Assembly (NCBI RefSeq): GCF_007750395.1
Contig: NZ_CP036281.1
Coordinates: 2,317,001-2,381,000, forward strand
DNA: 64,000 nucleotides
Direction: 5' to 3'
From: Polystyrenella longa
GTDB lineage: Bacteria > Planctomycetota > Planctomycetia > Planctomycetales > Planctomycetaceae
Part shown: positions 1-64,000 of the stretch, piece after piece
Layout: each line of letters starts with the position of its first letter
How positions within the stretch are numbered: position 1 is the first letter of the stretch
Made by a program: the position numbers and the translations under genes
The notes under the pieces: model-generated
What the model was told of the DNA's origin: nothing
Seen by the model: only the letters and a program-made list of their open reading frames with translations
Databases searched by the model: none

Positions 1-369
1 ACGACCACCGAAGAGTGTAAAGAGATCGGAACTGCAGCCGTCGGTTCCGAAGCATATGTTGCCTCGATTGATGTTGATCCTACCGGGACGTACTTGTACT
101 ACTCTCCCGGCGCTCATGGTGGCGGATATAAAGACGGCTCTCCCTTGGTGCAGTACAACATAAAATCAGGTGTTAAGAAAGTAATTGCCTTCCTTCATCC
201 GTTCTATCAGGATAAGTATAACTTCACGCTGAAGGGAACTTACAGTACCGCTATCTCCGCAGAAGGAGACAAAGTCTTCATCACTTGGAATGTGAGCCGC
301 GGAACCCGCGCATGGGACTGCTGTGGCTTATCTGTCGTGCACGTTCCTGAAGCGGAACGTAGACCGTAA
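1..369 (+). CDS. C-terminal part of a beta-propeller-like protein (cut by window edge)
   Basis: The frame is open from base 1 to a TAA at 367-369, giving 122 residues of a protein that starts outside the window. It has alternating hydrophobic beta-strand-like segments and phrases such as DVDPTGTYLYYSPGAHG and ISAEGDKVFITWN, which resemble blades of TolB/WD40-type propellers. No catalytic motif is visible. The first in-frame start-like codon (TTG at 94) lies inside a conserved-looking strand, so it is not a real start. Function unknown. A strong hairpin follows the stop. Confidence 0.6.
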   Translation, partial: TTTEECKEIGTAAVGSEAYVASIDVDPTGTYLYYSPGAHGGGYKDGSPLVQYNIKSGVKKVIAFLHPFYQDKYNFTLKGTYSTAISAEGDKVFITWNVSRGTRAWDCCGLSVVHVPEAERRP

Positions 370-372
370 GAA

Positions 373-408
373 CGGTTGAGATCATGAGGGGCTCTACCAT
401 CTCAACCG
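373..408 (+). terminator. Perfect 10-bp hairpin just after the stop codon
   Basis: Arms CGGTTGAGAT (373-382) and ATCTCAACCG (399-408) are perfectly complementary around a 16-nt loop, four bases after the stop at 369. There is no T-run after it, so it is either a factor-dependent terminator/3' mRNA stabiliser or a protein site. Confidence 0.5.
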
Positions 409-781
409 AGATCAAGGTTACGCAGGTAACACGCAGTGTAACCCAAAGGCATGATTTCTTGGAAAAGTCAACTCATGTGACCGCCAATCCCGACCCCTGC
501 TTTCTAAACCTGTGTTCATTCTCGAGCGATCAGGCCAACTTCCAAATTCGACTGTTTCCACCTGACATTCCAAACAAGAATATGTCCTTGGGAGAGCAAA
601 CTGGAGAGAATCCTGATTAATGTGAGGCTGCGATAGGCAGAGAAAGCACTTCGCCCGGATTGAAGCGGGATTAACGTCAGACATTAGGGCTGACGAGTGG
701 GTCAGAATTCAGTCTACATAAAAGCCGAGTGGAAACATATAATGCTTCAGTACATCACCCCGATAGGTTCAAAGCCACAAT
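409..781. other. Gap without a recognisable gene
   Basis: Short frames on both strands in this stretch have no recognisable domain and overlap each other. I see no RNA gene or repeat. Confidence 0.4.
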
Positions 782-1372
782 TTGAAAGGAACTGAAATCG
801 CTGCCCCATCCGCAGACGACGAAACGATATTCATGATCCCTGGTTTTATGTCGCCGGCGTGGATGCTGTATCCGCTTGAAAGGTCTCTCAGGAAACCGGG
901 GCGAACCCTGGTCCGCTGGGATTACCCTCATGTGTTCACAGATCCTTACCAAACGATCGACACTCTTTGTGAAGCGATGGTGAAAAGCAGCGCCCCTTCG
1001 ATTTCCCTGATAGGTCATAGCTTCGGAGACTGGATCGCTCGATCAGCGATTAATCAGAGCCAGCTGAAGTCAATCCGAAAACTGATCTCGATCTGTCCAA
1101 CTGTGGCTCCTGTGCCTTTCGCAAAAGTCTTCAAACCCATCATGGGAAAACTGGTGCCGGAACTCGTTGTGATGGCTGATAAGGAGCTGATGTCGACCCC
1201 GCTTTCGGAAAAAATGCAAATTAAGCGATCAAGCATATGGGCAAAAGTCGAGGTGATCGTGACTCGCCCCCAAGATTTCAAGGTGGACCATGAAATGTGG
1301 GCCTCGCATATTTCTTCTGTATTTCAACCCAGCGTCTGGCGAGTCATTGAAGAGGAGCTCTCATCGAACTGA
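782..1372 (+). CDS. Alpha/beta hydrolase fold protein
   Basis: A 196-residue alpha/beta hydrolase. The sequence has an oxyanion-strand segment IFMIPGFMSP (residues 17-26) and the nucleophile elbow GHSFG (78-82), with Ser80 the likely nucleophile. Residues after ~100 resemble the cap and late strands; a candidate His is in VDHEMWASH near the C-terminus. No signal peptide is visible, so it is probably cytoplasmic. Family members are esterases, lipases or permeases of acyl groups; the substrate cannot be told. Start: an in-frame TAG at 764-766 limits the frame to TTG at 782, or ATG at 833 which would cut the first strand; the Shine-Dalgarno is weak. Confidence 0.75.
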   Translation: MKGTEIAAPSADDETIFMIPGFMSPAWMLYPLERSLRKPGRTLVRWDYPHVFTDPYQTIDTLCEAMVKSSAPSISLIGHSFGDWIARSAINQSQLKSIRKLISICPTVAPVPFAKVFKPIMGKLVPELVVMADKELMSTPLSEKMQIKRSSIWAKVEVIVTRPQDFKVDHEMWASHISSVFQPSVWRVIEEELSSN

Positions 1373-1861
1373 TGCCTCTCCAACCATTGTAGATCGATCG
1401 AGGAAGTTTCTGAACCGTTCCTCAAATCCCTACGATTGATCGACACATCTACACTGACCGAGATTACAGTGACCGAGATCATTTGGACGAATCTGAAATC
1501 ACAACTTTTCAAACTCCAACAAAGACGAGCGAACGCTGGCGAGCGGCGTCGATCTCTATATTGCAAGGCATCAAGATTGTAGGATGGCTCGGGATTTGCT
1601 GCTTAAGGGCGAGGTAAAAATCGGTTCTCTCGAATATTCTTAGCCGGTGGCTGTAATGCTCGATAGCCAACTGTGAGGGACTCACTACAGAGTAAAAGCC
1701 TATCCCTTCGTAATAAGAGATCAGATCGTAATTATCAGCGATGTAACCGAAGGAAAAAAGATTACACTTGATGCGGCGATCCTACTCGAAGTGGCAGTTC
1801 TGATGACACATTCCGATTAAGAGTACCAGACAATCAGGTAAATCATCTAAGGAGTGACCCT
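1373..1861. other. Gap without a recognisable gene
   Basis: About 490 bases with only short overlapping frames. A small direct repeat of GACCGAGAT (near 1458 and 1472) is the only pattern seen. The last 15 bases hold the ribosome site of the next gene. Confidence 0.4.
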
Positions 1862-2764
1862 ATGAGTAAAGAACTTGTGTTCTGGAATTCCGATTCCGGA
1901 AAGGCTGACGGAGTAAGCCTGCTGCGAAATGCCCTGTCAACTGATTGCTCTAAGTGGGTCAAGCTCTCCAGGGATCTGGATCTGGCACAGGAAATCGAAA
2001 ATGCGATTTCTGAAGGTTGCCGAATTGTTGTCGCAGCTGGTGGAGACGGAACTGTTAACGCAATAGTGAATGCGTTAATGTCCGTCGACGAAGCCAAGCG
2101 ACCTGAGTTAGCGATTATTCCATTGGGCACGGCGAATGACTTCGCGGGAACGTTACAGATTCCCGACGACGTAAATGAAGCCGTTGAACTGATTCGCTCC
2201 AGCCATCCTATTCCAGTTGATGTCGTTCATATCAGCGGGGAAGGTGTGGATCGCTACTACGCCAACATTGCCGCTGGTGGTAACTCTGTGCGAGTCAGTG
2301 AAGCCCTTACCGATGAAATCAAATCTCGCTGGGGTGCCTTCGCCTACATTCGAGGAGGTGTCGAGGTATTGTCCGACATGAAGACGTTTCGCATCACAGC
2401 AAAGTGTGATGACGAAGAGTTTGCGAACCTCGATACTTGGGCAATTCTCGTCGCCAATGGTAAAACGAATGCTGGGCGAATCACGGTCGCCCCCAAAGCA
2501 TCACCGATAGACGGTTTAATCGACGTCATCATTATTCGTGACGGGGACATGATCGACATGGTTCAAATCGTCGCGGACAACTTGTTAGGCGAGTTTCTGG
2601 AAAGCGAGAAAGTAATCTTTCGACAAGTCAAATCGCTCCACCTAAACTCAGTACCACACATGCGATTCGCTCTGGATGGAGAGGTTGTTGACGAAGAACC
2701 TGTACAGTTTAAAATCGTGCCCGCAGCAATCCGAATGTATGTTGGCACTGACGCTTTCAACTGA
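1862..2764 (+). CDS. YegS/BmrU-type lipid kinase (diacylglycerol kinase catalytic domain)
   Basis: A 300-residue protein of normal length for the YegS/Rv2252/BmrU family, which phosphorylates diacylglycerol or related lipids with ATP at the membrane. Hallmarks are the nucleotide loop GGDGTVNAIVN (residues 60-70) and PLGTANDFAGTL (87-98). The C-terminal half (~130-295) matches the beta-sandwich lipid-binding domain with a late DGEVVDEEP segment. ATG at 1862 has a good AAGGAG eleven bases upstream. It appears to be a single-gene unit ending in a hairpin. The exact lipid substrate is not predictable. Confidence 0.9.
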   Translation: MSKELVFWNSDSGKADGVSLLRNALSTDCSKWVKLSRDLDLAQEIENAISEGCRIVVAAGGDGTVNAIVNALMSVDEAKRPELAIIPLGTANDFAGTLQIPDDVNEAVELIRSSHPIPVDVVHISGEGVDRYYANIAAGGNSVRVSEALTDEIKSRWGAFAYIRGGVEVLSDMKTFRITAKCDDEEFANLDTWAILVANGKTNAGRITVAPKASPIDGLIDVIIIRDGDMIDMVQIVADNLLGEFLESEKVIFRQVKSLHLNSVPHMRFALDGEVVDEEPVQFKIVPAAIRMYVGTDAFN

Positions 2765-2773
2765 GAGCGTCAG
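2748..2773 (+). terminator. Hairpin overlapping the lipid kinase stop codon
   Basis: CTGACGCT (2748-2755) pairs perfectly with AGCGTCAG (2766-2773); the loop contains the TGA stop. No U-tract follows, so intrinsic termination is uncertain. Confidence 0.4.
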
Positions 2774-3024
2774 ATTGCAACGTACAATTGAAATTAACTT
2801 GGGCTTCTCTTACATCGGCAGCTGAGTCGGTAGCGTCACGGCTGAGGGACTGTATTATCGCGAGTCAAAAACAATCGATTAAAGTCTCAATTAATGCACG
2901 CAGTGACGTAGGGACGTTGTAATTTCACGTTCCCAGAATCCTTCATTGCTAATCCAAACAGCTTATCGGATCCACAAAACAGTGTTCTCGTTTGATCGAA
3001 TGTGTCTGAAAATGGTGAGACTAT

Positions 3025-3516
3025 TTATTCGATTGCGGCGGTATTGATTGCCTTGCTTAGTTTAGTTAGATGCTTATCAGCTTTTTCCTCATCATCAAGG
3101 TTTTGGCCCAGTTGTTCTTTTGAATTTGTGTAACCGAGCTTTTTAGCCCACGTGCAAAGGGTTCCGTAAGTTGCGATCTCGTAGTGTTCCACCTTCTGAG
3201 CTAGTGCAATGATGATTGCGTCCATCACGTCGGGATCAGCCTCTTCGCCCATCATCGATTCCGCTTCCTCAATGAGTCCGGCCATTGCAGCACACTTCTT
3301 AACCCGAGCGGGCTTTCCAGTCTCTTCAAAGGCTTTCTCAACACGCTTGACGTGTTCTTTGGTTTGCTCCAAGTGGTCCTCGAGAGCTTTAGTTAGCTTC
3401 TCGCAGGATGCTTTCTTAGCCATTTTGGGAATGGCCTTTGTTAATTGTTTTTCCGCGCTCAGTACGTCCTGCAATTCGTCAAGGAACGCGTCTGCCAAGG
3501 TTTTCATTTTTGTCAT
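3025..3516 (-). CDS. DUF892 (YciE/YciF-type) ferritin-like protein
   Basis: A 163-residue, almost wholly helical protein matching the DUF892/YciF family. The start [20 protein letters not shown] and the later [13 protein letters not shown] are typical; the acidic and His residues (E in DELQDVL, EHYE, DDEEKAD) are those expected to bind a di-iron centre in the ferritin-like bundle. Known relatives are stress-induced (envelope, osmotic, oxidative stress); the reaction is not established. It is the last of three minus-strand genes together with a small membrane peptide and a larger membrane protein, suggesting a stress cassette (inference from gene types). Confidence 0.9.
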
Positions 3517-3707
3517 AGCTAGTTATCTCTTTATCTCTCTTAATTAAGTTGAATAGGGAAAGGGGTGGGAATTCGTATCGATGCCCAACTTGGCGACGCA
3601 TCGGCCGGTGATGTCATCATCTACAACCATAGGTCCGGCTACGGACATTCTTAATGAATTAGAAAAGGGTTCTCTAAGTTAGGTACGCTTTTGCTATACC
3701 ATATTCG

Positions 3708-3842
3708 TTACAGACGACCCGTTAGAAATAAGATGAGCAAGATTAGGAGTAAAACCCCACCTATACCGCCAATTGCGACGCTTTTGAGAAGTGCCGAAAC
3801 GAGTAACAGGATGAGCAGTAGACTGAGTAAACCGTATGCCAT
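3708..3842 (-). CDS. 44-residue hydrophobic membrane peptide, DUF3309-like
   Basis: A 44-residue frame with two Leu/Ile-rich segments separated by a Gly-rich turn (AIGGIGGV) and ending in LTGRL. This layout is that of the DUF3309/lmo0937 small membrane proteins. The ATG (3840-3842) follows GAGG at a good distance on the minus strand. It lies between the DUF892 gene and a larger membrane-protein gene on the same strand, which supports a shared stress or envelope role. No function is known for the family. Confidence 0.65.
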   Translation of the reverse strand: MAYGLLSLLLILLLVSALLKSVAIGGIGGVLLLILLILFLTGRL

Positions 3843-3896
3843 GATGATATCCTCTATTTGATTTGGAGTTGATGTTCTTAAAGGTGATAGAGTGTC

Positions 3897-4859
3897 TTAG
3901 CGTGCGACCGCACGACTGCGTTCGACGGAAATCGTGTGAAGTCGTACGGCGGTTTGGCATCCCAACATCGCACCGAAGATGGCTGCAATCAGCCCTAATG
4001 CAGCCGATACAAACGCGGCCCACAATACAGCCTGAGCATATGAGCTTGCGGTCTCTGCAAGCTTCGCAGCTTTGTCCTTATATTCCTGGACGCGTTTTTC
4101 CACCTTAGTTTCAATTGTCGCGGACAGTTTATCGACCTGCTCATCACTGAGGTTGGTGTTTGCCGCCAGGGTATCACGAGCCGCTTCGGCGTCGTCATTC
4201 ACATAACTCCACCCGATTTGATTCAACGCATCTGCGTCCAGTGATTCAATCGCCTGACGTGCTTCTTCTTCACTTAGCGAAGAGTCGCCCGCTTCAGATA
4301 CCGCTTGAGCGACTTCCCGTTTCACCGCCGCACTGATACCACTTATGACACGATTCGAATCTTGCACATCCACGTTAGATGGGTCGGGTAATGTGCCCGC
4401 CGCATTCGCCGCCGCCCCTGTGACATTTGACACAATTGACGAGCCAGTATTGACCAGCCCTGAAACTCCCCAATAGCTCAAGACTAGCATGACAACTGTG
4501 GCTGTACTCCACATAGCAACACCATGAAGAATTCCTGCTTGATCGTCGTCCTGGCCACATAACCGACCAGTAACGAGTCCTCCGATGAAGAAGGCAGCCA
4601 ATCCTGTGAACGCCATCCATATCGCCGCTCCAATACCGAAACCATCTCCGAGTGCTTCCGCATCAGTCCCATCCAGAACGCTTGTTCCGATTGCTGATCC
4701 AAGCAGAGCGAGCAACCAGACTATTGCGGTCGTTACAACAAGTCCGCAAAAGATCGCAGGCCAACTGGCAAACAGTCTATAGGGGACAACGGCTTCAATT
4801 TGTTTTAGTCGAACGTCGTTATCGGGAGATCCGTGAACTTCAGAGCGGTCAGTTACCAT
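3897..4859 (-). CDS. Multi-pass membrane protein with acidic middle domain
   Basis: 320 residues. Hydrophobic segments are near 30-55 (FCGLVVTTAIVWLLALLG), 75-98 (AAIWMAFTGLAAFFIGGLV), 112-132 (WSTATVVMLVLSYWGVSGL) and 280-303 (LWAAFVSAALGLIAAIFGAML), so about four membrane spans with a soluble acidic, helical loop (~150-275) rich in Ser, Asp and Glu and a coiled-coil-like KVEKRVQEYKDKAAKLAE stretch. No enzyme motif is seen. It starts a minus-strand run with the DUF3309-like and DUF892 genes, so an envelope stress role is likely but unproven. Confidence 0.75.
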   Translation of the reverse strand: MVTDRSEVHGSPDNDVRLKQIEAVVPYRLFASWPAIFCGLVVTTAIVWLLALLGSAIGTSVLDGTDAEALGDGFGIGAAIWMAFTGLAAFFIGGLVTGRLCGQDDDQAGILHGVAMWSTATVVMLVLSYWGVSGLVNTGSSIVSNVTGAAANAAGTLPDPSNVDVQDSNRVISGISAAVKREVAQAVSEAGDSSLSEEEARQAIESLDADALNQIGWSYVNDDAEAARDTLAANTNLSDEQVDKLSATIETKVEKRVQEYKDKAAKLAETASSYAQAVLWAAFVSAALGLIAAIFGAMLGCQTAVRLHTISVERSRAVAR

Positions 4860-5149
4860 TTTATTCTCTCTCTTATGTCAAAAGTGTGTCTGTGCCCGGT
4901 CGCACCTGAAGTGCGTGATATCCTTGGCTATGCACTTTGTGTACCAATAAGCAGAATGAGATTTATAAGACGACTCTGCACGTCTCAACTGTTAATCCGC
5001 ATGAATTGGTGACTCGCGGAAGAGATGAGGCAGGATGGATTCTTTGTCAGATCCAATCTTCTGGCCTCAGGACGCGCAGCGCGAGAGATGAACGCTCAGC
5101 AAATTGCAACTACACTCGTTCCCAATGAAGATAACTCAAACCTCAAAGT

Positions 5150-6217
5150 TTATTCTTCGGGTTGTTCGAGGGATTCGGGATCGTTCAGTTTTTCAACCGC
5201 TTGCTCCGCATCCTTCTGGTCCCCCGCATCGAGGTCGGGAGTCGACTGCGTCGTTTCTGCATCGGGTTCGAAACTCAAGACAACTGAGAGTGGAAGGTGA
5301 TCGGAACCGATCGACGGCAGAGTAAGTAGCGATACTAAGCGGAAGTCGTCTGAGTGAAACAAGTGGTCTAGGGGGTACTGCCAAATCCACGACTTTGCGT
5401 TGAATGTCGGATACAGCCCACGGCCTTTTCTCGGGTCGAGCAACCCGCTGACCTCTTGAAACAGATCCGTTGTTCGCGACCAGCCGACGTCGTTCATATC
5501 TCCGAGGACTACAACGCTACCTTGGTCACGAACTTCTCGTCCGACCAAAACCAATTCTCCATCACGTTTGGTTGTGTCTTCGCCAGGACGAGGTGGATTA
5601 GGATGAACCGCGAACAGCCTAACCGTTTGACCCGATCGGAGTCGAATTTCCGCATCAATTGACGGAATAGTCTTTTTAACGATCCCTCTTACTTCGGAAG
5701 AGACGAGTTCCAAATTCGAGTACATCGCGATTCCATACTTATTCTCTAGCGGATGCTCGACGTGGAACTGGAACTGTTCGCGAAGGGGCGAAATATCATC
5801 GATCCAGCGTCCGTTGACTTCGCAAAGCACGATGACATCGGGCGAGTCCTCCTGGATCAAACTCAACAGTGCGGTTGCGTCTTCGTTCTCTTGTAAAACG
5901 TTTGCAGTGAGAATCTTGATCCGCACATCTGGGTCTTCTGACTTCGCCCATTCCACCTGAAGTGGAGCGACCGGCAAGTACGGAAATATCCAGTATATCT
6001 GGATACAGCAGCTTACCAATAGCAGTGCCGCGATGGATTTCACATAGGGTTTCTTGCGCAGGAAAGCCAGGACGACCAGCCATCCTGCATAAACAATCAG
6101 AAGCTGCACCCGAGGGAAATCACCAATTCTAATCCACCACCAATCCACGGTCAGCAAGGGGGCGAAGGCGGTGAGAACCAGAATCGCGGAGATCGAATAG
6201 ATTAAGTAAGTGTACAT
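5150..6217 (-). CDS. Membrane-anchored endonuclease/exonuclease/phosphatase (EEP) family protein
   Basis: 355 residues: three N-terminal membrane spans (about 4-24, 36-53, 60-79) followed by an EEP hydrolase domain (~100-316), probably facing outward. Metal and catalytic residues typical of the fold are visible: N106 in LTANV, E133 in LCEVN, H205 in AVHPNPP, GDMND at 239-243 and SDHLP at 305-309. The family cleaves phosphodiesters in DNA, RNA, phospholipids or inositol phosphates; this substrate is unknown. The C-terminal tail (after ~318) is Asp/Glu/Pro-rich and low-complexity. Confidence 0.88.
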   Translation of the reverse strand: MYTYLIYSISAILVLTAFAPLLTVDWWWIRIGDFPRVQLLIVYAGWLVVLAFLRKKPYVKSIAALLLVSCCIQIYWIFPYLPVAPLQVEWAKSEDPDVRIKILTANVLQENEDATALLSLIQEDSPDVIVLCEVNGRWIDDISPLREQFQFHVEHPLENKYGIAMYSNLELVSSEVRGIVKKTIPSIDAEIRLRSGQTVRLFAVHPNPPRPGEDTTKRDGELVLVGREVRDQGSVVVLGDMNDVGWSRTTDLFQEVSGLLDPRKGRGLYPTFNAKSWIWQYPLDHLFHSDDFRLVSLLTLPSIGSDHLPLSVVLSFEPDAETTQSTPDLDAGDQKDAEQAVEKLNDPESLEQPEE

Positions 6218-6864
6218 TGGCGTGGGTTCCTCAAGTCCTTTTCGGCATCACTGTACGATGATTGAACGTCAGAGCGGTCAGTATCATCTTAATCGTAATT
6301 AAACATCAAGTGCCTTTATAACTGGGCGAACCCGTACTATAAAAACTCAACTGGACTAAATAGTCTGTAATCCAAGGATATTTGCAAGGGTTTCACTTCC
6401 ACGAAGTTAAACGATTTCCTCAGAGTGCCTGCAAACTCGAGTCAACGATTGCTATCGGCAGTGTAACATTGAATTAGTATCTGATCTGCAGAACCTTCGT
6501 CTCAATGACCTGTTCAAGTAATATTTTTGAAACACTGCCTAACTCTGGTTCTCTCAAGCATTGAGTTTCATTTAGCACTCGCCGCTCGAAGAGAATATCA
6601 CCACGTTCAATGGCTCGTTTTTAACATCTTCTGAAGAAAATTACGCTACGAGCTCGTGGCTACATGTAAAGCTGGAAATGTATCGTGATTCTATTTTGAT
6701 CATCCTTTTGAGCTACAACAGTGAAATGCGAATGAATTATCCTTGTAAAAACACGGTTCAGTCGACACTCTAAAATATAGTCTTATTCCGAAATACCTTG
6801 AATTATGTCAATAACGGCCCCGATGAAACATCTCTGCGGCCTGACTCATAAAAGCGAACCGATT
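6218..6864. other. AT-rich intergenic stretch between divergent genes
   Basis: About 640 bases between divergent genes, AT-rich, presumably holding both promoters. The segment TATAAAAACTCAACTGGAC near 6337 resembles the outer left flank of the IS at 22.66 kb, but only over about 20 bases. No gene seen, apart from a possible longer start of the next gene at 6805. Confidence 0.35.
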
Positions 6865-8328
6865 ATGAAATATCACAGACTCATATTTTCTTCACTAACA
6901 CTCACGGCCATCGTTCTCTCACTGGTCACTCAACCGATTACTTTGACAGCTGCCGAGCCAGAGAACAAATTGGCCGCGGAGGAGAAGGCACGCGAGGAAA
7001 ACCTGGAGTTCCGTGCGGCGATCTGCGCTCATCACCTCTGCTCGGGATTATGGGTCGTTGGACGAGACTACCAGCGAACTCCGGAAGAAGTAATTGAACA
7101 GGATATCGCACCATTTCCCAACTTTGGTTGGTCGCCCGATTTTGAGTATCAAGTCGATGAAAGCCGGCATCTGGTCACTGTGACAGCCCCCGGCGCCCCT
7201 CCCCGTAGTGCGAGATACACAGGTGATCAAGGCAGCAGCATACTTCCTCCCGGTACTGAGGACGTCTTCTTTGATCCCGTCAAAGTTCCACGTCACATTC
7301 CCGATGCTGCTGACCTCCCCTGGCCAATGGGGGACGCGGGAGCACGCGAGTCGGTTGCTGGAGTTGACTACGAAGCTGTAGAAGACGCACTTGACTGGGC
7401 GATGGAACAAAAGGAGCAGAACACTCGAGCGTTCGTAGTCGCATACCAGGGGAAAATTATTGGTGAGCGTTACGCTCCGGGTTGGACTAAGGAGACTCCT
7501 CAGATCAGTTGGTCTCAGGGAAAAAGCATAACGTCTACACTGATCGGAATTCTAATCCAGCGTGGACTCATCGAGCTTGATCAACCGGCTCCGATTAAAG
7601 AATGGCAGAACGCAGACGACCCACGGCGTCAGATTCGCATTCGTGACCTTATCCAGATGAGCAGTGGTCTTGATTTCTCTAATCTCGGCTTCAAGGGATC
7701 TAAAACATTAATCTCCTCGAACGATCACATGCGTGTGTACTTTGATTCTCTCAACGTATTGGAACACGCCGTCAACCACCCGCTAGAGGTGCCTCCCGGA
7801 ACGCGATACTCTTATCTCAATAGCGATCCCTTAAGTCTGGGTCGAATTATTCGTGACGTAGTTGAAGAGCAAGGAGAGGATTATCTCACTTTTCCACAAC
7901 GAGCCCTCTTCGACCGAATAGGCATCCGCAGCGCCGTACTTGAAACCGACGCTTGGGGAAATTTCATTTTGTCAGGCTATGACTATCTGTCCGCTCGCGA
8001 CTGGATCCGATTTGGGCTGCTCTACCTTAACGACGGAGTTTGGCAAGGAGAGCGAATACTCCCCGAAGGTTGGGCGAAGTTTGCAGCGACTCCAGCTCCA
8101 GCAGATGATAAACAGAACTACGGCGGGATGTTCTGGCTCAACTTGCCGGAAAGAATGAAACATGTACCGAAAGACGCGTACTGGGCAGCAGGATTTATGG
8201 GGCAAGTCACGATAATTATCCCCTCTCGCGATTTGGTCGTCGTTCGAATGGGCCCTAGCCCTGTCAATGTCTATCCGTACCTTGATGAAGTCATCGGACC
8301 CATCCTGGATGCGTTACCTGAGGACTAA
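6865..8328 (+). CDS. Secreted serine hydrolase, beta-lactamase/penicillin-binding fold (class C-like)
   Basis: About 487 residues. The chosen ATG begins a clear Sec signal peptide (KYHRLIFSS then a hydrophobic core, cleavage near LTAA-EP); an in-frame ATG at 6805 adds 20 residues in front of it and is less likely. The catalytic S-x-x-K is SQGK (Ser217, Lys220 from this start), the second motif is YLN (317-319), and AAGFMGQ near residue 435 sits where the KTG-like motif should be. This arrangement fits the 6-aminohexanoate-dimer hydrolase/esterase branch, so it may act on amides or esters in the periplasm. An N-terminal domain of ~150 residues precedes the catalytic domain. Confidence 0.85.
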   Translation: MKYHRLIFSSLTLTAIVLSLVTQPITLTAAEPENKLAAEEKAREENLEFRAAICAHHLCSGLWVVGRDYQRTPEEVIEQDIAPFPNFGWSPDFEYQVDESRHLVTVTAPGAPPRSARYTGDQGSSILPPGTEDVFFDPVKVPRHIPDAADLPWPMGDAGARESVAGVDYEAVEDALDWAMEQKEQNTRAFVVAYQGKIIGERYAPGWTKETPQISWSQGKSITSTLIGILIQRGLIELDQPAPIKEWQNADDPRRQIRIRDLIQMSSGLDFSNLGFKGSKTLISSNDHMRVYFDSLNVLEHAVNHPLEVPPGTRYSYLNSDPLSLGRIIRDVVEEQGEDYLTFPQRALFDRIGIRSAVLETDAWGNFILSGYDYLSARDWIRFGLLYLNDGVWQGERILPEGWAKFAATPAPADDKQNYGGMFWLNLPERMKHVPKDAYWAAGFMGQVTIIIPSRDLVVVRMGPSPVNVYPYLDEVIGPILDALPED

Positions 8329-8556
8329 ACTCTCTGCTGATTACCAGAAATGAGAGACACCAGCGGATCTCAGGCAAATAATAATCGCTAAGCATCGAAC
8401 TCTGTAAAATCAGGTGTCTGTGAGAGACTGGCTCCTCTCGTTCTTGAACGGCATACGGGTGATGCCATCGCTCCAATTCACAAAATAGTTTAATTAAGTT
8501 GCGGAGCAAGGCATCAATAGCTGATTCATTGACTAATAGTGTTTGCAAGCGGCTAG
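8329..8556. other. Start of a 1.4-kb gene-free scar region
   Basis: No gene seen. The rest of the gap up to 9787 is filled by the remnants listed separately (IS left part, tRNA pieces, copied gene tail, transposase remnant, IS right end). Confidence 0.4.
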
Positions 8557-8605
8557 AATTCCAGAGTAACTCCCCTCCTTCGCTTTGGAAACTGATTCGT
8601 TTAAC
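8557..8605 (+). repeat. Degenerate left internal hairpin of the scattered IS
   Basis: GAATTCCAGAGTAACTCCCC..CTTTGGAAACTGATT resembles the hairpin just ahead of the intact transposase gene (22839-22880), with mutated arms. Homology stops after about 8605. Confidence 0.55.
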
Positions 8606-8686
8606 TCCTGAACTCTTATGTGTGAGTTTGCTGGTCCTCACGTGTCTCGTTATTGAGTAAATTTGTTGGAATCTGTACCACTTAAG

Positions 8687-8716
8687 TAGGGATGACAGGA
8701 TTAGAACCCAGAGACG
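8687..8716 (-). repeat. tRNA-3'-end-like fragment (copy 1)
   Basis: GGGATGACAGGATTAGAACC on the + strand reads on the minus strand as a T-arm and acceptor end of a tRNA, similar to the fragment at 56344-56372. It is too short and changed for a functional tRNA. Confidence 0.45.
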
Positions 8717-8822
8717 TGAGTCTGTCCGATGACGCCAGAAAGTATGAACGAAAGCAGATTTTCTCGCCCAAACTGTGATTGCCGGAACGTCGATGAATTA
8801 TCGTAAGTCCTTTACTCACTTA

Positions 8823-8900
8823 GTACCGAAGTTGGGACTTGAACCCACACGGGGTTTACCCTCACTGGATTTTGGATCCGTGTTGAGATGTTAATCGGTA
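8823..8900 (-). pseudogene. Degenerate tRNA-Leu(CAA) remnant
   Basis: On the minus strand the ends TACCGA and TCGGTA pair as an acceptor stem, an anticodon region GGATCCAAAATCC (anticodon CAA, but C replaces the invariant U33) is followed by a long variable arm GGG-TAAA-CCCC of class II type and a T-arm GTGGGTTCAAGTCCCAA. The D-arm is shortened and lacks its conserved G residues, and the T-stem has one mismatch. So this is a decayed tRNA-Leu, not a working gene. Confidence 0.6.
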
Positions 8901-9016
8901 TTGCTTAAGTGTGCTCCTATTACACAAATGCTGTGCGGGTCACGTTTTCGATAAACGGTTATCGACCTATGTAGCGTGTTTAATCCTCGTTTAGGTAACA
9001 TTCTAGGTAACACTCC

Positions 9017-9100
9017 CTAAATTAGCACTTCGTCTGATTCTTCTTCCCGGCTGAGGAAGAGGTTGTCGGAGACAGGAGGGCCGACGGATTCGGTGTCTTG
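9017..9100 (-). pseudogene. Copied C-terminal tail of the giant FG-GAP protein gene
   Basis: On the minus strand this reads VGPPVSDNLF then EEESDEVLI and a TAG, matching the tail VGSPISDNLF...EEESDGVLI of the gene ending at 56599. Similarity continues past the stop (GGTAAC..TAGGTAAC motifs at ~8990-9010 and ~56572-56590). The upstream part is replaced by a transposase remnant at about 9100. Confidence 0.75.
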
Positions 9101-9490
9101 GAATGCGTTCTCAAAGATCCTTGGGAAATCATCTTCGCCGTTGATTCTACTATAGTGGAAGTCCGGACGATAACCGTTTTAATCACGTTTTCCATTTTGG
9201 TGATGAGGGAGTTGAAATTGTGTAGAGTTGAGATTACGGGAGTAACGACGAACCCAAATGTTAACTGGCTGCCTCTAGTAAGTTCACTGGAAGGGATGGT
9301 TCTCTGAAAGACGTGTTTCCCCTCTGATTATTGATCGTGATACGTGCCTTCGGCTACTCCGATTATCTTTAGGACCAGATTGAGATTGAACCGGGGCTTC
9401 TTTCTGCCAGAAGCCCCAGCATAAATACTTATCTCGATATTTGGATGAAAAGTCTGATATCCGAGTGATTGGGAATGATGATCTTATTCG
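9101..9490 (+). pseudogene. Decayed transposase fragment (same family as 22880-23959)
   Basis: Translation gives WEIIFAVDSTIVEV..GVTTNPN and, after frame breaks, a LIIDRDTC segment and a degenerate YLERF region, matching the DDE part of the intact transposase. Frameshifts, stops and deletions are numerous. The expected IS right end follows at 9508-9569. Confidence 0.7.
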
Positions 9491-9507
9491 ATCAAAACCC
9501 TCTCTCA

Positions 9508-9569
9508 TCAGCGATGTAGTCACGCGTATTTAATCATCTCCGACGACGGCTGAATTATTTAACGATACG
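9508..9569 (+). repeat. IS right-end copy
   Basis: Contains the motif CGACGGCTGAATTATTTAAC then GATACG, shared with the right end of the intact element at 24096-24153. Confidence 0.65.
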
Positions 9570-9720
9570 TTTTTTTACAATAAAATGACTCGAACATAGA
9601 TTAGTGCCACAAGTGGTTATTGCAAAAAGACTTAGGTTTTGGCTGGGTTCTACGTTACCTTGGAGCCATTTAGGCATATTTCAGATCTGACCCAAGAAAC
9701 TGTTAAGGATAAAACGCGAA

Positions 9721-9752
9721 TTAGGGTATAGTGATCCTATTAGAATTATAAT
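9721..9752 (+). promoter_or_regulatory. Possible -10 box ahead of the sigma factor gene
   Basis: TATAAT at 9747-9752 lies 36 bases before the ATG. No good -35 box is at the usual distance (TTAGGG at 9721 is too far), so this rests on the -10 alone. Confidence 0.25.
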
Positions 9753-9787
9753 CTAGAACTCTCATCTCCAATCACGACTCCCCTCTC

Positions 9788-10393
9788 ATGGAACTGTTCG
9801 GATCATTTTCGACAGGCTCGACTGACAGCCAGTTGATTCGTGGCGCGCAAGCTGAGTACGATCATTCTTGGTCGATGCTCGTTGAGACGTACGCGCCGCT
9901 CGTATACCAAACGGCGAGGAAAACAGGACTGCAGCCGGATGATGCATCGGACATCACCCAAGATGTTCTCCTGCAGGTTTATCGAAGCTTGAGCGATTTC
10001 CAGCCGCGAAATCGCGGGTCGTTTCGTAAATGGATCAAGGTGATCACTCGAAACAAGATCGTCGACCTGTGCCGCAAGCAGCATCTCGAAGTGAACTTGA
10101 GAGAATTAGACGAATTAGAGACCAGGGTGCACCCCCGCAAAGAATCGAATTCGGTTTTCCTGAATAAACGACTTGCGGGGATTCGCGAAATCATTGCACA
10201 GGTCCGCGAGACTGTTTCTGAAAAGAGCTGGCAGGCATTCGAGTCCATGCTCTCGGAAGTAGAGACTTCTGAAGAGATCGGTCAAAGACTCGGCATGAGT
10301 GACGCTGCTGTTCGCCTCGCTAAACATCGCATTCTGGCTCAATTCCATATGAAAATAACAAACAAGTCGGTTTCTACCGACGATACGGCATAA
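9788..10393 (+). CDS. ECF-type RNA polymerase sigma factor
   Basis: A 201-residue sigma-70 family protein with region 2 (about 25-95; DDASDITQDVLLQVYRSL is the typical -10-binding helix area) and region 4 (about 135-190; SEEIGQRLGMSDAAVRLAKHR is the helix-turn-helix for the -35). It directs RNA polymerase to a small regulon. It lies 68 bases upstream of a Ser/Thr kinase gene on the same strand, the sigma-kinase pairing common in planctomycetes, so the kinase probably controls it or shares its signal. The start ATG has no clear Shine-Dalgarno. Confidence 0.9.
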   Translation: MELFGSFSTGSTDSQLIRGAQAEYDHSWSMLVETYAPLVYQTARKTGLQPDDASDITQDVLLQVYRSLSDFQPRNRGSFRKWIKVITRNKIVDLCRKQHLEVNLRELDELETRVHPRKESNSVFLNKRLAGIREIIAQVRETVSEKSWQAFESMLSEVETSEEIGQRLGMSDAAVRLAKHRILAQFHMKITNKSVSTDDTA

Positions 10394-10461
10394 CGTTCTA
10401 TAATTGGAAGTTACTTAGGCACCTGTCACGTTACAACATGCTGGATTAGAGGGTACTCACC

Positions 10462-13400
10462 ATGCCGTGCCCCACAACAGCTCGGATACAAAAACTCCTG
10501 GGCGGGAAACTGACCGATCAGGAATACAATCAGCTTCTGGATCATATTTCTTCCTGCACTGATTGTTTCACGGCTTATGAAGCGGTCATGGAAAAGTCTG
10601 GACAGGAAGAACTCTTCAAGGACATTCGTGAACTCGCCTGTTTCGCCCCCATTACCACCGAGCCTGAATGCGAAGAGTTAATATTCAGGTTAAAAAATCA
10701 GGTTCCCTCATCTGAGCATGCACCTGAACCTGCTTCGCCGTGCTCGTGGGCCAAGCCTGTCCGTCTAAATGGTTACAGACTGATTCGCGTAATTGCTCGA
10801 GGTGGTATGGGCGTCATCTACGAAGCAGAGCATCTCTCTCTCCAGCGAAAAGTGGCTGTCAAGTTTCTATCCTCGTTTGCAGCGGCTTCCGATATCCAGA
10901 TTCAGCGATTTCGGAATGAGGCGTTGGCGGATGGTCGTCTAGAGCATCAGAATATCGTGCCTGTTTATAGCTTTGGGTGTGAGAATGACGTCCATTTCCT
11001 GGTTATGCAATATATTGATGGCTGCAACCTTTCGACATTCATCGACCAACTCCGAGCGAAATCATCCCTCCAAAAATCATTACCAGCTTCAACGACAGTT
11101 TCGATGGCTCAAAGCAATAGCAGGGAGGGCGAAGCCGAAACCAATGATGTAAAACAAGTCATTTCCAGACTGAATGAGATCTCGCAGGATGAAGATGGTT
11201 TTAGTGACGAGTCCGGAATACTTGCAAATGATTACGATGTTTCTAGTCGCAGTGGAATTGACAAATTAGTCAGCCTGTTTGTCGACGTGGTTGATGCCAT
11301 TGAATACGCTCACGAAAGGGGCATCATTCATCGAGATATTAAACCCTCCAACCTCTTAATGGACACTTCTCACAAGCTCTGGATTGGGGATTTCGGCGTC
11401 GCCAAGACTGATGCCTCCATCACCATTACGGCGACCAATTTGCTCGTGGGAACTCCCCGTTATATGAGTCCTGAACAAGTTTCCGGAGAGAAGTCTTTCG
11501 TCGACCATCGAACAGATATTTACTCACTCGGATCAACATTATTTGAACTCATGACGCTAAGACCTTTATTCGAAGAAAATGCCTTAAATCAACTTGTTAT
11601 TAGCATACGGCAAAACAATCCACCCCCACCAAGACGAATCAACCCAGTTGTTCCGATTGATCTGGAAACGATCATTCTCAAAGCAACAAACAAAGAAAGA
11701 AGTCAACGTTATCAGCGAGCCTCTGACTTTGCTGCTGACCTTCGAAGTTATCTTAATCAGGAACCAATCTCCGCCCGGCGATTCAATTGGTGGGAGAAGT
11801 CATCCAGGCTACTGAGTCGACATTCAGCCGTCGCTCTTTCCTTATTGGGAACAATCGCTGTATCGTTGATTGCGACGATTTTTATTATTTTTCTATTGGT
11901 CACCAACAGCCATCAGCAAACTATTCTTCTGGACCAGGCAGAACGCAGCCAGTTCAAGACGGAACGGGTGCTTTACAACTCCAGAATCAAAGAAGCTGGA
12001 CTTGCATGGAAAGCTGGGGATGGACGGCAATTGGACTCGATTCTCCGTGAGTTGCAACCAGTTGACGGAAAATATGATTTCCGAGGAGACGAGTGGTACT
12101 TTCTTCGCAACCAGATTGGTATTAAATCGACACCTATTCATGTTCTGGATGACCCCGTTTATGTAATTGAGTCGAATGCTGATAGATCGGTATACGCTTT
12201 AGCGGGGCGTGATGCGATCATTCGGCTTTATGACGCACACAATCATGTGCTACTTTTGGAAATTGATTCCGGACAGATAGAGGTCAATGGTCTCTCGTTC
12301 TCCTCCAGAGGCGATTTGCTTGCGTCCACCGGGGATGATGGAACCGTTTGCGTCTGGAAGATCGATTGGAATCTTAATAAGTCAAAACGCAAACTGAAGT
12401 TTACTGCATGTGAGGGACTGGTATTTAATGTCTTTTTCGCGAAGCAAGATCAGATGCTCATCACCAATGGAGCTGAAGCGATCGTTTGTTTGTGGAATGC
12501 AGATACGGGTGAAAAAGTCGATGACTTGCATGAACACTCTCTACGAGTTGCCGATATCGCTTACTCTGCTACTCAAAATCAACTGGCTACAATTGGATAC
12601 GATAATCAACTAATCTTATGGGATCTCGACACCCTTAAGCCAGTTTACTCCTTAAAGACAGAGGGTGACCGACTGAGCTCGATTTCTTTCTCTCAGAATG
12701 GAAAGAATCTGATAACTACCTCACTTGGTGGAATCGTTCATATCCGCGACACGGGGAGCGGTACCGTAGTCAAGGAATTCAATCAACTGGACGAGATGAG
12801 AGATGCGATGTTAATGCCCGATGGAAATGCGTTGATCGCAGCCGATAGTGCTGGAATGATTCACGCATGGATATTAAGTTCGGATAACAGAACTGAGAGT
12901 AGCCTTATCTCCTCAGTCTCTTGGTCTGCCCACTCCGGTCGTATTTACAATCTAGCATTCAGTCCGTCTAAAAAGACATTCTATTCAGTGGGCCACGACG
13001 GGGTAGTCATGGAATGGAATTACGAAGCACGTTTACTTGAGCATATTATCAGAGATACAGTAGATGGACACTCATTTCATGATTTCACTTGCTTACAGAC
13101 AAACGACGGCGACCAGCTAATTACCGCTGAAGGAGAAAAGGTTCTATTGCGGCAATTGCCGAAAGGAGAAATAATTTCGACCCTTCTCACTCTCGACGCA
13201 CCCTCTCATCGCCTGGCTTTGTCTGAGGATGCCTCACTCCTGGCGATCAGTAGTTATTATGGAGAGATTTATCTCTTCGATATGCACCGTATGAAATTGA
13301 TTAATAAATGGACAGTGAGTAAACATGCGGAGGCGGAGAGGCTTGAGTTGTCGCCTGATGGCACCCTGCTTGCCTTTGTTAACAAGTCCAATGAAGAACC

Positions 13401-13965
13401 AAACAAACTATTTGTTTATGAGACGAAGACCGGAAACCAACTGGACCAATATTCATCGGTCGCATGCAGTCCAGCTAGGTTCTCTAGCGACGGAACACTT
13501 CTCTATTCAGGTGGAAATAACAATTCAGTTGAAGTATGGAATACTCTCACACATACCAAGCAAAAAACAACACCCGTCCATACTAATACGGTCTGTGACA
13601 TACAACTCACGTCGAACGATTCTTTACTCGCCACGGTTAGCAAAGATAGGCAGGCGATTCTCTGGGAAGCTGACACGCTTTCCAAAAAAGGGTTACTCTC
13701 AGGGCATAGAGGCTCCGTTAATTCCTGCATTTTTAATAAGAATGATACCCGACTGCTTACTTGCAGCGATGACGGAAAGATCATCATTTGGAATATTGAG
13801 AATAGTTCTATGACTCCACTACTTGAGATCGACAATTCACAGGGTATACCCGAAAAGATCGCATTCAGCCGGGATGGCCGCTACCTAATCTGCCAAATTT
13901 ACTTGGAAGAAGAGAGAGAATGGTTCTTGAAAGTCATCAAGTGGGGAAGTCCTAAACTACGATAA
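10462..13965 (+). CDS. Transmembrane Ser/Thr protein kinase with zinc-finger-like N-terminus and WD40 sensor domain
   Basis: 1167 residues. Order: an N-terminal HxxxCxxC motif (H28, C32, C35) as in anti-sigma zinc-binding domains; a Hanks kinase domain from ~104 (glycine loop ARGGMGV 112-118, Lys134, HRD 290-292, DFG 310-312, GTPRYMSPEQ 330-339) carrying a ~70-residue polar insert (~195-265) before the catalytic loop; one membrane span near 453-477; then a series of WD40-like blades to the end. All catalytic residues are present, so it should be active. It phosphorylates proteins in the cytoplasm, with the propeller on the other side of the membrane as likely sensor. Probably cotranscribed with the sigma factor gene 68 bases upstream. 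Confidence 0.92.
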   Translation: MPCPTTARIQKLLGGKLTDQEYNQLLDHISSCTDCFTAYEAVMEKSGQEELFKDIRELACFAPITTEPECEELIFRLKNQVPSSEHAPEPASPCSWAKPVRLNGYRLIRVIARGGMGVIYEAEHLSLQRKVAVKFLSSFAAASDIQIQRFRNEALADGRLEHQNIVPVYSFGCENDVHFLVMQYIDGCNLSTFIDQLRAKSSLQKSLPASTTVSMAQSNSREGEAETNDVKQVISRLNEISQDEDGFSDESGILANDYDVSSRSGIDKLVSLFVDVVDAIEYAHERGIIHRDIKPSNLLMDTSHKLWIGDFGVAKTDASITITATNLLVGTPRYMSPEQVSGEKSFVDHRTDIYSLGSTLFELMTLRPLFEENALNQLVISIRQNNPPPPRRINPVVPIDLETIILKATNKERSQRYQRASDFAADLRSYLNQEPISARRFNWWEKSSRLLSRHSAVALSLLGTIAVSLIATIFIIFLLVTNSHQQTILLDQAERSQFKTERVLYNSRIKEAGLAWKAGDGRQLDSILRELQPVDGKYDFRGDEWYFLRNQIGIKSTPIHVLDDPVYVIESNADRSVYALAGRDAIIRLYDAHNHVLLLEIDSGQIEVNGLSFSSRGDLLASTGDDGTVCVWKIDWNLNKSKRKLKFTACEGLVFNVFFAKQDQMLITNGAEAIVCLWNADTGEKVDDLHEHSLRVADIAYSATQNQLATIGYDNQLILWDLDTLKPVYSLKTEGDRLSSISFSQNGKNLITTSLGGIVHIRDTGSGTVVKEFNQLDEMRDAMLMPDGNALIAADSAGMIHAWILSSDNRTESSLISSVSWSAHSGRIYNLAFSPSKKTFYSVGHDGVVMEWNYEARLLEHIIRDTVDGHSFHDFTCLQTNDGDQLITAEGEKVLLRQLPKGEIISTLLTLDAPSHRLALSEDASLLAISSYYGEIYLFDMHRMKLINKWTVSKHAEAERLELSPDGTLLAFVNKSNEEPNKLFVYETKTGNQLDQYSSVACSPARFSSDGTLLYSGGNNNSVEVWNTLTHTKQKTTPVHTNTVCDIQLTSNDSLLATVSKDRQAILWEADTLSKKGLLSGHRGSVNSCIFNKNDTRLLTCSDDGKIIIWNIENSSMTPLLEIDNSQGIPEKIAFSRDGRYLICQIYLEEEREWFLKVIKWGSPKLR

Positions 13966-14089
13966 AAAGATGATTCTAAACGATCGGAGTTCAGCAACCG
14001 TATCTTATAATAAACTCAGACGTGCTTAGAATATAGTAATTTACGCTGTCTCACAGACTGTGCGATTTGCAGTCGAGGTGACAACGGGA

Positions 14090-14790
14090 TTTGATTGAAT
14101 TCAAGGTGTCTTGTCCAACGTTGGACATTATATCACTATCACCACAGTCAGAAATGTTGTGAAGTTGAATGGCGTCGAACCCGTTCCCGGCCGCCCAGAC
14201 TGGAAGTCCTGGCGGGCGTTCCTTAATACTCATTGGGAAACCTCTTTGCCGTTGATCCCACGACGCTGGAAGTCTGGTCGGAGACCGGCTTGACGACTAT
14301 TACATCATGATGGTGATGGAGTTGAACTCGCGACGCGTTGAGATCGCGGGTGTCACGACGAACCCCAATTCTCAGTGGGAGAATCAAGTCGCACGCAATT
14401 TGACCGACGACGATGGTTTTCTGGAGCATGATTCACACCTTATCTAGGATCGCGACTCTTGCTTCTAACCACTGCGATCGTTTATTAGGGAACAGACTGA
14501 TATCGAACCAGTGTTGTTTTCTCCGAAAAGTCCCAGAATGAATGCGTATCTCGAACGATTCAGGAGAGGTGTAAAACTGAGTGCCTGAGCAAGATGATCT
14601 TCTTCGGTCGACACTGAATCGAATGAGTCTTGAGGTAAAATATGACTCACTATCAAATCGAGCTAAATAACCAAGGACTCGACGATTAGTTGATTGGATC
14701 TGGTAATGAGATCGGCAGAGTTGCTGGAGAAATCGAAGGTCGAGAATGTCTAATTGGGCTGCTTAAGTATTATTTCCGCTACGCGCTATA
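14090..14790 (+). pseudogene. Decayed transposase copy (same family as 22880-23959)
   Basis: Aligns from the IQGALSNVG region to the C-terminal GLLKYYYRDAA of the intact transposase, with several frameshifts and stop codons. Recognisable pieces are GVEPVPGRP, the TTLEVWS stretch, TTNPNSQWE, RMNAYLERF and a final LLKYYFR. The first ~125 codons are absent. A right-end copy follows at 14927. Confidence 0.8.
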
Positions 14791-14926
14791 GAGTACTCGG
14801 TGTCAGAATCACACCGCCTGCACCAGTTCACGCTACCACTCCGCAGCAAACTCTGTTTCCGGTTGGAAGTGTGAGTGGACCGCAGCTTTTTCGTGACGAA
14901 GTCTGATCGAAAATCACACCTTTCCA

Positions 14927-14979
14927 GAAACATAACTGCATAAGATTAAGCGTCTCCTATGTTGGCTGAATATTAGAAC
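14927..14979 (+). repeat. IS right-end copy
   Basis: AACATAACTGC...TTGGCTGAATATTAG matches the terminal part of the intact IS, about 135 bases after the decayed transposase. Confidence 0.6.
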
Positions 14980-15065
14980 CCATCCTGAAACCCAGTTGTG
15001 GTTTTCTTAGAGCCTTTAAAACAAGGTCGGTTTTTCACCCATCAGAGGGTTTCAGGACCGCTTGT
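14976..15065 (+). repeat. Small dispersed repeat with 10-bp terminal inverted arms (copy A)
   Basis: CCTGAAACCC (14984-14993) and GGGTTTCAGG (15047-15056) are perfect inverted arms. Both ends, including flanking GAACCCAT and ACCG, recur in reverse orientation at 50962-51045, with a different, length-varying centre. It resembles a MITE or a structured intergenic element. Confidence 0.6.
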
Positions 15066-15359
15066 AATACGATACGGCTATGACATCGCCAAACGAAGAA
15101 ATGCCTGAGAATGATTGCCAGCATTACAGCAAGGTGAATTCGGGTGTTTATAAGAAAAAAGTGAACTTCGTCCAGATAGGAGAATTACGGGATCGATTCT
15201 TCCTATTGGACTGTTTATAGTGAATGGAACAATGGGTCAGGCTACTGGCATCACTAACTGGGTAGGTGAAGGTCAGTAAATTAAATTGTATAGCACGTTA
15301 TCCGCTTCTGAAACTGTACGAAGTGCCGATAGTGATATACCAATAAAAGGTGGGAACTG

Positions 15360-17270
15360 ATGTCGCCAGAAACCTCCGAAGAAAAAGAAACATTCGTCGA
15401 AACTGCTTTGAAGCTGGGGGGCAGTAGCGAAGACGAGGCCCGCAAAACCGGCGCTCTGGACCGGGCCGATGAACAGATGGAAAATTTGTTCAACAAGAAG
15501 TACCAGACCTCGGGGAGCCCGGTTCATCTTGCTGTGTGGGGTGATCGTTTTCCAACCGAACTGTTTAATTCCCAAGTGGCCACGGCGGACGCCGATGCTC
15601 AACAGGTGATGGAGGATTGCATCACCGTTGTGAAGGAATTGAAGCGTGAAGGACGTCTGCTTGACGAAAACCACAAAATTTCCGAAGAAACACTTCATCA
15701 ACTGGCCGAAAAGGGATACTGGGGACTGCTAGTCGACAAGGAATACGGTGGCAGCTTTGTCCCCTTCTCCGCGTTCTCTATTTTTCTGACCCGCATGGCG
15801 ACTGTTGATGCAACGGTTGCTGGGATGGCGTCCGTTCATGGTTGTATTGGCGCAGTCGATCCGCTTCGCGGGTTTGGGACACCGAAGCAGAAGCAGAAGC
15901 TCCTACCGGTTCTCGCCAGTGGGGAACGTCTCTCTGCGTTCGCGTTAACCGAACCCTGTGCCGGTTCGGACCTGACTGCCCTTCGCACCACCGCGAAACT
16001 GGATGGAGACGAATACGTCGTCAATGGAGAAAAGCTGTTTATTACGAATGTGGTTCCGGGAAGAACGATCGGGCTGGTCTGTTTGATCGAAAACAAACCG
16101 GCAGTATTGATCGTGGAACTGCCTCCGGAAGAGAACGAACATTTTCAGATCAAGCCGTATGGGTTGTGGGCTCTGAAGCATACTTATAATCAGGGAATAA
16201 TATTCAAGAATTTTCGCGTCCCTGAGGAGAACTTACTTGTCGCACCCAAAGGGGATGGCTTGACTATCGCCTACCACGGGTTGAATCGGGGACGAATCGC
16301 CTTGTGCGCAGGAGCGGCTGGCAGCATTCGGTTGATGCTCGCAGACATGCTGCCGTGGGCTCAGCATCGCGTGACTTATGGCGCGGCGATTGAAACTCGC
16401 GAACTCGTCCAGCGACGGCTCGGACGCATGGCTGGGCTGATCGCCGGCTGCGATGCACTGACGGAATGGGGCGGGTGGCTACTCGACCAGGGATTTCGTG
16501 GAGAAATGGAATGTATTGTTGCCAAAATCTTCGGTAGCGAAGCCCAGAAGGAAGCAGCAATAGAATACTATATGAAAACTCACGGAGGCCGTTCTTTCCT
16601 GCACGGGCACCTGTTTGGCGATAACGTCCATGAATTCCTCGCTCCCTGTATTTATGAGGGAGAAGGTGAAGTGTTGGGGCTCGCCTTTCTAAAGTCATTG
16701 ATCAAGGAACACGGAAAACAATTCTTCGAGCCGATCGGGAAAGTACTCTACGAGAACAAGATCAAGTCCCCGAATCCACTGAATCCGATGCACGCGTTTA
16801 AACTCGCACCGGTGGCGGGTCCTTATCTGGCTTGGAAGACACGCCAGAGTCTACCGGGAGCTTTTAAGCAGGCGGATTTGCCCGCGATGCCTCCGCGGTT
16901 GGCTGAACTGACTAGGTTCGCTGCGAAAGGATTGCAGCGTTCACGTCTCGAATGCAGCAACATGATGATGAAACATAAATTGAGTTTACCCAATCGTCAG
17001 TGTGCGATGTCGGAAGTCTCGAGCCGGATACAGAAGCTGATTGTGATGTTCGCGACTTGTATGTGGGCGGCGAAACAGAAAGATGAGCTTGTCGTTGAAG
17101 CCGCCATCGTGCTGGGACAGGATCTCAGACGGGAGCTGACGGGAGCCCGCGTCTCGAATGAAGAATTGAGAACTGTCACCAAGCTCGGGGCGGCTATTGC
17201 GGAAGGAAAGTATTCACCGATCGCCGATATCGACACTAATCCCATTCTCATGAACTATGAAAATGACTAA
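15360..17270 (+). CDS. Acyl-CoA dehydrogenase
   Basis: 636 residues, an FAD flavoprotein that puts a trans-2 double bond into acyl-CoA, the first step of beta-oxidation. Seen: FALTEPCAGSDLTALRTTA (middle-domain signature near 195-215), YGAAIETRELVQRRLGRMAG (~340-360) and the active-site loop YEGEGEVLGLAF (~440), which supplies the catalytic Glu. It has an N-terminal extension of ~60 residues and a C-terminal domain beyond ~480, as in the longer FadE-like enzymes. ATG at 15360 follows AAAGG. First gene of a four-gene plus-strand beta-oxidation cluster; a gap of 131 bases separates it from the next gene. Confidence 0.92.
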   Translation: MSPETSEEKETFVETALKLGGSSEDEARKTGALDRADEQMENLFNKKYQTSGSPVHLAVWGDRFPTELFNSQVATADADAQQVMEDCITVVKELKREGRLLDENHKISEETLHQLAEKGYWGLLVDKEYGGSFVPFSAFSIFLTRMATVDATVAGMASVHGCIGAVDPLRGFGTPKQKQKLLPVLASGERLSAFALTEPCAGSDLTALRTTAKLDGDEYVVNGEKLFITNVVPGRTIGLVCLIENKPAVLIVELPPEENEHFQIKPYGLWALKHTYNQGIIFKNFRVPEENLLVAPKGDGLTIAYHGLNRGRIALCAGAAGSIRLMLADMLPWAQHRVTYGAAIETRELVQRRLGRMAGLIAGCDALTEWGGWLLDQGFRGEMECIVAKIFGSEAQKEAAIEYYMKTHGGRSFLHGHLFGDNVHEFLAPCIYEGEGEVLGLAFLKSLIKEHGKQFFEPIGKVLYENKIKSPNPLNPMHAFKLAPVAGPYLAWKTRQSLPGAFKQADLPAMPPRLAELTRFAAKGLQRSRLECSNMMMKHKLSLPNRQCAMSEVSSRIQKLIVMFATCMWAAKQKDELVVEAAIVLGQDLRRELTGARVSNEELRTVTKLGAAIAEGKYSPIADIDTNPILMNYEND

Positions 17271-17401
17271 TCCTACAGAAGTGTGTATTGTGCAGGGATG
17301 TGTGATGAGTATCGTAATGGAAAAGTGTTGAAGTCGTCGCCCTGCGTGGCGGATATCGTGAGATGTCATAACCGAATTGCTCGACGGGAGTATAAATTCC
17401 A

Positions 17402-19573
17402 ATGGAAAAAGCGTTCAAATTCGAGGTACTCGATAGAGATATTGGTTTGATCGTCTTTGACATGGCTGGTCGGTCGGTCAATACTTTCTCTCAAAGTGTG
17501 ATGAAGGAACTTTCGGATCTCGTCGATTCACTGAAGGAGCGAGATGATTTGCGTGGGTTGCTGTTTAAGAGCGGCAAAGAGGGGCAGTTCATCGCGGGGG
17601 CCGACCTCAAGGAGTTGGGAGCGCTCGCTTACGCCTCCGAAGCCGCCCGCCGGACTGGAATGCAAGTCGGACACGACTTGTTTAATAAATTCAGTGAACT
17701 CCCCTTCCCGACCATCGCGCTAGTGTCTGGCAATTGTATGGGAGGTGGAACAGAACTTATTCTGTCGATGGATTACCGTATCGCCGGCTTGCATCGGTCG
17801 ACGAAAATCGCCCTGCCCGAAGTTAAGGTCGGCATCATCCCAGGTTGGGGGGGGACTCAGCGTATGCCGCGCGTAGTCGGCATCCACCACGCCATCGATA
17901 TGATTTGCTCCGGCGACCCGGTTGATGCGAAAAAAGGAGCCGAAATTGGTCTTGTTTTCGATGCGGTACCGGACGAAGGCCTGATCGACGCCGGTTGCCG
18001 CTTGATTGACTATACCCAGGAAACGGGTGAGTGGAAAACGAGCCGAGTCAAGTTCCAACAGCCAATGGGTCTCAGCGAAGATCAGTTGAATTTCAATTTC
18101 GCAGTCTCGGAAGGTTATATCAAAGGGAAAACCAAAGGCCAATATCCGGCCCCGCTCATTGCCTTGAGTGCAATGAAGAAAGGGCTCAATCTGCCTCTCG
18201 AGCAAGGCCTGCAGGTCGAGATCGAGCACTCGATGGAAGTTGCTGGTACAGAGACTTCGGCGAACATGATATCCGTCTTTTTTGCGAACAATGCTGTTTC
18301 CCGCGACAAAGGAGTCTCCAATCCGAATGTTGAACCGCGAGAGATTAAGACGGTGGGCGTGCTTGGTGCGGGCTTGATGGGAGCAGGTATTGCTACAGCC
18401 CATGCACGCTCGGGTTTTCCTACCGTTATGGTTGATGTCAACGAGGAAGCGGTCGCCGCCGGATTAAAACGGGCCAGCGATGTGATCGGCAAACGAATCA
18501 AGATCAAGCGGGCGTCGCACGAAGACATGCAAGATCTACTTGCTACGCTGAACACGTCTACGTCCACGACCGCATTTCAGAATTGTGATGTCGTCATTGA
18601 AGCGGTTCCAGAGAAGGAGGAATTGAAGACGAAGGTCTATCGAGAGCTCGCCAAAGTCATGCGTGACGACGCCATCCTGGCTTCGAATACTTCAACGATC
18701 TCGATCACTCGAATGGCGGAGGCAGCTCCGAATCCCGAGAGGTTCGTAGGAATGCACTTTTTTCTGCCCGTTGACCGTATGCAACTTGTAGAAGTTATTC
18801 GGGGTAAGAAGACTGACGACGAAACGGTCGCCACGATTGTCAGTCTGGCGAAAAAGATTCGCAAGATTCCCATCGTCTGTAATGACTGCGCCGGTTTCTT
18901 GGTCAACCGCATTCTGCTTCCTTACATGAACGAAGCCATGCTCCTTCTACTTGAAGGGATATCGATGGATCGTATCGACAAAGTGGCCGAAAGATTCGGC
19001 ATGCCGATGGGGCCGATTGCTCTGAGTGACATGGTCGGCATCGATACCATGTTAGGAGCGGGTAAGGTTATGGACGCCGCGTACAGCGACCGAACGGTGA
19101 AAGTCAATATCGTCAATGAACTCGTCAAAGCGGGGCGACTCGGCAAGAAGAGTGGGGCCGGCTTCCGGCAGTTCACGGGGCCCAAGGCAAAACCGGCTCC
19201 CGATCCAGAGTTTGATCCTATTTTTGAGAGTTGCAAACTTGACGAAAAGGAACTCTCCGATGAACAAATTCAAGACCGCCTCTTCCTGTCTATGCTACTC
19301 GAAGCGGTGCGGTTGTTGGATGAAGGGATTGTTGCCAGTCCGGCTCACGTCGATATGGGAATGATCCTTGGGACCGGATTTCCCCCCTTCCGTGGAGGTT
19401 TACTGCGGTGGTGTGACAATGAAGGGGCTGCGAACATCGTCGACCGCGCCGACAAACTGGCCCCTCTCGGAAAGCGATTTGAAGCTCTGGACTCGCTGCG
19501 CCAGATGGCGAAAGAGGACGGTAAGTTCTATCCGGTTCCGAAAGATATCGTTGCGATGTTGAAGGAGAATTAG
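17402..19573 (+). CDS. Bifunctional enoyl-CoA hydratase / 3-hydroxyacyl-CoA dehydrogenase (FadJ/FadB-like)
   Basis: 723 residues, normal for the trifunctional alpha subunit. The N-terminal crotonase domain (~1-190) has the oxyanion hole segments IAGADLKEL and NCMGGGTELILS and the catalytic-acid region EVKVGIIPGWGGTQRMPR. The NAD-binding domain starts near 318 with GVLGAGLMGAGIA, followed by SNTSTISIT, GMHFFLPV and the C-terminal dimerisation domains with ALSDMVGID. It hydrates enoyl-CoA and then oxidises the 3-hydroxyacyl-CoA with NAD+. It sits between the acyl-CoA dehydrogenase and the thiolase, completing the pathway order. Confidence 0.93.
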   Translation: MEKAFKFEVLDRDIGLIVFDMAGRSVNTFSQSVMKELSDLVDSLKERDDLRGLLFKSGKEGQFIAGADLKELGALAYASEAARRTGMQVGHDLFNKFSELPFPTIALVSGNCMGGGTELILSMDYRIAGLHRSTKIALPEVKVGIIPGWGGTQRMPRVVGIHHAIDMICSGDPVDAKKGAEIGLVFDAVPDEGLIDAGCRLIDYTQETGEWKTSRVKFQQPMGLSEDQLNFNFAVSEGYIKGKTKGQYPAPLIALSAMKKGLNLPLEQGLQVEIEHSMEVAGTETSANMISVFFANNAVSRDKGVSNPNVEPREIKTVGVLGAGLMGAGIATAHARSGFPTVMVDVNEEAVAAGLKRASDVIGKRIKIKRASHEDMQDLLATLNTSTSTTAFQNCDVVIEAVPEKEELKTKVYRELAKVMRDDAILASNTSTISITRMAEAAPNPERFVGMHFFLPVDRMQLVEVIRGKKTDDETVATIVSLAKKIRKIPIVCNDCAGFLVNRILLPYMNEAMLLLLEGISMDRIDKVAERFGMPMGPIALSDMVGIDTMLGAGKVMDAAYSDRTVKVNIVNELVKAGRLGKKSGAGFRQFTGPKAKPAPDPEFDPIFESCKLDEKELSDEQIQDRLFLSMLLEAVRLLDEGIVASPAHVDMGMILGTGFPPFRGGLLRWCDNEGAANIVDRADKLAPLGKRFEALDSLRQMAKEDGKFYPVPKDIVAMLKEN

Positions 19574-19707
19574 TGTTGTTGTCGCTCTGATTCCCAGATT
19601 TTTCCTGCAGATCAGTGTTTGTCTTATCTCATTCTTATCTCGAATCTCAGAATCACGTGTACTTCTGACGAAGTCTCGGATTGTCGAAATGATATGTGGA
19701 GAACAAC

Positions 19708-20871
19708 ATGAAACAAGCGGTCGTCATAGATGCCGTTAGAACCCCTGTCGCCAAAGCCTCTCCCGATAAAGGAAACTTCAGGGACGTTCGTGCTGAGGAT
19801 CTCTCGGCCCACGCAATCAAGTCGCTCGTTGAACGCTCAGGAATCGATCCTCATCTCGTCGAAGATGTCAAATGGGGTTGCGTACAGCAACAAGGTGAAC
19901 AGGGGTACGATGTTGGACGTATCGCGTCTCTTATAGCGGGGTTACCGATCGAAGTGGCTGGCGTCACCGTCAACCGGAATTGTGGATCAAGCCTTACTGC
20001 ACTCAACGACGCTGCGATGTATATTGCCGCCGCCAACGATGATATTCAGATTGTGGGTGGCGTCGAGCACATGCATCACGTACCGATGGATAAGGGGTAC
20101 AGCGTAGCCCCTTCTCTCTTGTACAAATACAGTGAAGCGATGATGAACATGGGCGTCACGGCAGAATACCTCTCGATGAAATATCAGGTCGGCCGTGTGG
20201 AACAGGATGAGTTCTCTGCCCGTAGTCATCAACTCGCCGCCGAAGCGACTAAGGGCGGACACTACGAGTCCGAAATCGTACCCACTTGGGGCCGAAATGA
20301 TGAGGGGCACAAGATCTTGATCAAGCAGGACCAGGGGATCCGATACGACTGCAATATTGAAGGACTTGCTTCGTTGAAACCGATTTTCAACCCCGCGGGA
20401 GGATCTGTTACTGCTGGGAATTCCTCCCAGCTAAGTGTGGGGGCGGTCGCCATGTTAATGATGTCCGAATACAGGGCCACGGAACTGGGCTACAAGCCGA
20501 TGGCCAAAGTCATTGCCAATGCCGTCGTCGGAGTCGACCCGTGTGAAATGGGGATTGGTCCGGTTCCTGCTGTCAATAAAGCGCTAGAGCGAGCCGGTCT
20601 GACGATTGACCAGATCGGCGCCATCGAGCTGAATGAGGCATTCGCGGTACAGGCACTGTCGGTTCTCAAGAGTCTCGGAATCGGCGTCGACACCGTCAAT
20701 CTTCGTGGAGGCGCGATTGCGCTCGGGCATCCACTCGGAGCCAGCGGTGCCCGCATTGCCACGACCCTGCTACACCGCATGCGTGATGAAAATGTCAGAT
20801 ATGGCATCGCCACTATGTGTATAGGTCAGGGACAGGGAATTGCCACTATTTTTGAATCTTGCATGGTTTAA
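19708..20871 (+). CDS. Thiolase (acetyl-CoA acyltransferase)
   Basis: 387 residues from the chosen start. Catalytic residues are visible: the acyl-accepting Cys in NRNCGSSLTAL (~90), ELNEAFAVQAL (~315), His in GGAIALGHPLGASGAR (~345) and the second Cys in CIGQGQGIA (~375). It cleaves 3-ketoacyl-CoA with CoA, releasing acetyl-CoA. ATG 19708 is preferred over the in-frame GTG 19696 because GGAG lies at the right distance before it and KQAVVIDAVRTPVAK is the usual thiolase N-terminus. Confidence 0.93.
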   Translation: MKQAVVIDAVRTPVAKASPDKGNFRDVRAEDLSAHAIKSLVERSGIDPHLVEDVKWGCVQQQGEQGYDVGRIASLIAGLPIEVAGVTVNRNCGSSLTALNDAAMYIAAANDDIQIVGGVEHMHHVPMDKGYSVAPSLLYKYSEAMMNMGVTAEYLSMKYQVGRVEQDEFSARSHQLAAEATKGGHYESEIVPTWGRNDEGHKILIKQDQGIRYDCNIEGLASLKPIFNPAGGSVTAGNSSQLSVGAVAMLMMSEYRATELGYKPMAKVIANAVVGVDPCEMGIGPVPAVNKALERAGLTIDQIGAIELNEAFAVQALSVLKSLGIGVDTVNLRGGAIALGHPLGASGARIATTLLHRMRDENVRYGIATMCIGQGQGIATIFESCMV

Positions 20872-20911
20872 ATCATTTCTGGGATGAGGACCGCGCCGGG
20901 GAGTGCTCTAT

Positions 20912-22615
20912 ATGACTACCTATTCCAATCTGGTGTCGATGAATCGCGCGACATGCGCAGAAGCTGGACCACGAACGGCGATCCGTTTCAGGCGTTTCGG
21001 TCGGTACACCGACCTCACATGGAACGAGGTCCGCTCGCAGGCGGACCAGGCTGCCTCCGGCCTCATCCAGTTGGGGATCCAGCCGGGAGACCGCGTTGCG
21101 ATCTTTTCCGAGAACAGGCAAGAATGGATTCTCACTGATCTGGCGATTCTTTCCACGGGAGCTGCTGACGTTGCAATGCATGCACCGCTGGCCCCGGAGC
21201 AGGCGGCTTACCAACTGGAGCACAGCGGGTCACGCGGCGTATTCGTTTCGAATCAACAGCAGGCAGATAAAATCTTCGACGTGATCGATCAGTTGCCCGA
21301 CTTGGAATTCCTGATTTCCTATGAGTCCGTCTCATCCTCCGTCGATGAATCCCGTCTTAAAGTGCTTTCCTGGGATGGCTTGAAGCATCGCGGTTGGTCA
21401 CAATTGAAAGAACTTCGAATCGAAATCGATTTTCGGGAACAATCAATCACCGGGGAGACTCTTGCAACTGTCATTTACACGAGCGGGACAACGGGCCCCC
21501 CCAAAGGGGTGATGCTCAGCCATGGTAACTTAATTACCAATGCCAACGCGGTACTATCAATTTCGGAGATTCACCCCCAATACGTAATATTGAGCTGGTT
21601 ACCTTATAGCCACATCTATGCACGGACGGTCGACCTCTATATCAGTCAGTTGGTGCAGGGAGTCATCGCCCTAGCTGAGTCCGTGGAAACACTCGTCGAC
21701 AATTTGAGGGAAATTCAACCTCACTGGATGACCTCCGTTCCCCGATTTTACGAGAAGTTGTGGAGTAGTATTGAGCGTCTTCCCGAAGAAAAACGCGCTC
21801 CCGCCTTGAAAGGTATATTTGGTCGCCGATTACATCACTTGGCATCAGGAGGAGCGCCACTGCCGAAACAGATCTGTGAGACGTTTAACAATCTGGGAGT
21901 TCCCCTGTTGGAAGGATATGGACTTACCGAAACCTCGCCGGTGATCGCCTTCAATCGATTTGGCCAAGTCAGACCAGGTACTGTCGGGCAAGCAGTTCCG
22001 AGGGTTGAGATTAGGATCGCCGAAGATGGAGAGATCCTCAGTCGCGGACCACATATCATGCAAGGGTACTGGCAGAATCACGAAGCCACCTCGAAAGTGA
22101 TTGTAGATGATTGGTTTCATACTGGAGATATCGGAGAGCTCGACGACGAAGGTTTTCTTAAGATCACTGACCGTAAAAAGGATATCATCGTCACGTCCAG
22201 TGGTAAGAATATCGCCCCGACGGAAATCGAACGTCTGCTCAAAATGGCTCCACTCATTGATCAAGCAGTTGTCTATGGCGACAACCGGAATTTCATTACA
22301 GCGATTCTAGTACCCGCATTTGATCTGCTCGAATCAACGCTGAGAGATCAAGGAGTGCGTTTACAGAGCAAAGCTGAATTCATCGATCAGAAGGAAATTC
22401 TTGAACTGTATACGAAGGTCGTCGAACAACAGATGATCCAGGTGAGCAATCCTGAACGGGTCAGGCGGTTCCTGGTTCTCTCCCGGCCCTTCTCCTTATC
22501 AGAAGACGAGCTAACAGCAACCCAGAAAGTCCGCCGCCGCCACGTCATTGATAAATACCAAGAGGAGCTGAATGCCCTATATACCAATGTCGCTCATCTG
22601 GAAGATAGCGACTGA
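20912..22615 (+). CDS. Long-chain acyl-CoA synthetase (AMP-binding)
   Basis: 567 residues. The adenylate-forming signature YTSGTTGPPKGVMLSHGN is near residue 186, GYGLTETSPV near 335, TGDIGELDDEGFLKITDRKKD near 405 and the C-terminal lid follows. It activates fatty acids to acyl-CoA using ATP, feeding the dehydrogenase, hydratase and thiolase encoded just upstream. ATG 20912 follows GGGGAG by eight bases and is preferred over the GTG at 20903. Last gene of the cluster; a hairpin overlaps its stop. Confidence 0.92.
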   Translation: MTTYSNLVSMNRATCAEAGPRTAIRFRRFGRYTDLTWNEVRSQADQAASGLIQLGIQPGDRVAIFSENRQEWILTDLAILSTGAADVAMHAPLAPEQAAYQLEHSGSRGVFVSNQQQADKIFDVIDQLPDLEFLISYESVSSSVDESRLKVLSWDGLKHRGWSQLKELRIEIDFREQSITGETLATVIYTSGTTGPPKGVMLSHGNLITNANAVLSISEIHPQYVILSWLPYSHIYARTVDLYISQLVQGVIALAESVETLVDNLREIQPHWMTSVPRFYEKLWSSIERLPEEKRAPALKGIFGRRLHHLASGGAPLPKQICETFNNLGVPLLEGYGLTETSPVIAFNRFGQVRPGTVGQAVPRVEIRIAEDGEILSRGPHIMQGYWQNHEATSKVIVDDWFHTGDIGELDDEGFLKITDRKKDIIVTSSGKNIAPTEIERLLKMAPLIDQAVVYGDNRNFITAILVPAFDLLESTLRDQGVRLQSKAEFIDQKEILELYTKVVEQQMIQVSNPERVRRFLVLSRPFSLSEDELTATQKVRRRHVIDKYQEELNALYTNVAHLEDSD

Positions 22616-22646
22616 GCACAGTCTTACTCAATAAGTCAGTGCTCAG
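22612..22646 (+). terminator. 8-bp hairpin at the end of the beta-oxidation operon
   Basis: CTGAGCAC (22612-22619, containing the TGA stop) pairs perfectly with GTGCTCAG (22639-22646). No long T-run follows. Confidence 0.45.
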
Positions 22647-22838
22647 AAACTCATACCATAAAAAACTCAACCGAACTTGAAACACTGCAAGTCAAGAGGA
22701 CTGTGGACACTGACGGCATGTGTTCTCACACGAGTTGGCAAAAACGCTCGTCGCTACGTTCATCGCAACCATTGTTTCCGGTGGTGAGACTGGCGGCAAT
22801 ATTCCATTCGCGAGTGCTACGGCTCAGAGAATAGCTAT

Positions 22839-22873
22839 AGTTCCAAAGTCACCCTCCCCTTCACTTTGGAACT
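22839..22873 (+). promoter_or_regulatory. 11-bp perfect hairpin directly before the transposase start
   Basis: AGTTCCAAAGT (22839-22849) and ACTTTGGAACT (22863-22873) pair perfectly around a 13-nt pyrimidine-rich loop, ending six bases before the ATG at 22880. It could hide the ribosome site in read-through transcripts, as known for several IS, or act as a terminator of incoming transcription. Confidence 0.6.
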
Positions 22874-22879
22874 GATTTG

Positions 22880-23959
22880 ATGGAATCTGTGATGCAGCCT
22901 TGGCAACTGCTTTTCTTTGCTCTGGCAAGTTGGGTGAATCGCGAACAACAACTGGCGATTGAATACCTCAAAACTGAAAATACTATCCTCCGCGATAAGC
23001 TCGGCAATAAACGGGTCCTGCTGAACGATAACGAGCGTCGCCGCCGGGCGGTCAAAGGAAAGCAGCTTGGTCGGAAGTTGCTAAGTGAACTCGGCGCGAT
23101 CTTCACTCCTGATACCATCCTTCGTTGGCACCGAGAGTTGATTGCCCGGAAATGGGACTACTCGTCGAAGAAGAAACGTGTTGGTCGACCTCGTATTCGA
23201 CAGGAGATCGTCAAACACATTTTAAGGTTTGCGAAGGAGAACCCCACGTGGGGAGCCGATCGAATTCAAGGTGCGTTGTCCAATGTTGGTTTTCACATAA
23301 CCGACATGACTGTCAGGAATGTGCTCAAAGCTCATGGCATTGAACCGGTCCCCGACCTCCCTGCCTCGATGTCTTGGCAAACATTCTGGAGAGCTCACTG
23401 GGAAGCGATCTTCGCTGTCGACTTCACGACGGTAGAAGTCTGGACGAAGACCGGTCTAACGACGTTCTACGTCATGGTGGTGATGGAGCTGATGTCCCGT
23501 AAAGTCGAGGTCGCAGGCATCACTACCAACCCGAAGAAACAATGGATAACTCAGATCGCAAGGAACCTCACCGGCGACAATGGTTTCCTGGAAAACGCCT
23601 CCCATCTGATCCTTGATCGCGATACTTGTTTCCAGCCCCTGCGATCTTTTCTGAAGAACCAGACTGAAATCGAACCGGTGCTACTTCCGCCGAAAAGTCC
23701 CAACATGAATGCGTATCTCGAACGATTCATGAGAAGTCTGAAATCGGAATGCCTGAACAAGATGGTCTTCTTCGGCCAGCATTCTCTCGAAAGAGCATTG
23801 CGGGAATACGTTGCTCACTACCATTCTGAACGAAACCATCAGGGACTGGACAACCAGTTGATTGATCCTGGTGAAGAAGTCGGAAGCATCGCAGGTAAGG
23901 TTGAATGCCGCGAACGTCTCGGTGGCCTGCTCAAGTATTACTACCGCGACGCAGCTTGA
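22880..23959 (+). CDS. Transposase with DDE integrase core
   Basis: 359 residues. An N-terminal helical/HTH-like part (LGAIFTPDTILRWHRELI, ~71-88), a helix-turn-helix-like part (RIQGALSNVGFHITDMTVRN split around ~128-147) and an rve-type catalytic core: AVDFTTVE with D181, LILDRDTCF with D246, and NMNAYLERFMRSLKSE with E281, giving the usual D-35-E spacing. The C-terminus repeats GLLKYYYRDAA, which is a useful tag for remnants. ATG 22880 is used; a TTG lies directly before it. Full length with no frame break, so this copy may still be active and could mobilise the decayed ones if their ends are intact. Confidence 0.9.
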   Translation: MESVMQPWQLLFFALASWVNREQQLAIEYLKTENTILRDKLGNKRVLLNDNERRRRAVKGKQLGRKLLSELGAIFTPDTILRWHRELIARKWDYSSKKKRVGRPRIRQEIVKHILRFAKENPTWGADRIQGALSNVGFHITDMTVRNVLKAHGIEPVPDLPASMSWQTFWRAHWEAIFAVDFTTVEVWTKTGLTTFYVMVVMELMSRKVEVAGITTNPKKQWITQIARNLTGDNGFLENASHLILDRDTCFQPLRSFLKNQTEIEPVLLPPKSPNMNAYLERFMRSLKSECLNKMVFFGQHSLERALREYVAHYHSERNHQGLDNQLIDPGEEVGSIAGKVECRERLGGLLKYYYRDAA

Positions 23960-24153
23960 ATCAGCCTCGAATCGATGTCGGTCCCCGTGTTGTGATTCCG
24001 CGATACCGTTGCGCTCGGAAGGTCATTTTTGCATCGAATCTGATAGCAGAGTTCAAGTCGTGAAACGGATCTCGTTCGAAATCTGCCACTCTCCAGAGAT
24101 ATAACCGCTTGGAATCACTCGTTTTCAACGTCGGCTGAATATCTTTACGATAC

Positions 24154-24350
24154 GCGATCAAGACCGTGTTGGCATAAGTCGCTTTGACCTGTTTGCCGGT
24201 TTGCAGCGTGTGGGTGTAGCTGTAGGTGGTTGTTGTGTCGTCCGTTTCGAGATTAATTGCGTCATCAATTTCCCCGACCACCTGCGTATAACGGACCTGT
24301 CGTCCGTAGGCGTCATAGCTGCAAGGCGTTTCATGCCCCAGCGCATCGCC
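24154..24350 (-). pseudogene. RHS/YD-repeat fragment ending in IS sequence
   Basis: The minus strand reads DALGHETPCSYDAYGRQVRY and TTTTYSYTHTLQTGKQVKATY, i.e. YD repeats matching the larger RHS gene at 25-26.9 kb (TTTTYSYTNTLQTAKQVIETY). There is no start, and the frame passes straight into the IS right end at 24153, which adds about 65 foreign residues before a stop at 23961. No toxin tip remains. Confidence 0.75.
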
Positions 24351-24370
24351 ACATCAAGTCGCGATGTTGC

Positions 24371-24931
24371 TCACTCAGGCTCTTGGTATCCTGCTGGTTT
24401 CCACTCGGCAGTAAAGACTTCGTATTCTGGTGGATTTTCATCTTCCATGATCCAGTCGATAATCTTCATGATACTTCCATCATCATCGTAGCTGATTTCT
24501 TGTCGAAAATAATTCGACTCCTTGTCGACATGTCTACGACGTTTTAACCGACCATCGTATCGCCATTCTAGAATCCTGCATTCCCGGTCATCAATAATAC
24601 AGGTGCCTGTCTCGTGCCAGTTAATTATCGAATTACTTTTTACTTTTGATTTCCTTTTCGGTGGTTTGCCATCAGCCATGCGTACGGTTTTCTTAAGACT
24701 GAATGAATCCTGAACTCCTCCATTACGATAATCAATGCTTAATAACATATCTTTTTCTGGAACAACCATGAGTGAATCCACCAACTGTCCCTCTTCGTAG
24801 TTGTCTATGCGGCGACTACCGTTCTTTTCGTGGATACGAATGACCATCTGAGAGTCGTGCCACATGGTATAGATCCCCACAGTGGGAGGGTACCCTGCTT
24901 CTTCAGTTCCATTATCGATTGTGTCACTCAT
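24371..24931 (-). CDS. Candidate immunity protein for the PD-(D/E)xK-like RHS tip
   Basis: 186 residues, charged and soluble (no signal peptide or membrane span), with tandem strand-like segments such as CRILEWRYDGRLKRRR and FRQEISYDDDGSIMKI. No family recognised. The ATG follows AAGGAAG. It lies 93 bases after the stop of the RHS gene with a nuclease-like tip, on the same strand; small unrelated genes in this position of polymorphic toxin loci are usually the cognate immunity proteins. That role is inferred from position only. It is more AT-rich than the RHS core, as expected for a transferred cassette. Confidence 0.65.
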   Translation of the reverse strand: MSDTIDNGTEEAGYPPTVGIYTMWHDSQMVIRIHEKNGSRRIDNYEEGQLVDSLMVVPEKDMLLSIDYRNGGVQDSFSLKKTVRMADGKPPKRKSKVKSNSIINWHETGTCIIDDRECRILEWRYDGRLKRRRHVDKESNYFRQEISYDDDGSIMKIIDWIMEDENPPEYEVFTAEWKPAGYQEPE

Positions 24932-25024
24932 GACTTCTTCCTTATCTTGATTACCTTGAATAAAGATTACTATTCAAAAAGGTCCTTGAAAATCCCCCGG
25001 GGTTACCGTTCCGGGTCAATTACT

Positions 25025-26860
25025 CTAGATTGCTCCTCCCGCCAATGTACTGGTCATTGTCGCTCGTGAAGTAGAGGACTGTATACCGGCATTGAGCGAT
25101 GTAACTGCAGCTCGTGACCATCCGCGTGCGATTGCCAATCCCGTCTGAGCAACCACTCGGATGTTTGGTGCTGATGATACGGCGATTGTATAAAGTTGAT
25201 ACGAAGCGACTTCGGCGAGGGTCACGCCGACCACAAATTCCGCCGCTATTTGCAGATAGTCTGAATAAAAAATAACGCCTTCTATGTTGAACACCATTAC
25301 GGGAACCTCCAAGGTTAAGAATGTATAAAATGGCGTGGGTTCAGGAGGCCACGTTGGATCGGGTGTATATCCGAACCTCGAGAATTGTGCAGCACGCACT
25401 TTCATTTGCGCCTTGGCGGCAATGGTGCCAGTAGGCGACCAGGGTTTGATTTCCATATATTTATATCGATTATGGTCAATAATATCTGGTTTCGCGAACC
25501 AGGCACTTCCAGGAATCCTGTCAGTATCGGTAAAAGAGAGCTTGGCCCACTTACCAAACTCTGTGTCAGGCATTCTATGTGGAAATGTTAATGCATAAAC
25601 GGCCTCAATTTCTGCTTCTACGGCGTATCCAAACGCGGATGTGCCAAAATCAACAAATAACCCACTCGGATCAATCCCATTCACCGGATCGCCGTGTGTA
25701 TACAAATACTTGTGCAGGCTCTGCGGGTCTTTCAGGTTGCCGAAGAACGGGTCCAGTCGGTTAAACGTTCCCGTGGCAAAATCGTAGTACCTTGCTCGTA
25801 AATATTGCTGGCCAATCCGTGAATCAAACAGTTCCCCGGAATACAGGAAGCTGGTGGCGGCATCTGCTTTGTTAAAACCGAGTGATTCTCCATACGCATC
25901 ATACGTGAAGATCTGCGGGATGCTGTTCACGATCGTCACCGCACCGAGCATGTCTGTCAGCATTCTTGTCGAACCGTGACCGTCGTGGAGCATGATGCTG
26001 TTCAGACCGGTCGGGTTCGCACTGTCGTACTTCACTTGCTGCAGAACATCGAGACCGAGCGTGTAAATCACCCGTTCCGTTTCAGACATGCTGTTCAGGT
26101 TGTCAACCGTCACTTCTTCGATGACTTGCGAATACCCCGTATGATTCATCGGATCACTCAGATACGTCGTGGTCTCGTCGGATTCGACTTGCAGCGCTGT
26201 AAGTGGGTCAGTGTCGTGGTCGACTTCCACCTTCTGCGTGGCTTCGACGCGGATACCTTTGTCGTCATACTCGTACGTGGCCGTTTCACGGCGGACGACA
26301 TCACCATTAGAATCGTATGTATCCGTGACGACCTCATCCATGCGACCTTGCAAGTTAAAGCCATAGGTCGTGTTCGAGATGACATCCGTCGAATACGTCT
26401 CGATAACCTGTTTGGCGGTTTGCAGCGTGTTGGTGTAGCTGTATGTAGTTGTTGTATCGTCCGTTTCGAAGTTGGTACCATCGTCAACATTGCCCACGAC
26501 CTTCGTTTCGGTCAGCAATTGATCGGACGTGTTGTAGGTATACGTGTACGTCTCATCGATGTCCAAGTCGAGATCCTGATCGACCGTTTTCTCCAGTCGG
26601 TTACCGACGAGGTCATACGTGTAATTCGCTTCGAAGTCTAAAACATTGTCATGGCTGTCGAAGACTTCGGTGACCAACCGGCCTAAATCGTCATAGGTCC
26701 AATTGAACGTATCCACCAATGGCGTCCCGTTGTTCCAACGGGTCTCGGTAGCAGCCGTTCGTTTGCCGTCTGCCCGCACCGTGTAATCGTAACTAGCCAG
26801 CTTGTCATTGTCAGAAAGATCGTTGGGCGTACTGTCCGGTTCGAAGTCGGGAATGTTCCA
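25025..26860 (-). CDS. 5'-truncated RHS protein with PD-(D/E)xK nuclease-like toxin tip
   Basis: About 611 codons open from a TGA at 26861-26863 (first start-like codon GTG at 26779). N-terminal two thirds: YD repeats (YTYDLVGNRLEKTV, TTYSYTNTLQTA) and the RHS core YLRARYYDFATGTFNRLDPF...GDPVNGIDPSGLF (~360-395), where the tip normally begins. The tip (~200 residues) holds WFAKPDIIDHNRYKYMEIKP: a PD then an E-x-K, the pattern of restriction-endonuclease-fold toxins. After it is a hydrophobic, Ala/Ser-rich end. The full-length N-terminal delivery part is missing, so this is an orphan core-tip module. Candidate immunity gene follows. Confidence 0.8.
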   Translation of the reverse strand, partial: WNIPDFEPDSTPNDLSDNDKLASYDYTVRADGKRTAATETRWNNGTPLVDTFNWTYDDLGRLVTEVFDSHDNVLDFEANYTYDLVGNRLEKTVDQDLDLDIDETYTYTYNTSDQLLTETKVVGNVDDGTNFETDDTTTTYSYTNTLQTAKQVIETYSTDVISNTTYGFNLQGRMDEVVTDTYDSNGDVVRRETATYEYDDKGIRVEATQKVEVDHDTDPLTALQVESDETTTYLSDPMNHTGYSQVIEEVTVDNLNSMSETERVIYTLGLDVLQQVKYDSANPTGLNSIMLHDGHGSTRMLTDMLGAVTIVNSIPQIFTYDAYGESLGFNKADAATSFLYSGELFDSRIGQQYLRARYYDFATGTFNRLDPFFGNLKDPQSLHKYLYTHGDPVNGIDPSGLFVDFGTSAFGYAVEAEIEAVYALTFPHRMPDTEFGKWAKLSFTDTDRIPGSAWFAKPDIIDHNRYKYMEIKPWSPTGTIAAKAQMKVRAAQFSRFGYTPDPTWPPEPTPFYTFLTLEVPVMVFNIEGVIFYSDYLQIAAEFVVGVTLAEVASYQLYTIAVSSAPNIRVVAQTGLAIARGWSRAAVTSLNAGIQSSTSRATMTSTLAGGAI

Positions 26861-26881
26861 TCACATCTAAAATAATATGAA

Positions 26882-27403
26882 CTAAGCGAAATCGTTTGTT
26901 ATGTCATAATCAGGGTTGCCCCAATCAATTTCATAGTTGTTAACTTCATATATAAGTTCTATCGTCGTATCTTTGTCAAATTCATCATACTCATAACTTG
27001 GATCAGAATAGTCACCTCCTACTTTATACATGAATGATATGCCATTTGGATGCTTCATTAACTCGACTGGTGGTTTAGGGTTTCCGTCTGGTGAGAAGAC
27101 GTTCATTGCCCACAGAAAAAGCTCTGATGGTTGCACTTTACGTCCAGGTAAAAAATCGTCAATAATTTCCTCTGTTTTGGAGATGATTTGTGTTTCACTA
27201 CTTAACCAACCGGTTAAAGCTTTTTTGCAAAGCTCCACAACGCGTTCGTTTACAAGCTCACGACGGGAAAAATAAACTGATAATTCATGATTATTGAAAT
27301 TAACTTTAGAAGAATTATCTTCAGTAAACTCTGATGGAGCTATAGAAAAATCACTAACAGTTAACTCTTTCCAGTTTTTCAGCGTATTCAATTCCTTAAA
27401 CAT
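26882..27403 (-). CDS. Candidate immunity protein B (paralogue of the next gene upstream)
   Basis: 173 residues from the start used here. ATG 27403 has GAGGGA ahead of it; an in-frame ATG at 27460 would add 19 residues and has no ribosome site. It shares with the adjacent gene the layout LTVSDF..., RRELVNERVVELCKKAL, GISFMYKVGGDYSD and the end YEIDWGNPDYDITNDFA. Acidic, soluble, no signal peptide. It lies directly downstream of immunity candidate A and before the truncated RHS gene. Function inferred from position and pairing. Confidence 0.65.
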   Translation of the reverse strand: MFKELNTLKNWKELTVSDFSIAPSEFTEDNSSKVNFNNHELSVYFSRRELVNERVVELCKKALTGWLSSETQIISKTEEIIDDFLPGRKVQPSELFLWAMNVFSPDGNPKPPVELMKHPNGISFMYKVGGDYSDPSYEYDEFDKDTTIELIYEVNNYEIDWGNPDYDITNDFA

Positions 27404-27465
27404 TGAAACAAATCCCTCTGAGAAGTACCAGTTCAAGAACTGACTCAAGATATCTTGCATTCGTG

Positions 27466-27963
27466 CTATGCAAAATCGGTAGTGATGTCAAAATCAGAAT
27501 TGTCCCAATCAATATTGTAGTCGTTGACATTAAGCATCAACTCGATGGTACTCTCCTCATTGAAATAATCATTTTCAGAGTCTGAATCAGTATAGTCTCC
27601 AGTCAGTTCATACATGAAAGTAATTGAACATGGCTTCCCTATATGTTCCATCGGGGTGGGATATCCGTCTAACTCATTAACCAGAACTGACCATAGCGAA
27701 CGCTCTTCTGGTTGCACCTCGACTCCAGACATACATAATCCAAGGTATTGCTGGGTTAGATGAGCTATCTTTTTTCCATCCTTCAACCATACTGCTAAAG
27801 CATCCTTGCAGAGTTTCACGACCTGTTCATTAGCAAACTCGCGCCTTGGAATTCGAATCGAGACTTCTTGACCATTGCATTCGACATTGGCAAAGCATTT
27901 CTCGCCCCAAGGGGAATCTTCGAACATGAAATCTCTAGCCGTTAAGTCCTGATATCTTTTCAT
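27466..27963 (-). CDS. Candidate immunity protein A for the HNH-like RHS tip
   Basis: 165 residues. ATG 27963 is six bases after the RHS gene stop region; a start at 27990 would overlap the toxin gene. The sequence starts KRYQDLTARDFMFEDSPWG and ends YNIDWDNSDFDITTDFA, with RREFANEQVVKLCKDAL and SITFMYELTGDYTDSDSE in between. Paralogous to the following gene. Very acidic C-terminus suits binding to a basic nuclease tip (inference). No domain name assigned with confidence. Confidence 0.7.
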   Translation of the reverse strand: MKRYQDLTARDFMFEDSPWGEKCFANVECNGQEVSIRIPRREFANEQVVKLCKDALAVWLKDGKKIAHLTQQYLGLCMSGVEVQPEERSLWSVLVNELDGYPTPMEHIGKPCSITFMYELTGDYTDSDSENDYFNEESTIELMLNVNDYNIDWDNSDFDITTDFA

Positions 27964-27968
27964 TTTGA

Positions 27969-29384
27969 TTAATCCCAACTTCGATGCCAAAGTGCCATGC
28001 CAACATGGTTTTTGACTGCTCGGTGAACCTCAGATTTAATGAGTTCAAATTGTCCTTTTTTATTATGGTGGTGAATAGTATACTTCACTCCATCAATTTT
28101 AACTGTACCATTATCACGACTGTGTGATATGCCTTTCCTCTCCAGCTCTTCACTAACTTCTATAAAATCATGACGTCGCATGTCTAATTTGTCATCTTTG
28201 CTGAGGCTTTCCCAACTTCTTCCTGCTGGAGGACGGGCGTAGTCCGTTACTTTGATTCGATCTTGTAACGCTTTTGGTTTTGTACTTCGAGAAAAGATCG
28301 CGATATCGTCACGGATTTTCCAATGTTTAAACCGTGACACTCGAAACTCTACTCCATCCACCTTGACAGATTGGATTCTACTAAATTTGGCCTTCATTCC
28401 TCTTGAGAGGTTAACAACACTACCTCTGCCTATCGCTCCACTCATAGCTGCCGATGTACCCATCATCATGGGGCCGGGGGCATCTTCCACCGGATCATCG
28501 CCATAGAACTCTTCGTAGGTTAGTTCGTTCGGGTCATCAAAGTCCAAAAAGATGTCTAATGGGTTTATCTCAATGTTAGTGAAGGGGATGCTGATTCCAT
28601 ATGCTCCATAAACACCCCATAGAAGAGCGGCTTTTACCCAAGTGTTATCGTTCCTGCTTCCCCAACTGTCAGGTAAACTGAAATCAGCAGCCCATTCAAT
28701 GTCCCACTGTAAGTTAACGGCATAACCTTCTAGTACTGCTTTGTAGCTCTCCTGTATCCAATCTCCCGGACCAGGCAATGCAATAACTGCGGTCATGATA
28801 CCCGTAGTGGCAAGCATCCCTGTTACGGAAAACATCCCGGTCGGGTCTATTCCGTTCACCGGATCACCGTGTGTGTACAGGTACTTATGAAGACTCTGCG
28901 GGTCGTCTAGGTTTCCGAAAAACGGATCCACTCGATTAAAGCCACCTGTCAGTGCATTATAATAACGGGCTCGCAGGTATTGTTGCTGGATGCGAGTATC
29001 ATACTGTTCGCCACTGTAGAGCAGGCTGGTAATTGCATTGGCTTCACTGAAGCCGATGGCTATGCCGTAGGCATCGTAGGCGAAGATCTGCGGAATGCTA
29101 TTGTAAATTGTGACCGCTGCGAGCATGTCGGTAAGCATGCGGACGGAACCATGACCGTCGTGCAACATGATGCTGTTCAGGCCGGTCGGGTTCGCGCTAT
29201 CGTATTTGACCTGTTGCAGGACATCGAGACCGAGTGTGTAGATCACCCGTTCCGTTTCAGACATGCTGTTCAGGTTGTCAACTGTCACTTCTTCAATGAC
29301 CTGCGAGTAACCGGTGTGGTTCATCGGATCGTTATATGTGCTTCCAACTGCTACAGACTTTCGAAAACCATTGTTCTTCAGCAA
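27969..29384 (-). CDS. 5'-truncated RHS protein with HNH/Endo VII-like (WHH-type) toxin tip
   Basis: 471 residues from TTG. The first ~15 residues come from IS right-end sequence read backwards; from YNDPMNHTGYSQVIEEV on it is nearly identical to the RHS core of the neighbouring gene, with YLRARYYNALTGGFNRVDPFF and GDPVNGIDPTGMF marking the tip junction (~180). The tip (~290 residues) ends in YTIHHHNKKGQFELIKSEVH followed by HVGMALWH, the HH...G...L..vH...H.G pattern of HNH/Endonuclease VII toxins (WHH/LHH groups). So a DNase-like tip is likely. Two immunity candidates follow. Confidence 0.8.
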   Translation of the reverse strand: MLKNNGFRKSVAVGSTYNDPMNHTGYSQVIEEVTVDNLNSMSETERVIYTLGLDVLQQVKYDSANPTGLNSIMLHDGHGSVRMLTDMLAAVTIYNSIPQIFAYDAYGIAIGFSEANAITSLLYSGEQYDTRIQQQYLRARYYNALTGGFNRVDPFFGNLDDPQSLHKYLYTHGDPVNGIDPTGMFSVTGMLATTGIMTAVIALPGPGDWIQESYKAVLEGYAVNLQWDIEWAADFSLPDSWGSRNDNTWVKAALLWGVYGAYGISIPFTNIEINPLDIFLDFDDPNELTYEEFYGDDPVEDAPGPMMMGTSAAMSGAIGRGSVVNLSRGMKAKFSRIQSVKVDGVEFRVSRFKHWKIRDDIAIFSRSTKPKALQDRIKVTDYARPPAGRSWESLSKDDKLDMRRHDFIEVSEELERKGISHSRDNGTVKIDGVKYTIHHHNKKGQFELIKSEVHRAVKNHVGMALWHRSWD

Positions 29385-29420
29385 TATAACCGCTTATGAA
29401 CACTTTTATTCACCGTCGCT
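29374..29420 (+). repeat. IS right-end copy fused to an RHS gene
   Basis: CAGCAATATAACCGCTTATG and TTCACCGTCGCTTGGAT resemble the IS right end. On the other strand it forms the beginning of the truncated RHS frame. Confidence 0.5.
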
Positions 29421-29729
29421 TGGATGCATTTGCGAAACGGGGATTCATCCTCCTATCGTTTCAAAAGCAAAAACATCATCGCCACGCAGTGGCATCTATC
29501 CGTTTCGCACCAGGGGACGAACGGAAGTCGTCAGGCTGTCACTCACGCGAGGGCCAGGGATCGACAGCACTCGTTCGATGTCATCGAGGTTCACCATCAA
29601 TCATACGAAATCCCCCGTAACCACAAACCAACGCAAGACAGCAACCACCAGTTTGGTTTAGACTAAAGCCACCAACAACCGATCACCCAACACATGCCAA
29701 CGACCTGCTATACCGGAGGGAACACCCCC
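29421..29729. other. Gap without a recognisable gene
   Basis: About 310 bases; a few short overlapping plus-strand frames without domains. GGAGGG at 29716-29721 is the ribosome site of the next gene. Confidence 0.35.
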
Positions 29730-30593
29730 ATGCGATACCTTTGCCTGATCTGTCTCCTTATCTGGCCCACCGTAGCCAGCGCAGAAGAATACCGAGGGAT
29801 CTTCTGGAACCTCGAATCGGGAGATTCTGACCCGCAACAACTCGCCCGCCAGATGACAGAGAAAGGAAAGATCGACTTCTGGGGCTTCTCGGAAGTTGAA
29901 AACCAGCGCACTCTCGATATCCTTGAGCGAGCCCTTGAAAAAGCCTCTCCTGGTATCGACTACATCACGAAAATCACCGAGGAGGGAAACGAGGATCGAC
30001 TGGCCTTGATCTACAACTCCCAGCGATTCACGGCCGTTCCGTACTCAGGCCAGGCGAAGGTCGACGACATCGGCGGTCAATTCTTTGAAGTCGACGAGAT
30101 CAACATCAATGGACGCATCCGCCCTGCACTGGGTGTGGAGTTAAAAAGCTCGACCGGCGCACACTTCGTCCTCCTTGTCCAGCACTGGAAATGTTGCGGC
30201 GGTGAAGGTCTCCCGCTAAGGGAGAAACAAGCGATCCAACTCAACGCCTTCGCCCAGCGCAGTCCTCAGCTCCCCCTGATTTCCGGAGGCGACTACAACA
30301 TCCTGTTCAATCGGGGGGGTATGCGACAGACCGCTTTCCGGGAACTCCAGGACCACTGGCAATACCTCTCCCCCAGAACCAGAATCGGCAAGTCACAGCA
30401 CGAATTCGGTTCCCATTCCCGCGGGGCCATACTCGACGGTGTGTTCATCACGCACCGCCCCCAGGACTGGACCCTCCGAACCACCATCATGGAAAGAAAA
30501 GGCTTGGAGGAAGTCAACCGAGGCGGCGAATTCCAAGACAACAGTCGGGACTCAGATCACCGCCCGCTATTAGTAGTGATAGAATGCCATTAG
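29730..30593 (+). CDS. Secreted endonuclease/exonuclease/phosphatase family protein
   Basis: 287 residues with a signal peptide (RYLCLICLLIWPTVASA, cut before EEY). The EEP fold is shown by FWNLESGD, GFSEVEN (metal-binding Glu), VQHWKCC, SGGDYNILFN (GD-x-N motif) and the terminal RDSDHRPLLV (SDH motif). Typical length for small secreted EEP nucleases. ATG 29730 with GGAGGG upstream is chosen; an earlier in-frame start at 29694 would put 12 residues before the signal. Exact substrate (nucleic acid or phosphoester) unknown. No operon partner. Confidence 0.88.
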   Translation: MRYLCLICLLIWPTVASAEEYRGIFWNLESGDSDPQQLARQMTEKGKIDFWGFSEVENQRTLDILERALEKASPGIDYITKITEEGNEDRLALIYNSQRFTAVPYSGQAKVDDIGGQFFEVDEININGRIRPALGVELKSSTGAHFVLLVQHWKCCGGEGLPLREKQAIQLNAFAQRSPQLPLISGGDYNILFNRGGMRQTAFRELQDHWQYLSPRTRIGKSQHEFGSHSRGAILDGVFITHRPQDWTLRTTIMERKGLEEVNRGGEFQDNSRDSDHRPLLVVIECH

Positions 30594-30675
30594 TGATCTC
30601 CGAAAGGAGAGAGTCAAAGTGCGTTTATACTCCTAGGCATGAACTCTTCGGGCCATGACGGATGAGAGATTCCTC

Positions 30676-31005
30676 TTTCCAACCGCTGCGAATCTTTCTG
30701 AAGGAACAGCCTGACATTGAACCGGTAATTCTTCCACGAAGAGTCCGAATATGAATGCCTATCTCGAACGATTCATGAAATGTGCAAAAACCGATTTCCT
30801 AAACTAGATGATCTCTTTTGGTCAGAACTCACTCGAACGGGCACTGGAGCAAAATATCACGCATTACTATTCCTAGCGAAATTATCAAACACAGAATAAT
30901 CAGTTGATTGAACTTGGTGATGATATATGAAGTGTTGTGGGCACAATTGAATACCATTAACGTCTCGGTGGGCTGCTCAATTATTACTATCGCGACACTG
31001 CGTGA
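30676..31005 (+). pseudogene. Decayed C-terminal transposase fragment
   Basis: Reads FLKEQPDIEPVIL, NMNAYLERFMK and a final LLNYYYRDTA across frameshifts and stops, matching residues ~255-359 of the intact transposase. The 5' two thirds are missing. Followed by a right-end copy. Confidence 0.75.
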
Positions 31006-31139
31006 ATCTAATACGCTCGCACATCACATTTCTTATGACAATCCGTGAAACGGCTGCCATCATAGGGTCCTTTTTAAATCGAATCCGACAACAATCCTCA
31101 GGTCTCGAAACCATTCTCGTTATAAATCCGTCACTCGTC

Positions 31140-31198
31140 AGCAATACAACCACTTCGAATCACTCGTTTTCCATCGCATCTAAATATTTTAAGATAGA
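31140..31198 (+). repeat. IS right-end copy
   Basis: GCAATACAACCACTTCGAAT then CACTCGTTTTCC..CTAAATATTTTAAGATAG matches the right terminus of the intact IS. Confidence 0.65.
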
Positions 31199-31457
31199 GG
31201 CTATATATCATCGTGAATAATCTGATATTCGGAGCGAGGGACCCCTCGTTGCGATTCTGAGTTGCCTCGCTTCCAATCAGACTCATTAACCTAAAATGCA
31301 AAAACTTCCGGAATGATACATCCAGAAGAAAGTTGAAACTGGGGTTATCAAAGGGCTGCTAGACTGTCACCATCAGTAGTCGGGAGATCACTACCGTCTA
31401 ATATAGATTGTGCGATCTGGTTTTAAGTTCAAGCAAATTTCTTAAGGAGCTAAAGGA

Positions 31458-32096
31458 ATGAGAAAGCAAATGATCTACTTTTGGATGACAGTTGGTCTAT
31501 TCATCGTTGTAGGACTGGCTTGGAACGTCACTGCACGTGCAGGCTACGAATCGGCTCAATATGAGGTCGTCGAAAAGGATGGCAACATCGAAATTCGCAA
31601 GTATCCCGATCTGATGCTGGTATCAACTGAGTCGAATTCCGAAGCGAAAAGTAGGGATGGCAGCTTCATGCGGTTGTTCGATTACATCAGTGGAGCTAAC
31701 GAATCGGATCAGAAAATTGAGATGACGACGCCTGTTTTCATGGAAAAAGGCGGTGCAGAATCGAATGAGAGAATGGGCTTTGTAATCCCTCAAGACGTGG
31801 CCAAAGCGGGCGTTCCAAAACCAAGAAAATCGGCAGTGTCAATTCGAAAGAGAGAAGGAGGGCGATTTGCTGTCATTCGCTTCTCTGGGAGAATGGACTC
31901 CGATGTCGCAAAGAGTCAGGAAGCGACATTACGGAAGTGGGTGGAGTTGCGAGGACTCGAATTAGAAGAGTCCGCTGAGACTGCAGGATATGATCCTCCC
32001 TTCACACTTGGCCCTCTTCGACGAAACGAGGTGCTCATTCGGCTAAAGACCGAAGTTACCCCTGAATTATCATCCAGCACCGCGAAGAAGGAATGA
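31458..32096 (+). CDS. SOUL-family heme-binding-like protein, membrane-anchored or exported
   Basis: 212 residues. An N-terminal hydrophobic segment (MIYFWMTVGLFIVVGLAW, 5-22) is a signal peptide or anchor. The SOUL/HBP fold is shown by YEVVEKDGNIEIRKYPD (~36-51), SFMRLFDYISGANESDQKIE (~71-90) with MTTPVF next, and FTLGPLRRNEVLI near the end. Bacterial members are thought to bind heme or related ligands, but this is not established. Good ribosome sites (AAGGAG and AAAGGA) precede the ATG. It is bracketed by two same-direction IS right ends (31140 and 32134). Confidence 0.9.
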   Translation: MRKQMIYFWMTVGLFIVVGLAWNVTARAGYESAQYEVVEKDGNIEIRKYPDLMLVSTESNSEAKSRDGSFMRLFDYISGANESDQKIEMTTPVFMEKGGAESNERMGFVIPQDVAKAGVPKPRKSAVSIRKREGGRFAVIRFSGRMDSDVAKSQEATLRKWVELRGLELEESAETAGYDPPFTLGPLRRNEVLIRLKTEVTPELSSSTAKKE

Positions 32097-32133
32097 TGAG
32101 TAACCAGTCTCATTTGATAATCATCGTTGATCA

Positions 32134-32190
32134 TGAACATAACTACTTGAGATCGCTCGTTTTCAATATGGCTGAATATTTTTATGATAC
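32134..32190 (+). repeat. Solo IS right-end copy
   Basis: GAACATAACTACTTGAGATC then GCTCGTTTTCAATATGGCTG matches the terminus, with no transposase remnant in front of it (the SOUL gene is there instead). Confidence 0.65.
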
Positions 32191-32512
32191 TGGTCTGAAG
32201 GAATCGACGGACGCAGGCGGTGACCTGAAAACCGCTCTCGTTTGTGTTACTATCAGAAAAGATGGCTGAGCTCCGCTCGCTAAGCCCGATTTGAGATAAC
32301 TAACCCACTCATACTGCGGAGAAACCAAGTGTATTGGTGGTAGTCGTTTGTGCTTTCGCCATACAATTAAAGGTTCCAGCCACCTAAAAAGCCTCCCCCC
32401 CCCTCAGCATGCTGCAACCGATGCTTGGCGTCTCTCCCAGTCGAACTGAAAACCTAGAGAGAAGTCATGTCCATCACCACGATCAACTCAACGCTGACTT
32501 CGGACTAGCTTA
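32191..32512. other. Gap without a recognisable gene
   Basis: About 320 bases, including a run of ten C near 32395. It should hold the promoter of the next gene. No gene or RNA seen. Confidence 0.35.
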
Positions 32513-34288
32513 ATGATAAATTTTCAACGTGACATCGTTTTTCTTTTACTCTTCGGACCGCTTCTTTCAGCGGGTCTCTATGGACAGGAATTGCCGCCCA
32601 ACATCGCTGATAGCTGGGTTGCCACCGATGCGATTGGGCGAAAGATTGTTGGTCACTCAGATGTAGGCAACCGGAAAGTAGACAAGCAAGTTGCGATGTT
32701 CTACTGGAATTGGCACACAGCGAACTTTATCAATTCGGAGCCTGTCAATGTGGAGAGCATTCTATCCCGTCACCCGGAAGCTATGAACGACTACGACCAC
32801 CCAGTCTGGACGCATAGTGGTCGGCATCACTGGAGCGAGCCTCTGTTTGGCTACTATGTGAGTACCGACGAATGGGTTCTGAGGAAGCACGCCGAAATGC
32901 TGGCGGATGCTGGAGTGGACGTGGTCTTCTTCGACTGCACTAACGCGACGCTGATGTGGGACGATGCGCTTTATGCACTGGGACGCGTATGGTCGCAGGC
33001 CCGAGCCGATGGCGTGCGGGCGCCGGACATTGCCTTTATGTGCCCTTTCTCTCCATTGGACAACTCTCGAGACCTGATCACGAAAATCTACGAAAGTATC
33101 TATAAGAAAGGACTCTATCGAGAACTCTGGTTCGAATGGGATGGTAAGCCGCTGATCATGGGGTACCCCGACAACGTCTCTAAGGAAGTGCAAGAGTTTT
33201 TCACGTTTCGACCCGGACAGCCGACGTATAACCAAGGACCAAAGAGGCCCGATCACTGGGGTTGGCTGGAGTTCTATCCACAGAACGGATACTTAGAATA
33301 CGAACCGGGCAAGTTTGAACAAGTGACGGTTGGTGTCGCCCAAAATGCGACAGGTTCTCTGACGCCCGCTGCCATGAACGACACCAACCAAGTGTTCGGA
33401 CGCAGCTACACACAGCGAGGCGGGATGGACATCCGGCCGCAGGCAGTCAATCGTGGTCAGAATTTCCAGGAGCAATGGGAACGCGCCTTTGAGATTGACC
33501 CCAAGCTTGTTTTTGTGACCGGATGGAACGAATGGACCGCGGGTCGATACAAAGAGTGGCAAGGGACATCCAACGCATTGCCCGATCAATGCAACCAGGA
33601 ATACAGTCGCGACATCGAACCTATGAAGGGTGGACACGGAGACAATTACTATTACCAACTGGTCGACAACGTACGCCGGTTTAAGGGAGTGTCGGCACCT
33701 CAGAAGCCCTCCGCGCCGATGACAGCCGCGATTGATGGAGCCTTCGACGAATGGGATCGTGTGGCCCCCGTCTTTCGAGACCATCGAGACGTTGTGGCGC
33801 CACGCGACCATCGGGGCTACGGCAGCACTTGGTACAAAAACGACAGCGGACGCAACGATATCGTGACGTGCCGCGTCGGAAGGGATTCAGAGAACCTGTA
33901 CTTTTACGTGGAAACGGTCGCCGACATTTCACCGTCTTCAGACAATTGGATGATGCTTCTGTTAGACATTGACCGCGACAAGAACACCGGTTGGGAAGGG
34001 TATGATTTCGTCGTCAACCGCAAAGCTCCCTGCGATGGAAAAGCAATTCTGGAGAAGAGCGTCGATCAGTGGGAATGGAAAGAGGTTGCCGGGCTCGATT
34101 TCAAAGTAAAAGGAAAGCAGATGGAATTGAGGATTCCAAAACATCTATTCACTCAGTTAAAGGTCGCCGGCGGCTTTGAATTTAAGTGGACGGACAATAT
34201 GCAAACAGAGGGCGACATTATGGGATTTTACATCCATGGAGATGCGGCCCCGTCAGGTAGATTCAACTATCACTACCCGGAGTATTAG
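32513..34288 (+). CDS. Secreted GH99/WbsX-like glycoside hydrolase with C-terminal CBM9-like domain
   Basis: 591 residues: signal peptide (1-~25), a TIM-barrel-like catalytic domain (~50-390) and a C-terminal beta domain (~400-590). Supporting motifs are MFYWNWHT, DVVFFDCTNA, GKPLIMGYPD and VFVTGWNEWTAG, the last typical of GH99/WbsX-type proteins that act on mannans or polysaccharides. The C-terminal part (AAIDGAFDEWDRVAPVF ... LLLDIDRDKNTGWEGYDF) looks like a CBM9-type sugar-binding fold. Probably degrades an extracellular polysaccharide. The ATG lacks a good Shine-Dalgarno site. Confidence 0.75.
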   Translation: MINFQRDIVFLLLFGPLLSAGLYGQELPPNIADSWVATDAIGRKIVGHSDVGNRKVDKQVAMFYWNWHTANFINSEPVNVESILSRHPEAMNDYDHPVWTHSGRHHWSEPLFGYYVSTDEWVLRKHAEMLADAGVDVVFFDCTNATLMWDDALYALGRVWSQARADGVRAPDIAFMCPFSPLDNSRDLITKIYESIYKKGLYRELWFEWDGKPLIMGYPDNVSKEVQEFFTFRPGQPTYNQGPKRPDHWGWLEFYPQNGYLEYEPGKFEQVTVGVAQNATGSLTPAAMNDTNQVFGRSYTQRGGMDIRPQAVNRGQNFQEQWERAFEIDPKLVFVTGWNEWTAGRYKEWQGTSNALPDQCNQEYSRDIEPMKGGHGDNYYYQLVDNVRRFKGVSAPQKPSAPMTAAIDGAFDEWDRVAPVFRDHRDVVAPRDHRGYGSTWYKNDSGRNDIVTCRVGRDSENLYFYVETVADISPSSDNWMMLLLDIDRDKNTGWEGYDFVVNRKAPCDGKAILEKSVDQWEWKEVAGLDFKVKGKQMELRIPKHLFTQLKVAGGFEFKWTDNMQTEGDIMGFYIHGDAAPSGRFNYHYPEY

Positions 34289-34615
34289 TCGGCCCCCGCT
34301 CACGCAGATAAAAACTTAGTGACACGCCTTCACCTCAATCGAAAAACCTTACTGGCTAAAACCAAGATCACAATAGTTCGCGGTCCGATGTTGTCGGGTT
34401 GGGTACGCCCCAGGTTGTCATCGATCTCATATTGCTCGACGCGTTCCATATGCCGCTCTGTTGTGTCGGTGAGCGACTGCTCGATCTGATTGCGTGTAAA
34501 TCAATCGCGGCGATCCTTCACCAGCACGTTATTGAAACCCGAAAACTCTTCGTGCGTTTCGTTGAAAACATCAAAGAGGGCAAACCTATTTGTTGGGAGA
34601 GGCTCAAATGCAGTC
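34289..34615. other. Gap with a possible small gene remnant
   Basis: A minus-strand frame (roughly 34350-34490) reads ERHMERVEQYEIDDNLG and QPDNIGPRTIVI and could be the end of a lost gene; a plus-strand frame at 34399-34638 overlaps it and the next gene. Neither has a recognised domain. Confidence 0.3.
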
Positions 34616-35422
34616 TCATTCAGAGCGGCTGTGCTTGACCACGAATTCCACAATCGGCGCCGGATTTTTTAGACTGTGTGGGTGATGGCCGATGCCAGGC
34701 TTGGAGATAACTGTGATCTCGCCACCCAGGTCCTTGTAGCGTTGTTCAATGATGGCCGTATTCTCTTCCACCGGTACCACAACGTCAGCGGTGCCAACCA
34801 CGTGGAGTAGCGGGATTTTGGCTTTGGCCAGAGGCTCAAGATTGTCAATGGGATTCTGCAGCCAGTCGAGAGCCTGTTCCTCCGACAAGCCGTAGCACTG
34901 CAGACATTTCTGCCAGTCACTGGGACTGCCCTTCCCTTTTCCTTTGCCGCCTGGCCAGCTTTTGAAGTCACACACCGGAGCGTCCGCGTAGATACATGAG
35001 ACCTTGTCGGGGTTTTTGGCGGCCCAGTTATAAATGATCAAACCGCCGCGGCTCATGCCTTCCAGAGCAACCTTGTTTGCAAATCTATGTTCTTCCGTCA
35101 GGAATCGGTAGAACTCGTCCCAGATCGCCACGGCTTTGGGCGAACCGAACAGGCCACCGACCTCGGCGTAAACGACGTGGAAGCCTTTCTCCAATAAGGC
35201 TTTGTCGGTCTGAGGTTCGTGGCCGAAAAAACGAGCACGCCAGATCCATGGCTTGCCCGGCGACACATTTTTGGGCACGACCACGATGCACTGAGTGCCG
35301 TCGTGCACAAAATCGTAGCGGTCAAACCCCTGAAACTGACTTTGTTTACCGGGAAACGGCGGTTCCGCATGTACTGAAACTGCGCAAAAGACCAACAACA
35401 ACGTGCTTAATGCGACTTTCAT
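34616..35422 (-). CDS. Secreted alpha/beta hydrolase (prolyl oligopeptidase-like)
   Basis: 268 residues with a signal peptide (KVALSTLLLVFCAVSVHA). A complete catalytic set is visible: nucleophile elbow GMSRGG (~123-128), acid in HVVGTADVVVPVEEN (~212-226) and His in GIGHHPHS (~246-252). A short GKGKGKG insert lies before the cap region. GGAGCAGGAAA precedes the ATG. Likely an esterase or peptidase on plant or algal material in this secreted-enzyme neighbourhood; substrate unknown. Confidence 0.85.
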   Translation of the reverse strand: MKVALSTLLLVFCAVSVHAEPPFPGKQSQFQGFDRYDFVHDGTQCIVVVPKNVSPGKPWIWRARFFGHEPQTDKALLEKGFHVVYAEVGGLFGSPKAVAIWDEFYRFLTEEHRFANKVALEGMSRGGLIIYNWAAKNPDKVSCIYADAPVCDFKSWPGGKGKGKGSPSDWQKCLQCYGLSEEQALDWLQNPIDNLEPLAKAKIPLLHVVGTADVVVPVEENTAIIEQRYKDLGGEITVISKPGIGHHPHSLKNPAPIVEFVVKHSRSE

Positions 35423-35970
35423 TTTCCTGCTCCGATTCGTTGGTTAGCCTGTGTATTCAGGTCTGGAGTTGATTTGAGGTCCGAGCGACCACCCGGCCCA
35501 AGTTGCCGGTCAGACCGTTATCTGCCTGTTGCGAGCGAAGAATATAAACGCGTTTCCCCGACACCCTGCATCACAGGGCTTAGTGTTCGACTGAGTCAGG
35601 GAACTGCTTGAGTAGAATTATTGCGACGATGCATAAGTCGGGCTCGCCGGTTAACAGTTCTCATGCGTTATTTCGCGATACTCTTGCGTCCAGAAGTACA
35701 TTTTCACAACAAATACGACACTTCAGTTTATGCGTCCATCAAGCAGAATCAACCTTGTTGCCATTCATTATGAGCGAATGCAGCTGCGAGAAATGAAATC
35801 AGATATTATCAGATATTAATTGAAATATTTATCATACAGTATAACTGTACTCATTCTTGAATTTAAGAACACCGTCATTCTTCCGATCGTATTGTCAGAA
35901 ATACGTTTATTCAATTAACATGGATTGCCTCAATCACCTGATATTCATAAATAGGAATACGAACTGTATC
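35423..35970. other. AT-rich intergenic stretch between divergent genes
   Basis: About 550 bases; contains CAGATATTATCAGATATTAA, a short direct repeat, and the inverted repeat listed next. A longer N-terminus of the next gene (from 35857) is possible but unlikely. Confidence 0.35.
35835..35849. promoter_or_regulatory. Short inverted repeat, possible operator
   Basis: TACAGT-ATA-ACTGTA is a perfect 6-bp inverted repeat with a 3-base centre in AT-rich DNA, about 120 bases before the esterase pseudogene start. Only one copy seen. Confidence 0.25.
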
Positions 35971-37440
35971 ATGCTTTGCAAGTCCATTCTTTATACAACA
36001 CTCCTTTCAATAGCCTTTTCGAATCACGTCTACGCTTCGGAAAGCTTGATTACCTATTCTTCTAACGGTGAACTCTTTTCTTCAGGAAAGGATGATCCAG
36101 CCATAATCCTGGAAAGCAAGTCGAAAGGAGTCGCCTGGATAGCCTCAACAGACCCCTTGGTTAAGGATTTTAATATAGACGTGAATGTTTCAGGGATTGA
36201 AGCCTCTAACGGAGGTTATCAATTTCGATTGACAACTCTGGAGGCAATCACTGCTAAGGGAATCGGTGAGAATGATCATGGCTTAAGTATTGCTTATGTT
36301 TACTTTGCCGCCAAGCATGGAAAGCTTGCTCACATTTATATCACCTATCGAAGCGCTCAAGGTGAATTGTGTTCTTTTGATCGCAATGGCAAGTGGAGTG
36401 CCGGATGGAAACCAACAGTCTTGTCCTGGGATAGCAAAAGGTCCTACCGCTTAAGTGCAAGACGCACCGCGGGTGAAATCATCTTCAGAGTTTCTGATTC
36501 TCAGGGGAACCAAGTGACCTCGGCACCGATTGACTCTTCAACAATTAAAGGCGGAATGGACCCCTGTAATTTCATGCTGGGTGACGCCATGACATTGAAC
36601 AGTGGCGGGACAATGACCGTTAATGCAGTCACCATCAACAGTAATAGCGTTGATTTGAAGCAAGCGACCGTTGGGCTCCCCGTAAAGCGAAGATTACTCA
36701 ATGGCCTACCTTATAATGGACTCTTTACGTTTGAAGGTCATCAAGGATATCTCCAGATACCGGAGAACTACGACCAAAATAAAAAGCATCCATTCATGTT
36801 GTTCTTTCATGGTCGAGGAGGCTCCGCACGGAATCATAATTTCGGTTCAACTTAGTTTGCTGATTTCAGGAAGTTGTGTTCTGAGAGAGGAATTATTGTT
36901 GCCGTTCCCGGTTATGGATCTGGTTGTTGGTTGAATCAGGAGGCAGAGGAGATCACGCTGGAGATGATCGATCATCTGGAGAGTCGGCTTTCAATTGACC
37001 CACGGCGATTTTACGCGATGGGAGTTTCCATGGGCGGCGGGTCCGCATTGGTCTTTACCGGTCGGCACCCGGTAAAAGTGAAAGCGGTCTGTGATGTCTT
37101 TGGTATTACTGATTATGCAAAATTCCACTACCAAGGATCTTACAATGATTCCCTGAAAGCTGCTTTCGGGGGTTCTCCGTTGCAGCAACCTAAGTATTAT
37201 TCTGAACGTTCAGCGATCAATTACATTAATGTCTTAAAAAACAAACCAGTCTTAATTCTGCATGGCGATCAGGATGCTGTTGTCCCTCAATCGAACTCCG
37301 ATGATATGGTGAATAAACTCACCGTCGCTGGTGGAAAAGTGAAATATTTTGTCGTTCCAGGAATGGCTCACGATAATGCGATCATTAAGAATCTGGAACA
37401 TAAGGTCCTTAATTATCTGATGGGAACTGAAAGTCAGTGA
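35971..37440 (+). pseudogene. Secreted esterase/depolymerase-like gene broken by one in-frame TAG
   Basis: Reading frame 35971-37440 is continuous except for one TAG at 36853-36855. It encodes a signal peptide (LCKSILYTTLLSIAFSNHVYA), a beta-sandwich-like domain (~25-245) and an alpha/beta hydrolase domain with MLFFHGRGGSARNHN before the stop and GVSMGGGSALVF (nucleophile Ser), LHGDQDAVVP (Asp) and GMAHDNAI (His) after it. The fold resembles feruloyl esterase/PHB depolymerase-like enzymes. The amber codon separates the oxyanion part from the nucleophile, so the first product would be inactive; the rest of the gene shows no decay, so the change is recent or a sequencing error. Confidence 0.8.
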
Positions 37441-37830
37441 AACTCGAAATCTGGTAGCCCGTTGATTTCCCCTACGCGCTAGGCTCAGCAATTGTTATTC
37501 TTGCTTTCACTTCTATCAGTCGCAATTTTAACGGAGGAACGGAATAACATTCGATATACGCGAACATGAATGTGAATCGATTCCCCCTGGCGTCTATTTT
37601 CGCATGCACATGAGCAGTTACTTCGAACGGATCGACTCTCAACAAGGTATCGCTTGGCGTTGTGACGATTTGCTCTCACTGAGATAGTGTCGATGATCAA
37701 CGGTGTGAATCGGCCCCCCAACGTTACCGTTCAGATACAAGCGAACAATTGACTTCAGAAATGCGTAGTGGACGACACCTTCATGTCCTCTATCACCCAA
37801 CGGCCTCTTTTTAGATGACAGGAAAACATC
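37441..37830. other. Gap without a recognisable gene
   Basis: About 390 bases with only short overlapping frames. No repeat or RNA seen. Confidence 0.35.
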
Positions 37831-39006
37831 ATGAACGCTACATCACGATTTCCACGCTGGATTGCAGTGACGACCGGTCTACTTCTTTGTTCGACCGCGT
37901 TTATCTTGGCCTACGCCCAAAGGCCGGAAAGCCGTCGTGGTGGTGCATCAGTAGTCGATGAGCCCTATGTTGGTATTGTTACATCAAGCGGCCCTCAAGA
38001 TGACTTGTATAGCATCGAGTCCAGCGGAGTAACAACACAACCCGTTCGTGTAGCAGCGGAAAAGTTCCTGGAGGGCTTAACCGAGCAACAACGAGAGCGA
38101 ACCGTTTTTCCAGTTGACGATAACGAATGGAGAAAGTGGGACAACCGACACCGAAGTCCGCGTCAGGGTGTCGGCTTTGACGAGATGACCGATGAGCAGC
38201 GATCACTTGCTTTGAATATGCTTGGGCAAAGCCTGAGTGCCAAGGGACTGAAGAAAACTCAGGACATCATGAAGCTAAACGGCACATTAGCTGAATTAGC
38301 GAACAATTTCGACGAGTACGGCGAGTGGCTGTATTGGATCACAATTATGGGGAAACCATCTGAAACTGAGCCTTGGGGATGGCAACTCGATGGTCATCAT
38401 CTCGTCATCAACTATTTCGTTCTGGGAGACCAAGTCGTTATGAGTCCCGTTTTCATGGGATCGGAACCGATCGAAGCCAAGCAGGGTAAGTTTCAGGGAA
38501 CGATCGTGATGCAAGACGAGCAGGACAAGGGCTTGAAGCTGATTCAGATGTTTAGCAACGATCAACGATCCGAAGCCATCCTGATGGACCGGAAAGATGG
38601 AAACAATAATTTGACGGAAGCTTATAAGGACAACATGGTGCTGGACTACGCGGGGATCGTCGGCTCGAAACTCGACGACGGACAAAAGGAATCTTTACTG
38701 CGTTTGATCGAAGAGTACGTGGGCAATATGCGAAAAGATCATGCATCCGTTCGTATGTCAGAAGTGAAGCAGCACCTCGATGAAACCTACTTTGCGTGGA
38801 TCGGTGGCACAACCGAGCAGAGCGTGTACTACTACCGCGTCCACAGTCCCGTCATTCTGATTGAATTCGATCACCAACGTCGTGTCGCTCCTTTTCGTAC
38901 TTCCGAACCGACGCGCGATCACATCCATTCCGTCGTCCGGACTCCGAACGGCAACGACTATGGTAAAGACCTCCTGCGTCAACACTACCACAGCCATACT
39001 CATTAA
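37831..39006 (+). CDS. Secreted DUF3500 family protein
   Basis: 391 residues with a signal peptide ([21 protein letters not shown]). The body matches DUF3500: [21 protein letters not shown], then [20 protein letters not shown] and [20 protein letters not shown], and a His-rich end ([16 protein letters not shown]). The family has no assigned reaction; the clustered His residues suggest metal binding (inference). It follows a secreted esterase pseudogene and precedes a convergent sugar-hydrolase-like gene. Confidence 0.9.
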
Positions 39007-39108
39007 CTGCGGAGCAATTAACCGTGAATCGATGACTGCGAATCGCGATTGAAAGCCTCAGTGAAATGGGTTGGTTGCACATCCGTCAGAAAGCCATCAC
39101 TCGCAGGA

Positions 39109-39163
39109 ACATAACTATCTACGATCAGCCATATTCACTATCGGCTGATTATTGTTACGATCG
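39109..39163 (+). repeat. Solo IS right-end copy, weak
   Basis: GGAACATAACTATCTACGAT then TATCGGCTGATTATTGTTACGATCG resembles the IS right end with more changes than other copies. Confidence 0.45.
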
Positions 39164-39202
39164 GGCAACATTCGTGAATTCATATTCTCGTGAATGTGAG
39201 CT

Positions 39203-40816
39203 TCATTCGTACCAGAACGAATAGAGTTGTGTTTGGCGTAGTGTGAACCGCAAACTCACGGCTTTTCCTTGAGCTTTCTTCAGATCGCCAGACGACCAGC
39301 GGAGAGCCGCGCGGGTGTGATCGCCGGTAACTGGCTCGGAAACGGCGATCGTTTGACCTGCTTCATCAAGAACTGAAACGATAATGCTGCCAGACTCGGC
39401 ATCCGCATTAATACGTAAGGAGTTCCCGTCGAGTATAAATGGCGTCGTCAGTAACGTCCCCTCTTCTTCACCGGCATCCAGCGAAATGAACCCATCGCGG
39501 CGGAGCACAGCCAGGCAAATCGCTGCCCAGCCGTCTTCGAGATCGGCTTGCTCGTGCGCCGTCAGCGATGAGGGATCGCGTGGACTCCCGTCAGAGTTGC
39601 GAGTGTAAGGTGGGATTCGCGTTTTGAAGCCGGTGTAGTAAAACCACAATTCCTCTCCCATCACCAATGGGCGGCTGGGTGGCATAAGTTGCTGTCGATC
39701 GAAAACTCCCGTCAAGCCATTGTCGACTGCTGACGGCGCAATAAATGCCTTGCGATCGCCTAATCGTTTCCAGTCCGTGAGGTCGCGTGACATTGCTAAT
39801 TGAATGTGGTGGAAGCCAACCGTGTTATTGCGATCGGGTAATGACAAGCCAGTGGGGTAGTAAATCATGGGGAGCCCGATATAGACGCCTTCGTAAGGAA
39901 AGACGGAAAGGGAGTAGCATTCTGCCCGCCACGTAGGGATGTGCCCCTTGGGAGGCTTGAAGTCGTCCGTGGGTTCCGGGTCCACAAATAATGGAGTTGC
40001 CAATCGCGGGTCCTGAATCCGCTGACGAATGACATCAAGGGCTATCTGCTGGTCCTGGTCATCCGTGCTAAAGCAGAGACGTGGGTTACTCCATTGATCA
40101 AAATCTGTACTGACAGACAATGCAGCTGCGCGTCCATACTTACTGGACGACTTCAGAATGGCTAGATAGCGATGGCGATCCTCATCGTAGGTCAGGGTGG
40201 AGGTATCGCCAGACGGTATGCGGACATCTGCCGATTTCGTCCAGTGAATACAATCGCCACTAACGACTGGAAAACGTCCGTTGACTCCCAGCAGTCCCTT
40301 GTAACGCCGACCGGGATCTGGGTCACTCGCATCATAAATAACGTTAAAAAGGGCATTATCTCCCCATCGCAGGTCGCGTTCTACGAAAACTCGGTTATTG
40401 CGTGATGATCCACGAACAGTGACTCCTTGATCCAGGTTGGGCTTAGTCCAGTGGATACCATCTTTGGACGTTGCTAAGGCCGCACCGATCTGATTGTGAT
40501 TCTCCATTGGGAACGCCATATAGACCATCCGGAATATGTTTTCTTCGGGCGACCACATTGGAATCGTTCCGTACGTCTGCACTCGACTACCGTCGGAGTC
40601 CACGTCGGGCTTAAGCACGGCACCGCGTTTCGTCGGAGAGTGCATCGTGCTGTGCAAGCCGTCGATTTCCTGAATGGTGGTGGCATCCAGAAACAGTTGT
40701 CGCTGCCCTACGGGAATAGTGCGGACTTCTTCCGCAACCGTGGGAGCATGCGCAAAAGTGGCTAACACAAGCAGCAACACGGCACAGGTCACGTACCGGT
40801 GAACGTAAATCGGCAT
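39203..40816 (-). CDS. Secreted GH32/43-like five-bladed beta-propeller protein
   Basis: 537 residues with a signal peptide (CAVLLLVLATFAHAPTVA). Repeated blade motifs such as ATSKDGIHWTKPNLD, VSGDCIHWTKS, SVSTDFDQWSNPR and AMSRDLTDWKRLGDR are typical of GH32/GH43/GH68-like propellers of sugar hydrolases and related non-enzymatic proteins. The C-terminal ~110 residues form a separate beta-sandwich-like domain, as in GH32. No certain catalytic Asp/Glu could be assigned. Likely periplasmic and involved in sugar binding or cleavage. Minus strand, single gene. Confidence 0.8.
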   Translation of the reverse strand: MPIYVHRYVTCAVLLLVLATFAHAPTVAEEVRTIPVGQRQLFLDATTIQEIDGLHSTMHSPTKRGAVLKPDVDSDGSRVQTYGTIPMWSPEENIFRMVYMAFPMENHNQIGAALATSKDGIHWTKPNLDQGVTVRGSSRNNRVFVERDLRWGDNALFNVIYDASDPDPGRRYKGLLGVNGRFPVVSGDCIHWTKSADVRIPSGDTSTLTYDEDRHRYLAILKSSSKYGRAAALSVSTDFDQWSNPRLCFSTDDQDQQIALDVIRQRIQDPRLATPLFVDPEPTDDFKPPKGHIPTWRAECYSLSVFPYEGVYIGLPMIYYPTGLSLPDRNNTVGFHHIQLAMSRDLTDWKRLGDRKAFIAPSAVDNGLTGVFDRQQLMPPSRPLVMGEELWFYYTGFKTRIPPYTRNSDGSPRDPSSLTAHEQADLEDGWAAICLAVLRRDGFISLDAGEEEGTLLTTPFILDGNSLRINADAESGSIIVSVLDEAGQTIAVSEPVTGDHTRAALRWSSGDLKKAQGKAVSLRFTLRQTQLYSFWYE

Positions 40817-40974
40817 TTCTAATCTCTTTCAATGGTGGAGTAACCCACGTTTCTGCGTGCTACCGTGACAAGCGAACCAGACAATCATAGCATAGTATCG
40901 GAAATCTCCGTCGTCGATATGCTCGATATCTCTGTGCAATCTTTTCGAAGATGCCGTAAGGCGTTGAGCTAACA

Positions 40975-41350
40975 GTAAACTGCATCGGGTGTCCCGACCA
41001 CTTCCAATTCTGGAGTCAATCAGTGGGCGACTTCGTTTATTCTTGAACTGTCTTGCTAAAATCGAATTAGTGCTTCTTCTCCCGAAGAGTCCGAACATGA
41101 ATGCGTATCTCGAACGATTCATGAGAAGTCTGAAATCGGAGTGCCTGAACAAGATGATCTTCTTCGGTCAACGCTCACTCGAACGGTCACTGAAGGAATA
41201 CGTGGTACGTTACCACGCTGAACGGAATCAATAAGGTCTCGACAATCAGTTGAATGAGCCTGGTGAAAAATTGGAAGCGTCGCTGACATGACCGAATCAC
41301 GTGAACGTCTCGGTGGGCTGCTCAAGTATTACTACCGCGACGCTGCGTGA
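40975..41350 (+). pseudogene. Decayed C-terminal transposase fragment
   Basis: Contains NMNAYLERFMRSLKSECLNK and a following MIFFGQRSLERSLKEYVVRYHAERNQ almost unchanged, then a stop, shifted frames and SVGCSSITTATLR-type sequence equivalent to LGGLLKYYYRDAA. Upstream part missing. It is the best preserved of the remnants apart from the intact element, and is followed by the right flank. Confidence 0.8.
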
Positions 41351-41485
41351 AACGACTTTGCTCGCCGGCCACTATTCTTGTAACGATTTTGGCTACCGCT
41401 GCGCTCGGAAGGTCATTTTCGTGTCGAATCAGATACCAATTTAATGACTGCAGAACGAATCTCGTTCGAAAACCATCCTTCATCA

Positions 41486-41543
41486 GCAACACTACCACTT
41501 AGAATCGCTCGGTTTCAACGTCGGCTAAATAAATTTACGATAC
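41486..41543 (+). repeat. IS right-end copy abutting RHS sequence
   Basis: Matches the right terminus; ends TTTACGATAC, directly followed by RHS-coding DNA on the minus strand at 41544. Confidence 0.7.
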
Positions 41544-41695
41544 GGCGTACTGTCCGATTCGTAATGGGTCAGCAGATCCAGTCGATATAAATCATCATAC
41601 TCATAGGTCGTTATCACCCCGTTAGCGAGATCTGTACGGACAAAATTCCCGACGGCATCGTAGGAGTACGTGATGACCTCCGGTGTTGACTTCGA
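41544..41695 (-). pseudogene. RHS/YD-repeat fragment
   Basis: The minus strand reads ITYSYDAVGNFVRTDLANGV, ITTYEYDDLYRLDLLTHY and ESDSTPY: three YD repeats. No start, no core and no tip; it ends in the IS end at 41543. It lies downstream of the third toxin/immunity set. Confidence 0.8.
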
Positions 41696-41709
41696 TATCA
41701 ATCATACTT

Positions 41710-42243
41710 TTACGGATAGCGACAACCCATAAGTAACCACACACCAAACTGTCTCACCAAAATTTCAATATTATTATCACCGCATTCAAATCGTCGATTT
41801 GAAAAATCAAGAATATCCTGTTTCGACGATGCGAGGCGAAGTGCAAAATAACGATGCTCGTCAAAACGATGTCGAATAAAAACAACCACATCATCTCGAC
41901 TAGCGATTTTATCTTGGCTTAAGCTCACCGCAAAGTCTTCCATGAAACGATGAAAATCACAGGCACGTTTGTTTTCATCCTTTCGCTTCAAGGCACCCGG
42001 GGATCGTTTCTTAGTCTTCACATTCTTAGGGCTAGTCTCATCAAGTAGAAAAACTACTGAATCCTTAAGGGAAATGTCTTGTTTTCCCATTGATCGCAAC
42101 AACTCGTCTAATACGCTTTGGCATGCGGACAATAAATCCTTATCTCGTATTGCATCTGGATCATTCTGCACTTCGGTTCCCCCTTGCAGACTTCGGGCTC
42201 GTTGGGATTTGCCAATGAAACTCATGTTTACGTGGATCCCCAT
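41710..42243 (-). CDS. Candidate immunity protein of the third RHS tip
   Basis: 177 residues, soluble and charged. ATG 42243 directly follows the toxin-tip stop (TGA at 42244-42246); another in-frame ATG at 42225 has GGGGA upstream and is also possible. Segments include KDSVVFLLDETSPKNVKTKK and FRFDEHRYFALRLASSKQDI-like sequence (near 130-150) and end in FGVWLLMGCRYP. No known family recognised. Position and zero spacing to a tip-like frame suggest an immunity gene; this is an inference. Confidence 0.6.
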   Translation of the reverse strand: MGIHVNMSFIGKSQRARSLQGGTEVQNDPDAIRDKDLLSACQSVLDELLRSMGKQDISLKDSVVFLLDETSPKNVKTKKRSPGALKRKDENKRACDFHRFMEDFAVSLSQDKIASRDDVVVFIRHRFDEHRYFALRLASSKQDILDFSNRRFECGDNNIEILVRQFGVWLLMGCRYP

Positions 42244-42643
42244 TCATGCGAAAAACTTCGCATAAGGTTCTTTATGTAAGTGATCCCGGATTTGACCAGT
42301 CTGGTGATAATCCACTCGGAACAGTTGGTATGACGAGTTTCGGTACGTTCGTTCTCTTCGGGGTTTAGCGAAGCCGATTCCCCAGAGCCTTCCGCCACGT
42401 CCACCAAAAGAAACCTCAACAGGCATGTCCATAAACTCCAAGTCTGGTACTTTCCTCAATTGCGTAACACGACGATATGATCCGAAAATAGTTGGCAAGT
42501 ATATCACAATAGAATGCGTTTTTCCAAACTTTCGACTTGCCAATGCTTGTGCAATTCTTTTTCCATGTGACTGTGCTGAGCCGGCCTTCAGTGTCGTAGG
42601 GAAAAGTACGCGTAAGCCCCATCGCATTGGTCTCGGTCAGCAC
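42244..42643 (-). pseudogene. RHS fragment plus toxin-tip C-terminus, joined with a frame break
   Basis: From 42643 down to about 42560 the minus strand reads LTETNAMGLTRTFPYDTEGR, an RHS repeat. The remaining ~95 codons are open in another frame (42627 frame) and read MDMPVEVSFGGRGGRLWGIG, then RNSSYQLFRVDYHQTG and IRDHLHKEPYAKFFA. The FRVDYH...H-rich end resembles C-terminal parts of several RHS nuclease toxins, but no family could be named. A shift of one base separates core and tip, so no fused protein is made unless frameshifting occurs. Confidence 0.6.
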
Positions 42644-42820
42644 TCACTCGGACGAGCGCTGAATGAATACGTCGCCCATTACCATTCCGAGCGAAATCAC
42701 CAGGGACTGGATGATCAGCTGATTGATCCTGATGAAGTAGTCGGAAGCCTCGCCGGTAAGATCGAATGTCGGGAACGTCTCGGTGGGTTGCTCAAGTATT
42801 ACTATCGCGACGCTGCTTGA
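42644..42820 (+). pseudogene. 3' fragment of the IS transposase
   Basis: LGQHSLGRALNEYVAHYHSE and DDQLIDPDEVVGSLAGKIEC to GLLKYYYRDAA, in frame and close to the intact protein; everything before residue ~298 is absent. It begins exactly where the RHS fragment on the other strand starts. Confidence 0.85.
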
Positions 42821-42956
42821 AACAGGCTCGAATAGATGTCGGTCCTCGTGTTGTGATTCCGCGCTACCGTTGCGCTCGTAAGGTCATTTTCGAATCGAAT
42901 CTGATAGCAGAGTTCAATTCGTGAAACGGATCTCGTTCGAAACCCGACGCTCGTCA

Positions 42957-43015
42957 GCAACATAACCACTTGGAATCATTCGGTTTCAACGTCGGCTGAA
43001 TACTTTTACGATACG
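42957..43015 (+). repeat. IS right-end copy
   Basis: GCAACATAACCACTTGGAAT then TTCAACGTCGGCTGAATAC and TTTTACGATAC, closest to the intact element's end. The ~135 bases before it also match the flank after 23959. Confidence 0.75.
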
Positions 43016-43090
43016 AGGTTGTTTGCGGATCGACTTCGAGAACATAATCCAAGTTGTGAGACCAGTCTCGCTCATATACCGTGGTTCGTT
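43016..43090 (-). pseudogene. Short RHS repeat fragment
   Basis: The minus strand reads YERDWSHNLDYVLEVDPQTT followed by SYRK, a YD-repeat-like piece cut by the IS right end at 43015. Confidence 0.55.
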
Positions 43091-43239
43091 TAGAAAATTA
43101 TCGCTTAAGACAACTTGCTTTCATGGTCAGCTACACACAATGTACGATACATGTTCAATTCGTTGTCGCCTGTCAGCGAATAGAATACGATTGGATAGAA
43201 CTATATTTGTTTTCGAACAACAACTCCAGGAGTACAGAA

Positions 43240-44232
43240 ATGACGAAACATTGCAAACGGAGCTTTCCAGTTTTGTTTTCCTTTCTAAGCATTGTTGTCC
43301 TCATTTCTGGCTGCGGCCCTCAGGCAGAAACGATCCCTCAGAAAGTCGTGCAATCGGTGAACCCTGAATACTTCATCACCGACAGTCTTGTTGAACCGAT
43401 CAAAAAGGAGATGCGAACACTAAGCGATGGAAGCAAAGCAGAATGCTACGTCATCACAACCAAAAGCGTTCCTACCGATCATCAAATCGGTCCCTGGGCA
43501 CCAAAACACGTAACTGACGGGAAGGACAAGGGTGGCATCTGGATAAAAGACGGGCATGTCTACGACGTCTCTGGCGAATTCGTCGCTCACCTGGACGAAC
43601 TGTACGATGACCCGGAATGGAACCTCGTCCGTGAAGATGGAAGCATCAAAGTCACCGACACGAAAGAAGTTTTTGACCTGGCCGCACGTCCTAATGTTGA
43701 TCCGCGTTACCACAATCACGCCGTCGAGTGCCCTCCCGATATTATTGAATGGCAGAGCAACCATAACGTCTACGTCATTCCTGTGAACCCTGTTTATCGT
43801 TCGGTCGCGACAGACTTCCATTCCGTAGGCGACGGGCATGGACCGGTCGGAGTCGCCTTCAATGGGGTCAAATACGATCCGCCCGCTCCCATCCACATGA
43901 TTATCAAAGCGCATACGATCGCCCCGTTTGATCATTCAGGAGGCCATGTCAATCCAAACGCTGGTTATCACTACCATGCAGCCACAGGCAAAACCAAAGA
44001 AATCGAGCAAGACGACGAGCACGCTCCTTTAATCGGTTACGCTTTGGACGGATTTGGTATTTACGCTCATTTAGACAAGAACGAAAAAGAGTCTGCTGAT
44101 CTCGACGAGTGCAGCGGGCACTATGATGCCGTTCGCGGTTACCACTATCACGCTAGCGCAGCGGGGGACAACCAGATCATTGGTGCTTTTCGCGGGATCG
44201 CGGGGTCAGCAAGTGTCGTTAAACCTGACTAA
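43240..44232 (+). CDS. YHYH-domain lipoprotein
   Basis: 330 residues. The N-terminus (FPVLFSFLSIVVLISGC) is a lipoprotein signal with Cys as the lipidated residue. The body contains two YHYHA motifs (NAGYHYHAATG and VRGYHYHASAAG), several other His clusters (YHNHAVECP, DHSGGHVNP) and YALDGFGIYAHLD, typical of the YHYH family. The His residues probably bind metal; no reaction is known. ATG 43240 follows CCAGGAG and is preferred over an open frame start at 43081. Confidence 0.88.
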   Translation: MTKHCKRSFPVLFSFLSIVVLISGCGPQAETIPQKVVQSVNPEYFITDSLVEPIKKEMRTLSDGSKAECYVITTKSVPTDHQIGPWAPKHVTDGKDKGGIWIKDGHVYDVSGEFVAHLDELYDDPEWNLVREDGSIKVTDTKEVFDLAARPNVDPRYHNHAVECPPDIIEWQSNHNVYVIPVNPVYRSVATDFHSVGDGHGPVGVAFNGVKYDPPAPIHMIIKAHTIAPFDHSGGHVNPNAGYHYHAATGKTKEIEQDDEHAPLIGYALDGFGIYAHLDKNEKESADLDECSGHYDAVRGYHYHASAAGDNQIIGAFRGIAGSASVVKPD

Positions 44233-44423
44233 GGTGAGAAGGTACTTTCATGGACTCATCGACAATCATTCGAGTCAGAGTTACTGCAGATTCTTCGATT
44301 AATTGAGTCGTTTATACTCCGGGGTAAGTTCTCTTTTCTTTTATTAAGAACTGATCCGACGGACTTTGTATTTCGATCATCTCTAGAACAACTGTTCCGG
44401 TAAGTAGCTTTTGCAGGGTAACC

Positions 44424-47400
44424 CTATTCGGCATCCCCTTCCACCAGCGTGTTGTTAATGCTAATTGCGCCGTAGAAACTGTCGGTGGGGATGCTGAAGA
44501 TCTCACCCGCGCCGGTGATTAAATTGCTTTCTCCGGTGAGAACCAGAATATCATCGATCGACTCAAAAATCAGTCCACGATCAATCAACGTTGAACTGGT
44601 ATCCAGAGCGAAATTGTTACCCGAGAACTGAACGTTGCTGTCTTCACCTACATGCTCGAACAGAGCGCCTGTCGCGCTGTCTTCTGACGACGTCAACAGC
44701 GTGGAAAATATCGCCACGTTCGATTCGTTACCAAGGTCAAACAAGAATCCGGTCTGATTTGACTCGTCCAGGAACAGGTAATTTGTATTCGTGGCAATGG
44801 TCGACTCGCCAGCCGTCTTGACGTCAATTGCGGTGTCATTCACTCCATTCAACCTGAACAAGTTCTGCTGCATGGTGATGGAAGTCAGTTTACTGGTGGA
44901 AAGGCCATCGAAGTCAAAGGCAACTTTGTCCCCATCCTCTGTGACGAACTCGTTGCTATACAGCGTTGTAGAAGAGGTACCATTCCAGTCGATATCTAAA
45001 CCTGCCACTGCAGAGTTCGCCAGATAAACATCATTGCTGTGCAGTATCACCCCGAGGGTCGATCCCGCACTACCCGCCAGAGTTTCAATCTGAATCGCAG
45101 AACCGTCATTTGCCGCCAGAATAGAGTTGCTCAGGGTAAACTCATAAGCCCCTTTCTCGTCTGCCAGGAATCTGATGCGGTTATGGTCGGCGTTTCCGTT
45201 CGACTCAAGTAACGATTCATCGATATTTACCAGACGAGTGTTAAAGGCATCGACTCCCCATTCATCCACATTCCGAATGAAGGCATGGGAGAGGTATACC
45301 TCGTTTGAGTCAACCACTTTTAACCCGGTCTGATTTCCATCCAGAAGCATGAACTGGAAAGCGACCTTCTCCGATCCGGAAACGTAGATAGCCGCTTCCG
45401 CTCCAGTAATAGTACCACCTGACGAGTCTTCTTCATCCCCAAAGACAATGACTTGACCATCGGTATCTACCACGCGGATACCATATTGAGCATCCGAACT
45501 GGAAACACTATCCAAACTGATATCAACCGTGGAACCTTCTACATCCAGTGCGGTACCACTGACGGTTTCAATCGATCCTTTGTTGATCGTTACATCATCG
45601 CTGTTACTAATCGCGAGGCCAGTTCCATTTTCGTTAGAAACATTTAACTCATCAACAGTGATACTTCCACTGTTGTCAGTGAGCTCCACCCCGTCACCAT
45701 TGCCTGCGAGTGCAACATCCACTGTTCCGAATGAGACCTCGCCTTCGAAGTTTTCGACAATGAGCCCATGATTACCGGAATCTTCAATGCTGGTATCCCC
45801 ATTAAACGTAACGGTTCCATCTCCTCCATTAATATGAAGCGCGGTCCCCGATGTATGGTCGATTGAAAGATCGTTGAAGGAGAGGTCCTCGTTGATTCCA
45901 GCGAGATAGATTCCCTGTCCTCCCGATCCACCAAAAGTCAACTCGTCAAAGGTGATCGATCCAGCCGAGTAGTTGACAATCTCCATCCCATAACCAGTGG
46001 AGTCGTAAATTCCGGCATCCAGGTGAATATCCGCCCGGTTATTCAGTATCGAGACCCCGTTCCCTGTACTGCCTTCGATTGTGATGTCATCAAACACAAA
46101 TGTTCCAGCAACATTGTCGAGACCAATACCACCACCTGAGTTCTGAATATCGATATTTGAAGCGTAGCCGTTCGTTGATCCGTTTGCATAAATTCCATAT
46201 CCCCCCGCACCGTCCACGACGAAGCCTGCAATCTCGGCGTTGGACTTAAGCTCAAATGCATTGCCTACGCTGTTAGTCAGGGTCGGCAATTCCGAACTGG
46301 ACGTTGCCGTTGGTAGAAAATAACTACTAAGGGTTCCGTTCTGCATAAGATAAGTTCCCCCTTCACCATAAATTCGCTGTCCTGTTGCAACCGTGACGGT
46401 CTCTGATAGAACGCTGCCACCATGCACGAGGATGATATCCGCACCGGATGCCTGCGCATCCGCGATTGATTCAAACGGATCGTCGACCGAGCCAGCATGA
46501 GTTCCCCCGGCAGGTGTTCCGTTCGAGGAGACGTGCTTAACCGTCAGCTCGTCTCCAGAGCCTGCTCCCTGACTACTCAGGTCACTTCCAGCACTGGTTA
46601 CAGACAGGCCGATCTCGTTTTCTACTCCATCAGCAACGATGACGTTGTAGTTACGATGCACAAACCCTTCAAGCATGTTAACAGGTCGACTCGTTTTCGA
46701 TCGACCAGGACCGCTCGGGAACATGTAATGAATCGCCAGCATGACGTTGTTTCCAAACGTGTCGTCGCTCGTATACTCGACCTGAGTCTGGAATGATTCG
46801 CTCACATCGCCTTGCAGTCGCACCTTGTATCCGTCGATGTCCTCACCCGCATCTCCCTCAAAGTGATACAGTCCACCGAACAAACGTACGTTATGGTCTT
46901 CAGTGAAGTCTGTCGGGATGAGATAACCAATCTCGACATCGACCCCCTGATAGGCCTGATTGGTTCGGCGTTCGAGGTCGTAGATGATCGAGGTCCCTGA
47001 ATACCGGTAGTTGCTATCCCGAACTCGGGTATCTCCCTGGGTCTCCCCGATCGGGAAATAGAAGTTTGCCCGAGCGTCCCATTTTTCGGCATAGGTTTCG
47101 AGACCGAATCCCAGCTGATGAAACATGTCTTCGCTGGTTTCGTCAATATCATAAAAGAAGTTGGTACCGATGACTGTCTTGTTAGCCACTTCTTGTCGAT
47201 ACCCAAGACCGATGTTTCCACCATACTGCAGATCGTTACTGAGAAAGAAGCGGAAGTCGGTAAACCACATGGTTCCGTCTTCAATCATATACGGCATCAG
47301 TTCAAGGTTGGTGATGGAATCATCTCGACCGAAGGTCTGCAAAGCATTGTAACCCAGTCGCCCGATAACGCCGGGGCCATCTGCAGATTTTTCCTCCCGG

Positions 47401-47603
47401 TCCCTCCTTCGGCTCTGACGATAGTCAGTCGTTCCATCGTTCGTTCCTTCCTCGTCACTGACCGTTCTGCTTTCAGCGTAGGCACGCGTTTCGAGTGAGC
47501 CGATAAGAAGGTGCTCGAGGGGAGCGAGCGAAATGTTCAAAAGCAGCGAAGCTCCAATCAGAGAAGCTGACCGAAAAAAGCGTTTGAATAGAGAATGGGC
47601 CAT
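44424..47603 (-). CDS. Inverse-autotransporter-type beta-barrel with right-handed beta-helix passenger
   Basis: 1059 residues. Order: a long signal peptide (~1-43), an N-terminal outer-membrane beta-barrel (~75-310; strands such as MWFTDFRFFLSNDLQYGGNI, GTNFFYDIDETSEDMFHQLG and NVMLAIHYMFP) as in inverse autotransporters, a linker with SVDDPFESIADAQASGADII, then a long repeat of helix coils (~400-1050) with motifs like GNGVSILNNRADI, GTGLAISNSDDVT and GTALDVEGSTVDI. Such a passenger is probably surface-exposed. No peptidase or adhesin motif was found. The downstream gene on the same strand is the YHYH gene only on the opposite strand, so this is a single transcription unit. Confidence 0.85.
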   Translation of the reverse strand: MAHSLFKRFFRSASLIGASLLLNISLAPLEHLLIGSLETRAYAESRTVSDEEGTNDGTTDYRQSRRRDREEKSADGPGVIGRLGYNALQTFGRDDSITNLELMPYMIEDGTMWFTDFRFFLSNDLQYGGNIGLGYRQEVANKTVIGTNFFYDIDETSEDMFHQLGFGLETYAEKWDARANFYFPIGETQGDTRVRDSNYRYSGTSIIYDLERRTNQAYQGVDVEIGYLIPTDFTEDHNVRLFGGLYHFEGDAGEDIDGYKVRLQGDVSESFQTQVEYTSDDTFGNNVMLAIHYMFPSGPGRSKTSRPVNMLEGFVHRNYNVIVADGVENEIGLSVTSAGSDLSSQGAGSGDELTVKHVSSNGTPAGGTHAGSVDDPFESIADAQASGADIILVHGGSVLSETVTVATGQRIYGEGGTYLMQNGTLSSYFLPTATSSSELPTLTNSVGNAFELKSNAEIAGFVVDGAGGYGIYANGSTNGYASNIDIQNSGGGIGLDNVAGTFVFDDITIEGSTGNGVSILNNRADIHLDAGIYDSTGYGMEIVNYSAGSITFDELTFGGSGGQGIYLAGINEDLSFNDLSIDHTSGTALHINGGDGTVTFNGDTSIEDSGNHGLIVENFEGEVSFGTVDVALAGNGDGVELTDNSGSITVDELNVSNENGTGLAISNSDDVTINKGSIETVSGTALDVEGSTVDISLDSVSSSDAQYGIRVVDTDGQVIVFGDEEDSSGGTITGAEAAIYVSGSEKVAFQFMLLDGNQTGLKVVDSNEVYLSHAFIRNVDEWGVDAFNTRLVNIDESLLESNGNADHNRIRFLADEKGAYEFTLSNSILAANDGSAIQIETLAGSAGSTLGVILHSNDVYLANSAVAGLDIDWNGTSSTTLYSNEFVTEDGDKVAFDFDGLSTSKLTSITMQQNLFRLNGVNDTAIDVKTAGESTIATNTNYLFLDESNQTGFLFDLGNESNVAIFSTLLTSSEDSATGALFEHVGEDSNVQFSGNNFALDTSSTLIDRGLIFESIDDILVLTGESNLITGAGEIFSIPTDSFYGAISINNTLVEGDAE

Positions 47604-47879
47604 AGTGATAGACTTAAAGAGGATTCATGTGCTTGAGACTGCAATTGAGAGAGAGGGGGAGGTTCTATGCAAACAGAGAAATTGGGTCAATTACTTTTGA
47701 AGCAAAAAAGCGTTTATTTACTATCGAGAAATTGTCTAAGTCTTTATACACAAGTGGCTTCTGTCATCTGAAACTGAAAATGAAGGTCCCTAGGTTATCT
47801 AACTCCTGACCAGACAACCGTTAACAAATTTCGGTCAATCTTACAAAATTGCAAAAAGAGAAATTTTTTTGGGCGGTTT
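47604..47879. other. Divergent promoter region
   Basis: Between the inverse-autotransporter gene (minus) and the sigma factor gene (plus). It contains AT-rich DNA and a T7 run near 47864 followed by GGGCGG. No gene seen. Confidence 0.3.
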
Positions 47880-47908
47880 TTGATTGGGGTTGCAACGTGC
47901 TATATAAT
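47880..47908 (+). promoter_or_regulatory. Near-consensus sigma-70-type promoter of the sigma factor-kinase operon
   Basis: TTGATT (47880-47885) and TATAAT (47903-47908) with exactly 17 bases between them, about 76 bases before the TTG start. The best promoter match I see in the window; expected start of transcription near 47915. Confidence 0.6.
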
Positions 47909-47984
47909 GGCAATTCTCCTGACCAAGTCACTAATGAAGGCCCGATGAGGCTAGAGTCTGCCCTGACTCCACAGTGAGGTTCTT

Positions 47985-48611
47985 TTGACCGACGACGAGT
48001 ACCTGACAACTGGACCACTTGAGCCGTTGATCGACTCTGCTCGCCAAGGGAATAGTGAAGCACTTGGTGAGCTATTGATGGTCTTCCGCAGGTATCTGGT
48101 CTTTCTGGCACGCACGCAGTTACATCACCATATGCAAGCCAAAGCAGACCCTTCCGACCTTGCTCAAGAAGCCTGTCTCGCGGCCCATGGAAATATCGCG
48201 AACTTCAAGGGGCAGACGATTGACGAGTTCACTGCCTGGCTGCGGGGAATTCTGACCAATATCGTCGCAATGCATCTACGAAAGTATCTCGGTACTCAAA
48301 AGCGTGATCCCCGCCTGGAACAGAACATCAATCATAGCCTTACGAATGTTTCGAACTTTCTGCAATCAGGTATCGCTGGAGACATCACGTCCCCCAGTGG
48401 GAATTTCGAGAGAAATGAGGCCTTTCTGCGGTTGGCGGAAGGATTGGAGAAATTATCTGATGATTATCGACGTGTCATTGTACTGCGCAACATCGAAGGC
48501 ATGAGTTTTAAAGAGATCGCTCATTTAATGGGAAAGACTGTCAACGCTGTCGAGAAACTTTGGGTCCGCGCACTTGCAAAACTCCGAGAGAATGTGGGGG
48601 ATGCAGAATGA
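47985..48611 (+). CDS. ECF-like RNA polymerase sigma factor
   Basis: 208 residues, sigma region 2 (~25-90; ADPSDLAQEACLAAHGNIAN is the core-binding/-10 helix area) and region 4 (~140-200; YRRVIVLRNIEGMSFKEIAH and NAVEKLWVRALAKL, the -35 helix-turn-helix). Start codon TTG 47985 with GTGAGG eight bases before it; no other start is in this position. It overlaps the kinase gene by four bases (ATGA), so translation of the pair is probably coupled. Expected to direct a small regulon; trigger unknown. Confidence 0.9.
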   Translation: MTDDEYLTTGPLEPLIDSARQGNSEALGELLMVFRRYLVFLARTQLHHHMQAKADPSDLAQEACLAAHGNIANFKGQTIDEFTAWLRGILTNIVAMHLRKYLGTQKRDPRLEQNINHSLTNVSNFLQSGIAGDITSPSGNFERNEAFLRLAEGLEKLSDDYRRVIVLRNIEGMSFKEIAHLMGKTVNAVEKLWVRALAKLRENVGDAE

Positions 48612-50857
48612 AACACGATGACTCCCGGCACAGTCATTCCTCTTTCGATGCCTCGCTAGATGATGTTAGTGATGACGCACTTGTACACGCGGTTAAGCAC
48701 TATATGTCTCTGATCGAAGAGGGAGACGCGCCGCCACTGGAAGTCTACCTAGACCAGTGGCCGGAGATCGCCGCCGTACTTCGCCCTGCGTTGGAGGGGT
48801 TGGCACTCATTCATCATGCCGGAGATAAGCCTTCAGAATCATCTCAAGAAAAAGGCAATTATGCGACCGTTGGTAAGCCCATCGGTGATTTTCAAATTGT
48901 GCGAGAAATCGGCCGTGGTGGAATGGGAGTCGTATACGAGGCGATTCAACTTTCCCTCGGTCGACATGTTGCCCTCAAAGTTCTTCCTCTCGCCAGCGGT
49001 TTTGACGAAGTACGCCTGCAACGATTCCGAAACGAAGCCCATGCGGCTGCTGGTCTGCACCATACAAATATCGTCCCTGTATTCGCTGTGGGTGTTGATC
49101 GCGGAGTCCATTATTACGCGATGCAGTTGATCAATGGACAGACGTTATCTGATGTCATTCAAGAAATGCGAGAAGTCAATTCTCTGGAACACCTTTCTTC
49201 GAACCACTCACAATCGACTAGTCGCGAGGAAGAAAAGTCTGTTTCTCACTCGGTCGGTGCACAGGAGCAAAGCCAGATTGAAACGGGTCGGCTCGAATAC
49301 TCAACAGTTCTGAGTAGCGATACCGCCACCCGACAACATTACTACAGGTCTGTCGTACGCATGATTCATCAGGCATCACTCGCCGTCGAACATGCGCATC
49401 AGTACGGCGTGGTACATCGCGATATTAAGCCGGCCAACCTGTTACTCGATTCTACTGGTAAAATATGGGTGACCGACTTTGGACTCGCGCAGGTTCAGGC
49501 ACTCGATACGGGTTTGACCCGCACGGGTGACCCGATGGGCACGCTCCGCTACATGTCACCGGAACAGGCGGCGGGGAACAAGGGAGCGATCGATCATCGA
49601 ACAGATATCTACTCGTTGGGAGTCACCCTGTACGAGTTGCTGACATTGCACCCAGCCATCGTGGGAGACGGTTACCGGGACCTGATCAACCATGTTGTGG
49701 AAAAGGAACCTGTATCCCCTCGCAGTATCGACCCTGCCCTGCCATCGGAACTCGATACGATTGTGATGAAAGCCATCTCAAAGAATTCCGCGGATCGGTA
49801 CCGCGACGCAAAGTCCCTGGCAGATGACCTTGAACGCTGGATCGAAGACAAACCGATACAGGCACGTCCGCCGACTTTATTTGATCGACTGTCAAAGTGG
49901 CGACGGCGGAACAGTGGACTTGTGGCCGTTGTGAGCATCATTCTGTTTCTGGCAACACTCGGGTTGGGAGCAACAACCCTGCTTGTTTTGAAAGAAGAGC
50001 GTCGCACAGAACTGGCCCTGCAAGCCGAAAGAAAACAAAGAGAACTCGCGGAAGACAATTACAGACAGGCCAGGAATACCGTTGACTCCTTCATCGACCT
50101 CAGCGAGGCCAGTTTACCATTTTTCCAGATGGAAGAACTTAAGGAACTGCGACAGGAGTTTCTCCAGAAAGCGGTCGATTTTTACACCTTGTTCCTGAAA
50201 CAACGAGAAAATGATCCGGAACTGGCTGATGTGGTCAGTACAACTAAGGCACACATCGCCAGATTGAGTTCTGAACTGGAACTTTTGAATCGGGTAATGC
50301 CACTCATGTTGCTCGAAGTTCCCCAGATTCGACAGGAAGTCAACGTTTCCGAGAAAACTGCTAACAAGATCGTGCAATCGATAAACGAGTTCGATACTTA
50401 TCGGCGAACCATTGAAGATTCCAGCGATGAGAACGTGAACCAATTCAAACAGGTTATTGAAGACTTGAGCCTGAGTCTCGACAATATGCAGATCGAGCGT
50501 CTGCATCAGATTGGGCGGCAACAGCGTTTGCCCTTCACTTTCAAAACCTCAGAAATCATGAATGCACTCGATTTGACCTCGGAGCAACGAGTCGAGATCA
50601 ATCGAATTATTGAATCGAATCGTCCACCGATGGGAGAGAACCTATTTCATAAACGGGGTCCAAAAGGGCCGCCAGGTGAACCCCCAACTGACCGACATCA
50701 TGAGGATACGGTCGAAAAAACGGTCAAGGAGATACTGGCCAGCCTTTCACCAGTTCAGCAGAGGAAATGGGAGGTCTTGATTGGGGAACCGTTCGAGTTC
50801 GAACGTCGCAATGGCCCCCCTTTCCGACCCAATCGACCTGGCGGTCCGCGCCCCTAA
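48608..50857 (+). CDS. Transmembrane Ser/Thr protein kinase
   Basis: 749 residues from ATG 48608, which overlaps the sigma factor stop as ATGA. Kinase domain ~93-380: GRGGMGV (102-108), Lys124, a polar insert ~185-245, HRD 270-272, DFG 290-292 and GTLRYMSPEQ (311-320), so the enzyme should be active. One membrane span near 427-452 precedes a coiled-coil-rich region (~455-690) with LTSEQRVEINRIIE and a Pro/Arg-rich end. No sensor domain of known type is visible. Likely regulates the partner sigma factor or shares its signal; this is inferred from coupling. Confidence 0.92.
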   Translation: MKHDDSRHSHSSFDASLDDVSDDALVHAVKHYMSLIEEGDAPPLEVYLDQWPEIAAVLRPALEGLALIHHAGDKPSESSQEKGNYATVGKPIGDFQIVREIGRGGMGVVYEAIQLSLGRHVALKVLPLASGFDEVRLQRFRNEAHAAAGLHHTNIVPVFAVGVDRGVHYYAMQLINGQTLSDVIQEMREVNSLEHLSSNHSQSTSREEEKSVSHSVGAQEQSQIETGRLEYSTVLSSDTATRQHYYRSVVRMIHQASLAVEHAHQYGVVHRDIKPANLLLDSTGKIWVTDFGLAQVQALDTGLTRTGDPMGTLRYMSPEQAAGNKGAIDHRTDIYSLGVTLYELLTLHPAIVGDGYRDLINHVVEKEPVSPRSIDPALPSELDTIVMKAISKNSADRYRDAKSLADDLERWIEDKPIQARPPTLFDRLSKWRRRNSGLVAVVSIILFLATLGLGATTLLVLKEERRTELALQAERKQRELAEDNYRQARNTVDSFIDLSEASLPFFQMEELKELRQEFLQKAVDFYTLFLKQRENDPELADVVSTTKAHIARLSSELELLNRVMPLMLLEVPQIRQEVNVSEKTANKIVQSINEFDTYRRTIEDSSDENVNQFKQVIEDLSLSLDNMQIERLHQIGRQQRLPFTFKTSEIMNALDLTSEQRVEINRIIESNRPPMGENLFHKRGPKGPPGEPPTDRHHEDTVEKTVKEILASLSPVQQRKWEVLIGEPFEFERRNGPPFRPNRPGGPRP

Positions 50858-50961
50858 CGATTAAGTATGCTCAACACGAGGAGCCCCCCATGTTTGGCGC
50901 TCTTATGTAACGAAGTTATTTGAGGAAAGTTTGTGCATAACCTCATTCGAGGTGCTGATCT

Positions 50962-51045
50962 CTTATAAACGGTCCTGAATCCCTCTGGTGGGTCAAGTAT
51001 GGTAGGATTTAACTCAGTCTCAACCGGGTTTCAGGATGGGTTCTA
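50962..51045 (-). repeat. Small dispersed repeat with 10-bp terminal inverted arms (copy B)
   Basis: Reverse-complement relative of 14976-15065: arms CCTGAATCCC (50974-50983) and GGGTTTCAGG (51026-51035). The outer flanks agree with copy A (GAACCCATCCTGAAACCC, and CAGAGGG plus TTCAGGACCG), while the centre is different. It lies between the kinase gene and the convergent DUF4956 gene. Confidence 0.6.
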
Positions 51046-51097
51046 CTTTGTAGTCTCCGCAATCGCCGGGAAACCTGGACTATTTCCGAATCCGATA

Positions 51098-51781
51098 TCA
51101 ACTGTTTTGGCGGGCGGTGACCGATTCTACTCCGGGAAGAGCATTCAATGTCGAAATCAACCGTGTTGCATCCACGCCTTCCAGAGGCTCGAAGTCATAA
51201 ATCATTTCCAGCGCGCTTCCGCGACGGACGGTGTTGACGGAGATAAGTCGATAACCGGAAACCAATGGCTCCACTCTGTCGCTCCACCCGTCAGCCTGAT
51301 GCAAACTCACTTGCAGCAACAGTCTCCATTTAAAATTACCCGAGACAGTATATTTCTTTGAATGCTGGAGACTCCCTGCCTGCCTGTTACTGAGGCCCGT
51401 GGCAATTGCAACCGTGAGTAACCCGAACCCGGATACCCAGTATTGTCCCGCACCCATAGCCATCCCTACAATCACAGCGGCGAGTACAAATGCGACATCG
51501 CGTGTCGCGGGCACCGCAGTTCGAAACCGAACGATTGAAAGTGCGCCCACCAGACTGAACGCCCGAGCAATGTTGTCACCAATGATCTGGGTCGCCATCG
51601 CGATCAGTATACTCATCAGTACCAGTGTCAGCGACAACGAGTCTCCCGGTGTCTGTCGAATTCCACCACGCGCAATTCCCGCAACTACAATTCCACCTAT
51701 CCACGCCAGCAATAGACGGACGATTAAGGTCGACGCGGAGATATTCAGGTCTTCTGAAAAAGAGGGCATCCAGTCAGGCAC
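51098..51781 (-). CDS. DUF4956 membrane protein
   Basis: About 227 residues from a GTG at 51781 (VPDWMPSFSEDL); the frame is open to 51853 and an ATG lies at 51769. The GTG start fits the usual DUF4956 N-terminus and has GGAG upstream. Four membrane spans are near residues 22-40, 50-65, 95-115 and 120-135, and the family signature SIVRFRTAVPATRDVAFVLA lies near 80-100. The C-terminal ~80 residues are soluble. Overlaps the VTC gene by a few bases and is likely cotranslated with it; members of this family recur beside VTC and CotH genes. Confidence 0.85.
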   Translation of the reverse strand: MPDWMPSFSEDLNISASTLIVRLLLAWIGGIVVAGIARGGIRQTPGDSLSLTLVLMSILIAMATQIIGDNIARAFSLVGALSIVRFRTAVPATRDVAFVLAAVIVGMAMGAGQYWVSGFGLLTVAIATGLSNRQAGSLQHSKKYTVSGNFKWRLLLQVSLHQADGWSDRVEPLVSGYRLISVNTVRRGSALEMIYDFEPLEGVDATRLISTLNALPGVESVTARQNS

Positions 51782-52547
51782 AAGAATGATACTCCGGTAC
51801 TTGTGAGAAGATTCCGCACGCTTCCACTGCAGTTCGGTATTTCGAAAACCCATGAAGTGTCAACGGAAACAGGCTTAATAGCTGCTTGAACGGGGCCGGC
51901 ATCTGGTTATTGAACTTCAGTTCCAGGATGTCAGGAGTCGCAATGGATCTCTCATGGGAAGGTGTTCTCAATTGATTGGAAGTGGCGTGCGAAGCTTCCA
52001 GTTGATTGTCGATCGTCAATCGCATCGCTTCACCATCGAAGACTCCCAGTCTGGCGAATCGTTGATATCCAATCTGTACGATCGGAATCAGCAGATGCTC
52101 CGAAAGTCCATCCTGGAACCAGCGGCCACTCCAAGGTTCTTCCAATCTCGCTCCACTTGAATTCTGTTGACCCAGATACCGATCGAATTCTTCAGTAGAT
52201 ACGGCGGAGCGATTCTTGGAGACAACAACCTTCTTTTTTGTTTTCGTCTCTAACCAGACTGTTTCCCGGTCATTATATCCTCGAATTCGATATTTTGTCC
52301 GGCCCACTCGGCCAGTGCGGTGGTACAGATCCAACTCTTGAGTATCAAAATAAAGCGTCGATACGTCGTAGTGGTCATGTCCCCGCGGAACACAGTTTGG
52401 ATCCGAATCGAGATGTTTTCTCGCCCATTCTTTGATGGCACAGGATTGCTGATTGTCCAGTAGGTACTTCAGTTCAATTCGTGTCTGTTGCTGCTTTACA
52501 GGACCCGTTGTTTTATCACTGTTAATTTCATTATGGTTCCGGGACAT
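51774..52547 (-). CDS. VTC-domain polyphosphate polymerase-like protein
   Basis: 257 residues with the VTC fold of the tunnel family: RIELKYLLDNQQ (~23-34), STLYFDTQELDLY (~62-74), RTKYRIRGYND (~82-92), WLETKTKKKVVVSK (~97-110) and late LELKFNNQMPAPFK. The basic residues line the tunnel that binds triphosphate or polyphosphate in known members. Such proteins make or sense polyphosphate at the membrane. It precedes the DUF4956 gene and follows CotH on the minus strand; ATG follows GAAGGGGAAT. Confidence 0.88.
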   Translation of the reverse strand: MSRNHNEINSDKTTGPVKQQQTRIELKYLLDNQQSCAIKEWARKHLDSDPNCVPRGHDHYDVSTLYFDTQELDLYHRTGRVGRTKYRIRGYNDRETVWLETKTKKKVVVSKNRSAVSTEEFDRYLGQQNSSGARLEEPWSGRWFQDGLSEHLLIPIVQIGYQRFARLGVFDGEAMRLTIDNQLEASHATSNQLRTPSHERSIATPDILELKFNNQMPAPFKQLLSLFPLTLHGFSKYRTAVEACGIFSQVPEYHSCA

Positions 52548-52600
52548 ACATTCCCCTTCTTTTTCAGACAGATTGTCATAGATACTTCAGCCCACTGCAA

Positions 52601-54436
52601 TTAGTTGCTACGAACGCTTCCAACCTGTTGCAGTAGCTCTTCCGTTCTTCGAGTCAAGAATTCCTGTCGACCATCAATAAACTGTTTGAGATTCATGCTA
52701 CCATGTCCTCGTCCTCTTCGTTGATTGTCACGGGGTTGAGCCACAACCGGTTCCGCGCTGACTGCCTCACGGAATTCTTCGTAGGTACACAGTTTGCGTG
52801 TATCGATTTTCATCGCCTCGTCAATCAGACTCGTCTGCGATTCGATAAAGGGGCCCAGTTCGTTCCAAGTAAGTGTTTCCTTCGCAAGAGTCTGCAGGTT
52901 TGACAGATATTGCGTTCGATATTTCGGAACCTGTAAGACCTTGCTTCGCAGTGGTTTCATGGGATCGTCCATTCCCACCAAGGGATCAAGTTCTAATGGA
53001 GAAGCGGTCTCATCCAGCTCTACCCCTCGACGACCTGCAACTTCGGACCGACCGTTGCCACGTCGTTGACGAAAATCAGGACGACCTCCGTTTCCAAGTG
53101 GTCCACCGAACCCAGGGGGTCCACCCGGCCTACCTGGACCGTGCGGACCTTCACCACGTCGCGAACCTCCGGGGCCGGCCATTCCCGGCCCACCGGCTCC
53201 TCGAAACGCTTCGTTCATATCGTGAGGTATGAAATGAAAGAGCTCTTCCTTGTCGAGGTAAATGCTGTAGTCACTTGCGCGAATCCAGTATCCATCGGAA
53301 TTGATGAACCCATTATCGAGTGCAAGGAACCAGAGTAGCTCGTCCACATCAACCCGCTGTTCCAGGTTTTCCGGTAATTGATCGATTGGGGTTTCATTAA
53401 GAATTCGGCAGAGTTCGATCAGTTTTTTGACATCCTGTTCGTCACCCTTTTTGAGTTCATACGGATATGCGTAATCCTCTGAGTTCTCTCCTCGATAATC
53501 GAGTCCACCTCCTCCCCGGGGGGAACCGCTCACTTTCCAGCGGGCGCCTTTTCCAGAGCCGTAGTTTTCCTTGAGAAAATCTTTATTGAACTGTTGCACA
53601 TTCGTGTAGATCCCCCAGTCCTCGCCGTTAATCACCACTCGAACAAAGTTCGCCTTCGGAGCGGTGGTATATTTATTAGCTATATACGAATAGAGCACAG
53701 TGCTCATCATTGAGTTGTCACTGGAACCATTCAGCAGGTTCAATGTTTTATATCCACCGATTCTTTGCTCTGAATTGGTACTGTCCACCGACACGTTCAG
53801 CGACCGCTTGAGACCCGCTGGAACCATGTGATAAGAAGACAATCCTCGAAATCGAATTCCACAGTTTGGAAATTCCTCTCCGTCGACTGTTAACGTCGCA
53901 GGAATATCGACATCTGTATTGTGAAACGTATCGAGTTCGCTTTCCCAATTGTTGTTTTCAAAATCAATAAAAATGGTCCGCAGAATGGAGACATCGTACA
54001 AATCCCCTTCCACAGGACTCACGCTCTCCTTACTGATCTGAGTTCCAGCTTTCACCTTGCCAGCTTGAGGAAAACTCCCGGGAGACATCCTCCCGGGAGG
54101 ACCAAAGCCGCGACGATTACCTCGAAGAGTAGGACGTTCTTCCTCATTGTGGCGATCGGCTCCTCCCGGACCAAACTTCTGATCCAAGTGAGGGTCAACA
54201 GGGCCACGCCTTGAAGAATTCTTCTGAAGGTATTTAGCGGCTAAGGAACTTTCCTCAGCTTTAAGCCAGCCATCTCCATCGCGATCGAATTTGTCGAGAA
54301 GTTCTATTTTCTCTCCGTCGGGACCTCCACCCTGTCTTCCAGCGCCGGGTGGGCCAAAGGGAGGCTGTGCCCACAATAGAAAGGGGGTAGCGATCAGCAA
54401 TGACAGCAGCAAACAAATACCGTATCGATTTCGCAT
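52601..54436 (-). CDS. CotH-type protein kinase, secreted, with EF-hand
   Basis: 611 residues: signal peptide (~1-23), an EF-hand-like calcium loop DKFDRDGDGWLKAEE (~48-62), a linker and a CotH kinase-like domain (~150-560). CotH signs are IRFRGLSSYHM near residue 195, the VNGEDWGIYTNVQQFNK stretch near 265 (here preceded by VVI), DVDELLWFLALDNGFINSDG and a HFIPHDMNEAF metal/nucleotide motif. A Gly/Pro/Arg-rich insert (~420-455) interrupts the domain. Family members are secreted atypical protein kinases acting on spore-coat or surface proteins; the target here is unknown. First gene of the CotH-VTC-DUF4956 set. Confidence 0.9.
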   Translation of the reverse strand: MRNRYGICLLLSLLIATPFLLWAQPPFGPPGAGRQGGGPDGEKIELLDKFDRDGDGWLKAEESSLAAKYLQKNSSRRGPVDPHLDQKFGPGGADRHNEEERPTLRGNRRGFGPPGRMSPGSFPQAGKVKAGTQISKESVSPVEGDLYDVSILRTIFIDFENNNWESELDTFHNTDVDIPATLTVDGEEFPNCGIRFRGLSSYHMVPAGLKRSLNVSVDSTNSEQRIGGYKTLNLLNGSSDNSMMSTVLYSYIANKYTTAPKANFVRVVINGEDWGIYTNVQQFNKDFLKENYGSGKGARWKVSGSPRGGGGLDYRGENSEDYAYPYELKKGDEQDVKKLIELCRILNETPIDQLPENLEQRVDVDELLWFLALDNGFINSDGYWIRASDYSIYLDKEELFHFIPHDMNEAFRGAGGPGMAGPGGSRRGEGPHGPGRPGGPPGFGGPLGNGGRPDFRQRRGNGRSEVAGRRGVELDETASPLELDPLVGMDDPMKPLRSKVLQVPKYRTQYLSNLQTLAKETLTWNELGPFIESQTSLIDEAMKIDTRKLCTYEEFREAVSAEPVVAQPRDNQRRGRGHGSMNLKQFIDGRQEFLTRRTEELLQQVGSVRSN

Positions 54437-54564
54437 GGTTTAGCCTTCCCGGATGGCTGGATTGGAATTTAGTGGTGCGATCAATCACACGCAGCCCTGT
54501 CTTTTAGTTGCGATAGAAATCACCATCAGCCACGCCATTTGGCAAATTTTCGGGAAATCTCTTA
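54437..54564. other. Upstream region of CotH gene
   Basis: Holds the CotH promoter region. No gene or clear motif other than the GGAAGG ribosome site at about 54445. Confidence 0.3.
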
Positions 54565-54715
54565 CTAAAAGAAAACTCCGTCGAACTTCAAACACAACAA
54601 ATTAAGGCATCTGGGAGACACCTACGTCATGTACTCTCAGACGAGTTGGCAACAACGCTCGCCGCTACATTCAGTGTAACTGTTGTCTCCGGTCGTGAAG
54701 ACTGGCGACGATAAG
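54565..54715 (+). repeat. Left-flank remnant of the scattered IS
   Basis: GAGTTGGCAACAACGCTCGC and GTTGTCTCCGGTCGTGAAGA closely match 22731-22791 of the intact element. It ends where the IS3-family element begins. Confidence 0.75.
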
Positions 54716-54770
54716 CGAGGCCAGATCCTGATATACAATTCAGGGTTCTGGATCAGAAAAGGAGGCCCTC

Positions 54771-55049
54771 ATGCCCGCAAAACGACATTCATCCGAACAG
54801 ATCATCACCAAGCTCCGGGAAGCGGAGGTCCATCTCTCTCAGGGGATGACCATCCCGCTGATGTGCAAAAAGCTCGGCATTCATCAGCAGACCTATTACA
54901 AATGGCGGCGGGAATACGGCGGACTGCGAATGGATCAGGCGAAGCGTTTGAAAGAACTGGAGAAAGAGAATTCACGCCTCAAGAAACTGTTGGCTGAATC
55001 CGAGCTCGACAAAGCGATCTTGAAGGAAGCTTCCTCGGGAAACTTCTGA
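54771..55049 (+). CDS. IS3-family transposase OrfA
   Basis: 92 residues. HTH residues in PLMCKKLGIHQQTYYKWRRE (~28-47) and a Leu-zipper-like coil KELEKENSRLKKLLAESELD (~64-83), as in OrfA of IS3/IS911-type elements. It binds the IS ends, and after a -1 frameshift forms the fused OrfAB transposase. AAGGAGG precedes the ATG. The slippery heptamer is four codons before the stop. Confidence 0.92.
   Translation: MPAKRHSSEQIITKLREAEVHLSQGMTIPLMCKKLGIHQQTYYKWRREYGGLRMDQAKRLKELEKENSRLKKLLAESELDKAILKEASSGNF
55037..55043 (+). promoter_or_regulatory. Canonical -1 slippery heptamer G-GGA-AAC
   Basis: In the orfA frame the codons are TCG GGA AAC TTC TGA. Slipping one base back gives GGG AAA CTT CTG AGC, which continues in frame into orfB. 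This is the X-XXY-YYZ form used for programmed frameshifting in the IS3 family. Confidence 0.8.
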
Positions 55050-55069
55050 GCCCTGCGAAACGGAGCAAG

Positions 55070-55945
55070 GTGGTGAACTTCGTACGGGATGCTTTAGGAC
55101 AGGACCGGGTGTCAGAACGCCGGGCCTGTCGCGTACTGGGACAGTCTCGCACGACTCAACGGAGAAAGCGGGCTGTTCCTACTGACGAACCGAGACTGAT
55201 TCGGGAGATGGTGGAACTGGCAACACAGTATGGCCGCTATGGCTATCGTCGTGTGACAGAACTGCTGCGCCGGCAAGGATGGAAGGTGAATCATAAACGC
55301 ATCGAACGGCTCTGGAGACAGGAAGGGTTAAAAGTCCCTCATAAACAGCCTAAACGACGACGATTGTGGTTTAACGACGGATCCTGTGTCCGGCTTCGAC
55401 CAAGCTACCAGAACCATGTCTGGAGTTACGATTTTGTGCATTGCCGCACGCACGATGGTCGTGCATTCCGGATGTTGAATCTCCTGGATGAGTACACGCG
55501 GGAATGCCTGTCGATTGATGTGGAACGCAGACTCAACAGCGAACACGTTCTGGAACGTCTCAGTGACCTGTTTATCAGAAGTGGGGTGCCTGATCATATT
55601 CGGAGTGACAACGGACCGGAATTCACCGCCGAACGAGTTAGTGAGTGGCTTCAGAAAGTGGAAGTAAGGACCTTGTTCATCGAGCCCGGGAGCCCCTGGG
55701 AGAACGGTTACATTGAATCGTTCAACGGCAAGCTTCGAGACGAATTGCTTGATGGCGAGATCTTCGATACGTTATTGGAAGCGAAAATGTTGATCGAACG
55801 TTGGCGAAAAGAATACAACACGATCCGACCACATAGTTCCCTGGCTTACCGAGCGCCGGTGCCCGAAACGAAACAGCTCTATCCGCCTGCATCGCTACGC
55901 TCACGCCGGCGGATAGAGCTGTCCCCTGATACAGTCGAACACTAA
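55070..55945 (+). CDS. IS3-family transposase OrfB (DDE core)
   Basis: 291 residues from GTG 55070; as OrfAB the reading frame starts at the slippery site 55037. N-terminal part (LGQSRTTQRRKR, then YGYRRVTELLRRQGWKVNHK) and an rve catalytic core: VWSYDFVHCRT (first Asp), IRSDNGPEFTAE (second Asp) and ENGYIESFNGKLRDE (Glu), the full D-D-E set. Probably active; made mainly as a frameshift product. Confidence 0.93.
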   Translation: MVNFVRDALGQDRVSERRACRVLGQSRTTQRRKRAVPTDEPRLIREMVELATQYGRYGYRRVTELLRRQGWKVNHKRIERLWRQEGLKVPHKQPKRRRLWFNDGSCVRLRPSYQNHVWSYDFVHCRTHDGRAFRMLNLLDEYTRECLSIDVERRLNSEHVLERLSDLFIRSGVPDHIRSDNGPEFTAERVSEWLQKVEVRTLFIEPGSPWENGYIESFNGKLRDELLDGEIFDTLLEAKMLIERWRKEYNTIRPHSSLAYRAPVPETKQLYPPASLRSRRRIELSPDTVEH

Positions 55946-55978
55946 GTCATGTGACTGGTGTCATTCATGGGGGCAGGT

Positions 55979-56131
55979 CAGTCCTTCGGAGAACGATGGT
56001 CTACCCGCGTGCCCGCCCAAGTGCTGATGCAAATGATGAGGCATGAAAGTATCGATACGACGCTTAAGTATTATGTTGGTCGAAATGCCGAGGTCTTGTC
56101 TGACGCGATTTATTCCAGCGTAAGCAGGTGA
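55979..56131 (+). pseudogene. C-terminal remnant of a tyrosine recombinase (integrase)
   Basis: Fifty codons reading FGERWSTRVPAQVLMQMMRH, then ESIDTTLKYYVGRNAEVLSD and ending in VSR and TGA. RH in the M-RHESI box and the Tyr of KYYV fit the conserved His/Arg and catalytic Tyr of phage-type integrases. All upstream parts are missing, and the IS3 element abuts it. Confidence 0.8.
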
Positions 56132-56167
56132 AAGCGGATTATCCGCGGTTGCTCATCAATTTAACGC

Positions 56168-56202
56168 CGGGACCCGTTCAGTATGGGTTCCCGTGTTTTC
56201 TT
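56168..56202 (+). terminator. Likely rho-independent terminator of the lost integrase gene
   Basis: CGGGACCC (56168-56175) pairs with GGGTTCCCG (56185-56193) with one bulge, followed by TGTTTTCTTA. Thirty-seven bases after the integrase stop. Confidence 0.55.
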
Positions 56203-56343
56203 AATATCGCTAGCGCGATCGTGGAATTTGTGAAAAGAAGACAAGCGGTATGGGTAGATGTGTGGGCGAGAATTCGCCAAGAGAGCTGATTTGGTGATTC
56301 AATCTTTGAGGTCTGGTCGGCGGGTTCACCTATAGTCCGCAAC

Positions 56344-56372
56344 TCGGGATGACAGGATTTGAACCACAGGTC
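56344..56372 (-). repeat. tRNA-Pro-like 3' end, possible attachment-site half
   Basis: On the minus strand GGTTCAAATCCTGTCATCCCGA resembles the T-arm and acceptor 3' end of tRNA-Pro. Integrases often recombine in such tRNA ends. The integrase remnant lies 210 bases away. A second copy is at 8687-8716. Confidence 0.5.
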
Positions 56373-56397
56373 CTGGAAGTGACCAGATTTTAGTGTT

Positions 56398-56450
56398 AAT
56401 ACACCTACAGCGTAAATCGATCGTTTTCAATTTTGCTGAATATATTTGCG
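56398..56450 (+). repeat. Solo IS right-end copy, weak
   Basis: AATCGATCGTTTTCAATTTT and GCTGAATATATTTGCGGTTAG resembles the IS right terminus. No transposase remnant nearby. Confidence 0.4.
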
Positions 56451-56598
56451 GTTAGTGTTTGCCGTCGATCAAATCCTTGAGACTAAGAAAATCCCGCTCT
56501 CTGAATTAGAAAGCAATGTTCAAATGAGCATGTTTCTGCGATGAGTAATACAGGGTGTTCAACTCTTGCCCAGGTAACATTTCAGGTAACCCCCCCCC

Positions 56599-59500
56599 CT
56601 AAATCAGCACTCCGTCTGATTCCTCTTCCCAGCTGGCAAAGAGGTTGTCGGATATTGGTGAACCGACGGGGGCCATAGATTGGACGTGGAGGTTGTCGAA
56701 CCAGCTGAAAGCGTTGGCTGTCGCGAAGCCGAGGGCTCCCCGAGTTATATTCGAGTCAAAAGAAAACGCGAGCAGTGCGGTTCCATCCACCAATAGGGTC
56801 GCCTCTTCACCATCGAGTCGAACATCGAGATGATAGAACTGGTTGAAGTTGATTTGCTTCCCTTCGTTGTTCCAGCCTCGGGTTGCCAGCACATTGTTCC
56901 AGTTGCCCTGGTAATGGCCGATCACCCATTCGTTCCGGCCCGTGTAGAACCCGACGAACTTGAAGTCGTTCTCATTCTTATAGTCGAAGATGAGGAATGC
57001 ATCGTTCCAGCCACCATTGGTGGACTGGTTGGAGCGCACGTCGGCAGAGAACTCGAGTGGTTCTCCATCGGGATTATCGATTGGAACTGTTGCGATTGCA
57101 TTCTTCTCGGAACCGGAACTGTTCGCCCGCAGGACCTGATTTCCACCATAATTCGCGAACCCCCAGTAAACGAGATTGTTGTAATAAGTATGGTCGGCGA
57201 GCCTGTCGTTATAGTTTTTCAGGTAAGGTATCGATACCGGTTTTCCAGTGGAGACATTCGTATCAACCATTAAATTGTCGAACCGGGTCACGGCATTATG
57301 AGCCGCCACACCGATGGTCCCCTGCTGAATCCCACTGGTGAAGGTAGCATCCGCTATGGAGAGACCATTCACTCGGAGTTCGACATGGTCTCCATCAACG
57401 GAAAGATGGAGTTGGTAGGCGGTGTTTACATTAATGCTCTGACCGACATCATCCCAGTCGACTTGAGCCAGTCGATTGTTCCAGTTGCCCTGGTAGTGGC
57501 CGATGACCCACTGATTCTGGCCCGTGAACATCCCGGCGTATTTGAAGTCGTTGGGACTCTGGTAATCGAAAACTAGAAAACCATCTAGCCAGCGGTTGGT
57601 ACCTCCCATCGAAGTGATCTGTCCCGAGAACTCGAACTGATTAGGTAACAACCAGTCGTTGTTCAGAAAGGCAACCCCCAGCCCTTTGTTGCCCGACGCG
57701 TCGATCTGAAGATACTTACTCCCCGCCGGTCCGGCGACGGTCCAGAGTGAGCCCTGGTGATAGGCCGACTGGTTGAAGAAACCATCATTGAAGTCTTCGT
57801 AGAACGGCAAGTCAGTGGGGGCGCCGGCGTCGACTTTCTCGGCGACTTCGAAGTTATCAAACCAGGTAAAGGCCCGATCGGCGGCTAAACCGACGGCGCC
57901 GGTATTCACATTGTTACTGAAGGTAGCCGAGGTGATGAATTCCCCGTCGACAGACAGGCGGGCGGTGGCCCCGTCGATACGAACGTGAACAGTATAGAAC
58001 TGATTCGGATTAATCTTCCGACCCGAATCATCCCAGTCCACGACGGAGAGCTTGTTGTTCCAGTTGCCCTGGTAGTGACCGATCATCCATTGGTTATGAC
58101 CAGTGAACATCCCGGCGTATTTGAAATCCTTGGGTGATTTGTAATCGAATATGACAAATCCATCCTGCCAACCTGATCCAGATTGAATGGATAACATCCG
58201 GGCCGACATTTCAAATGCGGCGGGTGTCTCCTCAGGCAGAGGCATGTAGGTGATACCCAGGTTGGTATTGCCCGAGTTATTAATACGGAAGACTTTCCCC
58301 CCTGCTCCGTTGATTACGGCCCAGTTATCAAACAGAGGATAATAAAATCCGTCCGCGGAACCATCTTCAAAGTTTTCTTTAAATGGCAGCGGTTGCGGTG
58401 CTCCCGTAGAGACCTGCTCAGCCACTTCAAAGTTATCAAACCGCGTCACGGCATTGTGAGCCGCAAGCCCGACACGTCCCTGATTCAGCGGTTGGGCGAA
58501 GGTGGTTGAAGTCACGGGTAACCCATCAACCATCAGGCTGACGGTAGAACCCTCAATCCGGAGATGGAGTGTGTAAGCTCTGTTGACCGAGATGAATTGC
58601 CCACTGTCGTCCCAATCAACGACGGACAGTTTATTCCCCCAGTTGCCCTGATAATGACCAATGACCCACTGATTCTGCCCGGTGAACATGCCAGCGTACT
58701 TGAAGTCGTTCTCGTTTTTGTAATCAAAGATCAGGAACCCATCCAACCACCGATTAGGCCCTCCCACAGAAGTGACTTCGGCCGACATCTCGAAGGTGGC
58801 GGGGAGTGGCTGTTTAGATTCGAAAAGAGCCGTGCTTAATCCGCTGAGATTCCGGTTATCCATTACTAGCTGATCATTCTGATTGATCAATTGAACCGTC
58901 ACGCGTTCGAGATCATTGATCTTCAGTCCAGCCGTATCCCCAGCATCGAATCCCAGCATCAGGGGTAGTGGTAACTTACTGTTAAGTAGAACATGGTGAC
59001 CAATATAGTCATTCACAACGAAGAGATCGATGGAACCATCATTATCAAGATCGCCTATTTCGAAAAAGAGACCAGGACCAGTTTCAATTGTCTGTTTATA
59101 AATGAATTGATTTGAAGTACCCATGAGGAAGAGGATAATTTCATCGTCCGCGCGGACAATAGCATCCAGGTCTCCGTCTGCATCAATATCGGCCAGTTTC
59201 AGGTCGTCTACTTCTGGATAATCATAATAGCTGGAAGACTCAATGAAGCTTCCTGCGCCTGAATTCGCCAAGTACATCAGATTTTCAGAGGTGGTTTGAG
59301 ATACATACAGAACATCGAGATCACCATCTCCGTCCACGTCTCCTGAAGTGACATGCTTACCAATGAAACGTAAGCCAGTCGGGGTGAAATTGCCGAAACC
59401 ATCATTGAGAAATAAGGAGGGAGTACTTTCATCGTCGTTGTTGTAAACTTGGAAAAAGTCAATGTCACCGTCGCCATCAAAATCGCCACTAGTAGCAAAA

Positions 59501-62500
59501 TTAGAGTTGAAACCTAGCTCCTGATTTGAGAGTTGAAATGAACCGTCTCCATTGTTGAGATACATAATGGTGTCGTAACCGCTGACCGGATAGGAAATGT
59601 CGAATAAACCATCTCCATTAAAATCATCAACGACGAATGACTTACCATAAGCGAACGGCAATCCTTCAATTATTCTTATTTCGCCAAAGGTTCCATCGCC
59701 ATAATTCGGATACCAAACACCTCCACTTGCAGTGATAGCCAAGAGGTCTAGAAGGCCATCATTGTTAACGTCTTCAATCAGCACATTCCGAATAAATCCG
59801 ACATACAGATCTTCGTGGGGTAGTTCCTGTTCGAAATATTTTCCGGTTCCGTCATTAATCCATAAAGACAAATCACGACTGTAGCGCCCAATGTATGGAC
59901 CAATAAGAGCATCTAAGTCGCCATCCTGATCGATATCCCCTAGAGCCACTTTGGATCTATTGTATGTATCAAATAAATTGTATGTACCTAATTGATTCTG
60001 CTGTTTCAGAACCTGATCCGAAATGGAGAAATTCAGATCGCCATCATTAAGGTAGACCAAGTTTCCACCTCGCAATGACTGGAACAAGTCAATGTCGCCA
60101 TCATTATCAAGATCACCGGTGGCGGTCAGATCTCCTTTCGGGCTACCTTCTTTTAATGGTGACGCGCTGAAAGCCCCTGTTCCCTGATTTAGAAATATCG
60201 CCTGGTTCGGATTATCTGTGACGAGATCAAGGTCGCCGTCAAAGTCCAAGTCAATTAATTCTGTCTCGCCGTAGTAAGAAGATGTTCCTAGAAGTCTTTC
60301 TTTACTGAAATTAAGTGAACCATTGTTTCGGATTACTATAATCTCGTATCCAAATCCGGAACGGATCAGGTCGAGATCGCCATCGCCATCGATATCAGCC
60401 AGTTTGTGAGCAATATCGTATAAATTTCCTTGGAGTCCTGTGTTTGTATCAAAATGTGAAAAACTTCCATTGCCATCATTCAGAAGAATTCGATTCTGGG
60501 AATATTCTAGCAGAAAAGCATCGACGTCCCCGTCGTTATCCAGGTCTCCCAAGAGAACTTGGTAGTAGGAAGTAAAGTAGTTCTGAGAGAAAATCCGAAT
60601 CATCGGATTAAGGCTTGTTAATACAAATTCCCCGACGCCATCGTTCATCCAGACTTGGGTCTCTTCAGGAGTTGCTGTAAATAGATCGAGATCTCCATCC
60701 TGATCCAGATCGGCGACATCCATACTCACGAAGGGAATCTTCTCAGGGTGTATCACCCCCTCAGCTTCTTTGAAATCTCCATTTCCGAAGTTTAAAAAGC
60801 GACGCACTTGCTCACCTTGTATTAATACATCGAGAAGAGTGTCTCCATTCAGATCGATCAGGATAAACGATTCACCAGATGTTGCGTTTAACTCGGGACT
60901 TTCTATTTCCTCAAACCGTGCCGTACCATCATTAAACCATATGTGACTCCCTTCTTCGCTTAGGACGAATCCGTCAAGGTCCCCATCATTATCAAGATCG
61001 GCAACTTCCAATTGCCTTGCCATTACTCTCCCCAACCATTGCCCGTTATCTTCGTAATATGCTGTTCCCTCTGAAACTGGCACGACGACAGAATCTCCAT
61101 CATAGGCTTTATTGTTTAACGGATTCACGTCATAAATGTTTGGACCCTCAACTCGTGCCTCATGTACGATTCGCTTTCCTACATCCTCTTTCACTGTCCC
61201 GTCGATGCGATATTCGATAGTGGAACCGGAGGGCAAAGTAACTCGTTCATTGATGTCGCCTACCCCTGACGTGTTGGCGATAGCCCCTCCAGTTGTTGTC
61301 GCAGTCCAAGTGACATTCCTGAAAATGTGGGAATAGAGATCCTTTACAAGCACATTGTGAGCATCGGAATCTCCCGGATTATTCACAATAATAGTAAAGC
61401 TGATCGATTCGTTTAGTGACACTTCTACTTGAGGTGAAACAATACGGATCGCAAGATCTCCCTCCACACCATTCATCCAGACTTCATCCTGTCCTCCGTC
61501 CCCGATAAGCCAGTTAGCCGTGAATGCATCGATATCACCGTCACGATCAAGATCGCCCAAAGCAACTGCGTTACCATATTCGGCGGAGATAGATTGATTA
61601 CCGGTGCTGAACTGTCCCGATCCATTATTGATCCAGATTTTGTCACCGCGCTGAGGCTGATAATCATTTGTTACTATCGTGAGTGAATTCACTGCGTAAA
61701 AATCAAGATCGCCATCGCCATCCAGATCCGCCAATGCGACATCTGTCGTCTCACGTATTCCCAGACGTTGCCCACTGTCAGCGAATGAACCACTGCCATT
61801 ATTCCGGTAAACGAGGTTGCCTCCTGTTTTGTTAGCGATTACCGCATCCAGATCACCGTCATTGTCGACATCGCCGAGGCTGACTCCCAAGGTCTCGTTG
61901 GGAAGAAGGTGAATGGTTTGGTGAAAGGAGAAGATTCCCTGACCATCGTTTTTATACACGGCATCGCGAGTCCCATAGCTGGTGACTAACGCATCCAGAT
62001 CTCCGTCTCCATCCAAGTCGCCAAGTTGAAGACCCCAGGGAGTCGTGTTGTTGCCATCGTTGGGGATACGGAGCGACTGTAGGCTGTCAGTAAATACGCC
62101 ATCTCCGTCATTCATCCAAACTTGGTGACCTACTGTTGTTCCAGCGACGGTAACAAAGGCATCGAGATCACCATCGCCATCCAAATCTGCAAGACGGGCT
62201 GTTCTGCTGAGGGCAGAACCAAGCTTCTGCCCGCTATCTGTAAATGTCCCTTGACCATCATTCAGCCAGACTTTATCAAACGAATCTGTCTGGAAGGTAT
62301 TAGAACGCACGATGTAAGCATCTATGTCACCATCGTCATCAATATCGCCCATTGCGATCCCTGAACCACTGTCTAGGGATTGTCCGCTGTCGAAAAACCT
62401 ACCAGTCCCATCGTTAATCCACACCAGAGATGGGACATCGTGCATCGCGACGATGGCGTCGAGGTCTCCGTCATGATCGAGGTCAGCGAGTTCAATGTCG

Positions 62501-64000
62501 TGACTGTCGCCCGCAGTCAATTCTTGACCGTTGCTAACAAAGGAGGCGAGCCCATATCCCGCTCCGAGTACGACAATATCGCTATCATAGTCGCTGTTGT
62601 TATCGAGGTTGGTCTCAACAGCGCTGGCAGCGTGAATGGAGGCAGTATTGGTAATGACGGTCTGCACACCGTAACGAGCTTTACCAGATACGGTGTAGGT
62701 GATTGTTGAGCCGGCCAACAGGTCGACGAATTCCGCAAGGTCTCCTTCACCGTTGATTTTTCCGACAGCCCCGCCACTAGCAACTGCAGTCCAGGTGACT
62801 TCCTCCAGGAATTCGGTGTAGTGATCTTCTACGAGCGCATTGGTAACAGCAGATGGACCGTGATTAGAGACGGTGATGGAATAGGTGACTGTTCCCCCAG
62901 CTGTTACGGCGACTTGACTGGATGATTTGGTGATCGCCAAGTCGGCTGGATTTCCGTTGAACCACACTTTGCCAGGACCATTCACGTATCCAACGAACAG
63001 ATCCAGGTCCCCATCGTTATCGAAATCGCCGGAAGTGGCTGAATGTGACGAATAGATGGATTTTTGAACCGTGACCTTGGTGAATGAGCCTGATCCATCG
63101 TTCAAATACAGTTCATTTCCTGAAACGCCCGATCTCAACTCGTTAGTAAAATACAAATCGAGGTCGCCATCATGATCGTAGTCTGCACTGGTAATTGAAA
63201 GGAGGTCTGGAGTTTCGATTTCTTCATCATGCTCTGTAAAGATTCCAGAACCATTATTGATCCACAACTTAGAGGCCGCCTCTTGCAGAGAGACCTCATC
63301 GTCCTCTTCGAAATAATTACCGGCGATGAAATCGATGTCTCCATCACCATCGAAATCTCCTGGTTCGATACGCAAGGTGCGACGGTTTCCGAGCCGCTGG
63401 TTGCTATCCGTTAAATGGCCCTGACCATCGTTCAGATATACGTAAACAGGGTACAGTTCATCCTGTCCAATTATGAGATCGAGATCGCCGTCTCCGTCCA
63501 AGTCAGCAATGCCTGCGGAGTGGACATCTTCTTCCAGTTCCAAAGTATCAAACAGATTGTACTGTCCGAACCCATCGTTCTGCCAAATTACCACTGAATC
63601 GCTATAGAATACCAGATCCAGATCCTGGTCCCCATCGATATCCACCATGTCGATTTCAATCGGCCATCCAATTGGGAAGACCTGTTCGCTCTTGATAAAA
63701 CTACCGAAGCCATCATTGAGCCATAGTTCTTGAGGGGTATGTCGGGTGGACATGAAAACATCCAGATCACCATCATGATCGACGTCACCGATTGATGTTG
63801 AGAAACTAAGGGAATCTCCGAGTGCATCCGCCTGTAATGTGAACTCCCCCTTACTGTTGTTCCACCAGATTTCTGCTGACTCGCCGGTACTACGATTGGA
63901 AACGATTACGTCGAGGTCACCGTCTCCGTCTAAGTCACCGGTATTGACTTTCTCCGTTAGTTGGTTGCCTCCTAGCGACTGGCCACTGTCAGTAAAATTC
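56599..64000 (-). CDS. Giant FG-GAP/VCBS repeat surface protein (N-terminus beyond the window)
   Basis: Open frame of 2466 residues from the right edge to TAG at 56599-56601; it starts outside. About 28 D-x-D-x-DGD calcium-binding loops are visible (e.g. ADLDGDGDLDAF, GDVDNDGDLDAV), each in an FG-GAP/VCBS repeat ending in phrases such as WLNDGTGKY. Two DUF11-like domains interrupt them (near 62.6-62.95 kb, ITKSSSQVAVTAGGTVTYSI, and 61.1-61.45 kb, IVSPQVEVSLNESISFTIIV). The last ~800 residues are four related ~200-residue lectin-like repeats (each with FDYKN.NDFKYAGMFTGQNQW and GHYQGNW). The tail is LFASWEEESDGVLI. Probably exported and calcium-stabilised; role (adhesion or cell surface) is inferred. 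Confidence 0.9.
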   Translation of the reverse strand, partial: NFTDSGQSLGGNQLTEKVNTGDLDGDGDLDVIVSNRSTGESAEIWWNNSKGEFTLQADALGDSLSFSTSIGDVDHDGDLDVFMSTRHTPQELWLNDGFGSFIKSEQVFPIGWPIEIDMVDIDGDQDLDLVFYSDSVVIWQNDGFGQYNLFDTLELEEDVHSAGIADLDGDGDLDLIIGQDELYPVYVYLNDGQGHLTDSNQRLGNRRTLRIEPGDFDGDGDIDFIAGNYFEEDDEVSLQEAASKLWINNGSGIFTEHDEEIETPDLLSITSADYDHDGDLDLYFTNELRSGVSGNELYLNDGSGSFTKVTVQKSIYSSHSATSGDFDNDGDLDLFVGYVNGPGKVWFNGNPADLAITKSSSQVAVTAGGTVTYSITVSNHGPSAVTNALVEDHYTEFLEEVTWTAVASGGAVGKINGEGDLAEFVDLLAGSTITYTVSGKARYGVQTVITNTASIHAASAVETNLDNNSDYDSDIVVLGAGYGLASFVSNGQELTAGDSHDIELADLDHDGDLDAIVAMHDVPSLVWINDGTGRFFDSGQSLDSGSGIAMGDIDDDGDIDAYIVRSNTFQTDSFDKVWLNDGQGTFTDSGQKLGSALSRTARLADLDGDGDLDAFVTVAGTTVGHQVWMNDGDGVFTDSLQSLRIPNDGNNTTPWGLQLGDLDGDGDLDALVTSYGTRDAVYKNDGQGIFSFHQTIHLLPNETLGVSLGDVDNDGDLDAVIANKTGGNLVYRNNGSGSFADSGQRLGIRETTDVALADLDGDGDLDFYAVNSLTIVTNDYQPQRGDKIWINNGSGQFSTGNQSISAEYGNAVALGDLDRDGDIDAFTANWLIGDGGQDEVWMNGVEGDLAIRIVSPQVEVSLNESISFTIIVNNPGDSDAHNVLVKDLYSHIFRNVTWTATTTGGAIANTSGVGDINERVTLPSGSTIEYRIDGTVKEDVGKRIVHEARVEGPNIYDVNPLNNKAYDGDSVVVPVSEGTAYYEDNGQWLGRVMARQLEVADLDNDGDLDGFVLSEEGSHIWFNDGTARFEEIESPELNATSGESFILIDLNGDTLLDVLIQGEQVRRFLNFGNGDFKEAEGVIHPEKIPFVSMDVADLDQDGDLDLFTATPEETQVWMNDGVGEFVLTSLNPMIRIFSQNYFTSYYQVLLGDLDNDGDVDAFLLEYSQNRILLNDGNGSFSHFDTNTGLQGNLYDIAHKLADIDGDGDLDLIRSGFGYEIIVIRNNGSLNFSKERLLGTSSYYGETELIDLDFDGDLDLVTDNPNQAIFLNQGTGAFSASPLKEGSPKGDLTATGDLDNDGDIDLFQSLRGGNLVYLNDGDLNFSISDQVLKQQNQLGTYNLFDTYNRSKVALGDIDQDGDLDALIGPYIGRYSRDLSLWINDGTGKYFEQELPHEDLYVGFIRNVLIEDVNNDGLLDLLAITASGGVWYPNYGDGTFGEIRIIEGLPFAYGKSFVVDDFNGDGLFDISYPVSGYDTIMYLNNGDGSFQLSNQELGFNSNFATSGDFDGDGDIDFFQVYNNDDESTPSLFLNDGFGNFTPTGLRFIGKHVTSGDVDGDGDLDVLYVSQTTSENLMYLANSGAGSFIESSSYYDYPEVDDLKLADIDADGDLDAIVRADDEIILFLMGTSNQFIYKQTIETGPGLFFEIGDLDNDGSIDLFVVNDYIGHHVLLNSKLPLPLMLGFDAGDTAGLKINDLERVTVQLINQNDQLVMDNRNLSGLSTALFESKQPLPATFEMSAEVTSVGGPNRWLDGFLIFDYKNENDFKYAGMFTGQNQWVIGHYQGNWGNKLSVVDWDDSGQFISVNRAYTLHLRIEGSTVSLMVDGLPVTSTTFAQPLNQGRVGLAAHNAVTRFDNFEVAEQVSTGAPQPLPFKENFEDGSADGFYYPLFDNWAVINGAGGKVFRINNSGNTNLGITYMPLPEETPAAFEMSARMLSIQSGSGWQDGFVIFDYKSPKDFKYAGMFTGHNQWMIGHYQGNWNNKLSVVDWDDSGRKINPNQFYTVHVRIDGATARLSVDGEFITSATFSNNVNTGAVGLAADRAFTWFDNFEVAEKVDAGAPTDLPFYEDFNDGFFNQSAYHQGSLWTVAGPAGSKYLQIDASGNKGLGVAFLNNDWLLPNQFEFSGQITSMGGTNRWLDGFLVFDYQSPNDFKYAGMFTGQNQWVIGHYQGNWNNRLAQVDWDDVGQSINVNTAYQLHLSVDGDHVELRVNGLSIADATFTSGIQQGTIGVAAHNAVTRFDNLMVDTNVSTGKPVSIPYLKNYNDRLADHTYYNNLVYWGFANYGGNQVLRANSSGSEKNAIATVPIDNPDGEPLEFSADVRSNQSTNGGWNDAFLIFDYKNENDFKFVGFYTGRNEWVIGHYQGNWNNVLATRGWNNEGKQINFNQFYHLDVRLDGEEATLLVDGTALLAFSFDSNITRGALGFATANAFSWFDNLHVQSMAPVGSPISDNLFASWEEESDGVLI

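Follow-up and report, generated by a model that had tools for sequence, protein, structure and literature searches.

Between 8.4 and 9.6 kb of the window analysed here, a 64-kb stretch covering positions 2317001-2381000 of a planctomycete genome (a single contig of 6,125,480 bases), parts of an insertion sequence (IS), tRNA pieces and the tail of a gene lie side by side. What kind of event leaves such a scar? A first-pass annotation explained the mosaic by the duplication of a block between this site and 56.34-56.7 kb, which was then cut by the IS. Our comparisons make another origin highly probable, namely that the patchwork is what has survived decay of an attachment site at which tRNA islands had joined one another in tandem, and that insertion sequences cut it later. 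The scar is then a fossil example of a known process: the kind of event is ordinary, and its record is unusually legible.

Parts of the scar

The scar opens with a left-end remnant of an IS of about 1.5 kb with an rve/HTH transposase (8399-8597, plus strand, IS positions about 23-221), which an own-genome search matched at 63-68% to copies elsewhere in the genome (E 1e-9); position 8557, where the mosaic had been taken to start, falls within this remnant. After 86 bp there follows a copy of the 3' end of tRNA-Pro(GGG) with about 85 bp of flank (8684-8791, minus strand), for which the closest sequence is 2448397-2448504 (2448.40-2448.50 kb), beside tRNA-Leu, at 81% over 108 bp. Its T-arm and acceptor portion (8688-8708) differs by 2 mismatches in 21 from the 3' end of the tRNA-Pro(GGG) gene, intact at 2584547-2584620 on the minus strand.

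The next segment (8802-8879, minus strand, no gene called) consists of half a terminator and the 3' half of a tRNA-Leu(CAA) that ends in the anticodon arm. In a whole-genome search it matched the 3' half and terminator of the intact tRNA-Leu(CAA) at 88% (E 2e-21), a gene that ARAGORN places at 2448649-2448734 on the minus strand, 123 kb to the right of the scar. The presumed crossover core, GGATCCG (8874-8880), is placed where this homology ends. Sequence matches to other arms then identify a likely element arm (8926-9013, plus strand) with direct repeats GGTAACATTCTAGGTAAC at 8994-9011, which is 74-83% similar to arms at 5.51, 5.53 and 5.55 Mb. We name such arms P on the element side and P' on the integrase side, labels of our own that follow the usage for phage lambda. 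Beyond the P arm lie the last approximately 23 codons of a lost giant gene (9017-9087, minus strand), reading ...VGPPVSDNLFLSREEESDEVLI-stop in an in-frame alignment, and finally the 3' part of the transposase and the right end of the IS family, with an internal deletion (9089-9569, plus strand), 67% similar to intact copies. All pieces named in the first-pass annotation are thus present and match above chance. The near-equal length (about 490 bp) of the middle of the scar and of the missing IS part was taken as coincidence.

As expected for pieces that are fragments, ARAGORN called no tRNA gene and Rfam gave no match within the 64-kb window, and the scar therefore holds neither a functional tRNA nor a known RNA. 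Base composition takes no clear step at 8.9 or 56.5 kb and so speaks neither for an island nor against one.

The IS family is abundant, with at least a dozen near-full copies in the DNA examined, and it flanks or abuts many of the junctions described below as well as the scar. This abundance would suit an explanation in which scattered IS copies recombined, by an IS-mediated or a homologous route, and so brought unrelated scraps together, with the tRNA halves and the repeats as bystanders. Such gathering, however, gives no reason for the break of the tRNA halves within the anticodon arm: the tRNA-Leu copies at 2436.27 kb and in the scar both run from the terminator, of which the scar has half, to that arm. 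It also fails to account for the 12-bp-spaced repeats that accompany the halves, and we consider it improbable.

Related junctions and their repeats

The direct repeats at 8994-9011, their counterparts at 56573-56590 and the matching sites beyond the window had all escaped the first-pass annotation. Behind the core, the junctions carry direct repeats spaced 12 bp, AGGTAACA-4-AGGTAACA. The exact pair GGTAACANNNNNGGTAAC occurs eight times in 6.1 Mb, five times within 2.326-2.449 Mb and three times within 5.51-5.55 Mb, against a chance expectation of about 0.2 in the genome by base-count arithmetic, and all eight sites found genome-wide sit at tRNA-island-type junctions. The spacer of the repeats is CTTT in both integrase-side arms of the Leu array and TTTC in five of the six element-side arms of the genome, the sixth (TTCT) being that of the scar. 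A degenerate arm with one mismatch at window position 425 was set aside as likely chance.

The first-pass annotation had suggested looking for the same block elsewhere in the genome. An own-genome search with the scar does recover its modules, both at the intact tRNA-Leu(CAA) (2448.4-2448.7 kb) and at 2436.14-2436.48 kb. At 2436.14-2436.48 kb the junction keeps both arms around the tRNA-Leu 3' half, and the tRNA-Leu and arm portion of the scar is closest to its segment 2436.27-2436.48 kb (74% over about 212 bp). Here the core reads GAATCCG (2436.35 kb), as it does at an IS-borne junction at 2433.47 kb. In the latter, the P side begins exactly at GAATCCG inside an IS transposase gene, aligned to the core of the 2436.3-kb junction, and the right half of the interrupted gene resumes at 2435.24 kb. 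Since the P side starts at GAATCCG in a gene that is not a tRNA, the core can be read independently of the tRNA; the 2433.47-kb junction fits an insertion at a secondary site and would thereby mark the core.

Behind the 2433.47-kb arm lies a ParE/ParD-like gene pair, and a sister pair follows the 2436.48-kb arm (both named by eye from open reading frames). Such pairs at two junctions, together with short repeated junctions beside large genes, could call to mind an integron-type or other cassette system with folded recombination sites in place of tRNA-gene islands. The conserved repeats, however, are direct with a spacing of 12 and not inverted, the junctions hold real halves of tRNA genes, and the integrases of relatives adjoin intact tRNAs; on these features a cassette system seems very unlikely.

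The second site in the window lies at 56.3 kb. It holds a tRNA-Pro(GGG) 3'-end copy (56340-56366, minus strand; 26/27 bases identical to 2448396-2448422), a P' flank with repeats GGTAACATTTCAGGTAAC at 56573-56590 (56495-56597, plus strand) and, abutting the arm with its 3' end, a giant FG-GAP/DUF11 gene of 2384 aa (56599-63753, minus strand). With the gene tail left out, the scar aligned to 56300-56598 at 32.8 and 26.5 bits, compared to 24.7 bits for the best of 300 dinucleotide shuffles; the match thus exceeds all 300 and is better than chance outside the gene tail, the point on which the first-pass annotation had staked its reading. The tRNA-Pro-like end and the gene tail do stand in the same order at both sites, and this order, with a similarity that extends past the gene tail, is what an ordinary duplication of one block between 56.3 and 8.7 kb, disrupted afterwards by an IS, would explain.

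The resemblance is nevertheless confined to the 20-bp tRNA-Pro end, a repeat arm and the gene tail. Between these shared parts the sites differ, and each is nearer to other junctions (2448.4 kb; 2436.1-2436.5 kb) than to its supposed partner, the 56.3-kb site being closest to 2436.14-2436.24 kb (91% over 103 bp). The gene tails (8993-9087 against 56572-56669; 80%, E 8e-17) run in frame to the same stop, the encoded ends being VGPPVSDNLFLSREEESDEVLI in the scar and VGSPISDNLFASWEEESDGVLI in the 2384-aa FG-GAP gene; they differ in 20% of their bases yet keep the frame, as homologous genes do. We therefore regard the duplication of a single block as unlikely. The arm at 56.3 kb itself is mixed, with a left flank of P' type and a spacer (TTTC) and gene tail of P type, and is for this reason read as the product of a deletion between two arms that took the tRNA half and the core. 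On this comparison the 56.3-kb site is a related junction whose core was probably lost through recombination between the repeats, and it would not be the source of a copied block.

Outside the Leu array, a copy of the 3' half of tRNA-Ser(GCT) at 5551.4 kb, 72 kb from its gene, ends in the anticodon loop (98% to the gene over 105 bp) and carries the same P arm. This tRNA-Ser(GCT) gene thus has an island region of its own, the second in the genome, which spans 5479.8-5551.5 kb and includes three P arms as well as two large genes whose ends lie at arms. In two of the Ser-island arms, as in the scar, the end of a large gene comes next (open frames of 2016 and 1437 aa, stop to stop). This suggests that the tail in the scar, which had been described as a copy of a gene 47 kb away, is better read as the end of a homologous giant gene that stood beside the arm.

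With up to 3 mismatches, the tRNA-Pro 3' end is found at only five places in 6.1 Mb, two of which are themselves tRNA-Pro genes, while the sequence read backwards as a control gave none. At 2448.4 kb the Pro end includes a terminator-like stretch, and this combined segment has 78% similarity to the end of the native tRNA-Pro. The Pro end may mark a fused-in tRNA-Pro element; the presence of the piece at three sites is only partly explained, and fusion with such an element is a guess. Taken as a whole, the scar-like sites are modules of one repeated junction type that arises from site-specific integration at tRNA genes.

The integrase remnant and its relatives

A further part of the array had been overlooked. 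At 55988-56128 (plus strand), ahead of the 56.3-kb site, the window encodes the last 47 aa of a tyrosine integrase, with the motif RHES..TTLKYY. A Pfam scan of this tail alone gave no match, so that its identity rests on alignments: it shares 62-74% identity with integrases of its own genome that adjoin tRNA-Leu(TAG), tRNA-Thr(CGT) and a 3' half of tRNA-Leu, and with those beside tRNA-Ser in two genomes of the same genus, G096 and G097. No intact integrase of this kind remains in the Leu array, the search with PF00589 listing none at 2.0-2.8 Mb and the 47-aa tail being all that is found. Elsewhere in the genome, within 3167201-3169968, a tRNA-Leu(TAG) is flanked by two different tyrosine integrases.

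In G096, where the integrase is whole, and in G097, where a contig end cuts it, the repeats overlap the stop codon of the integrase or follow it closely, in the order integrase, repeats, terminator, intact tRNA-Ser(GCT). The contig of G096 is syntenic with the tRNA-Ser flank of our genome at 5471-5479 kb. A gathering of scraps by IS recombination again meets a difficulty here: the relatives have these repeats too, placed at the end of the integrase next to tRNAs that are intact, and in G096 and G097 integrase, arm and tRNA follow one another with no IS between. Together with a third module, in which G044 keeps integrase, repeats and tRNA-Pro(GGG) side by side, these loci share with the window junctions the AGGTAACA-type repeats spaced 12 bp, an integrase end that adjoins the repeats and a tRNA on the opposite strand. 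The integrase is intact in G096 and G044, whereas in the window it has been reduced to its 47-aa tail and the arms.

To see how common this arrangement is, 170 genomes of the family were searched at E 1e-40; 62 matched, and 30 loci among the matches listed were analysed. An intact tRNA lies within 200 bp of the integrase stop in 22 of these 30 listed loci, is overlapped by the integrase reading frame in a further 3, stands at about 0.8 kb in 1 and is lacking in 4. Its identity spans ten amino-acid types among the 30 listed loci, including Pro(GGG) in G044 and Leu(CAA) in G100. When the two loci of our own genome are added, a 7-mer repeat at a spacing of exactly 12 follows the catalytic end in 21 of 32 loci, compared to 0-2 loci for each other spacing from 8 to 20; the remaining 11 have no 12-bp repeat. 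Spacing 12 is somewhat in excess in 260-bp background windows of these loci as well (38/575), in part because the windows take in these same sites. When genome contigs were searched with the integrase of G096, only two loci were recovered; both belong to metagenome assemblies, and one has the same sequence as the query.

The integrase remnant, the break in the Leu fragment, the junction-specific repeats and the position of the repeats at the integrase stop in relatives together lead us to the attachment-site reading of the scar. More tentatively, it is conceivable, if rather doubtful, that one integrase lineage in this family, with its paired 12-bp-spaced arm sites at or directly after the end of its own gene, has spread over at least ten tRNA types, that its leftover half-sites act as recombination joints, and that the system both shuffles backbone genes and carries giant surface-protein genes. 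If this is true, half-site recombination would have produced the arm-to-arm fusions, the off-target entry into a transposase gene and the displacement of a fatty-acid oxidation operon beside the scar.

Proposed history and known systems

Direct observation covers the fragments with the way they point and the place where they break, the repeats, the remnant of the integrase and the intact prototypes in relatives. A history that would connect them is as follows. The tyrosine integrase of the islands would insert at the anticodon loop of tRNA genes, probably binding the arm repeats. A first element would have entered tRNA-Leu(CAA) and, by contributing a 3' half of its own, restored the gene. The half-site copied in this way would then have received further elements with that specificity, and a head-to-tail array would have grown, its intervals presumably once single elements. 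Each junction would then run from an integrase end through P' arm repeats, terminator, tRNA-Leu 3' half and core to P arm repeats, followed at several junctions by a giant gene pointing toward the arm. The scar would be such a junction minus its P' arm, and the 56.3-kb site one that lost its core through recombination between arm repeats. IS insertion and deletion beside the scar may afterwards have taken the integrase side and the giant gene, sparing its tail. The sequence of these steps is a proposed one; the later IS cut of the first-pass annotation stands in outline.

This arrangement can be compared to systems already described. In Islander (PMC4383910), three features define a tRNA island, namely an intact tRNA, an integrase and a displaced fragment, and tandem arrays are counted: for 3919 islands in total, the table lists 125 tandems with at least two members and 4 with at least three. 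As in those islands, the Leu array has an intact tRNA at one end (2448649-2448734, with a P' arm behind its 3' end) and 3' fragments in the same orientation on the 3' side of the gene (2436.27 kb and window 8802-8879), a break at the anticodon subsite and a tandem build. Measured between window 8.8 kb and 2448.7 kb, its length of about 123 kb falls within the 2-200 kb admitted by Islander. By contrast, the array has no intact integrase gene inside it, its four junctions differ in how far they have decayed, a tRNA-Pro end is present in addition, and one of the intervals holds backbone-type genes. Since all but the tail of the integrase gene is absent, we class it as a decayed relict and not as a functional island.

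A review (PMC5704250) likewise describes elements that decay to attachment sites only and then accrete. The Leu array resembles these CIMEs and tandem ICE/IME accretions in two respects: its decayed elements keep attachment sites, and accretion runs head to tail, each site-specific integration using the copied end of a target gene. At 2436.14-2436.48 kb both element arms surround such a copy, while the scar keeps one arm and the 56.3-kb site is a fusion. Compared to that account, no conjugation or mobilisation gene was seen here among the 31 window proteins scanned with Pfam, and the case is known from sequence alone. Our literature search, with most subscription journals outside its coverage, found no paper on tRNA islands of Planctomycetes.

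The tRNA halves, the core and the arm repeats make the patchwork readable, so that island insertions in a planctomycete genome can be ordered, and the 12-bp-spaced repeat behind the integrase end offers a simple sequence signature for relicts elsewhere. Three routes of decay are displayed, namely arm-to-arm deletion, erosion by IS and loss of the integrase.

Several results count against the attachment-site reading. To the right of the scar, the array contains a fatty-acid oxidation operon (window 15348-22585) with 80-90% protein identity to G096. There the operon is directly followed by a relative of window 782-1372, a gene that in our genome lies to the left of the scar. A conserved operon in an altered gene order indicates that backbone DNA has been shuffled and that the interval between the scar and the 56.3-kb site is not simply foreign DNA. 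In G096 the 10 kb that precede the operon had no match in our genome. Apart from the integrase tail, Pfam found no mobilisation, phage or conjugation gene among the 31 window proteins scanned. An empty tRNA-Leu site was not found: the synteny of fabF at tRNA-Leu is not kept in G097, which has no tRNA beside fabF and, leftward, nothing that matches the DNA examined.

Finally, two proteins of the window carry domain matches of their own. A putative 471-aa protein (27972-29384) has a weak C-terminal Colicin-DNase match in Pfam (E 2e-4, below the curated cut-off), and a 1059-aa protein (44427-47603) has inverse-autotransporter beta-domain and beta-helix matches.

Follow-up and report, generated by a model that had tools for sequence, protein, structure and literature searches.

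We have identified two RHS core-tip modules, A and B, on the minus strand of the Polystyrenella longa chromosome (GCF_007750395.1, NZ_CP036281.1), where they occupy positions 24155-29345 of the window, the 64,000-nucleotide stretch of DNA that was analysed. The locus is an orphan Rhs module array, a type of locus on record since 2011-2014 and anticipated among polymorphic toxins in general (PMC3150448, PMC3967940, PMC3482391). We consider it probable that these are IS-bounded orphan modules of RHS polymorphic toxins that have been severed from their delivery gene. The tips would be silent for want of an upstream start or export signal; the immunity genes, translatable alone, may still give protection from kin displaying tips of this kind; and replacement of the full-length gene's tip by homologous recombination would now be improbable. 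It is hypothesized that the ancestral tips sat at the ends of giant surface RHS proteins, here one of 9,080 codons with Ig/PKD and RHS parts, and that IS insertions and adjoining deletions severed and dispersed the modules, which are probably relics or dispersed cassettes.

Read from right to left, in the direction of the minus strand, the order is an IS fragment, module A, the ORFs A1 and A2, module B, a further ORF, an RHS scrap and an intact IS (Table 1). A sequence-only reading of the window had described two truncated cores with different tips and ORFs behind them. This anatomy mostly holds, although the IS at both edges had been missed: of the limits then given to the array, 24154 coincides with the right end of an IS, and 29384 is a listed TTG, the first in-frame start of module A, which falls within the IS end fragment. 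The tipless RHS piece of that reading does exist, as 180 bp of RHS sequence beside 24155, but it is itself chimeric by BLAST.

Table 1. Features of the orphan RHS array, of the IS copies at its edges and of the full-length RHS gene (window coordinates unless a locus or genome position is named)
Feature	Coordinates	Strand	Description
IS481/IS3-like element, intact	22650..24155	+	Transposase 22877-23959 (HMM); right end forms the left edge of the array
RHS scrap C, tipless	24155..24332	-	Two fused RHS repeat segments, truncated at the IS end
Immunity candidate of module B	24371..24931	-	186 aa; AGGAAG (ribosome-binding-like) before the ATG; candidate by position only
Module B, truncated RHS core and tip	25025..26857	-	TIGR03696 E=2e-15; 611-codon frame; mosaic core
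Tip B	25025..25660	-	PD-(D/E)xK-like motif by eye; comes after DPVNGIDPSGLF
Immunity candidate A2	26882..27403	-	ORF open to 27460; likely ATG at 27403 behind AGAGGG
Immunity candidate A1	27466..27963	-	Start 5 nt past the module A stop; paralogue of A2
Module A, truncated RHS core, linker and HNH-like tip	27969..29345	-	TIGR03696 E=1e-13
Tip region A	27969..28835	-	Linker and HNH-like nuclease; IHHHN..KGQFELI..VH..VKNHVGMALWH
IS right-end fragment	29362..29443	+	Oriented like the left copy; right edge of the array
Full-length RHS gene	L011:3453 to L012:10674; genome 5738452-5765673		Single frame

The host genome is one contig of 6.13 Mb that is 99.95% complete, and it contains exactly six RHS cores: one full-length gene and five truncated modules. 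Besides A and B, truncated cores are found at 5.593, 5.598 and 5.610 Mb, in frames of 876, 589 and 1,023 codons, respectively. The full-length gene spans 27 kb in a single frame of about 9,080 codons, and its protein combines Ig-/PKD-like repeats, RHS repeats and its own C-terminal tip. It lies 3.4 Mb from the array (5.74-5.77 Mb vs 2.34 Mb).

The RHS-associated core domain TIGR03696 scores over the cut-off in both A and B, and the reading frames of A (474 codons) and B (611 codons) run without internal stops. Both modules carry the boundary motif DPVNGIDP[ST]G[ML]F, and the alignment of A with B collapses beyond it. In enterobacteria, orphan rhs-CT/rhsI "silent cassettes" consist of a truncated core, a PxxxxDPxGL boundary, a variable tip and a downstream immunity gene; they are without start or export signals, and their tips recur on full-length genes of other strains (PMC3150448; PMC3967940). 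The P. longa modules resemble them in truncated cores, boundary motif, variable tips and downstream ORFs. The boundary reads PVNGIDPSGL in B and PVNGIDPTGM in A (final residue M), and both modules are gene fragments without start or export signals, their cores being cut to about 165 and 390 codons. IS elements can interrupt orphan modules, as stated for CDI orphans (PMC3150448; PMC3967940). Unlike the enterobacterial orphans, the P. longa array is bounded by the ends of one IS, its modules are 3.4 Mb off and show 64-67% rather than about 95% DNA identity, and a 9,080-codon Ig/PKD-RHS protein serves as carrier, in a genome in which no T6SS sheath gene was found. Polymorphic toxins in general form arrays of tips and immunity genes in which cassettes become attached to a constant 5' body through recombination, and planctomycetes are named as carriers of several HNH toxin families (PMC3482391). 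In contrast to such general cassettes, the immunity candidates and tip B of P. longa have no Pfam/NCBIfam match. GC3 is 62-64% in the cores, 43-53% in the tips and 31-43% in the immunity candidates (tip B, 43% vs 64% in its core; A2, 31%), a drop from cores to tips and ORFs that is as expected of swapped cassettes.

The tip of module A resembles HNH nucleases, with Pfam matches to Colicin-DNase (E=2e-4; 22.5 bits, cut-off 25) and WHH (E=1.4e-3; 18.8 bits, cut-off 25.1) that both fall under the curated cut-offs. A relative in the sister genome G001, 36% identical across the whole tip region, terminates an RHS frame at least 1,579 aa long. The linker and histidines are kept between the two (IHHHN..KGQFELI in tip A and WHHDA..KGRLQLI in G001, followed by NHVG[ML]ALWH). 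Since the scores lie below the family cut-offs and the histidine pattern is common with G001, tip A is labelled HNH-like only, which is how it had been described at the outset; the G001 relative is the best support for this label. Tip B carries the motif KPDI-x8-YMEIKPW...AQMKV, which reads as PD-(D/E)xK by eye. No Pfam or NCBIfam family and no PDB sequence matched tip B, a search of 392 planctomycete genomes returned only tip B itself, and an AlphaFold model built without an alignment was unusable (mean pLDDT 29). The earlier PD-(D/E)xK-like designation describes this motif, and a nuclease of that kind is putative. PDB sequence searches with tip A, tip B and the immunity pair gave zero matches.

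Directly downstream of each tip, where cognate immunity genes would sit, lie ORFs that are candidates by position. A1 and A2 are 42% identical, in agreement with their earlier description as two paralogous ORFs behind module A. With A2 as the query, one homologue was found among 392 sampled planctomycetes, a stand-alone gene with no toxin beside it. The candidate of module B has no homologue elsewhere in its own genome. The ORFs proposed as immunity genes thus occupy the expected places, but A1, A2 and the B candidate matched no Pfam or NCBIfam family, known immunity families included. A joint structure model of A1 and A2 reached a pLDDT of 53, and Foldseek found no PDB match for it with E under 0.3. 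From place and paralogy we infer a putative immunity role for all three ORFs.

The immunity genes bear on a possible, though somewhat doubtful, reading that is compatible with severed, silent modules: the toxin halves would be debris and the immunity genes would be kept because kin display the same tips. In its favor, a relative of tip A is joined to a long RHS frame in G001, both immunity paralogues are intact, and plausible ribosome-binding sites, read by eye, precede A2 and the B candidate. However, the tips are also intact and without stops, and so are not obviously debris, and the ORF that follows the G001 gene is unrelated, with no homology to A1 or A2.

The cores themselves record a long history. 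Across the 165 codons that A and B have in common, identity is 86% in amino acids and 75.8% in DNA; the two are close (87-92% nt) across about 60 codons only, with a longest exact stretch of 41 bp. The cores had been called near-identical in the sequence-only reading, which describes those 60 codons and not the whole. Among A, B and the 5.593-Mb core, dN/dS is about 0.04 to 0.07 by the Nei-Gojobori method (A vs the 5.593-Mb core, about 0.06), values that are rough because dS is near saturation. The low dN/dS of A and the 5.593-Mb core suggests that they diverged mostly within constrained proteins and were cut off late; a late cut-off is probable for both A and B, since neither frame has decayed. 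A and B would then be old lineages that diverged under constraint. A recent duplication of one module into two was rejected, since dS between the cores greatly exceeds 1.

Module B is a three-part mosaic. At the positions that differ between the 5.593-Mb orphan and the G001 gene, the counts of orphan-like against G001-like sites in B are 112:16 in the upstream segment, 16:64 in the central one and 64:11 in the downstream one (Fisher 3e-23 and 7e-17). The segment limits were set after viewing sliding identities, and the contrast far exceeds the effect of that choice. Past recombination in the B core is strongly supported by this pattern. Scrap C is a second chimera in the array, as BLAST aligns 24155-24254 to the core of the 5.593-Mb orphan (88% identical) and 24238-24332 to an upstream RHS repeat of the giant gene of the sister genome G002 (79% identical). 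That cores recombine had been anticipated, and the B mosaic, together with the tip A relative on a longer G001 RHS frame, indicates that this has occurred.

The transposase at the left edge of the array is IS481/IS3-like by HMM, under the NCBIfam cut-offs, and is therefore assigned to neither IS481 nor IS3. From an alignment of about ten copies, the IS extends from about 22650 to about 24155 and carries imperfect terminal repeats (CCGTAYCGTAAA..TCAGCCG). The right-end fragment at the other edge is 75% identical over 80 bp and scores 55.4 bits, whereas the best of 500 shuffles reached 27.4. Module A has its 5' limit no more than about 20 bp from this fragment, scrap C starts at the right end of the intact IS, and the 5' limits of the orphans at 5.593 and 5.610 Mb are also close to IS copies. 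The transposase has 75 matches in the genome, most of them in the regions 5.48-5.80 and 2.30-2.44 Mb, the latter of which contains the window, and copies adjoin RHS genes in both sister genomes as well. IS copies are often arranged head to tail with truncated ones, separated by a few bases. The array does not have the complete IS copies at both ends of a composite transposon: the left copy is complete and the right copy is an 80-bp fragment in the same orientation.

The left flank of the array (thiolase and ligase; 19696-22615) is conserved in G002 (L083), where the gene after the ligase corresponds to 782-1372 of the window, about 19 kb upstream. Since the gene order differs, one of the two genomes has been rearranged, with its breakpoint at the ligase-array junction. 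G001 and G002 both lack the right-flank gene (29694-30593), and neither the same array nor a clean empty site was found in these two draft genomes.

The simplest account of the truncation is IS-linked deletion and dispersal of the modules. It is partly compatible with another reading that we hold to be possible without favoring it, namely that the modules are functionless remnants of a former full-length RHS locus drifting to loss. The IS at both edges, the chimeric scrap C and an IS-rich, partly decayed neighborhood are what plain debris would leave, but both tips, both cores and the three immunity candidates still have open frames. It is rather unlikely that the IS serves as the vehicle by which RHS tip and immunity modules are cut, moved and shuffled in the genus. 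Recombination between copies would then relocate a whole tip cassette in one step. This suggestion derives from the clustering of copies in two regions and from their position next to RHS modules and giant RHS genes, in both sister genomes as well.

Severed modules could still be of use if their tips were swapped, via the shared core, onto the cell's own full-length RHS gene, as had been proposed from the sequence together with a search for a full-length gene of the same core. One such gene exists, but its core is divergent, at 64.4% nt identity to A and 66.7% to B, with longest exact blocks of 11 bp (A) and 15 bp (B). A, B and the 5.593-Mb orphan match one another better than they match the full-length gene. 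RecA-type recombination needs some tens of identical bases, and with exact blocks of 11-15 bp a direct tip swap is improbable. Given this divergence and the 3.4 Mb between the loci, the swapping proposal is not supported. In Salmonella, an orphan tip was shown fused to the main rhs gene, with which it has 522 bp in common at 95%, the two lying side by side (PMC3967940). The P. longa locus has no such long near-identical stretch, nor does an orphan lie beside the main gene.

We therefore regard an active reservoir as quite improbable, even though the core-tip-immunity anatomy is present, a swap has been demonstrated in Salmonella (PMC3967940), the B core shows past exchange and arms in other planctomycete arrays are about 82-94% identical. 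The anatomy of a store of orphan tips and its past recombination both stand; a ready reservoir for the full-length gene of this genome is unlikely. Recombination with incoming DNA of relatives with closer cores, such as that of G002 (75-76% nt), is conceivable.

RHS cores over the cut-off occur in 69 of 99 related genomes, and many have same-strand tandem core-tip modules (e.g. G069, G073, G067, G068, G097, G063, G021, G001 and G081). In G069 (L086), further core-tip modules, separated by small ORFs, come after an RHS frame of 2,365 aa on the same strand; identity of the arms is mostly 83-94%, and exact blocks in common with the long gene measure 22-50 bp. Arms in G063, G073, G097 and G021 are about 82-91% identical, and in G001, of the same genus as P. 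longa, the long RHS gene and the orphan beside it match at a comparably low level (59% nt identity). Orphan arrays are thus a frequent feature of planctomycetes, and their arms often seem suited to recombination; the P. longa array differs from these. It has core-tip modules in common with the G069 array, which, unlike it, has arms of 83-94%, adjoins a long gene and is recombination-ready. G069 is accordingly a better test case for tip switching. Arms of about 82-94% beside a long gene look swap-ready, whereas arms of 64-67% with IS ends do not, which offers a usable criterion. A second run of similar modules (L087) lies 0.7 Mb from the first in G069.

Orphan Rhs tips have been tested in enterobacteria; the planctomycete layout is alike, with a 9,080-codon Ig-RHS carrier and without VipB. 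The T6SS sheath gene VipB (PF05943) is absent from the P. longa genome, while an E. coli control was positive, and simple T6SS delivery was rejected on this basis. That the orphan tips are expressed at a low level as intracellular toxin-antitoxin pairs that regulate growth is very unlikely. The frames are intact, the spacing of A1 behind module A is consistent with co-translation, and an intracellular growth-regulating role of Salmonella orphan rhs is reported (PMC7043789), but the RHS part of A has no evident start signal, the first in-frame start lying in the IS fragment.

Further toxin modules were observed outside the window. A truncated RHS core at L009:14082-15821 (genome 5.597-5.599 Mb) bears a Tle1-like phospholipase tip (PF09994, E=5e-23), and the lipoprotein-like ORF that follows this module (L009, 12993-13883) is a plausible immunity gene. 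Pretoxin-HINT modules, a second polymorphic-toxin class alongside the RHS orphans, are present in the 5.58-5.62 Mb island (L009:35-2983 and L010:11046-13550), where one bears a Tox-URI2 tip (E=2e-11), and in G001 (L057:7374-8477). The same toxin island encodes a large serine recombinase of 790 aa with Resolvase and Recombinase domains (L009:4518-6890).
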